DNA of 46,872 nucleotides from Actinomycetota bacterium (GTDB lineage: Bacteria; Actinomycetota; Acidimicrobiia; Spongiisociales; UBA5794). Position 1 is the first letter of the stretch. Each line of letters begins with the position of its first letter. The notes below the pieces were generated by a model. That model ran no database searches. It saw only the letters and a program-made list of their open reading frames with translations, and had not been told where the DNA came from. The position numbers were made by a program, and so were the translations under genes. This document shows positions 1-46,872 of the stretch, piece after piece. The stretch covers positions 1 through 46,872 of the forward strand of contig JASJXX010000010.1 of the NCBI GenBank assembly GCA_030123765.1. Reading direction: 5' to 3'.

Positions 1-21
1 TCGTATCTGAAATCGGCGGGT

Positions 22-946
22 GTGATGGGGATCCAAACGGTGCATGAACGCGGTGTCCTCGCGTCGGTGCTGCCTCTGTTCGCGGGGCTGGCGCTGCTGA
101 TGGTAGGGAGCGGCCTACTCGGGTCGCTTCTCGGCGTTCGCGCCATCCTCGAAGGCTTCCCGACCATCGTGATCGGCATCGTGACGGCCATGTACTACCT
201 CGGTTTCCTCCTCGGATCACTGACGATTCCGCGTTGGCTTATAACGGTCGGGCACGTCGGGGTGTTCACCGGCCTCTCATCGCTCGCCGCCGCCACTGCG
301 CTCTCCTACTCGCTCATGGTCATCCCGCTGACATGGGGTGTGCTGCGTCTCGTTCTCGGATTGTGCATGTCAGGCCTGTATGTGACGGTGGAGAGCTGGC
401 TGAACGAACGGGCGTCTAACGAGACACGCGGGCGCCTGCTCTCTGTATACATGCTCGTCGTGACCTTCGGGCTGGGACTCGGCCAGCTCCTGCTCGGCAT
501 GAGTAGCCCGCTGAATCCAACCCTGTTCATCGTCGTCGGCATCCTGATCTCGCTCGCGGCGGTACCTATCGCGCTGACACGTATCCCGGCGCCGAGCCAG
601 CCGATTCCGGTGACTATCCGGGTGCGGGCGTAACCCATTACCCGCTCGGGTACCTCTCGGACCGACTCCCCCGCAGACGGGTCATCCTGGCCGTAGCCGC
701 GGGCGCGGTCGTCGTCGCCTACGGGGTCGGTTCCGTCGTGGGTCCCCTCACCGTCTCCGTCCTGATGACGATGCTCGGGCCCGTCGGTTACTTCTGGGGT
801 CTCGCAGCTTCTTCGTGCCGCTCGCTGCGTACGCGCTCATGCAGATCCTGTTCAGGAAACGGCCGATCCAGCGGAAGTTCCTCAGCCTGCCGTACCGCTC
901 CTCGACCGCAGCGGCGATGCTCGCCGCGCCATCAGAGGATGAGTGA
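22..946 (+). pseudogene. Decayed MFS transporter (YcaD-like)
   Basis: The first 200 codons (GTG at 22 to TAA at 631-633) encode the N-terminal half of a major facilitator superfamily transporter: about six hydrophobic helices and a VESWLNERA stretch typical of YcaD-like permeases. The reading frame is then lost. From 636 another frame reads HYPLGYLSDRLPRRRVILA, the conserved loop and helix of the C-terminal half. A third frame from 812 reads FVPLAAYALMQILFRKRP and ends in a plausible natural C-terminus at TGA 944-946. The C-terminal half is far too short, so at least one internal deletion accompanies the frameshifts. No function is expected. The start could lie left of the window, because the frame is open to base 1. 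Confidence 0.7.
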
Positions 947-972
947 GCAAGTTCGGCGCCCACCTCGTTGGA

Positions 973-2775
973 TCAGAAAGCCTCGTCCGATAGTTCCATG
1001 AGCCAGCCGTCCTCCGCCTGGGCAGCGGACGCCCGAACTGCGACCTTCGGCAGCGCGTCCGTGACGAAGAATCGGGCTGAGGCGACCTTGCCCTGGTAGA
1101 ACCCGATGTCGTCACCTTGCGCGTCAGCCAACGCGAGGTGCGCCACTTCGGCATGCTCGAGCAGCAGCCAGGCGATCGTGACTTCAGAGAGGCTCTCGAG
1201 CAACGAGTTGGTGTGCAGGCCCGTCTTGTAGATCTCGGTGGGGCTGTGCATCGCCTTCATCGAGTATCCGACGAGAACCCCGACGTGGTTCTGAACCTGT
1301 TCAAGCGCCTGGCCGAGTTTCTGGCGCTCGGAAGCGAACTCGTCCGTGCCGCCCTTGACGTACTCCATGATGCCTTCAGCGAACTTCATGAGGGTCTGGC
1401 CCTGGTCCCGCGCGATCTTCCGGAAGAAGAGGTCGAGCGCCTGAATCGCAGTGGTGCCCTCATAGAGGGTGTCGATCTTCGCGTCACGGATGTACTGCTC
1501 GATCGGGTAGTCCTGGGTGAATCCAGATCCGCCGAACACCTGGAGCGACTGCGCAAGCAGTTCGTACGCCTTCTCAGATGAGTACCCCTTCACCATCGGG
1601 AGGAGCAGATCGTTGACCTTGTCCCAGTACTCGTCTTCGGGATGCAGCTTCTTCTTGTCGAGCGTCATTGCGGTGTACATCCACAGCGCCCGCAGACCTT
1701 CGGCGTACGACTTCTGGAGCATGAGCATCCTTCGGACATCCGGGTGCCTGATGATCTCGACCCTCGGAGCCGACTTGTCCAGCATTGAGGCGAGGTCGGC
1801 AGACTGCACCCGCTCCTTGGCGTACTGGAGCGCGTTCAAGTAGCCGGTGGAGAGCGTGCCTGCCGACTTGACACCGATCATCATGCGAGCGTCTTCGATG
1901 ACCTTGAACATCTGACGGATGCCCTCGTGGCTGTCACCGACAAGGAACCCGACGCACGGTTCGTCCATGCCCATCGTGAGATCACACGTAGTCGAGCCCT
2001 TGATACCCATCTTGTGTTCAAGGGTCGTGGCCCGGATCCCGTTGCGCTCACCGAGCGAGCCGTCCGCGTTGACGTGGAATTTCGGGACGATGAACATCGA
2101 GAGTCCCTTGGTGCCCGCCTGTCCGCCCTCGCGCCTAGCGAGAACGAGGTGGATGATGTTCTCGTAGTAGTCGTTCTCACCAGAGCTGATGAACCGCTTC
2201 ACGCCTTCGAGGTGGTACATGTCGCCCTCGATGTGGATCGCCTTCGAGGTACCTGCGCCGACGTCGGAACCTGCGTCAGCCTCAGTGAGAACCATGGTTC
2301 CACCCCACCGCCGTTCAACCATGGGTATGGCCCACTTCTCGACCTGTTCAGGGGTGCCTTCCGCTGCGATCACACCCGCCATGAGGCCACCGGATGCGAA
2401 GAGGAAAGTCGCGGCGTTCGCTCCGATGAAAAACTCGCCTATCGCCCATCGCAGCGAGTCAGGGGCTCCGAAGCCTCCCAGACTTTCGTCAAAGCCGAGC
2501 AGGTGCCATCCACCGTCATACATGGCATCGAGGCTTGCCTTGACCGCGTCGGGCAATAGCACCTCACCATCGACGAGCTGGGGCGGGTTGCGATCCGCTT
2601 CGACGAAACTCGCGGCGAACTCGTCCGTAGCAACGCGGTCCACCTCCCGCAAGGCATCCCTTGCTGTCTCCTCGTCGAAGGACGCAAACGGTTCCTCACC
2701 GTAGTACTCCCCGACCTTCAGATACTCAAAGAGGTTGAACTCGATATCTCTGCGGTTGCTCTTGTAATGGCTCAT
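973..2775 (-). CDS. Acyl-CoA dehydrogenase, long form (FadE5-like)
   Basis: This 600-residue flavoenzyme should catalyse the FAD-dependent alpha,beta-dehydrogenation of acyl-CoA, the first step of beta-oxidation, in the cytoplasm. It has the N-terminal helical domain, the FAD/substrate middle domain (LTEADAGSDVG near residue 165; HKMGIKGSTTC near 255) and the C-terminal helical domain with LYEGTTAIQ, where E439 is the expected catalytic base. It also has the extra C-terminal extension of the roughly 600-residue class that includes mycobacterial FadE5. The ATG start is preceded by a GAGGAATC ribosome-binding site. The gene is divergent from a TetR gene across a region with three phased operators, so repression by that TetR is likely. 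Chain-length preference cannot be told from sequence. Confidence 0.93.
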   Translation of the reverse strand: MSHYKSNRRDIEFNLFEYLKVGEYYGEEPFASFDEETARDALREVDRVATDEFAASFVEADRNPPQLVDGEVLLPDAVKASLDAMYDGGWHLLGFDESLGGFGAPDSLRWAIGEFFIGANAATFLFASGGLMAGVIAAEGTPEQVEKWAIPMVERRWGGTMVLTEADAGSDVGAGTSKAIHIEGDMYHLEGVKRFISSGENDYYENIIHLVLARREGGQAGTKGLSMFIVPKFHVNADGSLGERNGIRATTLEHKMGIKGSTTCDLTMGMDEPCVGFLVGDSHEGIRQMFKVIEDARMMIGVKSAGTLSTGYLNALQYAKERVQSADLASMLDKSAPRVEIIRHPDVRRMLMLQKSYAEGLRALWMYTAMTLDKKKLHPEDEYWDKVNDLLLPMVKGYSSEKAYELLAQSLQVFGGSGFTQDYPIEQYIRDAKIDTLYEGTTAIQALDLFFRKIARDQGQTLMKFAEGIMEYVKGGTDEFASERQKLGQALEQVQNHVGVLVGYSMKAMHSPTEIYKTGLHTNSLLESLSEVTIAWLLLEHAEVAHLALADAQGDDIGFYQGKVASARFFVTDALPKVAVRASAAQAEDGWLMELSDEAF

Positions 2776-2847
2776 GATGATTCCTCGTGCTCCGCGAAAC
2801 GCGATCTGTCATGGAGAGGGGTGGGGGTAACGACATCCCGACCTAAT

Positions 2848-2899
2848 TTGAGTATACACTCAAGTTTGAGTGTTCGGTCATATTTGAGTGAATGATCAA
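2848..2899. promoter_or_regulatory. Three phased TetR-type operators
   Basis: Three 16-bp boxes start at 2848, 2866 and 2884, exactly 18 bp apart. Box 1 is TTGAGTATACACTCAA, with perfect six-base inverted arms. Box 2 is TTGAGTGTTCGGTCAT and box 3 is TTGAGTGAATGATCAA, both imperfect. On the minus strand box 1 contains TATACT, a plausible -10 for the acyl-CoA dehydrogenase. The array lies between that gene and the divergent TetR gene, so autoregulation plus repression of the dehydrogenase is the natural reading. A similar box sits upstream of the thiolase at 19889. Confidence 0.7.
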
Positions 2900-2935
2900 T
2901 TTCTCAGGTACGATGCCGAGCGAAGAAGGGAACCC

Positions 2936-3490
2936 GTGGCCCGCTACCAGGTAGGCATAGAGACGAAGGCGCGCATCATCGAGGCGACGCGCAGCCTCCT
3001 CGCCGAGGGAGGCCTTGACGCGACGACCCTCAAAGCCATCTGTGATCGCGCGAAGGTGCGTTCGGGGAGCTTCTACAACCTGTTCGGCTCCAAGGAGGAC
3101 GCGATCATCCATGTGGTTCGCGAGTCGATTCGCGCGGTCGACCCCGATCCCGATCGTGTGGGCACCGACACGGTGGACGATCTCGTCGACGCGTACAGCC
3201 GGTTCTTGCAAGAGGAGCCCGAGATGGCGCGGGTGTACGTGATTGCGGCCCTCGCTGGCGAATCCACAGGAGACAGTGCCCGGCGTCAGTTCCTCCGTCA
3301 CCACATGCGCCGCGTGGAACGGTTCGGCGACGCCATGCAACGAAGTGATCCAAGCCTCACCCCTGAGGCTGCCCATGTGGAGGCGGAGCTGCTCCTCGGA
3401 GCGCTCGACGGCCTCGCGTTCCGCTGGGCACTCGACCAGACCTTCGACTTCCCGAAGTACGCCCTCCTCGCGAGAGAGCGATTCAACTAG
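2936..3490 (+). CDS. TetR-family regulator (fatty-acid type)
   Basis: A 184-residue TetR repressor. The N-terminal helix-turn-helix is clear (TKARIIEATRSLLAEGG, then GSFYNLFGSKEDAI), followed by a helical ligand-binding domain of usual length. I place the start at GTG 2936 because AAGAAGGG lies just upstream at a good distance. The frame is open to GTG 2888, but that start would fall inside operator box 3. It is divergent from the long acyl-CoA dehydrogenase and flanked by three matching operators, so it probably controls fatty-acid degradation in response to an acyl-CoA. The ligand is inferred from context only. Confidence 0.88.
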   Translation: MARYQVGIETKARIIEATRSLLAEGGLDATTLKAICDRAKVRSGSFYNLFGSKEDAIIHVVRESIRAVDPDPDRVGTDTVDDLVDAYSRFLQEEPEMARVYVIAALAGESTGDSARRQFLRHHMRRVERFGDAMQRSDPSLTPEAAHVEAELLLGALDGLAFRWALDQTFDFPKYALLARERFN

Positions 3491-3525
3491 CAGCAGCCCC
3501 GGGCCCAAGTCCTGTGTGCAGGGCG

Positions 3526-5241
3526 CTAGCGCGAAGACACCTCCGGGCGTGCTCTCTCAATGATCGCCGCGCAATCGACGCCCGGAACAAGGTTTCCGTA
3601 GTTGAGCCCGCGACTCTCCTCGAGTCGACCAGAGCAGAACGCATCTGAGATCAGCGCATTGCCGGCCTTGATCAACTGGGCCGCCTGCATGGCCTTGGCG
3701 AGCCTCTCGACGTAGTACCGACCCTGATAACGGAAGTCGCCGAGGTCCGAAAAGTCCTCTCTGATAGCCCTGACGTAGTCGTCGTACACCGTGTGCGCAC
3801 CGAGGGCAGTCTCCAGTTCTTCGACAAAGACAGCGACGATCTCAGGCGTCTTCGTCATCGCCCGAAGGACGTCGAGACACTGCACGTTGCCGCTCCCCTC
3901 CCAGACGGAGTTGACAGGCGCCTCCCTATAGAGACGAGGGAGGATCGAGTCCTCGACGTACCCTGCGCCGCCAAGACACTCCAGCGCCTCACCGATGTGG
4001 CTCGTGGCCCGCTTGCAGATCCAGTACTTTCCCACAGCGGTGGTGAAACGCGTCAGCAGGCGCTCCGACTCGCTCTCCTGGTTGTCGAGAGACCGGGCCA
4101 CGCGAGCGGTCATAGCCAGCGCTCCTTCGACCTCAAGGCAGAGGTCGGCGACAACGTTCTGCATCAGTGGATGGTCGATCAGCCTCTCTCCCATCACCGA
4201 ACGCTGGGCAATGTGGTGGGTAACCTGTGCCACTGCCTGGCGCATCAGCGCCGTGGATCCGATCATGCAGTCGTACCGGGTGAGCGCGACCATCTCAAGT
4301 ATCGTGGCGACACCACGGCCTTCTTCACCGAGCAGCACGGCGTGGGCGCCGCGAAACTCCACTTCTGCTGACGCATTCGAGCGGTTCCCCATCTTGTCCT
4401 TGAGGCGCTGCAAAAAGAACTCGTTTCGGGTGCCGTCGGGCCTCCAACGCGGAAGCAGGAAACAGGAGAGTCCCTGGCGGGTCTGAGCGAGCGTGAGGAA
4501 CGCGTCGGACATCGGCGCTGAGACGAACCACTTGTGACCGACGATCTCATAGGCCTCCCCCGGCCCGCTGCCCGCAACGGGCGCAGCCATGGTCGTGTTC
4601 GCCCCGACGTCGGTTCCCCCCTGCTTCTCGGTCATGGCCATGCCGATCGTCAGGCCAGTCTTCTGCTCGATCGGCTTGTCTGCCGGGTCGTACCGATCCG
4701 CGAGGATTCCCGGGAGCCATGTGGCGGCAACGGACTCTGTCTTCTGGATTGCGGGAACACACGCGAAGGTCATGGTCAGCGGGCACGCGGACCCGGCTTC
4801 GTTCTGGTTGTACAGATAGTTCTTCGCCATTCGAACGACGTGTGCTCCCGGCTTCGGATCGGACCACGGCGATGCATGAATGTTGTGCTCTATGGCCAGA
4901 CCCATGAGGTCGTGATAGGCGGGGTGGTACTCGACGTAGTCGACCCGGTGGCCGAACCGGTCGTGGGTGAATAGCTCAGGTGTAGATCGGTTGGCCTGGA
5001 ATCCCTTCGTGATCCACTCGGCTCTCCCGAGAACGTCGCCGAGCGCCCCAACCTCGGACTCGCCCCAGCCACCGCCCTCCCTCACGAGCGCATCTACGAG
5101 CGCCCGGTCCTGCACGAACGTGTTGTAGTTCACAAGGGGTGTCGGCTGGTTGAAGACGTCGTGTGTCTCGGCGAGGGCCCTTCGCTCTGTCACGACGAGA
5201 TCTGGATCGACAAGCGTGTTTTCGGATGGTGTGATGGTCAT
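3526..5241 (-). CDS. AidB-type acyl-CoA dehydrogenase
   Basis: A 571-residue acyl-CoA dehydrogenase-family flavoprotein closest by motif to AidB/isovaleryl-CoA dehydrogenase-like proteins. The C-terminal signature VWEGSGNVQCLDVLRA (E448 as the base position) is the AidB form, and the middle domain has MTEKQGGTDVGANTT. Length fits AidB (about 540-570). E. coli AidB is linked to the alkylation response and binds DNA; most actinobacterial relatives are thought to be ordinary acyl-CoA dehydrogenases. The gene starts inside the stop of the upstream TetR gene (4-bp overlap at 5238-5241), so both are one transcription unit controlled by that TetR. It converges with the first TetR gene. Confidence 0.88.
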   Translation of the reverse strand: MTITPSENTLVDPDLVVTERRALAETHDVFNQPTPLVNYNTFVQDRALVDALVREGGGWGESEVGALGDVLGRAEWITKGFQANRSTPELFTHDRFGHRVDYVEYHPAYHDLMGLAIEHNIHASPWSDPKPGAHVVRMAKNYLYNQNEAGSACPLTMTFACVPAIQKTESVAATWLPGILADRYDPADKPIEQKTGLTIGMAMTEKQGGTDVGANTTMAAPVAGSGPGEAYEIVGHKWFVSAPMSDAFLTLAQTRQGLSCFLLPRWRPDGTRNEFFLQRLKDKMGNRSNASAEVEFRGAHAVLLGEEGRGVATILEMVALTRYDCMIGSTALMRQAVAQVTHHIAQRSVMGERLIDHPLMQNVVADLCLEVEGALAMTARVARSLDNQESESERLLTRFTTAVGKYWICKRATSHIGEALECLGGAGYVEDSILPRLYREAPVNSVWEGSGNVQCLDVLRAMTKTPEIVAVFVEELETALGAHTVYDDYVRAIREDFSDLGDFRYQGRYYVERLAKAMQAAQLIKAGNALISDAFCSGRLEESRGLNYGNLVPGVDCAAIIERARPEVSSR

Positions 5242-5849
5242 GGGTTTGCTCCCGTGATAGCGCGTAGACAGAACTGGACGATCGCTGTCTTCAACTCCGG
5301 CAGCTCACTCTCGGCCACTCCCGCGTGCGCGGGTTTGATGAGGCTCTCGGCGATGGTTCCGACGAGTGCGTGGGCGCTGATCGACACGTGCTGATCGGGT
5401 ATGGTCCCTTCGGCGATGCCCTCCCTGATGAGCTGCATATAGAACTGTGCGTACTGCTCCCTGTACCGAAGACGCTCACGCTCAACGATGGGGTCGACCG
5501 GCTCAGCGATCAAGGCGTAAGCGAGCGTCGGTCGTATGAGTGCTCGGTCGATGAAGCTCTGAAGGCCTCGCTCCAGGCGTTGAACCGCAGAACCCGACGT
5601 CGAGAACTGGCCACGCAGGTTCTCTACCTCCCGCTGGGTGTAGTGGACAAAGAGTTCCCTGCACAGCGCGGCCCTCGAGTCGAAATAGGAGTAGACGGTG
5701 CCGGTCGCTACACCCGATCGTCGAGCGACCGGTTCAATCTGCACGCTCGCGAAACCTCCGCTGAGGAGGAGCTCGCGCGCACTATCGAACAACTTTGCTC
5801 TCGTCGCGCTCTTGCGCGCCTTGATCTGTGCGGTCTCCCGATACGCCAT
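5238..5849 (-). CDS. TetR-family regulator
   Basis: A 203-residue TetR repressor. The N-terminus reads KSATRAKLFDSARELLLSGG followed by a helix-turn-helix with GVATGTVYSYFDSRAAL; the rest is a helical effector domain. It is the first gene of a two-gene unit with the AidB-type dehydrogenase, with coupled translation through a 4-bp overlap. The ATG sits six bases after a minus-strand TATATT, so the message is probably leaderless. A perfect inverted repeat covers that -10, implying autoregulation. The ligand is unknown; a CoA thioester is a guess from the neighbour. Confidence 0.88.
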   Translation of the reverse strand: MAYRETAQIKARKSATRAKLFDSARELLLSGGFASVQIEPVARRSGVATGTVYSYFDSRAALCRELFVHYTQREVENLRGQFSTSGSAVQRLERGLQSFIDRALIRPTLAYALIAEPVDPIVERERLRYREQYAQFYMQLIREGIAEGTIPDQHVSISAHALVGTIAESLIKPAHAGVAESELPELKTAIVQFCLRAITGANP

Positions 5850-5853
5850 ACTC

Positions 5854-5867
5854 TGAATATAGATTCA
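5854..5867 (-). promoter_or_regulatory. TetR autoregulatory operator over a -10 box
   Basis: TGAATATAGATTCA has perfect five-base arms (TGAAT/ATTCA). On the minus strand it contains TATATT (5856-5861), six bases before the TetR ATG, so operator and leaderless promoter coincide. It differs from the TTGAG boxes of the first TetR, suggesting a separate regulon. Confidence 0.5.
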
Positions 5868-5960
5868 CTTTATTGGATATGCGCAGCGAAGACGAAGCGT
5901 CGTGGCAGAGCGACACGGTGGCACCTCGCCAGATCGGACTGCTCATGGTCAAGCGGATGG

Positions 5961-7952
5961 TTAGCCCAGGAGAAGTTCGTCGACGCGCCTCACGTCGCTT
6001 TCGGCGCCGAGACGCTGGAAGGTGGCCCGGGCCGAATCCTTCTCGAGTTGGGCAGCGGAGACCTTGCCCACAGCGTTCTGGGCTTCGGCGAGGAGTAGCC
6101 GCGATTCGGCCGCCTCGTACGGCATCTGGAGCTCTGACCACCCCGCGATCGCTCCACGAAGGTCCTGGACGGCGGATGTTGGCTCCCCGGTGGAGATTGC
6201 CAGCGCAGCTCGGCCATGAGCAGCCGCCGATCGCATAGCGATCGACTTCGTCAAATCGGCGACGTGCTCGAGTTCAGTCAGTGCTTCGCGTGACTCTGCG
6301 ATCCGTCCGAGAGCCAGCTCGGCCCTCATCAGCGAGGGAAGGAATCGAGCGCGGGCGAGCGGGCCCCGGCTCTCCTGGTCGAGTGCGTCTCTCAAGAGCT
6401 GCTGAGCCGCCTCGGGGCTGCCTTCGCGCAGACGGAGCTCAGCGATTCCCGGCATAGGGACGAAGCCGTGCTCGTGCGCGGATCGAAAGTGGTCCTCTGC
6501 ATCGGTGAGTCTCCCTGCTCGGAGGTCAACTTCGCCGATCTGATAGAGGGCCGACCCGATTATCGGTGTGAACCCCTTCAACTCCTCAACGGCACGCTCC
6601 AAGTCAGCAGTGGCGGCATCCCAGTCGCCACCGCGCCACTTCAGCTCCGCACGAAAGATCCGACACACGCCGGGATACGCCGAGTCTGAGTGCTGCTGGC
6701 ACCACGCCTGCGCAGCATCGCTCCACTCGGCGGCCCGTTGGTAGTCGGCGACCTGGTCACACACAGAGAGCATGTTGCAGTAGCTACGACCTGTGGCGTC
6801 CGGGCTGAGCTCGCCGGCGACGGCAGCGACCATCGCCTCGTCGATCAGAATCATCCCCTCGTCAATTTGCCCCATCGCCACGAGGAAACGACCCTTATCC
6901 ATCAGTCCGAGCGCTTCAAGACTGCGGTCGCCCAACTCTGACCCGACGGCAATTACCTGATCTGCGAGGTCCAGCGCCGCCTCCGGCTCTCCCTCCGACT
7001 CAAACGCCGCGACGCACTTCCAACGCAACAGGTATCCGTGCGCCTCGGTCCCGGAAGTATCACCGACCAATCGCTCGGCGCGGACGATCCACGCGTTCGA
7101 GACAGCTTTGGCAAGGCGATACTTGTGGGACTCCGCAAGACTCACTGCGAGGAGCGCGGCGGCCTCGCTCTTCCCCTCCCGGACGTACACGCCGAATGCC
7201 TGCTCTCTGAGGGAGATGGATTCGTCGCTGCGACCCGTCCAGTACGCAGCATCACCGAGTCGCGCGAGGTCCTCAGCATCGAGTCCAACCGTCTCGGACG
7301 CAGCAGTAAGGGCTTCGTATGCGGAATTCCACTTATGCACGGCATGGGCCTGCCTGCCTTCGACGAGCAAGTCCGCGGCTTCGCGTGCCGGGCTCTCAGA
7401 TCGAAGCGGCGGAAAGTCCTTCGACAGATCACCATGAAGCACCTGAAACACATGCTCGGGCCTGTCCAGGTCTTTGAGCACGTGCGCGCCAAGATCCTTG
7501 AAGCTCACTCCCGACGGAGGATCGTCCTGGACGAGCTGAGCGGTGGAAGAGGTCACGACGATCTGACCCCCGTGCCCGGTCGCGAGTAGACGCGCACAGC
7601 GATTCAGTGGCGGGCCGAAGTAATCGCCATCTCGTTCGTCGGCGTTGCCAGTGTGCAACGCCATCCGGACGCGGAAGGGGCCAACGACCCCCCACTCCTC
7701 GGACGCGAGCCCGATCTGCGCGGCTACACCGGCAACGATCGCCTGATGGGGTGATGAGAACGCTGCACAGAACTGGTCACCCACCGTCGTGAAGACGTAA
7801 CCACCGTTCGCCTCAATAGCGTCGCGGACCGTCGCGTCGTGGCGGGCCATGGCATCACGCATATCCCCGGGATGCTCCTCCCACCGGCGCGTGCTCGCCT
7901 CCACGTCCGTGAAGAGGAACGTAACAGTGCCGTTGGGGAGGCGTATAGACAT
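5961..7952 (-). CDS. Class III nucleotide cyclase with TPR-like tail
   Basis: A 663-residue protein with an N-terminal class III adenylate/guanylate cyclase domain (residues about 8-180). The two metal aspartates are visible as D16 in FTDVEAST and D59 in VGDQFC. The loop GPPLNRCARLLATGHGGQ carries the expected Asn and Arg of the transition-state site. The remaining 480 residues are alpha-helical repeats rich in Ala, Leu and Glu that look like degenerate tetratricopeptide repeats, as in cyclase-ATPase-TPR regulators, but no P-loop ATPase or LuxR-type helix-turn-helix is present. It probably makes cAMP in the cytoplasm under control of a partner bound by the repeats. It is divergent from the DUF2652 protein. 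Confidence 0.85.
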   Translation of the reverse strand: MSIRLPNGTVTFLFTDVEASTRRWEEHPGDMRDAMARHDATVRDAIEANGGYVFTTVGDQFCAAFSSPHQAIVAGVAAQIGLASEEWGVVGPFRVRMALHTGNADERDGDYFGPPLNRCARLLATGHGGQIVVTSSTAQLVQDDPPSGVSFKDLGAHVLKDLDRPEHVFQVLHGDLSKDFPPLRSESPAREAADLLVEGRQAHAVHKWNSAYEALTAASETVGLDAEDLARLGDAAYWTGRSDESISLREQAFGVYVREGKSEAAALLAVSLAESHKYRLAKAVSNAWIVRAERLVGDTSGTEAHGYLLRWKCVAAFESEGEPEAALDLADQVIAVGSELGDRSLEALGLMDKGRFLVAMGQIDEGMILIDEAMVAAVAGELSPDATGRSYCNMLSVCDQVADYQRAAEWSDAAQAWCQQHSDSAYPGVCRIFRAELKWRGGDWDAATADLERAVEELKGFTPIIGSALYQIGEVDLRAGRLTDAEDHFRSAHEHGFVPMPGIAELRLREGSPEAAQQLLRDALDQESRGPLARARFLPSLMRAELALGRIAESREALTELEHVADLTKSIAMRSAAAHGRAALAISTGEPTSAVQDLRGAIAGWSELQMPYEAAESRLLLAEAQNAVGKVSAAQLEKDSARATFQRLGAESDVRRVDELLLG

Positions 7953-8073
7953 ATTCCGTGCCTAAAGAGACGGCTCGTCACTCTACACGAAAGCCTTCCT
8001 TAGCTGGTTCGGTCCCCGGCGCCTCGACCCTTCCGCTGGCGACAGAGCGGGCATCGCTCTCCGAGGACTCTGT

Positions 8074-8079
8074 TATGGT
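8074..8079 (+). promoter_or_regulatory. -10 box, leaderless promoter
   Basis: TATGGT (TANNNT form) eight bases before the ATG at 8088, which has no ribosome-binding site. No good -35 is visible. Confidence 0.35.
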
Positions 8080-8087
8080 CGCGGCCG

Positions 8088-9170
8088 ATGATCATGGAAC
8101 TCGGAACACCAGAGCGGGGTTGTCTACTGCTGGCGGACATCACCGGCTACACGCAGTACATGGGCGATACCGAGCTCGCGCACGCACAGGACGTCATCGC
8201 CGACCTCCTTGAGACGATCGTGGAAACCATCGAACCCGCGTTCCGTCTCTCCAAACTTGAGGGGGACGCCGCTTTCGCGTACGCGGGTGCAGACTCGGTC
8301 AACCCTTCGCTGGTCATGGACACCGTCGAGTCGGCGTACTTCGCCTTCCAGAGGCGGCTCAGAGACATCGGCCACTCAACGACTTGCGAGTGCAACGCGT
8401 GCATCCGTATCCCCACCCTGGACCTGAAGTTCTTCGTACACGAGGGAGAGTACATCGTGCGGGAGATCGCCCGTTCCGAAGAGCTGACCGGACCCGACGT
8501 GATTCTCATCCATCGGCTGTCGAAGGGCACGGCGGGAGCGATGATCGACAAGACCGCGTACGCGGTGTATACGAAGACGACCCTTGATGCCATGGCGATG
8601 GATCCTTCGATCCTCGGATTCCTGCCGCACAGAGAAGTGTTCGCTGACATTGGCGTGGTCGACGTCTTCGTCCAGGATCTTGACAGTCGCTGGAAGTTCG
8701 AGCAGGAGAGAAATCGTGACTACGTTACGAGTGCCGACTCCGTCCATGAGGTCTCCTTCGAGACATCGGCGTCGCCGCAGACTGTCTGGGACCATCTCAC
8801 CGACCCGGCCAAGAGACCGAAGTGGCAGCGCTTGGTCGATGAAGTTCTGACGATTACCGAAGGACGCACGGGAACCGGCACCATCAATCACTGCATGCAC
8901 GGCCCCGACGTCGTCATCGAACACGTCGCCGACTGGCGGCCGTTCTCCTACATCACTCTTCGGTACGACGTCGCGGGAGTGGAGAACTGGGCTTGGACCC
9001 ACCAGTTGGACCGCATCGAGAACGGAACCCGCCTCACGATGAGGATCTCGGATCCAGGGAGCGACGCGTGGGCCCGCTTCGGATCTGACTTCTCCGCTAG
9101 CCTTGATGACCAGGCATCCCAACTGCAGGCGCTCCTGGCCGAGCAACATCCGAGCGACACCCCGGACTGA
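8088..9170 (+). CDS. DUF2652 - SRPBCC two-domain protein
   Basis: A 360-residue protein. Residues 1-200 match DUF2652, a domain distantly related to class III cyclases (LLLADITGYTQYM and KLEGDAAFAY correspond to the two cyclase metal segments), with a cysteine pair in ECNACIR. Residues 220-350 form an SRPBCC/START-like ligand-binding fold (HEVSFETSASPQTVWDHLTDP). Catalysis is not established for DUF2652. The fusion suggests a sensor that binds a hydrophobic ligand. It is monocistronic, leaderless by the look of its promoter, and divergent from a true cyclase, hinting at a related signalling role. Confidence 0.8.
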   Translation: MIMELGTPERGCLLLADITGYTQYMGDTELAHAQDVIADLLETIVETIEPAFRLSKLEGDAAFAYAGADSVNPSLVMDTVESAYFAFQRRLRDIGHSTTCECNACIRIPTLDLKFFVHEGEYIVREIARSEELTGPDVILIHRLSKGTAGAMIDKTAYAVYTKTTLDAMAMDPSILGFLPHREVFADIGVVDVFVQDLDSRWKFEQERNRDYVTSADSVHEVSFETSASPQTVWDHLTDPAKRPKWQRLVDEVLTITEGRTGTGTINHCMHGPDVVIEHVADWRPFSYITLRYDVAGVENWAWTHQLDRIENGTRLTMRISDPGSDAWARFGSDFSASLDDQASQLQALLAEQHPSDTPD

Positions 9171-9325
9171 TCCCTCCCTGCCTTGGCTGGACCACCAGGG
9201 GGATCGAGATAGTTGGACGCGCCGCGACTCCCACGACCCGACGCCAATGGCCGCGTCTCGCGTGTCTCGGCGGATCTCCGCGTGTGTAGAGTCGCCAGGG
9301 CCCAGATGGGAGGCAATCGACGTCT

Positions 9326-10012
9326 ATGAGTGAGCAGTACTTCACGACGGCGACGTTCAGGTTTCTCCGTGACCTCGCCGCACACAACGACCGGCAGTGG
9401 ATGGCAGACAACAAGCAGCGTTACATAGACGAGGTACAGGAGCCTGCACTGGAGTTCATCGACGACTTCCGGCCCCGCCTCCGAGCGATCAGCCCGCACT
9501 TCCGGGCCGACGCCACGACCGTCGGCGGCTCACTCTTTCGCATCCACCGAGATACACGCTTCGCGAAGGACAAGACGCCCTACAAGGAGAACACGGGTCT
9601 TCAGTTCCGTCATGAGATGGCGAAGGATGCGCACGCTCCCGGGTTCTACCTTCACATCCAGCCCGGTGAGTGCTTTGTCGGCGTCGGACTCTGGCGGCCG
9701 GAGACGAAGGTCGCCTATCAGATACGCCACCTGATCGCCGATGACCCGAACGCGTGGATCGAGGCGTCGCGCGGCGGAGATTTCGCCGCAACCTACGCGT
9801 TGGCCGGCGAGTCGCTCAAACGTCCGCCCAAGGGCTTTGACGCAGAGAGTCCACTCATAGACGACCTCAAGCGTAAGGACTTCATCGCATCGTCGCCGCT
9901 GACTCAGAAGACGGTTACGTCGTCGTCGTTCATCGACCACTTCGACGAGATGTGCCAGAGCGCTTCAAAGTTCATGTCGTTCCTGTGCTCCGCGGTCGGA
10001 GTGCCTTACTAG
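9326..10012 (+). CDS. DUF2461 family protein
   Basis: A 228-residue protein of the DUF2461 (TIGR02453) family, recognised from FLRDLAAHNDRQWMADNK near the start, FRIHRDTRFAKDKTPYKEN around residue 75, and GFYLHIQPGECFVGVGLWRP near 110. Length is typical for the family. It is probably cytoplasmic, having no signal or membrane segment. The biochemical function of the family is unknown to me. A GGGAGG stretch about a dozen bases before the ATG could serve as the ribosome-binding site. It stands alone between the SRPBCC gene and an alpha/beta hydrolase. Confidence 0.87.
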   Translation: MSEQYFTTATFRFLRDLAAHNDRQWMADNKQRYIDEVQEPALEFIDDFRPRLRAISPHFRADATTVGGSLFRIHRDTRFAKDKTPYKENTGLQFRHEMAKDAHAPGFYLHIQPGECFVGVGLWRPETKVAYQIRHLIADDPNAWIEASRGGDFAATYALAGESLKRPPKGFDAESPLIDDLKRKDFIASSPLTQKTVTSSSFIDHFDEMCQSASKFMSFLCSAVGVPY

Positions 10013-10178
10013 AGCGTCTCGCGCCGTGGCGGACCTGTCGTGCATTGAGGACCCCCGTCGGACATCGTCGGACGAGATGAGGGGGGGTCTACCCTGAGTG
10101 CACTATGGAGCGCGCACACAGAGCCGCAGGACACCACGACGATCACTTTGTGCTCGGCCGAGTAGACGTTCCCTGACC

Positions 10179-11054
10179 GTGGTGGAGCGCTACACCATCG
10201 AGGCAGGAGGCCCCGTCAGCGTCCTCGACTACGGCGGCGATGGGCCGCTAATCGTCTGCGTGCACGGGCTCGAAGGGTCTGCCTACAACTGGAACCTCAC
10301 CGCGCCGCGACTCGCGGAGACACACCGCGTCATCGCACCGGACCTCTCCGGCTTCGGATACACGCCGCCGCTCGAGGGCGGATCGACGGTCGAACGGAAC
10401 GCGGGACTTGTGCGAGACGTCATCGACTACTACGGCGGAGAAGCCGTGCTGATCGGGAACTCGATGGGCGGCCTCATCTCGATCCTCACCTCTGATCTCT
10501 ACCCCGACAGAGTGAGCTCGCTCGTGCTGATCTCCCCTGCAGCCCCCGCGTTCTCACTTCTGACCTTGAACATCCCTGCGGCTGCGAGATTGTCTGTTCC
10601 GCTCATCCCGTGGATTGGAGGGAAGGTCATCGACGCGTTCCGAGACCATTACACGGTCGATGAGGGCGTGGTCGAAGCTCTCGCCTTCGTTGCAGTGAGT
10701 CCCGACACCCTCGACCCCGATGTGTGGGAGCGCGCCGCTGAGATCGCGGCACTGCGCCGAACCCAACCCTGGGCGACGGGTGCACTGGTGGAGGCGACCA
10801 ACTCGATCCTGCCCCACGTCCTGCGGAAGGGACGCTTCGGGGAGTTGATCCACCGGGTGACCCAGCCCACTCTGCTCATCCACGGCACAGACGACGAGCT
10901 GATCCACGTCGCCGCGGCCAGGTGGATCGGCAGGCAGCGACCGGACTGGACCGTGGTGTTCTTCGAAGGTGTCGGCCACGTTCCGATGCTTGAAGCCCCC
11001 GACCGTCTGCTGGCCGTCTTCGCAACGTGGGAGACGGCGATGATCCCTGCCTAA
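10179..11054 (+). CDS. Alpha/beta hydrolase
   Basis: An alpha/beta-hydrolase fold enzyme of about 291 residues. HGLEGSAYNW forms the oxyanion strand, GNSMGG carries the nucleophilic serine, HGTDDEL the acid and GVGHVPM the histidine. This is the usual layout of small esterases and C-C bond hydrolases; the substrate is not deducible. I start it at GTG 10179 (10182 also possible). The frame is open upstream to 10098, but those residues are arginine-rich and unlike any hydrolase N-terminus. The preceding gap contains an inverted pair (GACCCCC at 10050, GGGGGTC at 10083) with no clear role. Confidence 0.85.
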   Translation: MVERYTIEAGGPVSVLDYGGDGPLIVCVHGLEGSAYNWNLTAPRLAETHRVIAPDLSGFGYTPPLEGGSTVERNAGLVRDVIDYYGGEAVLIGNSMGGLISILTSDLYPDRVSSLVLISPAAPAFSLLTLNIPAAARLSVPLIPWIGGKVIDAFRDHYTVDEGVVEALAFVAVSPDTLDPDVWERAAEIAALRRTQPWATGALVEATNSILPHVLRKGRFGELIHRVTQPTLLIHGTDDELIHVAAARWIGRQRPDWTVVFFEGVGHVPMLEAPDRLLAVFATWETAMIPA

Positions 11055-11096
11055 GGATCTGCCGGGCCGCTCGTGCCCGGTAGTTGCAATCTCCCC

Positions 11097-11852
11097 ATGG
11101 CAACGGTGGTCGCTGTGGCGAATCAGAAGGGTGGGGTAGCGAAGACAACCACCGTCCACACCCTCGCGGAGGCCTTCTCTGAGCGAGGCAGGGCCGTGCT
11201 CATGATCGACCTGGATCCCCAGGCGTGTCTCACCTACGCGACAGATTCGGAACCCGAGTCACTCGGCGTCACGATCCACGACGTCTTCCTCGGACGAGCA
11301 GGGATCACCGAAGTTCTTCTCAAGAAGGACGGCCCCGACCTCATCCCCTCATCGATCGACCTCACCGGGTCCGAGATCCATCTGCTCACGAAGACGGGAC
11401 GTGAGTTCGTCCTCAAGCGGGCGCTTGGAGAGATCAAGGACGACTACGACATCGTCCTCATCGACTGTGGGCCCTCCCTCGGCATTCTCACCATCAACGC
11501 CCTCACCGCAGCGGACACCGTGCTCATCCCCTTCCAGGCCGAGACGATGTCCGACCGCGGGGTTGGCCAGCTCCTCGAAACGATCGAAGACGTCCGGCAC
11601 TACACCAACAAGGACCTCACAGTGCTCGGCGGCATCGCCACGATGTACGACTCACGAACCAACCTCGGCAAGCGGGTCCTCGCCGAAGTTCGGGAGGTTC
11701 ACGGCATCAACGTCATCAAACCGCCCGTGCCCCGATCGGTGCGTGTCGCCGAAGCTCCAGGAGCGGGTGTGTCCGTACTGAGATACGCCCGCCGCTCCCG
11801 ATCCGCTCAGGCATATCTCGAACTCGCTGAAACGATCGAAGGCATGCTGTGA
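11097..11852 (+). CDS. parA: ParA-family ATPase
   Basis: A 251-residue deviant-Walker ATPase of the ParA/Soj type. NQKGGVAKTTT is the deviant Walker A motif right after the first strand, LMIDLDPQACLT is switch I, and IVLIDCGPSLG the Walker B. Such proteins position chromosomes, plasmids or protein cargo using ATP. The start is ATG 11097, which places the P-loop near residue 10 as in the family. No parB follows. The next gene instead overlaps by four bases and encodes a small zinc-ribbon protein, a pairing I associate with actinobacterial chromosomes. An orphan ParA with another cargo is therefore more likely than plasmid partition. Confidence 0.9.
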   Translation: MATVVAVANQKGGVAKTTTVHTLAEAFSERGRAVLMIDLDPQACLTYATDSEPESLGVTIHDVFLGRAGITEVLLKKDGPDLIPSSIDLTGSEIHLLTKTGREFVLKRALGEIKDDYDIVLIDCGPSLGILTINALTAADTVLIPFQAETMSDRGVGQLLETIEDVRHYTNKDLTVLGGIATMYDSRTNLGKRVLAEVREVHGINVIKPPVPRSVRVAEAPGAGVSVLRYARRSRSAQAYLELAETIEGML

Positions 11853-12183
11853 CCGATCGCACGGATCCCAGAGGGAGACGCGCGCTCTTCGAGTCATCCC
11901 CGATTGAGATCGAAGACACCCTCAAGGACAACCCGCTCGTCCAACGGCAGGGCACCGATGGGCACGAAGCCGTGTGCTCGGCGGGCCGCCATGAACCCGG
12001 GACAGCGGTCGTGATCTGCTCGTCATGCAAGGTGCATGCGCGTATCTCCGTCGTTGAGACAGCCGTGCGCATCCTCGCCCTCTCGCTCTGGGTGCCCGGG
12101 CTGTTCTACAGCCGATGGATGCAGTGCCCCCGTCCTGCCAGACCCGCACCTGGTGCAAGGTGGAGTGGCTGAGACGCCGCTGA
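11849..12183 (+). pseudogene. Small zinc-ribbon protein with a frameshift
   Basis: Begins GTGA, overlapping the parA stop by four bases. The straight frame gives 107 residues ending at 12172 in a proline/arginine tail. If two bases are removed from (or one added to) the C5 run at 12127-12131, the frame reads CPSCQTRTWCKVEWLRRR and stops at 12181-12183. The restored CxxC matches the upstream ICSSC pair, giving a four-cysteine zinc ribbon around a hydrophobic segment (TAVRILALSLWVPGLF). The stop then falls at the edge of the intergenic hairpin. Either a sequencing indel in a homopolymer or a real mutation; the protein is of unknown function and presumably works with ParA. Confidence 0.6.
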
Positions 12184-12203
12184 CGGGACGCCAGCCCCCG
12201 TCA
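12181..12203. terminator. Bidirectional hairpin between convergent genes
   Basis: TGACGGG (12181-12187) pairs perfectly with CCCGTCA (12197-12203) around a nine-base loop. It spans the stop codons of the zinc-ribbon gene and of the convergent thioesterase. There is no clear T-run, so termination strength is uncertain. Confidence 0.45.
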
Positions 12204-12596
12204 GCTCTGCACTGAGGCAGTGAACCTCTGCCGGTTCACGACGACCCGAGTGTGGAAACCGCTAGCTATGACCGTCTCACCCTCGGTGACCTCGAGGACG
12301 AAGGTGATCTTCTTCCCCTCGACGGAGGCGACCGTCGCTTTCGCCACCACGATGCCGCCGACGCCAGTCGCTACAAGGTGATCGAGGTTCACGTTGCTGC
12401 CGACGGTCGTTGTGCCGTCCGCCAGGGATCCGGCCACCGCAGCAACCGCGGCCTCCTCGCATACGGCAACGACCCGAGGGGTCCCGAGGACGCGAACGTC
12501 CCCGGAGCCGAGAGCGACGGCTGTGTCACTCTCGGCCACGGTCAGCGTGATCGATGCAGATCTGCCTTCAGTGATCATCTCGACGAGAGTAGGCAC
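12201..12596 (-). CDS. Hotdog thioesterase, FlK-like
   Basis: A 131-residue single hotdog-fold protein resembling the fluoroacetyl-CoA thioesterase (FlK) family. Visible motifs are SGDVRVLGTPRVVAVCEEAA near residue 31, then TVGSNVNLDHLVATGVGG with the His typical of the family near 74, and a final strand ending in RVVVNRQRF. Such enzymes hydrolyse short acyl-CoA thioesters in the cytoplasm. The start is GTG 12596. It lies 20 bases downstream of the zinc-binding lipoprotein gene on the same strand and may share its transcript, although the two functions are not obviously linked. Confidence 0.8.
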   Translation of the reverse strand: MPTLVEMITEGRSASITLTVAESDTAVALGSGDVRVLGTPRVVAVCEEAAVAAVAGSLADGTTTVGSNVNLDHLVATGVGGIVVAKATVASVEGKKITFVLEVTEGETVIASGFHTRVVVNRQRFTASVQS

Positions 12597-12616
12597 TGTC
12601 CACGCCTGACGTTCGC

Positions 12617-13612
12617 TCAGGAGAGCCCGTCTGCGATTCGCTGAGCGTTGGTCAGGAGCATCTCGACGAGTGTCTCCGCTCCCGAGTCTGGTCCACCGAG
12701 CGAGCCCGTGTACAGCAGGATGACCTTGACGTCATGGCCTACCTCGCTTGCGATCGCGTCGGCGAGGACGGCGGGCTCGGTCGTCTCCGTGAAGATTGCA
12801 CGAACTCCGGTGTCGTTGATGATGGCGACGAGCTCTGCGAGATCTGCCGAACTGGGAGCTCCGCGAGTGGAGCCACCCGGAATCACGGTTCCTACGACGT
12901 CCAACCCGTAGCGATCAGCGAAGTAACCGAGCGAGTCATGGTTCGTGACGAGCAGGCGGTTCCCGACAGGGAGAGCCGAGAGAATCTCGACGATCTCCTG
13001 ATCTACCTTCTCCATCTGCGCCGCGTACTCCTCCGCTCTCGTCTGCCAGTCCACCGACGAGTCGAGCAGTGCCAGCTCGGCACTGATCGCTAGTGCTACC
13101 TGAGCACCCCTTGCGGGATCAAGCCAGACGTGAGGATCACAGAGTCCGTGATCTTCATGTGCATCTCCGTGCTCGCCTTCATGCTCATCAGGACCATCCG
13201 CGACGTCGCATGGCTGACGATCCGAGAATCCCACCGGATCCACAAATGGGGCGAGCTCAACGATGTTCGCTCCGTCAACCAATGCTGTGGCGAGCACATC
13301 AAGCATCCCGACCTCGAGCCCGAGACCGTTGTAGATCACCAGATCGGCCTTGTGGAGTGCACCGACCTGTGCCGAGGAGAGTCGGTAATCGTGAGGATCT
13401 GTGGCGATCGGCATGAGTACCTCGACCGATCCGTCCTCACCGACGATGTTACGAGCAATATCACCGAGAATCGTCGTGGTCGCCACGATTGTCAGCCCTC
13501 CGGCACCCGCGTCAGTCTCGGGATCGACGCTCGATTCGGAGGAGCACGCCGAGAGAACCAGTACAAGTCCAGCCACCGTCGCGGCGACCCCAAATTTCAA
13601 TTTTGCAGTCAT
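12617..13612 (-). CDS. znuA: Zinc/manganese ABC transporter substrate-binding lipoprotein
   Basis: A 331-residue cluster A-I metal-binding protein (ZnuA/TroA family). It starts with a lipoprotein signal ending LVLSACS, so it should be anchored outside the membrane. Metal ligands are expected at H in DPHDYRLS, at H in DPHVWLDP, at H in TNHDSLGYF and at an acid near the C-terminus. A His/Asp/Glu-rich loop (DEHEGEHGDAHEDHG) before the second ligand is characteristic of zinc-specific members. ATG 13612 is chosen; GTG 13615 is directly adjacent. No ATPase or permease gene lies beside it, so it must use a transporter encoded elsewhere. A Fur-family operator sits about 20 bases upstream. Confidence 0.92.
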   Translation of the reverse strand: MTAKLKFGVAATVAGLVLVLSACSSESSVDPETDAGAGGLTIVATTTILGDIARNIVGEDGSVEVLMPIATDPHDYRLSSAQVGALHKADLVIYNGLGLEVGMLDVLATALVDGANIVELAPFVDPVGFSDRQPCDVADGPDEHEGEHGDAHEDHGLCDPHVWLDPARGAQVALAISAELALLDSSVDWQTRAEEYAAQMEKVDQEIVEILSALPVGNRLLVTNHDSLGYFADRYGLDVVGTVIPGGSTRGAPSSADLAELVAIINDTGVRAIFTETTEPAVLADAIASEVGHDVKVILLYTGSLGGPDSGAETLVEMLLTNAQRIADGLS

Positions 13613-13631
13613 CACCGCTCAACGTCTAGAT

Positions 13632-13646
13632 TGATAATCATTATCA
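13632..13646 (-). promoter_or_regulatory. Fur/Zur-family box
   Basis: TGATAATCATTATCA is a perfect 7-1-7 palindrome, the form recognised by Fur-family regulators. Given the zinc-binding lipoprotein it precedes, Zur is the likeliest reader. It should repress transcription of 13612-12617 when zinc is plentiful. Confidence 0.75.
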
Positions 13647-13792
13647 TTGCCCACGATAGCACGCCCGGGGACATTTCGTCTCCAATCGTCGGTCGCTCGC
13701 GCTCAGCGTTGGTCGCGGTAGCGTTGCCGGATGCGAACACACACTCCGCCCCGTTGCACGCGAACGACCGCGATGCGCTCCCCCGCGCCGTG

Positions 13793-14746
13793 ATGCACCC
13801 GGTCGACAGAGCTGCTCGAGCTGTACTCGCTCGGGGCCCTCAGCGGTTCAAGTTCTTTACAAGCGGGTGGGGCGACGAGTCGCTGTTATCACCCGACACT
13901 GTGGGAGCAGCCCCGCTTCAAGGGCTCCCGATCGTCTGGCTCTCCGAGCACGTCGAACCGCACGGCCTCAGAGTCGCTCACGGGATGTTCACCAGTCCGT
14001 CGGGCGACCTGCCGCCCCGCTCCCGCTTCGGGTCTGTCATCTCCGTGTCACCTCCAGAGCAGACCCGTCGTGTCGTTGTCTTGATGCCCGCGTGGAATGA
14101 GCACGACCCGAGAGTCCGCGTCGCGATGTCGGGTCACCTCGCCCGCAAGGGGATCAGGTCCATCATTCTCGAGAACCCCTATTACGGGAGCCGCAACCCG
14201 GAGCCCAACCAGAGCCAGCCCATCAGAACCGTCTCCGATTTCATGGTCATGGGGGCCGCTGCCGTCAATGAGGCACGCGGGATTCTCTGCTGGCTTCGCG
14301 ACGATGGTTGGGACATCGGGGTCTCCGGCTACTCGATGGGTGGCAACACTGCAGCGCTCGTCGCCGCAACCATGCCCTTCCCTGTCGCAGCTGCACCACT
14401 CGCCGCCTCCCACTCACCCGGGCCTGTCTTTCTCGACGGCATTCTGCGGGAAGGAATCGCGTGGGACGCGCTCGGCGGCCGATCCCGCGAGGGGGATCTC
14501 CGATCGACACTCGGAGCAATCTCCGTCCTCAAGGTCGAGCCCGCACCCCATACGAAGTACGCCATCGTGGTGAAGGCCTCCCGTGACGGCTACGTCCCGC
14601 CCGGCGCGGTGCAAGCGCTTGTCGACCACTGGCAGGGCAGCGAGCTGCGTGTCGTGCGAGGCGGGCACGCCACGGCCATCTGGTACCGCAAGGACGAACT
14701 CACCGACGCAATTGTCGAATCGTTCGACCGCCTGGCTCTGAGCTGA
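13793..14746 (+). CDS. Alpha/beta hydrolase, ABHD18/DUF2048-like
   Basis: About 317 residues. RRVVVLMPAWNEHD is the strand with the oxyanion loop, ENPYYGSRNP follows it, and GYSMGGNTAALVAA carries the nucleophilic serine. GGHATAIWY near the C-terminus supplies the histidine. The segments ENPYYGSR and SGYSMGG together resemble the ABHD18 (DUF2048) group, whose substrate I do not know. The frame stays open far upstream across the antisense of the lipoprotein gene, which is a GC artefact. ATG 13793 (or GTG 13790) gives a normal N-terminus. It is divergent from the lipoprotein gene. Confidence 0.75.
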   Translation: MHPVDRAARAVLARGPQRFKFFTSGWGDESLLSPDTVGAAPLQGLPIVWLSEHVEPHGLRVAHGMFTSPSGDLPPRSRFGSVISVSPPEQTRRVVVLMPAWNEHDPRVRVAMSGHLARKGIRSIILENPYYGSRNPEPNQSQPIRTVSDFMVMGAAAVNEARGILCWLRDDGWDIGVSGYSMGGNTAALVAATMPFPVAAAPLAASHSPGPVFLDGILREGIAWDALGGRSREGDLRSTLGAISVLKVEPAPHTKYAIVVKASRDGYVPPGAVQALVDHWQGSELRVVRGGHATAIWYRKDELTDAIVESFDRLALS

Positions 14747-14786
14747 TGACGTGACAGCACCCCGCGCCAGCCGCGCGACCCCCTCC

Positions 14787-14792
14787 TAGCCT
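14787..14792 (+). promoter_or_regulatory. -10 box, leaderless promoter
   Basis: TAGCCT (TANNNT form) nine bases before the ATG at 14802, with no ribosome-binding site. Weak on its own; supported by the same arrangement at other starts in this window. Confidence 0.3.
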
Positions 14793-14801
14793 CTGTCATC
14801 G

Positions 14802-16034
14802 ATGACCATCGACGCTCGCGAACAGACCCGCTCTCGCCTGATCGGCACGATGTTCACGAGCAACGCACTGAGCTCGACCGCTTTCATAGGGACAGTCACG
14901 GTGTCGTCGCTCGTTGCGGAGCAGATCACGGGCTCAGCAAGCCTCTCCGGCTTGCCCAACACGATGGGAACCGTCGCCGCAGCGGCAGGGGCAGCGATTC
15001 TGTCGGCTCTCAGCTTCAAATTCGGAAGACGCCGCACCTTTGCCGCGGGTCTCGCCCTGGCTGGCGCCGGTTCGCTCCTCGCCGCGCTCTCAGTCGCCCT
15101 CAACAGCTTCCCGCTTCTCCTGGTATCCATGATGGTGCTCGGCTTCGGCTGGAGCGTCTCTCACCTGGCCCGGTTCGCCGCTGGAGATCTGCGCCCGCCG
15201 GAACGTCGGGCGTCAGCGATCAGCCTCATCGTGTGGGCATCCACGATTGGTGCCATCGTGGGTCCGTCGCTCATCGGGCCCACAAGCAACATGGCGTTGA
15301 CAGCGGGCTTGGATCCGCTCATCGGACCGATCACCGTAGGGGTAGCCGGGTTCTCCCTCGCTGCCTTCATCACCTTCGTCGGCCTCCGACCGGAGCCGCT
15401 CACGCTGACGATCGCGCCTGAGGGCGAGCAGCACTGCGAAGCCTCGCCCCTCAGCGAGATACTCACGATGCCGCCGGTTCGCCTCGCCATCGTCGCGGTC
15501 ATGACGAGTCAGTTCGTCATGATCCTGATCATGACGATGACCCCGCTTCACATCCGGGGGAACGGTGGCAGTCTGGGAACTGTCGGTGTCGTGATGATGG
15601 CGCACGCCACCGGCATGTTCGCCATCGCCCCGATCACGGGGAGACTCGTCGATAGGCACGGACCGCGCCCTCTCATCGTCGCCTCGGTTGCTGTTCTGAC
15701 GATCTCTGGGCTCATCACCGCGGCAGCACCCCGAGGGAACATCGCCATACTGGTAATCGGGCTCTTCCTCCTCGGCGTGGGATGGAACTTCGGATTCGTC
15801 GCCGCGAGCACCGCGCTCCAGATCGGACTGCCCACTGCGAACCGCTTGAAGATCCAGGGTGCCGCAGACGCAATCATGTGGACCAGCGGGGGGACCGCAG
15901 CGGCGGTCTCGGGCATCATCCTGGGTACATCATCGTTCACCGTCGTGGCCATCGTCGGCGCGGTGTGCGCTCTCGCGCCGATCCCGTTCATCATCGGAAC
16001 CAGGCCGCGCGCCGAGACGAGGGCCTCGGGCTGA
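14802..16034 (+). CDS. MFS transporter
   Basis: A 410-residue major facilitator superfamily permease with about twelve hydrophobic helices in two halves separated by a polar loop near residues 200-220. The loop between helices 2 and 3 reads KFGRRRTFAAG, and the equivalent loop in the second half reads GRLVDRHGPRPLI, both versions of the MFS signature. No substrate can be assigned; drug or metabolite efflux is typical of the group. It appears monocistronic and ends about 50 bases before the amidohydrolase, which has its own -10 box. Confidence 0.88.
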   Translation: MTIDAREQTRSRLIGTMFTSNALSSTAFIGTVTVSSLVAEQITGSASLSGLPNTMGTVAAAAGAAILSALSFKFGRRRTFAAGLALAGAGSLLAALSVALNSFPLLLVSMMVLGFGWSVSHLARFAAGDLRPPERRASAISLIVWASTIGAIVGPSLIGPTSNMALTAGLDPLIGPITVGVAGFSLAAFITFVGLRPEPLTLTIAPEGEQHCEASPLSEILTMPPVRLAIVAVMTSQFVMILIMTMTPLHIRGNGGSLGTVGVVMMAHATGMFAIAPITGRLVDRHGPRPLIVASVAVLTISGLITAAAPRGNIAILVIGLFLLGVGWNFGFVAASTALQIGLPTANRLKIQGAADAIMWTSGGTAAAVSGIILGTSSFTVVAIVGAVCALAPIPFIIGTRPRAETRASG

Positions 16035-16072
16035 CCGAGGTCAGGGAGAGGATCGGGTGACCTTGTCGTCGC

Positions 16073-16078
16073 TACTCT
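16073..16078 (+). promoter_or_regulatory. -10 box, leaderless promoter
   Basis: TACTCT lies seven bases before the ATG at 16086, the spacing expected for leaderless actinobacterial transcripts. No ribosome-binding site and no clear -35. Confidence 0.45.
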
Positions 16079-16085
16079 CTGCCCC

Positions 16086-17174
16086 ATGACGACGCTTCTC
16101 ACCATCCGCCCTCCCGAAGGAGACTCCTACCAGGTCGCGATCGACGGAACCCGGTTCGTCGCGCCGGACGATCGGGTTACTGCGGAGATCGCAACCGGCC
16201 ACCTCTGGGCGCTCCCCGGCCTCGCCGACGCGCATGCCCACCTCTCAATGACCTCCCTCGAAGACATCAAAGGGCTCTCCGAAGACAAGATGCGCGCGAA
16301 TATCCCCGTCACCGCATGGGCCCACATCGAACGAGGCGTCCTCCTCATTCTCGACAAGGGCGGCAGCACCGACGCGACCCTGATTACGCTCGACCACGAC
16401 GCAGATCTCAGACCGTACGCTGAGGTCGCAGGCGCCATGATCCATCCAGCGGGTGGATACATGGTCAATTTCGGGGTGGAAGTCGAGCCGGATGCCCTCG
16501 TTCACCACATCCGCACGACGGCGACGACCCGCGGCGGCTGGATAAAGATCGTTGGAGACTGGCCACGCAGAGGAGAAGGCCCGATCAACAACTACCCCCT
16601 CGACATCCTCACCGAAGCTGTTGCGGTAGCCCACAGCGCTGGGGCACGGGTCGCAATGCACTCCATGGCTCATTCCGCGTCCGATGCCGTCGCTGCGGGC
16701 GTCGACTCGATCGAGCACGGACCGTTCCTCACCGAGGAGGATCTGCGGCTCCTCGCGGGGAGGGGCGGAGCGTGGGTGCCGACGATCGGCAACATGCAGC
16801 ACTGGATCAACGTCTTGGGAGCTGACTCCTCCGGTGGAAAGATGTTCAAGTCCGGACTCGACCGCACGGGCGAGAACCTCCCCCTCGCTGAGGAGCTCGG
16901 CCTCACCGTGCTTGCAGGTAGCGATCTCGCGATCCCCCACGGCGAGATAGCAACCGAGGCTCGACTGCTGCGCGACTACGGCCTGACGAACAGAGCCGCA
17001 ACGATCGCGGCGTCAAGCGCCGCGTACGACTACGTCGGCAGGCCAGACTCGGTCGCGCCGGGGAACACCGCTGACGTGGTGTTCTTCCCGGAGAACCCCT
17101 ACAACGACGTCACGGTGCTCGACAATCCTGAACTCATTATTCGCCGTGGTACAACCGTCCACGCCGCGTCCTGA
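16086..17174 (+). CDS. Amidohydrolase-family metal-dependent hydrolase
   Basis: A 362-residue TIM-barrel amidohydrolase. GLADAHAHL gives the first metal pair (HxH after strand 1), RVAMHSMAHS and SIEHGPF provide later histidines, and AGSDLA the conserved aspartate after strand 8. The C-terminal strand GNTADVVFFPENP is the usual imidazolonepropionase/prolidase-like closing domain. It should hydrolyse an amide or cyclic amide in the cytoplasm; the substrate is not deducible. A carboxylated bridging lysine may be K in WIKIVGDWPR. It lies alone between the MFS transporter and the sigma factor. Confidence 0.85.
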   Translation: MTTLLTIRPPEGDSYQVAIDGTRFVAPDDRVTAEIATGHLWALPGLADAHAHLSMTSLEDIKGLSEDKMRANIPVTAWAHIERGVLLILDKGGSTDATLITLDHDADLRPYAEVAGAMIHPAGGYMVNFGVEVEPDALVHHIRTTATTRGGWIKIVGDWPRRGEGPINNYPLDILTEAVAVAHSAGARVAMHSMAHSASDAVAAGVDSIEHGPFLTEEDLRLLAGRGGAWVPTIGNMQHWINVLGADSSGGKMFKSGLDRTGENLPLAEELGLTVLAGSDLAIPHGEIATEARLLRDYGLTNRAATIAASSAAYDYVGRPDSVAPGNTADVVFFPENPYNDVTVLDNPELIIRRGTTVHAAS

Positions 17175-17424
17175 GCCCGCTCGTACAAGATCTCCAAGAT
17201 TGGGGCTAGGCAGAATGGCCACGTTGCTGTACGATGCCTCAGGTTTCGTTGGTAGGTCGAGTCAGTCGGCCTGCCGAGACACCTTGTGCCGCTCGGGAAC
17301 CCTTCAAGTGTTCTGAGCGTCTTCTAGGTATCCGAAGCCAAGAGAAAACCCCGCCTTTGGATGCATTTGTGGTAGAACCATGCCGGTGCGTCAAAGACCA
17401 GCACTATGTGAAGGAATTCACAAC

Positions 17425-18357
17425 ATGACAGCACGATCATCACTACTCACACCAACCGAAGTCGGCGACAGCCTCACCACGTATCTAGGTGACATTGCCA
17501 ACCATGAGCTCCTCACCGCAGATGACGAGGTCGATCTCGCGCAGGCCATCGAGACCGGGCGCGACGCCGCGGAGAAGCTTGAAGCAGGCGGAGTGAACGG
17601 CGCCGAAAAGGTGAAGCTCCAGAGAGCCGTTCGTCGCGGCAAGGAATCCAAGGACCGTTTCGCTCAAGCCAACCTCCGGCTCGTCGTCTCCCAGGCGAAG
17701 CGCTACCGCAGCCAGTACGGCATCGAGTTCGTCGACCTGATCCAGGAGGGGAACCTCGGCCTGATCCGTGCCGTTGAGAAGTTCGACTGGCGTAAGGGCT
17801 TCAAATTCTCCACGTACGCCACATGGTGGATCCGCCAGGCGATGCAACGTGCTGTCGCGGAGAAGTCCCGCACCGTGCGGCTCCCGAACTCGCTCCACGA
17901 CACACTCCTCACCCTCAACGGTACGCGGAACCGACTTCTCTCTGAGTTCGGTCGCGAGCCGTCATCGAAGGAACTCTCCGAAGAGTCCGGCCTGAAGCTC
18001 GACCAGGTACTCGAAGCGCAGCTCGTTGCAGACTCCGTCTCGCTCGAAGCACCTGTTGGCGAAGATGGCGCCGTTCTCGGCGACTTCGTTGCGCACGACG
18101 ACGAGGATGATCCTGTCGCCGAATCTGAGCGGACGTCGACGATCGATGCACTCCGCGAGGCGATCGAGCGGCTCCCGCAGCGTGAGGCCTACATCCTGTC
18201 CAAGCGTGTTGGATTCGACGATGGTCTACCTCGCACCCATGAGGAGATCGGGAAGTACCTCGAGCTCGGACCGACTCGGGTCCGCTCACTCGAGAAGCAG
18301 GCTCTCTCCCGTCTACGCCACCCGGCGTTCGGTCTGCGCCAGGAAGCCGACTTCTAG
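17425..18357 (+). CDS. Sigma-70 factor, group 2 (HrdB/SigB-like)
   Basis: A 310-residue primary-type sigma factor with region 1.2 ([21 protein letters not shown]), region 2 ([52 protein letters not shown]), region 3 and region 4. It lacks the long acidic N-terminus of a housekeeping RpoD. In region 4.2 the recognition segment reads [15 protein letters not shown] where primary factors usually have RxRQIE, so it is probably an alternative group-2 sigma. The ATG 17425 is chosen for the AAGGAA eight bases upstream; the frame is open further up. A strong hairpin follows it. Confidence 0.9.
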
Positions 18358-18380
18358 AAGACATCGTCGTGATGTGACCG

Positions 18381-18402
18381 GAGCCGCCCTTCGGGGCGGC
18401 TC
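18381..18402 (+). terminator. Intrinsic terminator after the sigma gene
   Basis: GAGCCGCCC and GGGCGGCTC form a perfect nine-base stem closed by a TTCG tetraloop, 24 bases after the sigma stop. It is followed by a T-containing stretch (TCGTCGTT) rather than a pure T-run. Confidence 0.8.
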
Positions 18403-18475
18403 TCGTCGTTCCAGGCTCCCCGCCGCCCTGCCTGCCAGCCTCGTGCCAGAATGCGGCGACGGAGAGGAACTGCCG

Positions 18476-19837
18476 ATGCAATCAATCAATCCTGCCACCG
18501 ACGAGATCATCGCAACCTATGACGAGACACCGCCTCACGCCGTCCAGGAGCAGATCGCGACGGCAGACCTTCTTCAGCGGGCATGGGCGCAGACCACGGT
18601 CGCCGAACGCAGGCTTCCGATGCGTCGTCTCGCCGAGATCTTGGAGGGCCGCAGGGAGGAGCTCGCGGTCCTCATGGCGACCGAGATGGGTAAACCGGTT
18701 GCCGAGGGGCGAGCCGAAGTCGACAAATGCGCATGGGTATCTCGCTACTACGCCGATGAGGCACAACAGATCCTCGCCGATGAGCACATCGAGGCTGGCC
18801 GGAGAGCAAGTTACGTCGCGTATCGGCCCCTCGGCGTGGTTCTCGCGATCATGCCGTGGAACTTCCCGCTGTGGCAAGTCTTTCGGTTCCTGGCACCCGC
18901 GCTCATGGCGGGCAACGCAGGCCTTCTCAAGCACTCGTCGAACGTCACGGGATGCGCACTCGCGATCGACGAGATGGTTGTAGAAGCGGGCTTCCCCGAC
19001 GGCCTCTTCCGTTCGCTGATCCTGCCTTCGGATCGGGTGGATGAAGTGCTTGCGCATCCAGCGGTCCGCGCCGCGACGCTGACCGGATCCGACGCCGCCG
19101 GACGATCCGTCGCAGCTAAGTCCGGTGCCCTGTTGAAGAAGACCGTGCTCGAACTCGGTGGCTCCGACCCGTACCTCATCCTCGCAGACGCGGATCTCGA
19201 CCTCGCCGCAGAGGCGTGCAGCACGGCGCGACTCGTCAACGGCGGGCAGTCATGTATTGCCGCAAAGAGGTTCATCGTCCACGAGGACGTCCTCGACGCC
19301 TTCACAGAGAAGCTCATCGCCGCGATGGCTTCGCGCACCATGGGCAACCCCCTCGACGAATCCGTGACGATCGGCCCCCAGGCAAGAAAGGATCTGCGCG
19401 ACGAACTCCACAGCCAGGTTCTGCGCTCGGTCGAGGCGGGTGCACACCTCGCTCTCGGTGGGAGGATCCCGCACGGTCCGGGGGCGTTCTACCCGCCAAC
19501 GGTTCTTACCGGGGTGACGCCGCAGATGCCTGTGTTTCGAGAGGAGACCTTCGGCCCCGTCGCTGCGATCACCTCGGTCGCGTCCGAGGGAGAGGCGGTC
19601 AGACTCGCCAACGACTCATCCTTCGGGCTGGGTGCTGCCGTCTTCACGCGAGACACCGAGCGCGGCGAGCAGATTGCTCGGGACCAGCTCGAAGCGGGCG
19701 CCTGCTTCGTGAACGCTTCCGTCGCTTCAGACCCCCGACTGCCCTTCGGCGGGATCAAGGGCTCCGGGTACGGTAGGGAGTTGTCACACATCGGGATGCG
19801 CGAGTTCCTCAATGTCAAGACCGTGGTGGTTGCCTAA
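18476..19837 (+). CDS. Aldehyde dehydrogenase (succinate-semialdehyde type)
   Basis: A 453-residue NAD(P)-dependent aldehyde dehydrogenase. MPWNFPLWQVFR is the cofactor segment, LELGGSDP carries the general base E226, and NGGQSCIAAKRF the catalytic C260. FREETFGPV and the C-terminal PFGGIKGSGYGRELS are the remaining family blocks. Length and the GGQSCIAAKRFIV block fit short succinate-semialdehyde dehydrogenases of the mycobacterial GabD1 kind, but related aldehydes are possible. ATG 18476 has GGAGAGGAA upstream. It is followed by the thiolase operon with its own promoter. Confidence 0.88.
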   Translation: MQSINPATDEIIATYDETPPHAVQEQIATADLLQRAWAQTTVAERRLPMRRLAEILEGRREELAVLMATEMGKPVAEGRAEVDKCAWVSRYYADEAQQILADEHIEAGRRASYVAYRPLGVVLAIMPWNFPLWQVFRFLAPALMAGNAGLLKHSSNVTGCALAIDEMVVEAGFPDGLFRSLILPSDRVDEVLAHPAVRAATLTGSDAAGRSVAAKSGALLKKTVLELGGSDPYLILADADLDLAAEACSTARLVNGGQSCIAAKRFIVHEDVLDAFTEKLIAAMASRTMGNPLDESVTIGPQARKDLRDELHSQVLRSVEAGAHLALGGRIPHGPGAFYPPTVLTGVTPQMPVFREETFGPVAAITSVASEGEAVRLANDSSFGLGAAVFTRDTERGEQIARDQLEAGACFVNASVASDPRLPFGGIKGSGYGRELSHIGMREFLNVKTVVVA

Positions 19838-19881
19838 CGTTCGCCGAGCGACGCGACGGATGCAACTCCGCGCTCCCCCTG

Positions 19882-19904
19882 TACAATATTGAGCGTTCAC
19901 TCAA
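19882..19904 (+). promoter_or_regulatory. Thiolase promoter -10 and TetR-type operator
   Basis: A -10 box TACAAT (19882-19887) is followed by TTGAGCGTTCACTCAA (19889-19904), which would cover the transcription start. The box shares the TTGAG and CTCAA arms and 16-bp length with box 1 at 2848, so the same TetR probably represses this operon. Confidence 0.65.
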
Positions 19905-19919
19905 GAATTGAGGTCTGTG

Positions 19920-21215
19920 ATGTCGCCATCCAAGAAGGCGAGACGTGTAGCGATCATTGACGGCCTCCGCACGCCGTTCGCCAAGTCCGGCTCCGCGTTC
20001 AAGAATCTGTCCACCCTCGACCTTGCAAGCGGTGTCGTAGCGGAGCTCGTCGCCCGCTCTGGCATTGATGCCTCCACAGTCGACCGCGTTGTCTACGGCG
20101 CCGTGATCGCAGACGTGAGTGCTCCGAACATCGCGCGAGAGATCGTGCTTGCAGGTCCCCTCCCTGACTCGGTCGACGCCTACTCCGTGTCAAGGGCGTG
20201 CGCCACCTCAACGCAGTCCTTCGTTGAGGGAGCTCAGTCAATCCTCCTCGGTGAGACCGACATCGTCATTGTTGGAGGCGCTGACTCGCTCTCGAGACCG
20301 CCGATCACTTACTCGGATCGCTTCATCGATATCCTCATGGAGGCGAGCGCTGCCAGGGATCTGTCATCGAGAGTCAAGGCGTTCTCAAAGACCAGGCCAA
20401 GGGACCTCGCCCCGAAGCCCCCTGCGATCGCAGAACGGTCGACGGGCAAGACGATGGGCCACTGCGCAGAGGAGATGGCCAGGGAGAACGGCATTTCACG
20501 CGAGGCGCAGGACGAGTTCACCGTTCGGTCACATGCCAGGACCCTCGACGCATGGGAGTCCGGGATCTTCGACAGTGAAGTAATGGCGTATCCGATCCCC
20601 CCGAAGTTCACGGAGACGATCGTAAGGGATACGATCCCGCGGTCGGATACCACGATGGAGAAGCTCGCCACACTCAAGCCTGTCTTCGATCGCAAGTACG
20701 GGTCGGTGACGGCAGCAAACTCGTCGCCGCTCACTGACGGCGCCTCAGCGCTTCTGCTCATGGATGCGTCCGTTGCAGAGGCACTCGGCTACGAGCCGAA
20801 GGCGTACCTCCGATCGTACGCGTTCGCTGCACTCGACCCGAACTGGCAGCTCCTGATGGGCCCGGCGTTCGCAACGCCACTCGCACTCGACAAGGCGGGT
20901 ATGACTCTTGACGACATCGACCTGATCGACATGCACGAAGCATTCGCGGCGCAGGTCCTGTCAAACGTCCAGGCTTTCGCGTCTGACAAATTCGCCCAAC
21001 AGCGCCTTGGCAGGAAGAAGGCGATCGGCGAGATCGACGACGCGAAGTTCAACGTCTACGGTGGTTCGATCTCGATCGGCCATCCGTTCGGCGCGACCGG
21101 CACGCGACAGATCGCGACAATGGCGAACGAGCTTGACCGACGCGGCGGCGGGACGGCACTGATTACGCAATGTGCGGCGGGCGGCCTCGGCGCTGCCGTC
21201 GTGCTCGAGAGGTGA
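19920..21215 (+). CDS. fadI: Acetyl-CoA acyltransferase (thiolase, FadI-like)
   Basis: A 431-residue thiolase, the last enzyme of beta-oxidation, cleaving 3-ketoacyl-CoA with CoA. SRACATSTQS holds the nucleophilic C94, GHPFGATG the catalytic histidine and TQCAAGGLGAA the second cysteine. DMHEAFAAQVL is the HEAF block. The length above 400 with an insertion in the middle fits the FadI/trifunctional-protein beta class, which partners the FadJ-type alpha chain. ATG 19920 is preferred because GAGG lies at 19910-19913. The gene ends five bases before fadJ, so the two are one operon. Confidence 0.92.
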   Translation: MSPSKKARRVAIIDGLRTPFAKSGSAFKNLSTLDLASGVVAELVARSGIDASTVDRVVYGAVIADVSAPNIAREIVLAGPLPDSVDAYSVSRACATSTQSFVEGAQSILLGETDIVIVGGADSLSRPPITYSDRFIDILMEASAARDLSSRVKAFSKTRPRDLAPKPPAIAERSTGKTMGHCAEEMARENGISREAQDEFTVRSHARTLDAWESGIFDSEVMAYPIPPKFTETIVRDTIPRSDTTMEKLATLKPVFDRKYGSVTAANSSPLTDGASALLLMDASVAEALGYEPKAYLRSYAFAALDPNWQLLMGPAFATPLALDKAGMTLDDIDLIDMHEAFAAQVLSNVQAFASDKFAQQRLGRKKAIGEIDDAKFNVYGGSISIGHPFGATGTRQIATMANELDRRGGGTALITQCAAGGLGAAVVLER

Positions 21216-21219
21216 ACCG

Positions 21220-23373
21220 ATGACTTACACAAACTTCCGCTTCGAACTCAGCGACGAGGGTGTCGCCACGGTCCTCATCGATCGTGTCGATGCGTCGATG
21301 AACACACTCGGCATCGACCTCATCGCTGAACTTGCGGAGGTTGTCGAGCGCCTTGAGCAGGACGATGTCAAGGCCGTTGTGATCGGCTCGGCGAAGCGAG
21401 ACTTTCTCGCGGGCGCAGACATCCGCATGTTCTCGGGAGCGGTGACCGCAGATACAGCGATCAAAGGGCTCCAGGCAATCCATGCCATCTTCGATCGCAT
21501 TGAGGCGCTCCACCTGGATGCCGGTAAGCCTGTCGTGGCCGCCATCCACGGAGTCTGCCTCGGTGGTGGTCTCGAACTCGCCCTCACGGCATCGTCGCGT
21601 ATCTGCTCAGCGAGCCCGAGGACTCAGCTCGGTCAGCCCGAAGTGCAGCTCGGACTCATCCCCGCAGCCGGCGGCACGCAACGGCTCCCTGCGCTCATCG
21701 GTCTTGCGGCTGGACTCGAGATGATCGTCGGCGGAAAGCCGGTACGTTCCTACAAAGCAAAGAAGCTCGGCCTCGTCGACGAGGTCACCCCACCTGAGGT
21801 ACTCCTCGAAGTTGCCCAGAAGCGCGCGCTTGCAGCAATCGGAGCGGAAGCTCCTGAACGCGGGATCGCCTCGAAACTATCTTCCGACAACCTCCAGAGA
21901 CTCGCCCTCGAGAAGAACCCTGCGGGTCGTCGCCTGCTCTTCAAGAAGGCCTACGACGTGATGATGAAGCAGTCTGGCGGCCACTACCCGGCGCCCAAGC
22001 GGGCCATCGAAGCGATCCGGATCGGAGCGGAGAAGGGTCGTGCCGCTGGTGTTGCGGCAGAGATCCGCTTCTTTGCAGAGCTCGTGCTCACACCTGAGAC
22101 AGCAGCGCTCCAGTCGATCTTCTTCGCTACCCAGGAGCTCAAGAGTGACAAGGGCATCGATTCAGATGCGGAGCCCCGAGAGATCTCGAACGTGGCGGTG
22201 CTCGGTGGTGGCTTGATGGGCGGGGGCATCGCAGCGGTCTCGACGCTCAAGGCAGGCAAGACCGTGCGCATCAAGGAGATCGACGACGCCGGTGTCGCCC
22301 GCGGCCTCGCCTACGTCAACAAAGTGGTCACCCGTCAGGCGAAACGTCGACGCATGTCCTCGTTCGAGGTTGACCAGATCCTGAACCGGGTCACAGGCTC
22401 ATCGACCTGGGCTGGCTTCGCGCAGACCGACATCATCATCGAAGCCGTATTCGAGGATCTCGACCTCAAGCACAGCATCATCAAGGAGGTCGAGAAGGTC
22501 GTCGGTGAGAATACGATCTTCGCCTCGAACACGTCAACGCTGCCGATCACCGCGATCGCCGAAGCGAGTGGGCGGCCCGAGCTCGTTGTCGGGATGCACT
22601 ACTTCTCACCCGTCGAGAAGATGCCCCTCCTCGAAGTGATCACAACAGACGCGACGGCAGATTGGGTGACGGCCACGGCGGTGAAGCTCGGCAAGGAGCA
22701 GGGCAAGACGGTGATAGTCGTCAACGACGGCACCGGGTTCTACACCTCCCGCCTGCTCGGCCCGTACCTCAACGAGGCTGCATATCTACTCGAGGAGGGC
22801 GCCTCCGTGGAGGCGATCGACGAGGCCGTGGCCGACTGGGGCTTCCCCATCGGGCCCCTGCTCCTCACCGACGAGGTCGGCATCGACGTCGGCGCACACG
22901 TTGCGACCATCCTGCACGCGGCCTTCGGCGATCGGATGAGGGGGCCCGACATGATGGCCGGACTCATCAAGGACGGTCGCAAGGGCCGCAAGAACGGCCG
23001 GGGCTTCTACCTGTACACGGACGGCAAACGAGGTGACGTCGACGAGACGGTCTACGACGCGCTCGGCCTCGGGCCCCGCGTACGGGTCTCCGAAGAGGAG
23101 ATCCAGGAACGCATGTCGCTTGTGTTCATCAACGAGGCGACGCTCTGCCTCCAGGAGGGCATCCTGCGCTCGGCGCGCGACGGCGACATCGGAGCCGTCT
23201 TCGGCCTCGGTTACCCACCATTCCGCGGAGGTCCGTTCTTCACCGTCGACCAGATGGGAGCGGACGTCGTCGTAGCCAAGCTCGAAGCACTCGAAGCCCG
23301 CTTCGGAGAACGCTTCGCACCAGCCCAGATCCTCAAGGATCACGCCGAGACGGGCAAGAGCTTCCGGAAGTAG
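21220..23373 (+). CDS. fadJ: Fatty-acid oxidation complex alpha chain (FadJ/FadB-like)
   Basis: A 717-residue bifunctional enzyme. Residues 1-190 are an enoyl-CoA hydratase/isomerase (crotonase) domain: FLAGADIRMF and GVCLGGGLELAL form the oxyanion hole and QPEVQLGLIPAAGGTQRL holds a catalytic Glu. From about residue 325 a 3-hydroxyacyl-CoA dehydrogenase begins with the NAD-binding VLGGGLMGGGIAAV. MHYFSPVEKMPLLEV carries the catalytic His, and a duplicated C-terminal helical domain follows. It works with the thiolase immediately upstream. Regulation is expected through the TTGAG operator ahead of the thiolase. Confidence 0.93.
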   Translation: MTYTNFRFELSDEGVATVLIDRVDASMNTLGIDLIAELAEVVERLEQDDVKAVVIGSAKRDFLAGADIRMFSGAVTADTAIKGLQAIHAIFDRIEALHLDAGKPVVAAIHGVCLGGGLELALTASSRICSASPRTQLGQPEVQLGLIPAAGGTQRLPALIGLAAGLEMIVGGKPVRSYKAKKLGLVDEVTPPEVLLEVAQKRALAAIGAEAPERGIASKLSSDNLQRLALEKNPAGRRLLFKKAYDVMMKQSGGHYPAPKRAIEAIRIGAEKGRAAGVAAEIRFFAELVLTPETAALQSIFFATQELKSDKGIDSDAEPREISNVAVLGGGLMGGGIAAVSTLKAGKTVRIKEIDDAGVARGLAYVNKVVTRQAKRRRMSSFEVDQILNRVTGSSTWAGFAQTDIIIEAVFEDLDLKHSIIKEVEKVVGENTIFASNTSTLPITAIAEASGRPELVVGMHYFSPVEKMPLLEVITTDATADWVTATAVKLGKEQGKTVIVVNDGTGFYTSRLLGPYLNEAAYLLEEGASVEAIDEAVADWGFPIGPLLLTDEVGIDVGAHVATILHAAFGDRMRGPDMMAGLIKDGRKGRKNGRGFYLYTDGKRGDVDETVYDALGLGPRVRVSEEEIQERMSLVFINEATLCLQEGILRSARDGDIGAVFGLGYPPFRGGPFFTVDQMGADVVVAKLEALEARFGERFAPAQILKDHAETGKSFRK

Positions 23374-23468
23374 GTTCCCTGACCACCGTGCATCCTCCTT
23401 CGTGGAGCCAGCAGCGACTGTGGTGGGTTACATCGAGGGGACACGAACGACGATACGCGGCACCGTAG

Positions 23469-23530
23469 CTCTCCCCATCACAGCATGACATGAGGGAGAG
23501 ACGGCTGAGCGCAGCGACGTCGGGGGGGTC
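23469..23530. repeat. Hairpin repeat, possible REP-like element
   Basis: CTCTCCC (23469-23475) pairs with GGGAGAG (23494-23500), followed by ACGGCTGAGCGCAGCGACG and a G7 run. The layout of a C/G-rich hairpin followed by ACGGC(A/T)GAGCG recurs at 46793-46824 inside the E2 gene. It lies in the otherwise empty stretch after fadJ. Confidence 0.4.
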
Positions 23531-23577
23531 TTTGGGGTCACGTGAAGTGCGAAGCATCGGACCTCCGCTCGCGAGGA

Positions 23578-23715
23578 TTGGCTGATCCGCTGGTGGGAGA
23601 CGCCGAGCAGCGCTCCGCTGTCGTGGGTCGGCAGTCCTTCCTCCCGCAGAATCTTGGCTGCCTCACGCCGTGCCTCTGTCGCCGCCGCGCTTCCTTCGTG
23701 CGCGACGGCGAGCGA
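23578..23715 (-). pseudogene. Remnant of an HTH (HicB-antitoxin-like) gene
   Basis: On the minus strand this stretch reads as an Ala/Glu-rich helix (AAATEARREAAKILREEGL) running into HDSGALLGVSHQRISQ, a helix-turn-helix typical of the C-terminus of HicB-family antitoxins and similar small DNA-binding proteins. There is no fitting N-terminus: the frame enters the end of the YceI gene, and no matching C-terminus follows. I read it as a fragment left by deletion. The match is by eye only, so this is tentative. Confidence 0.35.
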
Positions 23716-23717
23716 AG

Positions 23718-24296
23718 CTACGAGGCCAAAGAGGCCTGGACTTCGATCTCGATGACGATCTTCTTCGAGACCAGAACACCACCCGAATCCAGTGCGACGT
23801 TCCAATTGAGTCCCCACTCCTCGCGCATCACCGCAGTCGACGCAGAGAACATCGCCTTCGAGTTGCCCCATGGATCGTCGGTGATCCCATGGAACTCGAA
23901 GTCAAGGATGATCGGCTTCGTGACGTCCTTGATCGTGAGATCACCCGTCAGCTTCCATGAGCCGCCACTCGGCTGCACAGCAGTTGACACGAAACGTATC
24001 TCCGGATAGACCTCCACATCGAAGAAGTCCTCAGACTTGATGTGAACGTCGCGGTCCTCTGATCCAGTCGAGATGGAAGCGGCCTCGATTACGATCTCGA
24101 CCTGTGATTCTTCCGGGTTCTCGGCGACATCGATGTATCCAGTGACCGCGCCGAATACGCCACGAACCTTGGTGACCATTAGGTGACGCGCTACGAATTC
24201 GGCCGACGTGTGCTCTGAGTCGATCTCCCACCGCCCTACTCGAGGGAGAATCCTCGAATCGCTGGTTCGAGTGAGTGTGTGTGTTGGAATGGTCAT
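23718..24296 (-). CDS. YceI-family lipid-binding protein
   Basis: A 192-residue YceI-fold (lipocalin-like) protein. GRWEIDSEHTSAEFVARHL opens the domain, VRGVFGAVTGYIDV and EDFFDVEVYPEIRF are the next conserved strands, and LTGDLTIKDVTKPI follows. Family members bind polyisoprenoid chains in a beta-barrel. There is no signal peptide here, so it is probably cytoplasmic. ATG 24296 has an AAGGAGATG ribosome-binding site. It is divergent from a MarR gene with two palindromes between them, a common actinobacterial pairing in which the MarR controls both genes. Confidence 0.9.
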   Translation of the reverse strand: MTIPTHTLTRTSDSRILPRVGRWEIDSEHTSAEFVARHLMVTKVRGVFGAVTGYIDVAENPEESQVEIVIEAASISTGSEDRDVHIKSEDFFDVEVYPEIRFVSTAVQPSGGSWKLTGDLTIKDVTKPIILDFEFHGITDDPWGNSKAMFSASTAVMREEWGLNWNVALDSGGVLVSKKIVIEIEVQASLAS

Positions 24297-24324
24297 CGCA
24301 TCTCCTTGATTGCGCTGGACAATC

Positions 24325-24397
24325 ATTGCTTTATGCAATGCTTGCATCACACAACTATACCCAACTGGTTGCGTTACGCAACTACGTTCTCTAGGAT
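24325..24397. promoter_or_regulatory. MarR operators and leaderless MarR promoter
   Basis: Two inverted repeats share TTGC/GCAA arms: ATTGCTTTATGCAAT (24325-24339, overlapped by ATGCAATGCTTGCAT at 24333-24347) and GTTGCGTTACGCAAC (24368-24382, perfect 7-1-7). TAGGAT (24392-24397) is a -10 six bases before the MarR GTG. The second repeat sits just upstream of it, a position that would block RNA polymerase. Confidence 0.65.
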
Positions 24398-24403
24398 TGC
24401 CCT

Positions 24404-24868
24404 GTGAGAGTCAAACTCAAGAAGACGCCAGCCTCCGAAACATGGCAAGCCATGATGACTGCTTTCACGCGCGTCAACAGGATGCTTGCCATAGAGATGG
24501 ACGACGAGACCGAGATCTCTCTCGACTGGTACTCCATCCTGCTGAGGCTTTCGCAGGCGGAACTCGGCGTCATGCGCCTCTCCGAAGTCGCCGATCAGGT
24601 AGGCCTGAGCAGGAGCGCGACGACGCGTCTCGTCGACAGACTCGAACGCGACGGATTGGTCGAGCGGCGGGCGTGTGAAACGGACCGTCGCGGCACCTAC
24701 GTCGGACTCACGCCGAAAGGCGAGGAGACGTTTCGCGGGGCCGGCAGGATCCATCTCAAGGGCATCGACGAGCACGTTGGCACACACCTCACACCTGCTG
24801 AGTTGAGTCAGCTCAAGGCTCTCTTGATCACGCTGGCTGATGGAGTGGAGGGGGAGCCCTGTCGATGA
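24404..24868 (+). CDS. MarR-family regulator
   Basis: A 154-residue winged-helix MarR protein. RLSEVADQVGLSRSATTRLVDRLERDGLVERR is the recognition helix and start of the wing, and GTYVGLTPKGEETF the end of the wing. Flanking helices form the dimer interface. GTG 24404 appears leaderless, with TAGGAT six bases upstream. Two palindromes in the divergent region suggest that it represses itself and the YceI gene. The ligand is not evident; members of this group often sense phenolics or oxidants. Confidence 0.9.
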   Translation: MRVKLKKTPASETWQAMMTAFTRVNRMLAIEMDDETEISLDWYSILLRLSQAELGVMRLSEVADQVGLSRSATTRLVDRLERDGLVERRACETDRRGTYVGLTPKGEETFRGAGRIHLKGIDEHVGTHLTPAELSQLKALLITLADGVEGEPCR

Positions 24869-25125
24869 TCTCAGGTGAGACGACCGACTGACTCACGCTC
24901 CGCCTCAGGTGTCGATCGCGCTCATCACGACGACACTCCTCGCCGAAATCCTGACCGGTTTTCTCAACACCGTGCGCCACCATCGAACAGCGGGATGCTT
25001 CGCGACAACCCGATACGACACCGATTCACGCAACGCTGAACCCAAGCCAGGCTATCACCTGTTACCTAACTCATGTATGCACGCGCACATATCGTGCTCC
25101 AGACGGAGGTGGTGGAGACGCCGCT
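24869..25125. other. Intergenic stretch without a gene
   Basis: Between the MarR gene and the convergent ArsR gene I see no convincing coding sequence, RNA gene or terminator hairpin. An open frame at 24909-25145 has a composition unlike real proteins here and runs into the ArsR gene. Confidence 0.5.
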
Positions 25126-25437
25126 TTACACGGCTGGCGTGTTGAGTTGGTCCTCCATGACGGAGAGCAGCAGATCGAGCGCCTGGTTGATCTTCGGCGA
25201 GGTCACCTTGTAGTACACGCGCTGCCCATCACGGCGGCTCGTGACGAGGCCCTTGCTCTTGAGAATCGCGAGGTGCTGAGATGCGTTCGCCTGAGCGATG
25301 TTCGTTGCCTCGCACAGCTCCTTGACCGATCGTTCACCATCGCGGAGCGCGCCGATCAGGATGAGCCGCTTCGGGTCGGCAAGGCCTTTGCAGACGCTCG
25401 CATGGAGATCATGTAGCTGGTCTCGAATGTCAGACAT
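25126..25437 (-). CDS. ArsR-family regulator, candidate sHdr regulator
   Basis: A 103-residue ArsR/SmtB winged-helix repressor: LADPKRLILIGALRDGE, then the recognition segment NIAQANASQHLAILKSKGLV and the wing RRDGQRVYYKV. It has two cysteines, C16 in the first helix and C42 in VKELCEAT. Sulfur-oxidation clusters of this kind are often governed by ArsR-type sensors (sHdrR, SqrR) that form a disulfide or polysulfide bridge, but those use other positions, so the mechanism is inferred. It is divergent from tusA, the first gene of the sulfur cluster. The ATG at 25437 is chosen because it puts the HTH at the usual position. Confidence 0.85.
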   Translation of the reverse strand: MSDIRDQLHDLHASVCKGLADPKRLILIGALRDGERSVKELCEATNIAQANASQHLAILKSKGLVTSRRDGQRVYYKVTSPKINQALDLLLSVMEDQLNTPAV

Positions 25438-25492
25438 GAGCCCCACTATGGCACGGCTCGGCGCTGTGGCAAAGACGACGATCCGAAACCGT

Positions 25493-25521
25493 TTGCAACT
25501 GCTCTTCGCGAAATGCATAAT
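25493..25521 (+). promoter_or_regulatory. Promoter of the sulfur-oxidation operon
   Basis: TTGCAA (25493-25498) and CATAAT (25516-25521) are separated by exactly 17 bases. Start of transcription would be near 25528, giving a leader of about 80 bases. An AT-rich patch around 25512-25545 with related ATGCATA, ATATGCGCA and ATGCGAA words overlaps the -10 and could bind the divergent ArsR. Confidence 0.5.
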
Positions 25522-25610
25522 GATCTCAAGATATGCGCAGATGCGAATGTCTTAGGGGGCGGCCACGGTGGATCGTCTGAGGCAGCCCTCCTACCCAACG
25601 AGGAGGTTGC

Positions 25611-25850
25611 ATGAACGACATCACAACCGACCAACTACTCGACTGCTCCGGGCTGCTCTGCCCGATGCCGGTTGTCAAGACCTCACAAGCGATCAAGACG
25701 ATCGAGGTCGGCCAGGTGCTGGAGATGGTCGCGACCGATCCGGGCGCGCCACTAGATATGGAAGCGTGGGCCCGCCAGACAGGGCACCCGCTCCTGAAAC
25801 AGACCGCGGGGGACGGCGAGTACCGCTTCTGGTTCCGCCGGACGAAGTAA
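25611..25850 (+). CDS. tusA: TusA sulfur carrier
   Basis: A 79-residue TusA-family protein. LDCSGLLCPMPVVKT contains the CPxP motif, with C17 as the persulfide-carrying cysteine and an additional C12. TusA passes sulfane sulfur between proteins in the cytoplasm. In sulfur oxidizers it receives sulfur from rhodanese or DsrE proteins and feeds Dsr or sHdr. A GAGGAGG ribosome-binding site precedes the ATG. It opens the 21-kb operon and is followed after 13 bases by dsrE2. Confidence 0.95.
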   Translation: MNDITTDQLLDCSGLLCPMPVVKTSQAIKTIEVGQVLEMVATDPGAPLDMEAWARQTGHPLLKQTAGDGEYRFWFRRTK

Positions 25851-25863
25851 GAAAGGAGATCGC

Positions 25864-26421
25864 ATGACTGACGTAGGCGAACGCACATTCACCGCCCCGA
25901 CGGCAGACACGCCCATGGAACAGACAAGTGGATCCGATCGTAAGAGGATGGCGCTGGTCGCATCCAAAGGTGGACTCGATGAGGTATTCCCCGTCCTCAT
26001 CATGGCCACAACAGCTGCAGCCCTCGACTGGGAAGTCGGGATCTTCTGCACCTTCTACGGGCTCGACATGATCAACGAGAAGCGGATGCACAAACTCAAA
26101 GTGTCGCCGATCGGAAATCCCGCCGCTCCTCCGCCCCTCAAGGGCAGGGAGATAGGGATGCCGACCTTCCTCGGCATCATACCGGGCATGACGAAGATGG
26201 CAACCTGGATGATGAAGGGATGGATGTCCGACTCGAAGATGCCTGACTTCGAGGAGATGATGGCGATCTGCATCGACGGTGGGGTCAAGTTCTATGCATG
26301 TGCGACGACGATGGGCGTCATGAACGTGAAACAGGAAGACATCATGAAAGGGGCGACGTGCCTCGGAGCTGCCGCGTTCCTTGACTTCGCTGCCGACGCA
26401 GATCTGGCGCTCTTCATCTAG
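25864..26421 (+). CDS. dsrE2: DsrE2-type sulfur-transfer protein
   Basis: A 185-residue DsrE/F-like protein of the DsrE2 group. KRMALVASKGGLDEVFPVLIMA starts the fold, FCTFYGLDMI carries C62 and YACATTMGVMNVK carries C146, the cysteine conserved in DsrE2. A methionine-rich insertion (MTKMATWMMKGWM) lies between them. DsrE2 proteins accompany TusA and probably relay protein-bound persulfide; some are membrane-associated. AAGGAG precedes the ATG. The tusA-dsrE2-dsrE3 trio beside shdr genes is a known arrangement. Confidence 0.88.
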   Translation: MTDVGERTFTAPTADTPMEQTSGSDRKRMALVASKGGLDEVFPVLIMATTAAALDWEVGIFCTFYGLDMINEKRMHKLKVSPIGNPAAPPPLKGREIGMPTFLGIIPGMTKMATWMMKGWMSDSKMPDFEEMMAICIDGGVKFYACATTMGVMNVKQEDIMKGATCLGAAAFLDFAADADLALFI

Positions 26422-26462
26422 CCACGGAACAGCAATCGAGTCGATGAGAAGGAGGGCACCAA

Positions 26463-26831
26463 GTGGTGGAGGACCCGACGATCCTGTACGTACAGACGCA
26501 CGGAACCGACGAGATGCCCAAGGCGGCGACGCCATTCTATCTCGCAACGGCCGCGGCGGCCATGGACATGGAAGTCTCGATCTACTTCACGATGCTCGGG
26601 CCGTCGTTGCTCCGCAAGGACAGCGGAGAGCTCACCGTCAAAGATGGCGGCGCAGCACTCTCGACGTTCATAGACCAAGCCCAGGGAATCGGAGTCAGGT
26701 TCCTCGTATGCCAACCGTCGCTGGACCTCAACGACCTCAAGATGGAGGACCTCATCGATGGTGTCGAGATGATTGGCGGCGCTGCGTTCAACGAGATGGC
26801 AGCCGAAGCAGACGCGGTGATCAGTTTCTGA
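26463..26831 (+). CDS. dsrE3: DsrE3-type sulfur-transfer protein
   Basis: A 122-residue DsrE-fold protein. ILYVQTHGTDEMPKAATPF is the first strand and loop, and GVRFLVCQPSLDL carries the single conserved cysteine C83 expected to hold the persulfide. DsrE3-type proteins exchange sulfur with TusA in sHdr organisms. GTG 26463 follows GAAGGAGGG. Its stop overlaps the ATG of shdrC1 (TGATG), so translation is coupled and delivery to the sHdr complex is likely. Confidence 0.85.
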   Translation: MVEDPTILYVQTHGTDEMPKAATPFYLATAAAAMDMEVSIYFTMLGPSLLRKDSGELTVKDGGAALSTFIDQAQGIGVRFLVCQPSLDLNDLKMEDLIDGVEMIGGAAFNEMAAEADAVISF

Positions 26832-27565
26832 TGTCGACTATGGCCCCTCCGATGCCGTTCACCGCTGACCGTGGAGCGACGCTCGCGCCGAACAGCTACG
26901 TCGATGTTCCGTACGAGGAGAAACTGCGCCTCTGGGAGGAAGTGAAGTCGGACGACCGATTCCCCGACTACCTGTACGGATGCTACGACTGCGGGATCTG
27001 CGTCGCGGCCTGCCCTTCAGCAAAGTACTACGACTTCTCGCCGAGGAAGATCGCCCAGGCAGCTGCTCGCGAAGATGTGGAACTCATCTACGAGCAGATG
27101 AATGACGATGTGTGGAACTGTTCGCAGTGCTTCTCCTGCAACCGATGCCCGAGGCAGAACTCGCCCGGTGGTCTGATCACGTTGTTGAGGGAGGTGTCGG
27201 TCAAGAACGGTCTCGCGAGCGCTAAGGATGCCCTCGAGGGGTACGGGCGCGTCGTGTACAAGATCATGACGACGGGTACCCAGATCTCGCCTGACATGCT
27301 CCAGCCGGACGCGTTCCCTGACTGGGGGCCGGATGTCGAAAAGACGTCAGACAATCTCGATCTGTGGAGGCGAGCACTCCCGCCAGAGACGCTGCACACG
27401 ACCGAGACGAGCTGGGTGGTTTCGGACGAAACGCTCATCGAGCTGTACCTCATCTGGTTGCACTCAGACGTGATGGACATAATCAAAGAAGCTGACGAGG
27501 GTCTGCACATGATCATCCTCGATGTGATGGAGGAGACCCTCGAAGACGCCGGGTACGAGGTCTAG
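26831..27565 (+). CDS. shdrC1: sHdrC1, iron-sulfur subunit of sHdr complex
   Basis: A 244-residue HdrC-like protein with two [4Fe-4S] sites: CYDCGICVAACP (C51, C54, C57, C61) and CSQCFSCNRCP (C97, C100, C103, C106). The second has CxxCxxCxxCP spacing instead of the usual final CxxxCP. The rest is helical. It should pass electrons between sHdrA and sHdrB within the cytoplasmic complex that oxidizes protein-bound sulfane sulfur. I begin it at ATG 26831, which overlaps the dsrE3 stop; the frame upstream lies in dsrE2/dsrE3 sequence and is not coding here. Confidence 0.9.
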   Translation: MSTMAPPMPFTADRGATLAPNSYVDVPYEEKLRLWEEVKSDDRFPDYLYGCYDCGICVAACPSAKYYDFSPRKIAQAAAREDVELIYEQMNDDVWNCSQCFSCNRCPRQNSPGGLITLLREVSVKNGLASAKDALEGYGRVVYKIMTTGTQISPDMLQPDAFPDWGPDVEKTSDNLDLWRRALPPETLHTTETSWVVSDETLIELYLIWLHSDVMDIIKEADEGLHMIILDVMEETLEDAGYEV

Positions 27566-27575
27566 GAGCCCAACG

Positions 27576-28772
27576 ATGTCCACAGAGCCAACTTTCATCC
27601 CACTCGACGCGATTCGAAGGGCCCCTGTGCCCGATCCGGCGAACGCCCCTACCGAGGATATCCGGGAGCTCCTCTTCGATTTGGAGGACGCGGGGGAACT
27701 GATCGTTCAGCGGGTGCCGGAACCCTACGTCGAAGTTATGACCAAGTACGGGCGCATGAAGAAGATCCCTCTCGACAAGACGTGGCACCACAAGTCGTGC
27801 GGCCAGTGCGGCCACATCCCCGGCTACTCGACGTCAATTTTCTGGTTGAACCGCCAGTTTGGGATGAGCTATGACGACCCGACAGACCAGACGTCGTGCA
27901 CGGCGTGGAACTACTACGCGTCAGCAACATCGAACGCCGTTGCACAAGCGGCCGTAGCGTCGCGGAACTTCGCCGCAGCATACGCGACCGGCTTCTACCC
28001 GATGATTCACTGCGGCACCTCCTACGGCCATTACAAGGAGACCCGAGCCGAACTCGTCCACCATCCGGAGTTGCGGCGCAAGGTCCGCGACATCATGGCG
28101 AAGCTGAACAAGCCGCTCATCGTTCCCGAAGAGATCGTCCACTACTCCGAGTGGATCCATGTCATGAGAGACAAGATCGCCGAGAGGCAGGTACGCGATT
28201 TCTCAAGCATCACCGCCTCGATTCACCCTGCGTGCCATTACTACAAACTCGTCACAGAGGATGCAATCTACGATCCGGACATCTACGGCGGCCAGCGCAC
28301 AGCAACCGTGACGGGGCTCGTTGAAGCCGTCGGATCAACGGTCGGTGACTACTCGACGTTCTTCGACTGCTGCGGCTTCGGGTTCAGGCACATCCTCGTT
28401 CAGCGCGACTTCAGCCGATCGTTCGCCACCCAGCGCAAGATCGAGATCATGAAGGAAGAAGCGAACCCCGATGTTGTGATCACCCACGACACCGGCTGCG
28501 TCACGACCCTGGACAAGAGCCAGTTCGCGGCGAAGGCCCATCAACGCAACGTCGGAGTGCCGGTGCTCTCGGACGCACAATTCGCCGCGCTCGCAATGGG
28601 AGCCCATCCGTACCGGGTTGTGCAATTGCACTGGCATGCGACCGACTACACCGCACTCCTCGAGAAGATGGGCATCGACTGGGAGCAGTCCTGGGCAGAG
28701 TTCGAATCGGACCTGAAGCGCATTGAGAGTGGCGAGATCGAGTACCTGAGTTGGGAGGACGCGGATGCGTAG
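27576..28772 (+). CDS. shdrB1: sHdrB1, CCG-domain subunit
   Basis: A 398-residue HdrB-like protein. Cysteines C75 and C78 (KSCGQCGHIPGY) and C108 (TSCTAWNYYAS) form the first CCG-type half. HPACHYYK, FFDCCGFGFRH and HDTGCVTTLD form the second. These sets bind the noncubane [4Fe-4S] clusters at which heterodisulfide chemistry occurs in HdrB; in sHdr they are the proposed site of sulfur oxidation on lipoylated LbpA. It overlaps shdrA by eight bases. Order C1-B1-A-H matches known shdr loci. Confidence 0.9.
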   Translation: MSTEPTFIPLDAIRRAPVPDPANAPTEDIRELLFDLEDAGELIVQRVPEPYVEVMTKYGRMKKIPLDKTWHHKSCGQCGHIPGYSTSIFWLNRQFGMSYDDPTDQTSCTAWNYYASATSNAVAQAAVASRNFAAAYATGFYPMIHCGTSYGHYKETRAELVHHPELRRKVRDIMAKLNKPLIVPEEIVHYSEWIHVMRDKIAERQVRDFSSITASIHPACHYYKLVTEDAIYDPDIYGGQRTATVTGLVEAVGSTVGDYSTFFDCCGFGFRHILVQRDFSRSFATQRKIEIMKEEANPDVVITHDTGCVTTLDKSQFAAKAHQRNVGVPVLSDAQFAALAMGAHPYRVVQLHWHATDYTALLEKMGIDWEQSWAEFESDLKRIESGEIEYLSWEDADA

Positions 28773-29823
28773 TGATCGTGTGGTTGTCGTGGGCGCCGGA
28801 CCTGCCGGGCTCGAGGCAGCGAGGCTCGCTGCTGAGCTCGGAAGCCCGGTGACGTTGGTCGAGAAGAACGAAGTCGCCGGCGGCATGCCTATCCACGCGC
28901 ATTATGCAACGTTGACACACCATTTTCGTTCCGCAGAGGGAGCGATGCGCGAGATGATCGACGCGGTTACCTCGAACGAGCTCGTTGAGATCCGCACCGG
29001 CACAGAGATCACATCCGTCAGCGGTTCCGTTGGTGAGTTCACGATCACCGTGGCGTCGAATGGAACGACAGAGGTTGTCGAAGCAGGCGCGATCATCCTG
29101 GCTACCGGCTTCCAGCACTTTGATCCATCTCGCGAGACGCAGCAGTACCAGTACTACGAGTTCCCCGACGTCATCACGATCGTCGACGCGGAGAAGATGC
29201 TCAAAGAGGAGAACTTCGTCACTCCCACAACAGGCAAGCCCCCCGAGCGAGTTGCGTTCATCCAGTGCGTCGGATCAAGGGATCGCCAGATCGGCAACGA
29301 GTACTGCTCCAAGGTCTGCTGCGGGATCTCTTCGAAGCAGGCGATCGAGATCCGCAAGATGGTGCCGAACGCGAGGGTGTTCATCTTCTACATCGACATG
29401 CGGATGTACGGCTACTGGGAGAACGAGATCTACTGGCCGGCCCAGGAGGAGTACAAGGTGAACTATGTCAAGGGCATCATCACCGAGATCCTCTCCAAGA
29501 ACGGAAGGCTCGTCATCCGCGGGGAGGACACCACGATGGGCCGACCTATGGAGATCCCGATAGATATCGCCATTCTCTCGGTCGGTATGGAGCCGAGCGC
29601 AGGTACCCGCACAATGGCGAAGATCCTTGGCCTGACGTCAAACAAGTACGGCTTCATCGAGACAGACCGTGACATCCTCGACACGGTGACGACCACCGTG
29701 CCGGGTGTCTACGCTGCCGGGGCCGCAACAGGGCCTGCCGATCTCGACGACTCGATCGCGTCGGCTGGCGCCGCAGCAGCCAAGGCCGTCTCCTTGCTGA
29801 GAACCACGGCGGTGACGGTGTGA
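28765..29823 (+). CDS. shdrA: sHdrA flavoprotein subunit
   Basis: A 352-residue HdrA-like flavoprotein, much shorter than the methanogen HdrA, as expected for sHdrA. VVVVGAGPAGLEAARLAAELG is the dinucleotide fold, AIILATGFQHFD and the late GVYAAGAATGPADL complete the FAD domain. IQCVGSRDRQ and YCSKVCCGIS supply C168, C181, C185 and C186 for one [4Fe-4S] cluster. It lacks the N-terminal and ferredoxin domains of bifurcating HdrA, so electron bifurcation on this subunit is unlikely. Start and stop overlap both neighbours. Confidence 0.9.
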   Translation: MRSDRVVVVGAGPAGLEAARLAAELGSPVTLVEKNEVAGGMPIHAHYATLTHHFRSAEGAMREMIDAVTSNELVEIRTGTEITSVSGSVGEFTITVASNGTTEVVEAGAIILATGFQHFDPSRETQQYQYYEFPDVITIVDAEKMLKEENFVTPTTGKPPERVAFIQCVGSRDRQIGNEYCSKVCCGISSKQAIEIRKMVPNARVFIFYIDMRMYGYWENEIYWPAQEEYKVNYVKGIITEILSKNGRLVIRGEDTTMGRPMEIPIDIAILSVGMEPSAGTRTMAKILGLTSNKYGFIETDRDILDTVTTTVPGVYAAGAATGPADLDDSIASAGAAAAKAVSLLRTTAVTV

Positions 29824-30599
29824 CAGGTGATCCGGTCCTCGTCGGGCAGGTCATTGATACGCCGACCGCCCAGGAATTCACACGACTCGCTCTTGAGAAG
29901 GTCTCTGAGCATGACCTGGGAGACATCGCTGCGCTCCTCACAGACAAGTCCGCTTTCTTCGTCGCGATCTTCGGGCCGGACACGATCGACAACCTTGATG
30001 AGGGTGCCGCCATGGCGTCGCTGAAGTACGTCTTCTCGACGCGCAGGCGAGCAGAGGTGATCCTCACGACGCTGACAGTCGACGGCTACCGGCGCGCGGT
30101 CAGAGGCCTGCTCTACGCGGAGATGTCGCCCGGGGAGCGCCTCGAGGTGTTCTCCGAACTCATCGACGGTGTCGGGCGCGGCCTGGCGGAGGGGACGGGC
30201 CGCGACCTCGGTTCCGAGATCCTCCACTTCACGGACCCGGACCGCTACTGGCTCTGGACACGCTGGGTATGGAATCCCTCCACGGGGACCGGGGCCCTCC
30301 CGCTCGTCGTGATGGAGGAGATCGACCTCGATGGCGGCACCGTGGCCGAGACCTACCGCCGTGTCGGGCTCGCGTGCGCTTTCCTGAACGATGTCGGGGA
30401 GGCCGCCGGTTTCCGTACCAAGGGGTACGGCGTCTTCGGTACCGACGTCTTCCTGGCGTCCGTCTACGGGGTGTACATGTACACGACGCTGCGTATGCGA
30501 ATGACTCAGGAGTTCAACAGGATCGTCCCTGAGCTGGCCGACCTCGTGCAACGGCTACTCGGCGTAAACCGCACGCCACCGATCGCGGAGGTTGCCTAG
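29820..30599 (+). CDS. shdrH: sHdrH, accessory protein of sHdr
   Basis: A 259-residue protein without metal-binding motifs or membrane segments, positioned exactly where sHdrH lies in shdr loci (after A). It is acidic and mostly helical; WLWTRWVWNPSTGTG and GYGVFGTDVFLASVYG are its most distinctive stretches. GTG 29820 overlaps the shdrA stop (GTGA), and its own TAG overlaps the GTG of the next gene. The role of sHdrH is unresolved; a structural or assembly function is assumed. Identification rests more on synteny than on motifs. Confidence 0.7.
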   Translation: MTGDPVLVGQVIDTPTAQEFTRLALEKVSEHDLGDIAALLTDKSAFFVAIFGPDTIDNLDEGAAMASLKYVFSTRRRAEVILTTLTVDGYRRAVRGLLYAEMSPGERLEVFSELIDGVGRGLAEGTGRDLGSEILHFTDPDRYWLWTRWVWNPSTGTGALPLVVMEEIDLDGGTVAETYRRVGLACAFLNDVGEAAGFRTKGYGVFGTDVFLASVYGVYMYTTLRMRMTQEFNRIVPELADLVQRLLGVNRTPPIAEVA

Positions 30600-31891
30600 T
30601 GGGTACCGAGGTAAGTCCAAAGATCGATCCGTCGAGGGTCATGGAGCACGAGCACTACGAGCTCGAGGGTGTCGACATCTCCGGTCATTGGAACCGGATG
30701 TTTGAACAGCGAGTCATCTTTGACTACGACATTGAGCAGCTCGATCGTGTCACCGCGCTCGACGGTGGCGAGTCGATGGGCTGGTGCTATCAGTGCTCCC
30801 AGTGCACCGCCGTCTGCCCCGTTGATCACGTCGGCGACTACGGGCCGCGCAAGATCTATCGCAAGCTCCAGGTCGGCATGGACTTCTTCACGAGCGACGA
30901 CCTGTGGCTGTGCACTACCTGCGCGAACTGTCTGCGCGTCTGCCCCAAAGAGGTCGACATGCTTCAGATCATTCCTGCCGCTCGCAAGGAGGCTGTGCTC
31001 GAGGGCGCCGTTCCTTCCGAGCTCCAGGAGGTGTTTGAGAAGACTGCCCGATACGGCAACCCGCTCGGGAAGAACCCGAAACGTCGTGTGGCGTGGACGA
31101 AAGGCCTCGACGTCGAAGTACCGATCATCGCTGATCTCGACCGCAAGGTGGACGTGCTGTGGTGGGTGAGCGACTACCCGTCCTACCACCCGCGTGGGAT
31201 GGAGGCGTCGCGGAGCCTTGCCCGGGTGCTCACGCACCTGGGAGTCGACTTCGCGATCCTCGGAGCCGAGGAGCGTCACGACGGCGACTCGATGCTCCGC
31301 GCGGGAGAGGAAGGCCTCTTCGAGATGCTCGCCGACCAGAACATCGAAACACTCAACAAGTACGAATTCGATCTCTTACTGACCACCGACCCGCACGCGT
31401 ACAACGCGTTCCTTCACGAATACCCGCAGAGGGGCGGCACCTACAAGGTGGAGCACTACTCCACATACCTCGCGGAGCGAATCGAGGAGCTCGGGCTCTC
31501 CCACGACGTCGGGGGCAGAGTCACCTTCCACGACCCGTGCTACCTCGGGCGCCAGAACGGCGTGTACGACGAGCCACGCGCGCTGATCGAGGCTCTCCCG
31601 GGCGTGGAACTGGTCGAGATGTGGCGCAACCGTCAGAACGGCTACTGCTGTGGGGGTGGAGGCGGCGGAATGTGGCTCGACGGGCTCGCGGCGGAGAACC
31701 AGTCGATGCGCCTATCAGAGAAACGCGTGCTTGAAGCCGTCGAGACAGGGGCAGACACGCTGTGTGTCGTCTGCCCGTACGAGGTGTCCCGCTTCGAGGA
31801 TGCCGTCAAATCGACGAACAACGACGGTGCCCTTGTGGTGCGCGACATCTCAGAGCTGCTAGCGACAGCCCTGGGTCTGGCAACGAACTGA
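30599..31891 (+). CDS. shdrB3: sHdrB3, fused HdrC-HdrB subunit
   Basis: A 430-residue fusion. The N-terminal part carries two [4Fe-4S] sites, CYQCSQCTAVCP (C63-C73) and CTTCANCLRVCP (C105-C115), as in HdrC. The C-terminal part has CCG-type motifs DPCYLGRQNGVYDEPR and YCCGGGGGGMW, then VVCPYEVSRFED. Type II sHdr systems replace separate C2 and B2 subunits with such a fusion and associate with EtfAB, which indeed follows. The protein closely resembles the C-terminal half of the membrane oxidoreductase at 33642, suggesting common origin. Confidence 0.88.
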   Translation: MGTEVSPKIDPSRVMEHEHYELEGVDISGHWNRMFEQRVIFDYDIEQLDRVTALDGGESMGWCYQCSQCTAVCPVDHVGDYGPRKIYRKLQVGMDFFTSDDLWLCTTCANCLRVCPKEVDMLQIIPAARKEAVLEGAVPSELQEVFEKTARYGNPLGKNPKRRVAWTKGLDVEVPIIADLDRKVDVLWWVSDYPSYHPRGMEASRSLARVLTHLGVDFAILGAEERHDGDSMLRAGEEGLFEMLADQNIETLNKYEFDLLLTTDPHAYNAFLHEYPQRGGTYKVEHYSTYLAERIEELGLSHDVGGRVTFHDPCYLGRQNGVYDEPRALIEALPGVELVEMWRNRQNGYCCGGGGGGMWLDGLAAENQSMRLSEKRVLEAVETGADTLCVVCPYEVSRFEDAVKSTNNDGALVVRDISELLATALGLATN

Positions 31892-31911
31892 CAAGCAAAG
31901 TAGGAGTGGGA

Positions 31912-32676
31912 ATGAAGATCGCGGTGCTGATGCGGGCTGTGCCCGACCCGGTGGAGGAACTCGAGATCGGAGACGACGGTGTCGACCTCGACCGGGACTT
32001 CCTGGGATACGTGCTCAACGAGTTCGATGACCACGCGCTTGAGGAGGGCCTCCTTCTCCGGGAGGAGACCGGCGGGTCACTGACGGCGTACGCGATCGGT
32101 ACGGCAGACGAGGTCACCCAGATGCTCCACACCGCGATTGCGAAAGGTGCAGACTCCGCGAAGCAGCTCGGGGAGGATCTCGACGTCATCGATGCCCACG
32201 CGCAAGCCGCGGCCTTCGTCGACGCGGTGCGTGACACCGGCTTCGATCTGATCCTCTCCGGAGTTCAGGCTTCGGACGAGCTCGACGGTCAGGTCGCCAT
32301 GCTCGTCGCTGCAGCACTGGGGCTGCCCCACATCTCCGTCGTCGTGTCTGCGACGCCTCACGAGGCAGGCCTCAAGGTCACGAAGGAGTATTGGGCGGGC
32401 ATCACGGCCGAGTACGAGATCGATCTGCCGGCTGTACTCGGAGTCCAGACAGCCCGCGAGGCACCGAGATACGTCGCTGTTGCCCGCATCAGGCAGGCAC
32501 AGGAGTCCGGTGCTCTCGAGTCGCTCGATCTCGATCAGCCCGATCCCGCCGGACGCATCCGGGTCACCGCTATGCGGTTGTCCGAGACCGGTGACGGCGC
32601 CGAGATGATCGAGGGTGACGAAGAAGCGGCTGCCGAACGGGTCTACGAGATCCTGGCTTCGGCCGGCGTGGTGTAG
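31912..32676 (+). CDS. etfB: Electron transfer flavoprotein beta subunit
   Basis: A 254-residue EtfB. KIAVLMRAVPDP opens the protein, a Rossmann-like alpha/beta domain follows, and DLILSGVQASDELDGQVAMLVAAALGLP is the characteristic central block. It should bind AMP or a second flavin at the interface with EtfA. ATG 31912 has AGGAG upstream at a good distance. Placement between shdrB3 and a membrane ETF oxidoreductase indicates that it takes electrons from the sHdr complex. Whether this pair is bifurcating cannot be read here. Confidence 0.9.
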   Translation: MKIAVLMRAVPDPVEELEIGDDGVDLDRDFLGYVLNEFDDHALEEGLLLREETGGSLTAYAIGTADEVTQMLHTAIAKGADSAKQLGEDLDVIDAHAQAAAFVDAVRDTGFDLILSGVQASDELDGQVAMLVAAALGLPHISVVVSATPHEAGLKVTKEYWAGITAEYEIDLPAVLGVQTAREAPRYVAVARIRQAQESGALESLDLDQPDPAGRIRVTAMRLSETGDGAEMIEGDEEAAAERVYEILASAGVV

Positions 32677-32685
32677 GGAGACGAC

Positions 32686-33645
32686 ATGGCAGAGAACATT
32701 CTCGTATACGTGGAGCACCTCAATGGTGAAGTCACGGACGCCTCATTCGGACTGATTGCCCTTGCGAGGCAATTGGCCTCAGTGAACGGGGCGAGCGTTG
32801 AGGCCGCGATAATCGGTGGCGGCGCACATGGACTCGCTGCGAAACTCGCGGGAGCGGACACGATCCTCGTTGGCGACACCGACACGTTCGGTGACTTCAA
32901 CCCCCAGGGCCACTCGGAAGTCTTCGCAGCCCTCGTGACATCCCGAGAACCCGCCATCACGCTCGTGCCGTACACCTCGGTGGGAATGGACATCGCGAGC
33001 CTGACGGCTGCAACCTGCAATCTCCCCCTCGTCTCCTACTGCCTCAGCGTCGACGCGCAGGACACGCTGTCAGCGACCTGCCAGCTCTACGGCGGAAAGG
33101 TGGAAGTGGACGTCGAGGTTGAGGGCGACCGCGCCATTTTCGCGATGCTCGCCGGCTGTGCCAGCCCGGACGAGGGGCGGAGCGGCGGTGCCGGGGTGGT
33201 CGAGTCGATAGATGTCGCCGTGCCTGACCTCGGTATCACGTTCGTGTCACTCACCGAGCCCGAGAGCGGCGACGTCGACATCACGACGGAGGACATCCTC
33301 GTCGCGATCGGTCGTGGCATCGAGTCGGAGGACAACATCGAAGAGGCCCAGGAGCTCGCCGATGCACTCGGGGCTGCCCTTGCTGCGTCGCGGCCGATCA
33401 TCGACCAGGGCTGGCTCCCGAAGAGCCGCCAGGTCGGTAAGTCAGGGCTCTCCGTGAAACCGAAGGTCTACCTCGCACTCGGCATCTCGGGCGCCCCTGA
33501 GCATCTCGAAGGGATGCGTGACTCTTCGACGATCATCGCGGTGAACTCCGATCCCCAGGCGCCGATCTTCGGTGTCGCCCACTACGGCTGGGTCGGGGAC
33601 ATATTCGACTTCATGCCAGAGCTCACCGCCCGGCTCGAAGGTTGA
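32686..33645 (+). CDS. etfA: Electron transfer flavoprotein alpha subunit
   Basis: A 319-residue EtfA with the canonical C-terminal FAD domain: SRPIIDQGWLPKSRQVG, VKPKVYLALGISGAPEHLEGM and INSD-like AVNSDPQAPIFGVAHYGWVGD. The N-terminal domain is shorter and more divergent. It should hold the electron-carrying FAD and dock to the membrane oxidoreductase encoded next. Its stop overlaps that gene's TTG start by four bases (TTGA), implying balanced synthesis. Confidence 0.93.
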   Translation: MAENILVYVEHLNGEVTDASFGLIALARQLASVNGASVEAAIIGGGAHGLAAKLAGADTILVGDTDTFGDFNPQGHSEVFAALVTSREPAITLVPYTSVGMDIASLTAATCNLPLVSYCLSVDAQDTLSATCQLYGGKVEVDVEVEGDRAIFAMLAGCASPDEGRSGGAGVVESIDVAVPDLGITFVSLTEPESGDVDITTEDILVAIGRGIESEDNIEEAQELADALGAALAASRPIIDQGWLPKSRQVGKSGLSVKPKVYLALGISGAPEHLEGMRDSSTIIAVNSDPQAPIFGVAHYGWVGDIFDFMPELTARLEG

Positions 33646-35750
33646 GGGTGCTTCCTGTGATCTTCGGAGCCGGGACCGTCACGAGAGAAGTCGGGCGCGA
33701 GATCTTCCTCGGCTTCTCCGGGATCGCGATCGCGATCTTCTACCTGCTCACGACCATCGCGATCGGCCTCTTCGTGTGGGCCTTCTACCGACGATTCCGC
33801 AAATACTCGCGGGGAAGGCCTACGGCGAGGCTCAGCCTCAAGCGGTTCGTGCGCGCACTCGCAGACCTCGGATCGAACCGCACGATCGCCAAGCGGAAGC
33901 CGATCGTCGGCATCGCCCACTTCTTCGTGTTCTGGGGCTTCATCGTCCTGCTCCTCGGTACGACGATCATCGCGATCGACGTGGACATCATCGGAGTGCT
34001 ACTGGGAAGGCCGGAGTGGCAGTTCTGGCACGGCGCGTTCTACATCGGCTACGCCCTCGTGCTCGACATCTTCGGCATCGGCTTCGTCGCGGGCCTCATC
34101 ACTCTCGCCGTGGTTCGGCGGAGAAAGCCTGCGAGACTCGATTACACGAGGGTCGACGATGTCGAGGCGCAGAGGCGGGGTTACTCCCTCGACGACAACG
34201 CCTTCCTCCTGCTGCTGCTCTTCATCGGAGTGTCAGGATTCCTCCTCGAAGGGTTCCGGATCGCGGCGACGAACTATCCGAGCTTCGAGGTTGTCTCGAT
34301 CGCTGGTTGGACGATCGCGTGGCTCACGGGACCCCTCGGCGCGGCCGGGAACGACGCTGCGCGGATCGTCACGTGGTGGATCCACTCCCTGGCAGCACTT
34401 CTCTTCGTTGCGTACCTCCCCTACTCCAAGGGGATGCACATCATCGACGACGCAGCGAACCTTGCGTTCTATGAGCCGCGCTCGGCAGCGGTGCTTGCAG
34501 GTGTCGAAGATCCCGCCGCTCCCGGCTACCGGTCCATCGCAGACTTCACCTGGAAGGACCTCCTCGACCTCGATGCGTGCACGAAGTGCGGGCGGTGTCA
34601 CGAAGTCTGTCCGGCGACGGCGTCCGGGTCGCCACTCTCACCGCGGGACCTCATCCTTGATCTCCGTGAGCACGCCGACGCGAAGGCCGGGCTCAAGCTG
34701 TGGTACGGCCCCGGCGCGACACCGGGACATGGCGACGCGACCGAAGTCGCTGGCACCGTCATCGCTGCCGACACGCTCTGGGCATGCACAACCTGTATGG
34801 CATGCATGGAGGTGTGCCCCGTCGGGATCGAGCACATCCCGACCATCGTCCAGCTACGTAGACGCCTCGTCGACGTCGGCGACGTCGAGGCGGGTTTGCA
34901 GAGCGCCTTCCAGTCCCTCGCCCGCAGCGGAAACAGCTTCGGGAAGTCAGCCAAGCAGCGTGCCCGCTGGACAAAGGGCCTCGACTTCACCCTCAAGGAC
35001 GCCCGCAGGGAACCTGTCGACTATCTCTGGTTCGTCGGTGATCATGGATCCTTCGACCCGAGGGCATCCGACGTCTCGCAAGCCGTCGCAAGGCTGATGC
35101 ATGAGGCAGGTGTCGACTTCGGGATCCTCTATGACGGGGAGCGCAACACAGGCAACGACGTGCGCCGGGCAGGTGAGGAGGGACTCTTCGAGATGCTCAG
35201 GGACGCGAACGTCGAAGCATTCGAATCGGCCTCGTACCAACGCATGTTCACGACAGATCCCCACTCTCTCAACGCCCTGCGGGGTGAGTACCCGACCGAC
35301 GAGGATGTGCTCCACTACACCGCGCTCCTCGACGACTTCGTGGCCTCAGGCAGGCTCACTCTCGGGAAGCTCAACGGAAAAGCCACGTACCACGACCCCT
35401 GCTACCTCGGCAGATACCAGGATGAGTACAACGCCCCACGTCGACTCATCGAAGCGACCGGGCTCGAGGTGGTCGAGATGGGCCGCTGCCGCGAGAACAG
35501 CTTCTGCTGTGGGGCGGGTGGGGGCCGCATCTGGATGGACGACTCGTCGCTTGAGGAGCGGCCCGCCGAGAATCGGATTCGTGAGGCTGTGGCACTCGGC
35601 GACGACGTCGCCTACTTCGTCGTTTCCTGCCCGAAGGACATGATCATGTACACGGACGCCGTCAAGACGACGGGGAACGAAGGCGTGATCGAGGTCGTCG
35701 ACATCGCGCAACTCCTCGAACGCGCGATGGAGGTGGTGCCCGTTGGCTAA
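33642..35750 (+). CDS. emo: Membrane ETF:quinone oxidoreductase (EMO type)
   Basis: A 702-residue membrane protein. The first 280 residues have about five helices like the NarI/b-type cytochrome fold, with histidines in or next to them (HFFVFWG, WHGAFYIG, WWIHSLAAL, GMHI) that could ligate heme b. Next come two [4Fe-4S] motifs, CTKCGRCHEVCP and CTTCMACMEVCP, and an HdrD-like part with DPCYLGRYQDEYNAPR and FCCGAGGGRIW. This matches ETF:(methyl)menaquinone oxidoreductases described from syntrophs and actinobacteria. It would move electrons from EtfAB to the quinone pool. TTG 33642 overlaps etfA; GTG 33657 is an alternative start. Confidence 0.88.
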   Translation: MRVLPVIFGAGTVTREVGREIFLGFSGIAIAIFYLLTTIAIGLFVWAFYRRFRKYSRGRPTARLSLKRFVRALADLGSNRTIAKRKPIVGIAHFFVFWGFIVLLLGTTIIAIDVDIIGVLLGRPEWQFWHGAFYIGYALVLDIFGIGFVAGLITLAVVRRRKPARLDYTRVDDVEAQRRGYSLDDNAFLLLLLFIGVSGFLLEGFRIAATNYPSFEVVSIAGWTIAWLTGPLGAAGNDAARIVTWWIHSLAALLFVAYLPYSKGMHIIDDAANLAFYEPRSAAVLAGVEDPAAPGYRSIADFTWKDLLDLDACTKCGRCHEVCPATASGSPLSPRDLILDLREHADAKAGLKLWYGPGATPGHGDATEVAGTVIAADTLWACTTCMACMEVCPVGIEHIPTIVQLRRRLVDVGDVEAGLQSAFQSLARSGNSFGKSAKQRARWTKGLDFTLKDARREPVDYLWFVGDHGSFDPRASDVSQAVARLMHEAGVDFGILYDGERNTGNDVRRAGEEGLFEMLRDANVEAFESASYQRMFTTDPHSLNALRGEYPTDEDVLHYTALLDDFVASGRLTLGKLNGKATYHDPCYLGRYQDEYNAPRRLIEATGLEVVEMGRCRENSFCCGAGGGRIWMDDSSLEERPAENRIREAVALGDDVAYFVVSCPKDMIMYTDAVKTTGNEGVIEVVDIAQLLERAMEVVPVG

Positions 35751-36228
35751 GCAGAGCACCCCCGTCCACATCCAGAGCGCCAAAGAGGACGACCCGACAG
35801 CCCGCGCTCTGGGCCTGGACGTCGCAGGAATACTGCGCTACCAGGCCGATGTTCTCGACCGCGAGGACCGCCTTGAATCGGGAACGGGCAGATGGAGAGA
35901 GTCCTTTCAGACGGATCAGACCGCCAGGCACCTTGCGGCGAAGGAGTCCGTGCTCCGCACCATCCAGATCGCGTCGAACCCGGAGTGTTTCCGCATCATC
36001 GAGGCGCTGCACACGTCGGAGAATCTCACATCGAGTGAGCTCGTCGAAATAACGGGTCTCGGCAGGCTGACCCTCCAGGAGCGGATCGGCGACCTGGTGT
36101 CTGCCGGCCTCGTCTCGAAGATCCCCGAGGCGGACCAGATCGTTATCACCGCAGGCGGCCACGCAATAGCCGAGCTCGTCCGTCGCGCGGCCGCCGTGAC
36201 AGCCCACGACCTCGCGAGCAAGAGATGA
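35743..36228 (+). CDS. Unknown winged-helix-like protein in sulfur operon
   Basis: A 161-residue protein I cannot assign to a named family. Residues about 70-150 look like a winged helix: CFRIIEALH, then LTSSELVEITGLGRLTLQERIGDLVSAGLV, then a short hairpin with QIVITAGGHAIAEL. The N-terminal 60 residues are charged and polar. It overlaps emo by eight bases (TTG start) and the next gene by four, so it is made with the pathway enzymes. It could be an operon-specific regulator, or a wing-fold protein used as a docking module. Confidence 0.6.
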   Translation: MAKQSTPVHIQSAKEDDPTARALGLDVAGILRYQADVLDREDRLESGTGRWRESFQTDQTARHLAAKESVLRTIQIASNPECFRIIEALHTSENLTSSELVEITGLGRLTLQERIGDLVSAGLVSKIPEADQIVITAGGHAIAELVRRAAAVTAHDLASKR

Positions 36229-36509
36229 GGTGTCCCTTCTGTGAGCGGACCGGCACCCGTCCCGAGCTCCACGCCCACCTCACGGACGACCATGCTCAAG
36301 AGGTGATCACAGAGAAGGACTCCTGGGGGAGACGGTTCATGGAGCTGCAGTGCCCGTCATGCGACGAGGGCCACCGCCAGGAAGTCAAGCCTCGTTACAA
36401 AGATCCGCAGTTCCTCGAGGAGCACTTTCGCGAGATCAGGCTTGTGGCATTCGACTTGTTCCTCTATCACTGGGAGGACAAACACGACCAGGAGACGTCC
36501 CATGAGTGA
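36225..36509 (+). CDS. Unknown small zinc-finger-like protein
   Basis: A 94-residue protein with two CxxC-H-H patterns: C3 and C6 (CPFC) followed by H16/H18/H23, and C43 and C46 (CPSC) followed by H82 and H87 (YHWEDKH). Both could bind zinc in a C2H2-like manner. No known family comes to mind. It overlaps the preceding gene by four bases and lbpA1 by eight, so it sits between the electron-transfer and lipoate modules. Possible roles are a scaffold or chaperone for LbpA or a nucleic-acid-binding partner of the winged-helix protein; neither is shown by the sequence. Confidence 0.6.
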   Translation: MRCPFCERTGTRPELHAHLTDDHAQEVITEKDSWGRRFMELQCPSCDEGHRQEVKPRYKDPQFLEEHFREIRLVAFDLFLYHWEDKHDQETSHE

Positions 36510-36939
36510 GATACGCGGTTGCAACATCCCAGAGGATCTCTACTACTGGCCGGAGAAACACGTGTGGGCTGCTCCCCAGGATGACGGGTCCGTGATCATC
36601 GGCGTGACGGACGTCGCGCAGAGCCTTGCCCGCTCCATCATCTCCGCGCTTCCCAAGAAGGTGGGAAGGCCGGCGAAGAAGGGCCGGTCACTCGGCACGA
36701 TCGAGAGCGGAAAATGGGTCGGTCCGGTAACTTCCCCCGTCAACGGCGAGATTCTCGAAGTCAACCCCGTTCTTGGCTCCGATCCGGGGATCATCAACAC
36801 GGATCCGTACGGCGAAGGCTGGTACATGAGGATCATGCCCGTCGACTGGGATGCCGACGTCGCGGACCTCGTCACCGGCCAGGACGCGCTCACTGCCTAT
36901 GCAGCGTTCCTTGAGGCGGAGGGGATCGAATGCGGGTGA
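36502..36939 (+). CDS. lbpA: LbpA1, lipoate-binding protein
   Basis: A 145-residue GcvH-like protein of the LbpA type. RGCNIPEDLYYWPEKHVWA begins the fold and includes an N-terminal cysteine (C7) found in LbpA but not in glycine-cleavage H protein. TIESGKWVGP places the lipoylated lysine at K71. Two turns later comes NTDPYGEGWYMRI. Lipoyl-LbpA is the proposed carrier on which the sHdr complex oxidizes sulfur. No other glycine cleavage genes are nearby. Confidence 0.9.
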   Translation: MSEIRGCNIPEDLYYWPEKHVWAAPQDDGSVIIGVTDVAQSLARSIISALPKKVGRPAKKGRSLGTIESGKWVGPVTSPVNGEILEVNPVLGSDPGIINTDPYGEGWYMRIMPVDWDADVADLVTGQDALTAYAAFLEAEGIECG

Positions 36940-36943
36940 CCCG

Positions 36944-37393
36944 ATGATCGTGCATCGCGGCTGCGCGATCCCCGACGGACTCTCCTACGACGTCGACCGC
37001 GACCTGTGGGTGCGGTTTGAGGACGACCTGGCTCGCATGGGCCTGACCGACGTCGCGCAGACGCGCATGGGGAAGATGGTGTCGATCCGCTTCAAGCGAG
37101 TGGGGAGGCACATCGAGGCGGGCAAGTCGATCGCCACGGTCGAGTCGGCAAAGTGGGTCGGTCCCATCCACTCGCCCTTCGACGGGGAGATCATCGCTAC
37201 CAATGACGAGGCGTACGCCGCGGACATCCTCGTCGCGAACAGGGACCCTTACGAGGCGGGATGGATCTCCATCGTGCGACCTGACGACCCGGCCACAGCA
37301 CCCGACGGGCTTCTCACCAGCGACGCGGCCGTCGAGGCGTATCGAGCCCGCATCGAGATGCTCGACCTCAGTTGTTACAGGTGCGCCGACTGA
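36944..37393 (+). CDS. lbpA: LbpA2, lipoate-binding protein
   Basis: A 149-residue second LbpA. It shares HRGCAIPDGLSYDVDRDLWV (C7) and TVESAKWVGPIHSPFDGEI, with the lipoyl lysine at K70, and RDPYEAGWISIV. The C-terminal tail adds SCYRCAD, a CxxC pair not seen in LbpA1. The two proteins are clear paralogues; organisms with LbpA1/LbpA2 pairs are known. ATG 36944 lies four bases after the previous stop, and its TGA overlaps the next ATG by one base. Confidence 0.9.
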   Translation: MIVHRGCAIPDGLSYDVDRDLWVRFEDDLARMGLTDVAQTRMGKMVSIRFKRVGRHIEAGKSIATVESAKWVGPIHSPFDGEIIATNDEAYAADILVANRDPYEAGWISIVRPDDPATAPDGLLTSDAAVEAYRARIEMLDLSCYRCAD

Positions 37394-38448
37394 TGGAGCT
37401 GCGCGTCATCGACTTCGGGCGGGTCTCGGCTCTCCGTAGCCAGACCCTGTGGCACGCCATTGCGTACGGCGTATCGGAGGGTGCACCGCCGACGCTCTCC
37501 TTCATGACACCCGCGACGCCGTACGTCTCAATCGGGCTCCACGTCAACATCGACGCCGTCGACGTCAACGCGTGCAAACGCGCGGGGCTGCCGGTGTTTC
37601 GCCGTATGGTCGGAGGAGGCCCCGTCTACCTCGACGACGATCAGCTCTTCTTCCAGATCACCCTCCCCGACTCGATGGCGCCAGCGATGCGCTCTCGCGC
37701 CGTACGTGTCCTGCTCAACCCTGTAGTAGCGGCGTTCCAGCAGATCGGTATCGACGCAGAGCTCGACGACGCGAACGAGATCGTCGTGGGGGACCGCAAG
37801 ATCTGTGGCCACGCTGCCGGCCAGATCGGGAGTGCCGTGGTCGTTGTGGGGAATCTCATCACCGGCTTCAACCACGATGCTGCGGCTTCGATAGCGAGCA
37901 CGCCGAACCGCGCAGCTGCCGGCATGTTCCGCCAGATGCTCGAACGCTACGTCACCGCCGTGGACGCCGACCCTCGTGCCTTCATGGAAGCTGCCGTTGC
38001 TACGTACACCGAAGCCCTCTCCTCCCTTCAGGGGGAGCAGGCGGGCGACGTGAGCTACGTGAGGGGGAGGCCGCCGTTCGGCGAGCCCGACGCGGGAGAC
38101 CCCCTCGCATCCCTCACGCCTTACGAACTCGAGAAGCTTGAAGAGCTCGACCGCAAGCTCGCTGACCCGACCTTCATTCGGGGGGAGTCCCGACGAACGA
38201 GAGCCCCGTGGCGAATCAAGGTCAAGTCCGGCGTGTGGGTGTACGGCCACGCGAACGAGTCAGCCACCGCAGTCCTCGGGCTGGTCGACGACGTCATCAC
38301 CGAGGTAACTCTCGTGGGCGCAGGCCGAGACACGGAGAAGCTCATAGGGGAGCTGGTGGGGAGCGGGCTCCCTCACGCCGCAGACCGGATTGCCAGGGAG
38401 GGCCACATGGGCGCGACGATCGCGCAGCTCGTCGAAGCCATGACGTGA
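37393..38448 (+). CDS. Lipoate-protein ligase family protein (sLpl-like)
   Basis: A 351-residue member of the LplA/LipB/BirA fold. FRRMVGGGPVYLDDDQLFFQ is the RRxxGGG lipoyl-AMP loop and NEIVVGDRKICGHAAGQ holds the conserved lysine. A C-terminal extension of about 110 residues (WRIKVKSGVWVYGH to GHMGATIAQ) looks like the accessory LplB-type domain. It should attach octanoate or lipoate to the LbpA proteins. A second family member lies at 39912, so this copy may have a distinct role such as amidotransfer or a different target. Confidence 0.85.
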   Translation: MELRVIDFGRVSALRSQTLWHAIAYGVSEGAPPTLSFMTPATPYVSIGLHVNIDAVDVNACKRAGLPVFRRMVGGGPVYLDDDQLFFQITLPDSMAPAMRSRAVRVLLNPVVAAFQQIGIDAELDDANEIVVGDRKICGHAAGQIGSAVVVVGNLITGFNHDAAASIASTPNRAAAGMFRQMLERYVTAVDADPRAFMEAAVATYTEALSSLQGEQAGDVSYVRGRPPFGEPDAGDPLASLTPYELEKLEELDRKLADPTFIRGESRRTRAPWRIKVKSGVWVYGHANESATAVLGLVDDVITEVTLVGAGRDTEKLIGELVGSGLPHAADRIAREGHMGATIAQLVEAMT

Positions 38449-38458
38449 AAGGACCGAT

Positions 38459-38914
38459 ATGGCGACACAGAACATTGACGGATTCGAGATCAGAACAGAT
38501 CTCGTGTACGACGTCGGTGCGCATCTCTGGATGAACGTCACTCAGGACGGGATCATCTCCGTGGGTGTCGACCCGCTCGGTATCGAGACGTTCGGCACAC
38601 TCGCTCAGATCGCACTCGAAGCGCCGCCGATCAACCTCGAACGCGGAATGCATTTCGGATCCATGGAGGCGGAGAAGTTCGTCGGGACCCTCGTGAGCCC
38701 CATCGCTGGGCTCCTCACAGAACGCAACGAGGTGGTGATGGCCGATCCGGGCATCGTCGAGCGCGACCCGTACGGCGACGGCTGGCTCATCAAGATCAAG
38801 ATGAGCACAGACCCCACCACGCTCCCCTACCTCACATCAGGCGCAGACGCCGTCATCGAAGCGTTCGAGAAGCGCGTCGCGGCGTACCGGCTCGAGGGGG
38901 TGCTTGCAGAATGA
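38459..38914 (+). CDS. Third, divergent lipoate-binding protein
   Basis: A 151-residue GcvH-like protein. SMEAEKFVGTLVSPIAG gives a candidate lipoyl lysine K73, and ERDPYGDGWLIKIKM matches the strand after it in LbpA1 and LbpA2. It lacks the N-terminal RGC(N/A)IP segment and its cysteine, and has EAEKFVG in place of ES(G/A)KWVG. It may be a lipoyl relay between synthesis enzymes and LbpA, like GcvH in lipoyl-relay bacteria, rather than a substrate carrier. AAAGGA precedes the ATG, and the stop overlaps the next gene. Confidence 0.82.
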   Translation: MATQNIDGFEIRTDLVYDVGAHLWMNVTQDGIISVGVDPLGIETFGTLAQIALEAPPINLERGMHFGSMEAEKFVGTLVSPIAGLLTERNEVVMADPGIVERDPYGDGWLIKIKMSTDPTTLPYLTSGADAVIEAFEKRVAAYRLEGVLAE

Positions 38915-39912
38915 CGACGACCCCAGGATCGGCAGAGGCCTTCGACCTCCGACTCAGGAACTTCGGGACCGGCATCGAGTTTTACGCGCCAGGCCTGAAA
39001 CGATGGGAGACATCTGAGTGGAAGCCGGAGAATCCACGAAAGTTCCTCCCCATCTCGGTGACGGGCAGCGCGTGCGCTCTCTCATGTGACCACTGCCAGA
39101 CGAAGGTCCTCGATGGCATGATCTCTGTCCGAGCAGACCTGGACCTCTTCGCTCTGGCAACGAGGCTCCAACGATCGGGGACGGATGGGCTCCTCGTGTC
39201 GGGTGGATCGGGGAAGGGTGGCGGCGTCCCACTGCTCCGCCATCTCGACGACATCAGGAGGATCCGCGAGGAGCTCGGCATGAAGGTCGTCGTGCACTCA
39301 GGGGTCATCGATCCGAAGACTGCCGCGGGCCTCGCCAGGGTCGGTGTCGACGGAGTCATGCTCGACATAATCGGCGCCAACGAAACGATCCGCGACGTGT
39401 ACCACCTGGATCTCACGATCGAGGCGTTCGATGAGTCTCTGGCACTCCTCGCGGAGCAAGAACTTCGCATCATTCCGCACATCGTGCTGGGGATGCACTA
39501 CGGGAAGTTCCTCGGTGAGTACACGGCTCTCGACATGATCGCGAGGTACCCGGTGTCGACGCTGATCGTCGTTGTGCTCGTGCCGCTCGTCGGCACGCCG
39601 ATGGAGCACGTCCCACCACCCCCGATCGATGAGTGCGCGGACTTCTTCGAGACGGCCCGGTTAGCGCTGCCCACAACCAAGATCAATCTCGGTTGTGGGC
39701 GACCGATGGGCGATGACAAGATCGCGCTCGACCATGCGGCCGTCGACTTCGGGTTCAACGGCATCGCGTACCCCGCTGAAGGCATCATCGAGTACGCACG
39801 ACAGAAGGGGCTCACCCCGGACATGTATGAATACTGCTGCTCGCTCACGTGGGTCGGTTCCGAAGGCGAGTCGTACCGCTCGGTCTCCCTGGCAGATCCG
39901 GTGCTCGTCTGA
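38911..39912 (+). CDS. lipS2: Radical SAM lipoyl synthase component, LipS2-like
   Basis: A 333-residue radical SAM enzyme. GSACALSCDHCQTKVL contains the CxxxCxxC motif binding the SAM cluster; VVVHSGVIDP and VMLDIIGANETIRDVYHLD are barrel strands. RNFGTGIEFYAPGLKRWETSEW near the N-terminus is distinctive. LipS1 and LipS2 together insert two sulfurs into octanoyl-lysine in archaea and sHdr bacteria, replacing LipA. Naming this one LipS2 and the next LipS1 is by resemblance and could be swapped. Confidence 0.82.
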   Translation: MTTTPGSAEAFDLRLRNFGTGIEFYAPGLKRWETSEWKPENPRKFLPISVTGSACALSCDHCQTKVLDGMISVRADLDLFALATRLQRSGTDGLLVSGGSGKGGGVPLLRHLDDIRRIREELGMKVVVHSGVIDPKTAAGLARVGVDGVMLDIIGANETIRDVYHLDLTIEAFDESLALLAEQELRIIPHIVLGMHYGKFLGEYTALDMIARYPVSTLIVVVLVPLVGTPMEHVPPPPIDECADFFETARLALPTTKINLGCGRPMGDDKIALDHAAVDFGFNGIAYPAEGIIEYARQKGLTPDMYEYCCSLTWVGSEGESYRSVSLADPVLV

Positions 39913-41033
39913 TGGAGTGGCGTTACCTCACCAGCAACGGCGTCGACGCGGCGGAGGGTCTGGCCGAAGACGAGGCCCTCATGTTGTCTCACGGCCGAAG
40001 CGAGGAGCACAGCCCCTCCATCCTCAAGCTCTACACGTACAGCGACCACGTCGCGTTGTGCGGCCGATTCCAACACATCGAGGCCGAGATCGATATCGAC
40101 GCATGTACGACTTCGCGAACGCCGTTCAACCGGCGGCCAACGGGGGGAGGGGCCATCGTGATGGGGTCCGGCCAACTCGGTGTCGCCGTACTCACTCGCA
40201 GCCCGGCCGAGAAGTCACCCAAGGCGCTGCTCATGGAGTTCTCCGAGGGCATTCTCGCTGCGCTCGCGACGCTCGGCGTCGAGGCAGCCTTCGGGGGGAA
40301 GAACGACCTGAAGGTCGAAGGTAAGAAGGTCGCTGGCCTGGGCCTCTACGTCGATAAGGAGGGCGCGCTGCTCTTTCACGCGTCGATACTCGCCGACCTG
40401 GACATCTCCTTCATGCTTGAGGTGCTCAACATCCCGGCAGCCACGCTCGGGCCGGACGCAGTGCGAGCCGTCGAGAGCAGAGTCACCACAGTGACACGTG
40501 AGACGGGACGCCAGTGGACGGGCGCCGATCTCATCTCCGTGGTCACCGATGGTTTCGTCACGACACTCGGTGTCGAGCTCATCGCGGACAAGCCCACGGA
40601 ACGCGAGCAGCTTGCGGCAGACAAGCTCGTCGAGACGAAGTACGCGACCGACAAGTGGCGGTTCATGCGTTCACCCCACCCCGATGCAACCGCGACCTCA
40701 GTGGTGAGGACCCCACACGGCACGATCCGCGCCTATCTCTCTCTCCAAGGTGACATCATCAAGAGCGCCTTGTTCGCAGGTGACGTGAACACGATCCCGG
40801 AACCGGTCGCCGATTTCGAATCGCGGCTGAAGTGGTCGCGTCTCTCCGAGAAGTCCGTCGTGGCGGCCGCTCAGGCAGCGTTCAGCAACGGGACTGGTCT
40901 TGATATCGAACCGAACGACCTCGTCGCTGCGATCCTCGACGCAGGGAGCCGTGCCCTGGGACGCGAGATCGTCGCGCCGCACCGGTTAGGTTCCTGCTAC
41001 TTTCCTGACACGAGCAAGGAACCGGTGCGATGA
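39912..41033 (+). CDS. sLpl(AB)-type lipoate-protein ligase
   Basis: A 373-residue LplA-like ligase. NRRPTGGGAIVMGSGQLGV is the nucleotide/lipoate loop, FGGKNDLKVEGKKVAGLGLYV carries the catalytic lysine, and LLFHASILADLDISFMLEVLN follows. The C-terminal 100 residues (TPHGTIRAYLSLQGDIIKSALFAGD) form the LplB-like accessory domain in the same chain, as in the sLpl(AB) proteins linked to shdr loci. It should adenylate octanoate or lipoate and load LbpA. ATG 39912 overlaps the lipS2 stop by one base, and its own stop overlaps lipS1 by four. Confidence 0.88.
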   Translation: MEWRYLTSNGVDAAEGLAEDEALMLSHGRSEEHSPSILKLYTYSDHVALCGRFQHIEAEIDIDACTTSRTPFNRRPTGGGAIVMGSGQLGVAVLTRSPAEKSPKALLMEFSEGILAALATLGVEAAFGGKNDLKVEGKKVAGLGLYVDKEGALLFHASILADLDISFMLEVLNIPAATLGPDAVRAVESRVTTVTRETGRQWTGADLISVVTDGFVTTLGVELIADKPTEREQLAADKLVETKYATDKWRFMRSPHPDATATSVVRTPHGTIRAYLSLQGDIIKSALFAGDVNTIPEPVADFESRLKWSRLSEKSVVAAAQAAFSNGTGLDIEPNDLVAAILDAGSRALGREIVAPHRLGSCYFPDTSKEPVR

Positions 41034-42151
41034 CCACAACCAGCCTTCGCGTCGAAGGAACCAAGCTCGAGCTGCTCCCCGCTCGGACGGAGAAGCAGGA
41101 GAGCCCCGACTGGGTACGGATCTCGATGGCAAGCGCTCTTGCGCTGCGGTACCGGTCGGGTCGATTCACCCGGGACTTCGATTTCGGTGGCATCAACCTG
41201 CTCCTCAACTACAGCTCCGGTTGCAGGTCGGACTGCAGCTACTGCGGGCTCGCGAGGACACGCCCTGGCATGTACGAGGACAAGTCCTTCATCCGGGTCG
41301 AATGGCCACTCGTCGAACTCAACGACCTCATCAACCGGATGGCGGAGCACCACGGCACCCTGACACGGCTCTGCATCTCGATGGTCACCCACGGGCGTGC
41401 CTACGCGGACACCGCTGAGATCATCAGACGCATCCGCACGAAGGTGGACGCGCCCCTCTCGATACTCGTGGCGCCGCCCACATTGAGCCGGGAGCGCCTC
41501 ACAACGTTCAAGGACTTCGGCGCCGACATGATCGGCATCGGCCTCGATGCGGTGACCGAGGACCTCTTCCGCCGGCACCGCAGCAACGTGCCTTCGGGTG
41601 GCGGCCTGTCATGGGATCAGTACTGGGAGATCGTCGCCATTGCTAGAGAGATCTACGGACCATGGAAGGTCAACTGTCACACTCTCGTCGGCCTGGGCGA
41701 GACGGACAAGGAGGCCATCGGCATGTTCATCCGGCTCTGCGACCAGGAGATCTACCCCTACCTGTTCTGCTTCAACCCTGAGGAGGACTCGCGGATGGGG
41801 GAGCAGCCGAAGTCACCCATCCGGCGGTGGCGGCGAATCCAGCTCGCAAAGCATCTCGTCGAGTTCAACAGCTACCGATGGGACAAATTCACGTTCGACG
41901 ACCAGGGAGCGCTCACCGGCATCGTCGAGCCATCGAACGCCGACCAGGTGGTTGCCGCTGCGGTGGCGTCCGGCACGCCATTCGAGACCGATGGTTGCCC
42001 GAGCGATGACGGCGGCCCGGGATGCACGCGGCCGTACGGCTCCTACGGACCTGCGGAGTCGTTCCGGGACTTCCCGTTCGCTCCGACGAGCGGCGACCTC
42101 GCAACGATCACACAAGAGATGGCCCTCGACGAGATCCTGACTAATCGGTAA
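41030..42151 (+). CDS. lipS1: Radical SAM lipoyl synthase component, LipS1-like
   Basis: A 373-residue radical SAM protein. YSSGCRSDCSYCGLARTRPG carries the CxxxCxxC cluster motif. HTLVGLGETDKEAI is the later barrel block. A C-terminal pair in DGCPSDDGGPGCTRPYG could help bind the auxiliary cluster that donates sulfur. With its LipS2-like partner it should convert octanoyl-LbpA to lipoyl-LbpA. The two synthase genes flank the ligase gene, and all three overlap at their ends. Confidence 0.83.
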   Translation: MTTTSLRVEGTKLELLPARTEKQESPDWVRISMASALALRYRSGRFTRDFDFGGINLLLNYSSGCRSDCSYCGLARTRPGMYEDKSFIRVEWPLVELNDLINRMAEHHGTLTRLCISMVTHGRAYADTAEIIRRIRTKVDAPLSILVAPPTLSRERLTTFKDFGADMIGIGLDAVTEDLFRRHRSNVPSGGGLSWDQYWEIVAIAREIYGPWKVNCHTLVGLGETDKEAIGMFIRLCDQEIYPYLFCFNPEEDSRMGEQPKSPIRRWRRIQLAKHLVEFNSYRWDKFTFDDQGALTGIVEPSNADQVVAAAVASGTPFETDGCPSDDGGPGCTRPYGSYGPAESFRDFPFAPTSGDLATITQEMALDEILTNR

Positions 42152-42162
42152 GGAGAGCGACC

Positions 42163-43779
42163 CTGCGCTACGGATTCGTGATCGATCAGACGACGTGCAT
42201 CGGATGCCACGCGTGCACGGTCGCGTGCAAGACGGAGCACCAGGTGCCCCTCGGCGTGAACCGCACCTGGGTGAAGTACGTCGAACAGGGCACGTGGCCG
42301 GACACGAAGCGGTCATTCTCCGTGATGCGTTGCAACCACTGCACCGATGCGCCATGCGTGACGATCTGCCCGACGTCTGCGCTGTACAAGCGCAGCGACG
42401 GCATCGTCGATTTTGATACGTCGCGTTGTATCGGATGCAAGTCGTGCATGCAGGCTTGCCCCTACGACGCCCTCTACATCGACCCGCAGGACCAGACGGC
42501 CCAGAAGTGCAACTACTGCGTCCACCGCGTCGAGATAGGTATCGAACCTGCGTGCGTCGTGGTCTGCCCTGAGCAGTCGATCATCGCTGGCGACCTTGAC
42601 GACCCGACGACCAAGATCGCCCGGATGGTCGCAGCGGGCGATCTCACCCAGAGAGCAGTCGAACGAGGCACCGCGCCGAACCTCTGGTACAAGGGCGTCG
42701 AGATGGCGAACATCGAGCCACTCGCAGCGACACGAACATCCGACGGCGGTATCTGGCGCGACGCAGCGGGGATGGATCAGTCCTGGCTCAATGTGGACCT
42801 CACCACAGACGCCGACGGCGCCCGGGTTGGGGGTGCCCCACCGGACCGAAGAGTGAGTGACGACGCCGGACAGCCGCGGGTGGTCTACGCGAACGACTTC
42901 CCGATGCCCTGGGGCTGGCGAGTATCGAGCTACTTCCTCACCAAGGCCATCTCGGCAGGCATCGCGATCTCAGCAGCGATGGCGCTCCTCTTCGGTGCAG
43001 CGCTTGAGTCGATGTGGATGCGCCTCGCCGCTCCACTCGCAGGCGGACTGCTCCTCCTTCTGACCGGTGTACTGCTGGTATGGGACCTCAAGCGACCTGA
43101 CCGTTTCTACTACCTGCTCACGAAGGGGAACCCGTCTTCGTGGCTCGTTCGCGGCGCGTGGATACTCACCGCGCAGGCAATCGCCTTCGGCGCCTGGTTC
43201 CTGGCCGCGTTGCTTGGACTCGACGGGACTGCCCGGGTCGCTGTCTGGGCTGCGGCGGTGATCGGGCTCGCGACAGCGGGTTACACGGCGTTCCTCTTCG
43301 GGCAGGCGAAGGGACGCACGTTGTGGAACAGCCCGATCCTCGTGTGGCACATGATCGCGTCGGCATTCGCTGTCGGCGGGAGCGCTGCGCTCGTTGCTTC
43401 CCTCGTCTCGGTGACAGACCGAGCAGCAGGGTCGGAGAGCGTGTTCTTGGCCGAGCATCTGCCGGTAGGTACAGCAGCTTTTGCATGGACCATGGTTCTC
43501 GGCGCTGTAGGACTCGCCATCACCACGGGGTTCGAAGCGGCAGCGAAGCATGAACCGGACGCAGCGCTCGCCTATCACCACATGACCAGAGGCGTGTTCG
43601 CTGGCCGATACCGTGCAGGCCTCGTCCTCAGCATCCTGATCCCGGTTGTCGCAGGAGTCGTAATTCTCTCCGGAGCAAGCGTCGCCTTCGCAGCAGCCGG
43701 CGGGATCTCCGCCATGGTCGGCGTCCTCCTCGTGGACGACGCATTCGTGCGAGCCGGGCAGAGCGTCCCGTTGACATGA
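42163..43779 (+). CDS. Fused ferredoxin - NrfD-type membrane protein (SoeBC-like)
   Basis: About 538 residues. The first 180 contain four [4Fe-4S] sites as in DmsB/PsrB/SoeB (CIGCHACTVACK, CNHCTDAPCVTICP, CIGCKSCMQACP, CNYCVHRVEIG...CVVVCP). After a linker, eight hydrophobic helices form an NrfD/DmsC-like quinone-binding anchor. No signal peptide is present, so the clusters face the cytoplasm. I start it at CTG 42163: AAGGAG lies seven bases upstream, and the resulting RYGFVIDQTTCIGC is the normal beginning of this ferredoxin family. The first ordinary start, GTG 42178, is too far from that site. It pairs with the Mo enzyme that follows eight bases later. Confidence 0.88.
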   Translation: MRYGFVIDQTTCIGCHACTVACKTEHQVPLGVNRTWVKYVEQGTWPDTKRSFSVMRCNHCTDAPCVTICPTSALYKRSDGIVDFDTSRCIGCKSCMQACPYDALYIDPQDQTAQKCNYCVHRVEIGIEPACVVVCPEQSIIAGDLDDPTTKIARMVAAGDLTQRAVERGTAPNLWYKGVEMANIEPLAATRTSDGGIWRDAAGMDQSWLNVDLTTDADGARVGGAPPDRRVSDDAGQPRVVYANDFPMPWGWRVSSYFLTKAISAGIAISAAMALLFGAALESMWMRLAAPLAGGLLLLLTGVLLVWDLKRPDRFYYLLTKGNPSSWLVRGAWILTAQAIAFGAWFLAALLGLDGTARVAVWAAAVIGLATAGYTAFLFGQAKGRTLWNSPILVWHMIASAFAVGGSAALVASLVSVTDRAAGSESVFLAEHLPVGTAAFAWTMVLGAVGLAITTGFEAAAKHEPDAALAYHHMTRGVFAGRYRAGLVLSILIPVVAGVVILSGASVAFAAAGGISAMVGVLLVDDAFVRAGQSVPLT

Positions 43780-43786
43780 GGTACCC

Positions 43787-46507
43787 ATGACAGACATACA
43801 ACTGCCACGCATCACCGAGGGCGCTGACCTCGTGAACTTCCCACCTCCGGACCGCTGGGACGACTGGGAGGAGTACGACGCGCAGTCCTGGCCGAAGCGC
43901 GTCACGAATCGGTTCCGTCTCATCCCCACGACCTGCTTCAACTGTGAGTCGGCGTGTGGCCTCCTCGCCTACGTCGACAAGGACACAGGGGAGATCCAGA
44001 GGTTCGAGGGGAACCCGGAACATCCGGGTTCACGTGGCCGCAACTGTGCGAAAGGCCCGGCCACCATCAACCAGGTCCACGACCCCGAGCGGATCCTCTA
44101 CCCGCTGCGCAGAGTGGGTGAGCGTGGCGGCGGCGAGTGGGAACGCGTCAGTTGGGAGGAAGCGCTCACCGACATCGGCACGCGTATGGGAACAGCGATC
44201 CGCGAAGGCCGTAACGACGAGATCATGTACCACGTTGGGAGACCGGGGGAGGACGGCTTCATGGACCGCACCCTCAAGGCGTGGGGCGTTGACGGCCACA
44301 ACAGCCACACGAACATATGCAGCTCCAGTGCAAGAGTCGGATACGCCCTGTGGTCCGGGTACGACCGCCCTTCGGCAGACTTCGCCAACGCGAAATTCAT
44401 TCTGCTCCTGTCTGCTCATCTCGAGACGGGCCACTACTTCAACCCGCACGCGCAGAGGATCATGGAGGCGAAACAGGCGGGTGCCCGGATCGCGACCGTC
44501 GATCCGAGACTGTCGAACACCGCGTCGATGTCTGACTACTGGCTCTCCTGCTGGCCCGGCACTGAACCCGCGATGCTCCTCGCCATGGCCCGCCTCCTCC
44601 TCGAGTGGGACGCCGTCGACCACGACTTCATGCGACGATGGGTGAACTGGGAGGACTCCCTCGAGAGCCTGTACCCGGAGCGGCCAAGGACGTACGAGTC
44701 GTTCATCGATGCCCTCAAGGGCGAGTACGCACACTTCACACCGCAGTGGGCGGGTGACGAGTGCGGCATCGAAGCTGCACAGATCGAGGAGGTTGCCCGC
44801 CAGATCGCTGACGCGGGCCACGCGTTCTCCTCCCACACGTGGCGTTCGGTCGGCTCAGGGAATCTGAGCGGCTGGCAGGGTGCCCGCACCCTCCAGTTCC
44901 TCCACGTGCTCACCGGGTCTGTCGGCACCAAGGGCGGCCTCTCCCCCTCGGGTTGGGTGAAGTTCAAGCCGCCGCACTGGAACATGCCCCCGGCACACTC
45001 GCAGTGGAACGAGCTGCTCTGGCCGAAGGAGTACCCGCTGGCACATCACGAGCTGAGCATGCTCCTGCCTCACTTCCTCAGAGAGGGGCGTGGCAGGCTC
45101 GACGTGTACTTCACTCGGGTGTACAACCCTGTGTGGACGAACCCTGACGGGTTCTCCTGGATCGAGATGCTCACCGACACCGAGAAAGTCGGGCTCCATG
45201 TCGCCCTGACCCCGACCTGGTCAGAGACGGCGTGGTACGCCGACTACGTGCTCCCGATGGGTGTGGCGGCGGAACGCCACGATACCCACAGCTACGAGAC
45301 ACACGCAGCGAAGTGGCTCGGCTTCCGCCAGCCGGTGCTGCGGGTCGCGGCCGAACGGGACGGAAGGACCATCCACAGGACGTACGAGACGAACCCCGGC
45401 GAGGTATGGGAGGAGACGGAGTTCTGGATCGACCTGTCGTGGAAGATCGATCCTGACGGGTCGCTCGGCATCCGGAAGTGGTTCGAGTCCCCGAACGATC
45501 CGAGCAAACCCATCTCTGTGGACGAGTACTACGGCTGGATGTTCGAGAACTCCGTGCCGGGCCTGCCCGAGAAGGCAGCAGCACAGGATCTGACTCCCCT
45601 CGCATACATGCGTAAGTACGGTGCCGTCGAGATAGAACGCGACGTGTACAAGGTCAATGAGCGACCGGTCGAGCAGGGCGGCGTCGAGATCGACGGCACC
45701 ATGCGCGAGGGCTTCAAGACGCCGAGCAAGAAACTCGAGTGGTACTCAAGGACCATGGAGGAGTGGGGGTGGCCGGATGAGGCGATCCCGGGTTACCAGA
45801 GGACCCACGTCTACTGGCGGGACATGGATATGGAGGGGAGCGAACGCATCCTGCTCCCGATCTTCCGCCTCCCTACCCTGATTCACACCCGCTCGGGAAA
45901 CGCCAAGTACCTTTACGAGATCAGCCACGGGCATCCGCTGTGGATGAATGCCACAGATGCAGAGAAACTCGGATTCGCAACAGCGGATCTTGTGCGGATC
46001 GAGACAGATTCGGGACACTTCGTAATGCGGGTGTGGGCGACAGAGGGGATCAGGCCGGGTGTCGTCGCAGCCTCCCACCACCTCGGCCGGTGGCGCACAG
46101 AGGACAAGACCGGAAACGAGCGGTGGTCCTCCGCCCTCGTCAACATCGAGCAGCTCGGCGATGGAAAGTGGAGGCTGCGCCAACTCAAGGGGATCGAGCC
46201 GTTCACCTCTGATGACCCTGACTCGGAACGGATCTGGTGGAAGGACCCGGGCGTGAACCAGAACCTCGCCTTCCCCGTGCATCCGGACCCGATCTCAGGC
46301 ATGCATGCGTGGCACCAGCGTGTGCGCCTCGTCAAACCCGAACCGGGAGACCGCTACGGCGACGTCGTCGTCGATACGAACAAGAGCTTCGCCGTCTACA
46401 AGGAGTGGCTCGCCAAGACGAGGCCCGGCCCGGGCCCTGGAGGCCTCCGGCGCCCCCTCTGGTTCGACCGGCCTGTCAGACCGACGCTGGACGCCTACCA
46501 GGCATAG
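43787..46507 (+). CDS. Cytoplasmic molybdopterin oxidoreductase (SoeA-like)
   Basis: A 906-residue bis-MGD enzyme of the DMSO-reductase family. C50, C53, C57 and C87 (CFNCESAC ... NCAKG) bind one [4Fe-4S] cluster. NICSSSARVG offers C178 as the likely Mo ligand, as in the polysulfide/thiosulfate reductase and SoeA branch. There is no twin-arginine signal, so it works in the cytoplasm with the fused ferredoxin-membrane partner. Sulfite is the expected product of sHdr, which makes sulfite dehydrogenase (SoeA) the best guess. Formate, polysulfide or another substrate is not excluded by the motifs. It ends the co-oriented cluster. Confidence 0.82.
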   Translation: MTDIQLPRITEGADLVNFPPPDRWDDWEEYDAQSWPKRVTNRFRLIPTTCFNCESACGLLAYVDKDTGEIQRFEGNPEHPGSRGRNCAKGPATINQVHDPERILYPLRRVGERGGGEWERVSWEEALTDIGTRMGTAIREGRNDEIMYHVGRPGEDGFMDRTLKAWGVDGHNSHTNICSSSARVGYALWSGYDRPSADFANAKFILLLSAHLETGHYFNPHAQRIMEAKQAGARIATVDPRLSNTASMSDYWLSCWPGTEPAMLLAMARLLLEWDAVDHDFMRRWVNWEDSLESLYPERPRTYESFIDALKGEYAHFTPQWAGDECGIEAAQIEEVARQIADAGHAFSSHTWRSVGSGNLSGWQGARTLQFLHVLTGSVGTKGGLSPSGWVKFKPPHWNMPPAHSQWNELLWPKEYPLAHHELSMLLPHFLREGRGRLDVYFTRVYNPVWTNPDGFSWIEMLTDTEKVGLHVALTPTWSETAWYADYVLPMGVAAERHDTHSYETHAAKWLGFRQPVLRVAAERDGRTIHRTYETNPGEVWEETEFWIDLSWKIDPDGSLGIRKWFESPNDPSKPISVDEYYGWMFENSVPGLPEKAAAQDLTPLAYMRKYGAVEIERDVYKVNERPVEQGGVEIDGTMREGFKTPSKKLEWYSRTMEEWGWPDEAIPGYQRTHVYWRDMDMEGSERILLPIFRLPTLIHTRSGNAKYLYEISHGHPLWMNATDAEKLGFATADLVRIETDSGHFVMRVWATEGIRPGVVAASHHLGRWRTEDKTGNERWSSALVNIEQLGDGKWRLRQLKGIEPFTSDDPDSERIWWKDPGVNQNLAFPVHPDPISGMHAWHQRVRLVKPEPGDRYGDVVVDTNKSFAVYKEWLAKTRPGPGPGGLRRPLWFDRPVRPTLDAYQA

Positions 46508-46515
46508 CCGGCCGG

Positions 46516-46521
46516 TACCCT
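46516..46521 (+). promoter_or_regulatory. -10 box, leaderless promoter of E2 gene
   Basis: TACCCT lies eight bases before the ATG at 46530, with no ribosome-binding site. It suggests that the E2 gene is transcribed separately from the sulfur operon. Confidence 0.35.
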
Positions 46522-46529
46522 TGCACGCG

Positions 46530-46872
46530 ATGCCACACACGTTCCGTATGCCCGATATCGGTGAGGGCCTCACCGAAGCCGAGATCATCAAGTGGTTCGT
46601 CTCCGTCGGTGACACCGTAGAGGTCGATCAGATCCTCGTCGAAGTCGAGACCGCCAAGACGGTCGTCGAGATCCCTTCACCGTTCGCTGGCACCATCACC
46701 GCAATCAACGTGCGCGAGGGTGAGACCGTTGAAGTAGGCGCCGTGCTCTTCGTCATCAACGGCGAACCCAACACCCCCCCACCCCCTCTCCTGTCCCCCT
46801 TTGAAGGGGGACGGCAGAGCGAGGCACGAGCGATGCAGGGGGATCGCGAAGCAGGGGGACGGCAGAGCGAGG
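46530..46872 (+). CDS. 2-oxoacid dehydrogenase E2 component (partial)
   Basis: The first 114 codons of a dihydrolipoyl acyltransferase, cut by the window end. MPDIGEGLTEAEIIKWFVSVGD opens a lipoyl domain of the branched-chain/pyruvate E2 kind, and VEVETAKTVVEIPSP places the lipoyl lysine at about K44. After residue 80 comes the flexible linker (PPPPLLSPFEGGRQSE), which is built from a palindromic DNA repeat read in frame. The enzyme needs lipoate, so it may draw on the lipoyl machinery encoded just upstream, although it has its own promoter. Confidence 0.88.
   Translation, partial: MPHTFRMPDIGEGLTEAEIIKWFVSVGDTVEVDQILVEVETAKTVVEIPSPFAGTITAINVREGETVEVGAVLFVINGEPNTPPPPLLSPFEGGRQSEARAMQGDREAGGRQSE
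46793..46872. repeat. Palindromic and direct repeat inside the E2 linker
   Basis: GTCCCCCTT (46793-46801) and AAGGGGGAC (46804-46812) form a perfect nine-base palindrome with a two-base loop. AGGGGGACGGCAGAGCGAGG occurs at 46805-46824 and again at 46853-46872, where the window ends. The block is in frame with the E2 gene and resembles the intergenic hairpin at 23469. Confidence 0.7.

Follow-up and report, generated by a model that had tools for sequence, protein, structure and literature searches.

Carriers, a ligase and the lipoyl synthase halves LipS1 and LipS2 are already known to be encoded beside the sHdr genes of sulfur oxidisers, and the type II arrangement of these genes is known with two or three LbpA carriers, so the question remaining for the present locus is why its three carriers are accompanied by two ligase-fold proteins. 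The locus lies in a stretch of 46,872 nucleotides from an Actinomycetota bacterium (contig JASJXX010000010.1), the whole of which is referred to as the window. The window spans the whole of contig C15, which belongs to a genome of 2.2 Mb estimated to be 98.6% complete.

The block within its sulfur-oxidation locus

Pfam and NCBIfam matches identified all seven genes of the initial annotation, i.e. three GcvH-like carriers, two LplA-fold proteins, LipS1 and LipS2, on the forward strand at 36502–42151, exactly where it had placed them (Table 1). The lipoylated lysine was found in all three carriers, each with a GcvH-like fold. LipS1 and LipS2 were the best NCBIfam matches of their respective proteins, yet both scored under the curated cut-offs.

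The description of these genes as a self-contained island had to be abandoned, as an operon-like run begins at 26381 with sHdr genes, and a SoeABC-like pair follows the block and extends to 46507. The definition of type II sHdr requires sHdrC1B1AHB3 and etfAB to be clustered in synteny, with Etf as the diagnostic element (PMC11582611), and this set was found in a single syntenic cluster at 26381–33645. What had been missed, judging from gene content and order, is that a type II sHdr sulfur-oxidation locus beginning at 26381 (sHdrC1-B1-A-Hyp-B3-EtfBA) has its maturation end in the block at 36502–42151, which provides maturation within an already known sHdr-LbpA system. Further, Lpl2, which carries an LplB domain, adjoins lipS1 and lipS2 as in the sLpl(AB)-LipS1/LipS2 route, for which in vitro and genetic proof has been published in proteobacteria (PMC10332631). 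The SoeBC-like fusion and SoeA-like protein downstream are likely to act in cytoplasmic sulfite oxidation. A scan for sigma-70 and terminator signals returned fewer matches than shuffled sequences did. Family and protein searches of the same genome located a separate housekeeping lipoylation system, with GcvH on contig C89 and a LipB-LipA fusion on contig C107.

Table 1. Genes of the sHdr locus and of the lipoylation block, with positions in the window, assigned or proposed roles and the basis of assignment.
Feature	Position	Strand	Role	Basis
sHdrC1	26381–27565	+	Sulfur-oxidising Hdr core	Family matches (HdrC/HdrB/HdrA, CCG, Fer4); gene order as in PMC11582611
sHdrB1	27576–28772	+	Hdr core	Same family matches; gene order
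sHdrA	28765–29823	+	Hdr core	Family matches; gene order
Hypothetical H	29820–30599	+	Hdr core	Gene order of type II sHdr
sHdrB3 (fused C2/B2-type)	30599–31891	+	Hdr core	Family matches; gene order
EtfB and EtfA	31912–33645	+	Diagnostic of type II sHdr	Etf family matches
Membrane CCG/Fer4 protein	33642–35750	+		Precedes lbp1-lbp2 in relatives too
ArsR/MarR-type regulator	35743–36228	+		Precedes lbp1-lbp2 in relatives too
Small zinc-finger-like protein	36225–36509	+		Precedes lbp1-lbp2 in relatives too
LbpA-a (Lbp1)	36502–36939	+	Cys-bearing lipoate-binding carrier, lysine motif ESGKWVGP	PF01597, E 8e-30
LbpA-b (Lbp2)	36944–37393	+	Cys-bearing carrier, lysine motif ESAKWVGP	PF01597, E 2e-28
Lpl1	37393–38448	+	LplA-fold, ligase-degenerate; proposed lipoyl transferase	LplA-B_cat, E 5e-23; without Lip_prot_lig_C
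Lbp3	38459–38914	+	Cys-less carrier, Lys73 (EAEKFVG); proposed assembly carrier	PF01597, E 1e-21; model pLDDT 94
LipS1	38911–39912	+	Radical SAM lipoyl synthase half	NF053742, 222.7 bits (cut-off 230)
Lpl2	39912–41033	+	sLpl(AB)-type ligase with LplB domain	PF21948 (LplA-B_cat), E 1e-34; PF10437 (Lip_prot_lig_C) just above cut-off
LipS2	41030–42151	+	Radical SAM lipoyl synthase half	NF053743, 175 bits (cut-off 270)
SoeBC-like Fe-S/NrfD fusion	42178–43779	+		Fer4_11 and NrfD matches
SoeA-like molybdoprotein	43787–46507	+		Sequence inspection and synteny

A fixed five-gene cassette in four positions, with divergent carriers and ligases

A profile scan of named genomes with Lpl1 returned 53 loci, labelled as Actinomycetota (46), Armatimonadota (1), an unclassified bacterium (HR32) and Aquificota (5), all of which were annotated using the proteins of the window. 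The Aquificota matches were considered as type I comparators and dropped, there being no cassette or sHdr genes nearby and no clear LipS2 in those genomes. The five-gene cassette was found in about 50 loci, among them those of the cultured Amycolatopsis alkalitolerans and A. acididurans (L069 and L070). Its order, lpl1-lbp3-lipS1-lpl2-lipS2, was followed up to the contig ends in each of the 48 non-Aquificota loci, 37 of which have it complete; wherever a contig continued, the expected next gene was present (44/44, 40/40, 40/40 and 34/34, overlaps counted). This is far above chance, the five-gene order being repeated in all relatives whose contigs leave space for it. Cassette genes are tightly packed, with a median spacing of −1 to −4 bases and mostly overlaps of a few bases.

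Four positions of the cassette were observed. The most common is between sHdrB3 and etfB (sHdrB3 directly upstream in 37 loci), while the cassette follows lbp2 in four Acidimicrobiia relatives as well as in the window, lies divergently beside sHdr in the Armatimonadota locus (L079), and lies away from sHdr in G080 and G296–G298. In the one-contig genome G080, approximately 94 kb separate it from both sHdr and the remaining carriers. Across the unlinked cases lbp1-lbp2 remain with sHdr-Etf, behind Etf and the membrane genes. The five genes thus behave as one unit, and Lbp3 accompanies the machinery. In a set of 296 phylum genomes, four (G000, G001, G025 and G080) had type II sHdrB1, and these are exactly the ones with a cassette Lpl1. 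LipS1 was more widespread (16/296), and the LipS1 genomes without the cassette that were examined encode a single ligase and no Lpl1.

The carriers fall into two kinds. In a tree of 116 sequences, the 47 Lbp3 sequences group in a single clade (support 100/97) that is distinct from those of LbpA-a and LbpA-b. Two cysteines are strictly conserved in LbpA, apart from some archaeal proteins (PMC6067878); both were found in LbpA-a and LbpA-b of the window, with cysteines near both ends in 31/31 LbpA-a orthologues and N- and C-terminal cysteines in 23/24 and 24/24 LbpA-b orthologues, respectively. Lbp3 of the window does not have this pair, the C-terminal cysteine is absent from all 47 Lbp3 sequences, and 36 of these contain no cysteine whatever. 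Lacking the proposed sulfur-binding cysteines, Lbp3 is by this test no LbpA, although with Lys73 invariant (45/45) it could in principle be lipoylated.

Lpl1 and Lpl2 share only 19–20% identity and belong to separate, deeply diverged clades, which rules out a recent duplication of one ligase. Among Lpl2 sequences, 42/43 retain the GKND motif, 42/43 the catalytic lysine (Lys139) and 43/43 the Gly-Asp belonging to the LplB domain. The catalytic lysine of Lpl1 (Lys136) is likewise kept in 44/44 sequences, whereas the Asn-Asp motif preceding it is lost in 43/44 (Asn-Glu in the window), with the sole survivor on the deepest branch (G025), and the C-terminal Gly-Asp is lost in at least 42/44 (Gly-Ala in the window), a Gly-Asp-Phe-like motif occurring in at most two. 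Both motifs are kept in the ligases of the same alignment and, almost without exception, in the nearest tree relatives of Lpl1, so the loss took place on the Lpl1 branch. A missing histidine in LFHAS or in GGGAVYHD was dropped as proof of a dead ligase, as both are also absent from an active Mycoplasma ligase and from related sequences that are intact; some active ligases lack other conserved residues (PMC7186572). The only conserved cysteine of Lpl1 is two residues after the lysine (Cys138 in the window; Cys in 41/44, Ser in 3/44), and, judging from the secondary structure, Lys136 and Cys138, two apart on one strand (135–138), should face the same way. The model retains the LplA fold (pLDDT 93; Z 24 to archaeal LplA 3r07_A, rmsd 2.3 over 241 residues, with residues 1–267 matching), and a broken or chance reading frame was ruled out, Lpl1 being 351 aa long with 40 full-length orthologues aligned.

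The division of labour suggested in the initial annotation is supported by this comparison, with one intact ligase-fold protein and one that lacks two motifs in separate clades, and two Cys-bearing LbpA set against an Lbp3 that is Cys-less and accompanies the machinery.

A candidate lipoyl relay and its alternatives

In the explanation preferred here, with somewhat less than even confidence, lipoyl assembly for a type II sHdr-LbpA sulfur oxidiser would be carried out by the block in the manner of a relay. Lpl2, as an ATP-dependent sLpl(AB)-type ligase, would attach octanoate to Lys73 of Lbp3, and LipS2 and LipS1 would insert the two sulfur atoms with the chain held on Lbp3 as the assembly scaffold. 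Lpl1, an LplA-fold protein that would have lost activation of the free acid, would then move the finished lipoyl from Lbp3 to LbpA-a and LbpA-b, which would go on to serve the sHdr complex. One enzyme loading octanoate and another transferring between carriers was the example given in the initial annotation, and of the readings considered it is the most likely. Gene identities, the fixed cassette, clades, motif losses and the cysteine pattern were computed here, and the sLpl(AB) and LipS1/LipS2 chemistry was drawn from the literature. Precedents for such a relay are LipM-GcvH-LipL in B. subtilis and LIPT2-GCSH-LIPT1 in mitochondria, in which octanoate is placed on GcvH or GCSH, converted there and moved to E2; the transfer enzymes LipL and LIPT1 have the LplA fold without full ligase activity, and the C-terminal domain of LIPT1 has diverged (PMC7253636). 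Distance-matrix correlations controlled for sHdrB1/sHdrB3 were highest among Lpl1, Lbp3 and Lpl2 (0.76 for Lpl1-Lbp3, 0.74 for Lpl1-Lpl2 and 0.67 for Lpl2-Lbp3), which supports the relay weakly because linked cassette genes correlate anyway.

Several observations do not favour a relay. The two carriers of a type I organism, LbpA1 and LbpA2, are modified in vitro by one and the same sLpl(AB) (PMC6067878), so a relay is in principle dispensable. Over 13–16 species, the distances of Lpl1 correlate at 0.57 with those of Lbp2 but at just 0.09 with those of Lbp1. In G296 and G300 a third LplA-fold protein with intact motifs is encoded near lbp2 and could load LbpA directly. The serine that replaces the Lpl1 cysteine in 3/44 sequences, and the Asn-Asp of the deepest Lpl1, may also speak against it. 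HR32 (G299) fits poorly, as its draft contains the cassette, but sHdrB1 and a Cys-bearing LbpA were not found there, perhaps because that draft is fragmentary.

The strongest rival, although itself unlikely, is that Lpl1 is an octanoyltransferase that passes octanoate from acyl carrier protein (or CoA) to Lbp3, such that the cassette is fed by the cell's own fatty-acid synthesis and Lpl2 takes free octanoate or lipoate or loads the other carriers. An Lpl1 without ligase motifs that keeps Lys136 with a cysteine beside it, and the adjacency of lpl1 and lbp3 in all cases, would agree with this role, but the cysteine lies at what we take to be neither the LipB nor the LipM/LipL position and is not universal, and Lpl2, partly redundant under such a scheme, is never missing from the cassette. 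Ligases are also known to have shed the LplB unit and become LipM-type octanoyltransferases several times (PMC10332631).

Less probable again is that Lpl2 and Lpl1 each load different carriers directly with ATP, in the absence of any inter-carrier transfer and with all three carriers having a catalytic part in sulfur oxidation by sHdr. In favour, the published account of Group III sHdr, which has two or three LbpA, involves no relay (PMC6067878), some active ligases miss other conserved residues (PMC7186572), and the deepest Lpl1 retains Asn-Asp; against this, Lpl1 has lost both Asn-Asp and the C-terminal Gly-Asp that its nearest relatives keep, and Lbp3 is separable from sHdr and without the defining LbpA cysteines. 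It is least probable that Lpl1 is a non-catalytic partner presenting Lbp3 or LbpA to Lpl2 or LipS1/LipS2, with Lbp3 as a scaffold or regulator, since conservation of the lysine in all Lpl1 sequences and of the cysteine in nearly all speaks for chemistry, despite the degenerate ligase motifs and strict lpl1-lbp3 pairing that such a partner would also explain.

Relation to known systems

Compared with the published sLpl(AB)-LipS1/LipS2 pathway (PMC10332631), the window likewise encodes its three enzymes Lpl2, LipS1 and LipS2 together and adjoining sHdr, but adds the ligase-degenerate Lpl1 and the Cys-less Lbp3 and has no adjacent lipT. It shares an actinobacterial host, sHdrC1-B1-A-Hyp-B3 with EtfBA, and a set of three GcvH-like carriers with Group III/type II sHdr-LbpA loci (PMC6067878, PMC11582611), the text of which neither separates a Cys-less carrier nor mentions a second ligase. 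Similarly, the main texts of PMC6067878 and PMC10332631, as distinct from figures and supplementary tables in which a second ligase may be drawn, contain no second sLpl, Cys-less third carrier or relay on the carriers of sulfur oxidisers, and a literature search under the name lbpA3 gave no relevant paper. Aquifex LbpA is reported to have no lipoyl-relay activity in Bacillus (PMC6067878). What goes beyond the published text in these sources is the internal split of carriers and ligases, with a testable division of labour.

The proposed relay would resemble LipM-GcvH-LipL and LIPT2-GCSH-LIPT1 (PMC7253636) in having one GcvH-like assembly site and a ligase-dead LplA-fold protein that passes lipoyl on. 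However, it would start with an ATP-dependent ligase and LipS1/LipS2, where the known relays use an octanoyltransferase and LipA, its receivers would be LbpA rather than E2, and the likeness of Lpl1 to LipL and LIPT1 would be one of role. Still more tentatively, this would be a dedicated relay for dissimilatory sulfur oxidation, in which an archaeal-type ligase and LipS1/LipS2 build lipoyl on a Cys-less carrier of their own, and delivery to LbpA falls to a ligase-dead LplA paralogue that evolved independently and gained a new cysteine in its active site. If so, sulfur oxidation would have acquired a lipoyl relay of separate origin via the LipS1/LipS2 route, and the extra ligase and extra carrier of actinobacterial sHdr loci would be explained. 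The cassette is short (approximately 5 kb) and could be moved to a laboratory host, offering a clear biochemical test of the relay. Further, counts of GcvH-like genes near sHdr may overestimate the number of sulfur carriers.

Single-ligase clusters in other genomes of the phylum set (G005, G067, G072 and G282) similarly combine LipS1, LipS2, one ligase and GcvH-like carriers, but they have no Lpl1, and in G067 and G072 the ligase bears a Cys-rich C-terminal extension. Some carriers of these clusters are the nearest relatives of Lbp3.

Single-ligase clusters and additional LplA-fold proteins

Clusters in which LipS1 and LipS2, the radical SAM lipoyl synthase halves, are accompanied by a single ligase were found at five loci (L057, L058, L170, L171 and L174), with CCG proteins close by and, around some of them, no sHdr cluster. 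At least in L057 and L058, the ligase carries a Cys-rich C-terminal half, which by eye appears DUF116-like. Third LplA-fold proteins with intact motifs, encoded in an Armatimonadota genome and in genome G296, are members of the clade nearest to the ligase-degenerate Lpl1, and in both genomes lbp2 adjoins or is close to the gene.

Genes beside the carriers and LipS1/LipS2

The small zinc-finger-like gene was present immediately upstream of lbp1 in most of the type II sHdr loci examined. There was no lipT, a candidate source of electrons for LipS1/LipS2, beside these two genes (window 26381-42151), and the sole match elsewhere in the genome was a distant FAD protein (G000:C1:26048-26932, 33% identity).

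Housekeeping lipoylation

The window breaks off in the repeat-rich linker of an E2 lipoyl domain, while contig C107 ends in an E2 catalytic domain and a LipB-LipA fusion; the two contigs may therefore be neighbours, and the housekeeping lipoylation genes may lie directly downstream of the window. The LplA/B-fold protein of contig C96, with a loop akin to the LipM/LipL cysteine loop, is possibly a housekeeping acyltransferase.

Coordinates of carrier, lipoylation and neighbouring features
Feature	Location	Remark
Additional divergent Cys-bearing LbpA	L047 6798-7265 (G001)	opposite strand, downstream of lbp1-lbp2
Small Cys/His-rich protein, zinc-finger-like	window 36225-36509	directly before lbp1
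2-oxoacid dehydrogenase E2 lipoyl domain, repeat-rich linker	window 46531-46872	terminal stretch of window
E2 catalytic domain, then LipB-LipA fusion (550 aa)	L042 = G000:C107:5000-8244	contig end
LplA/B-fold protein, 253 aa	L043 1197-1958 (G000:C96)	Cys in loop EYCPGEYS
Third LplA-fold protein, intact motifs	L148 1493-2059	Armatimonadota genome
Third LplA-fold protein, intact motifs	L144 13672-14550	G296
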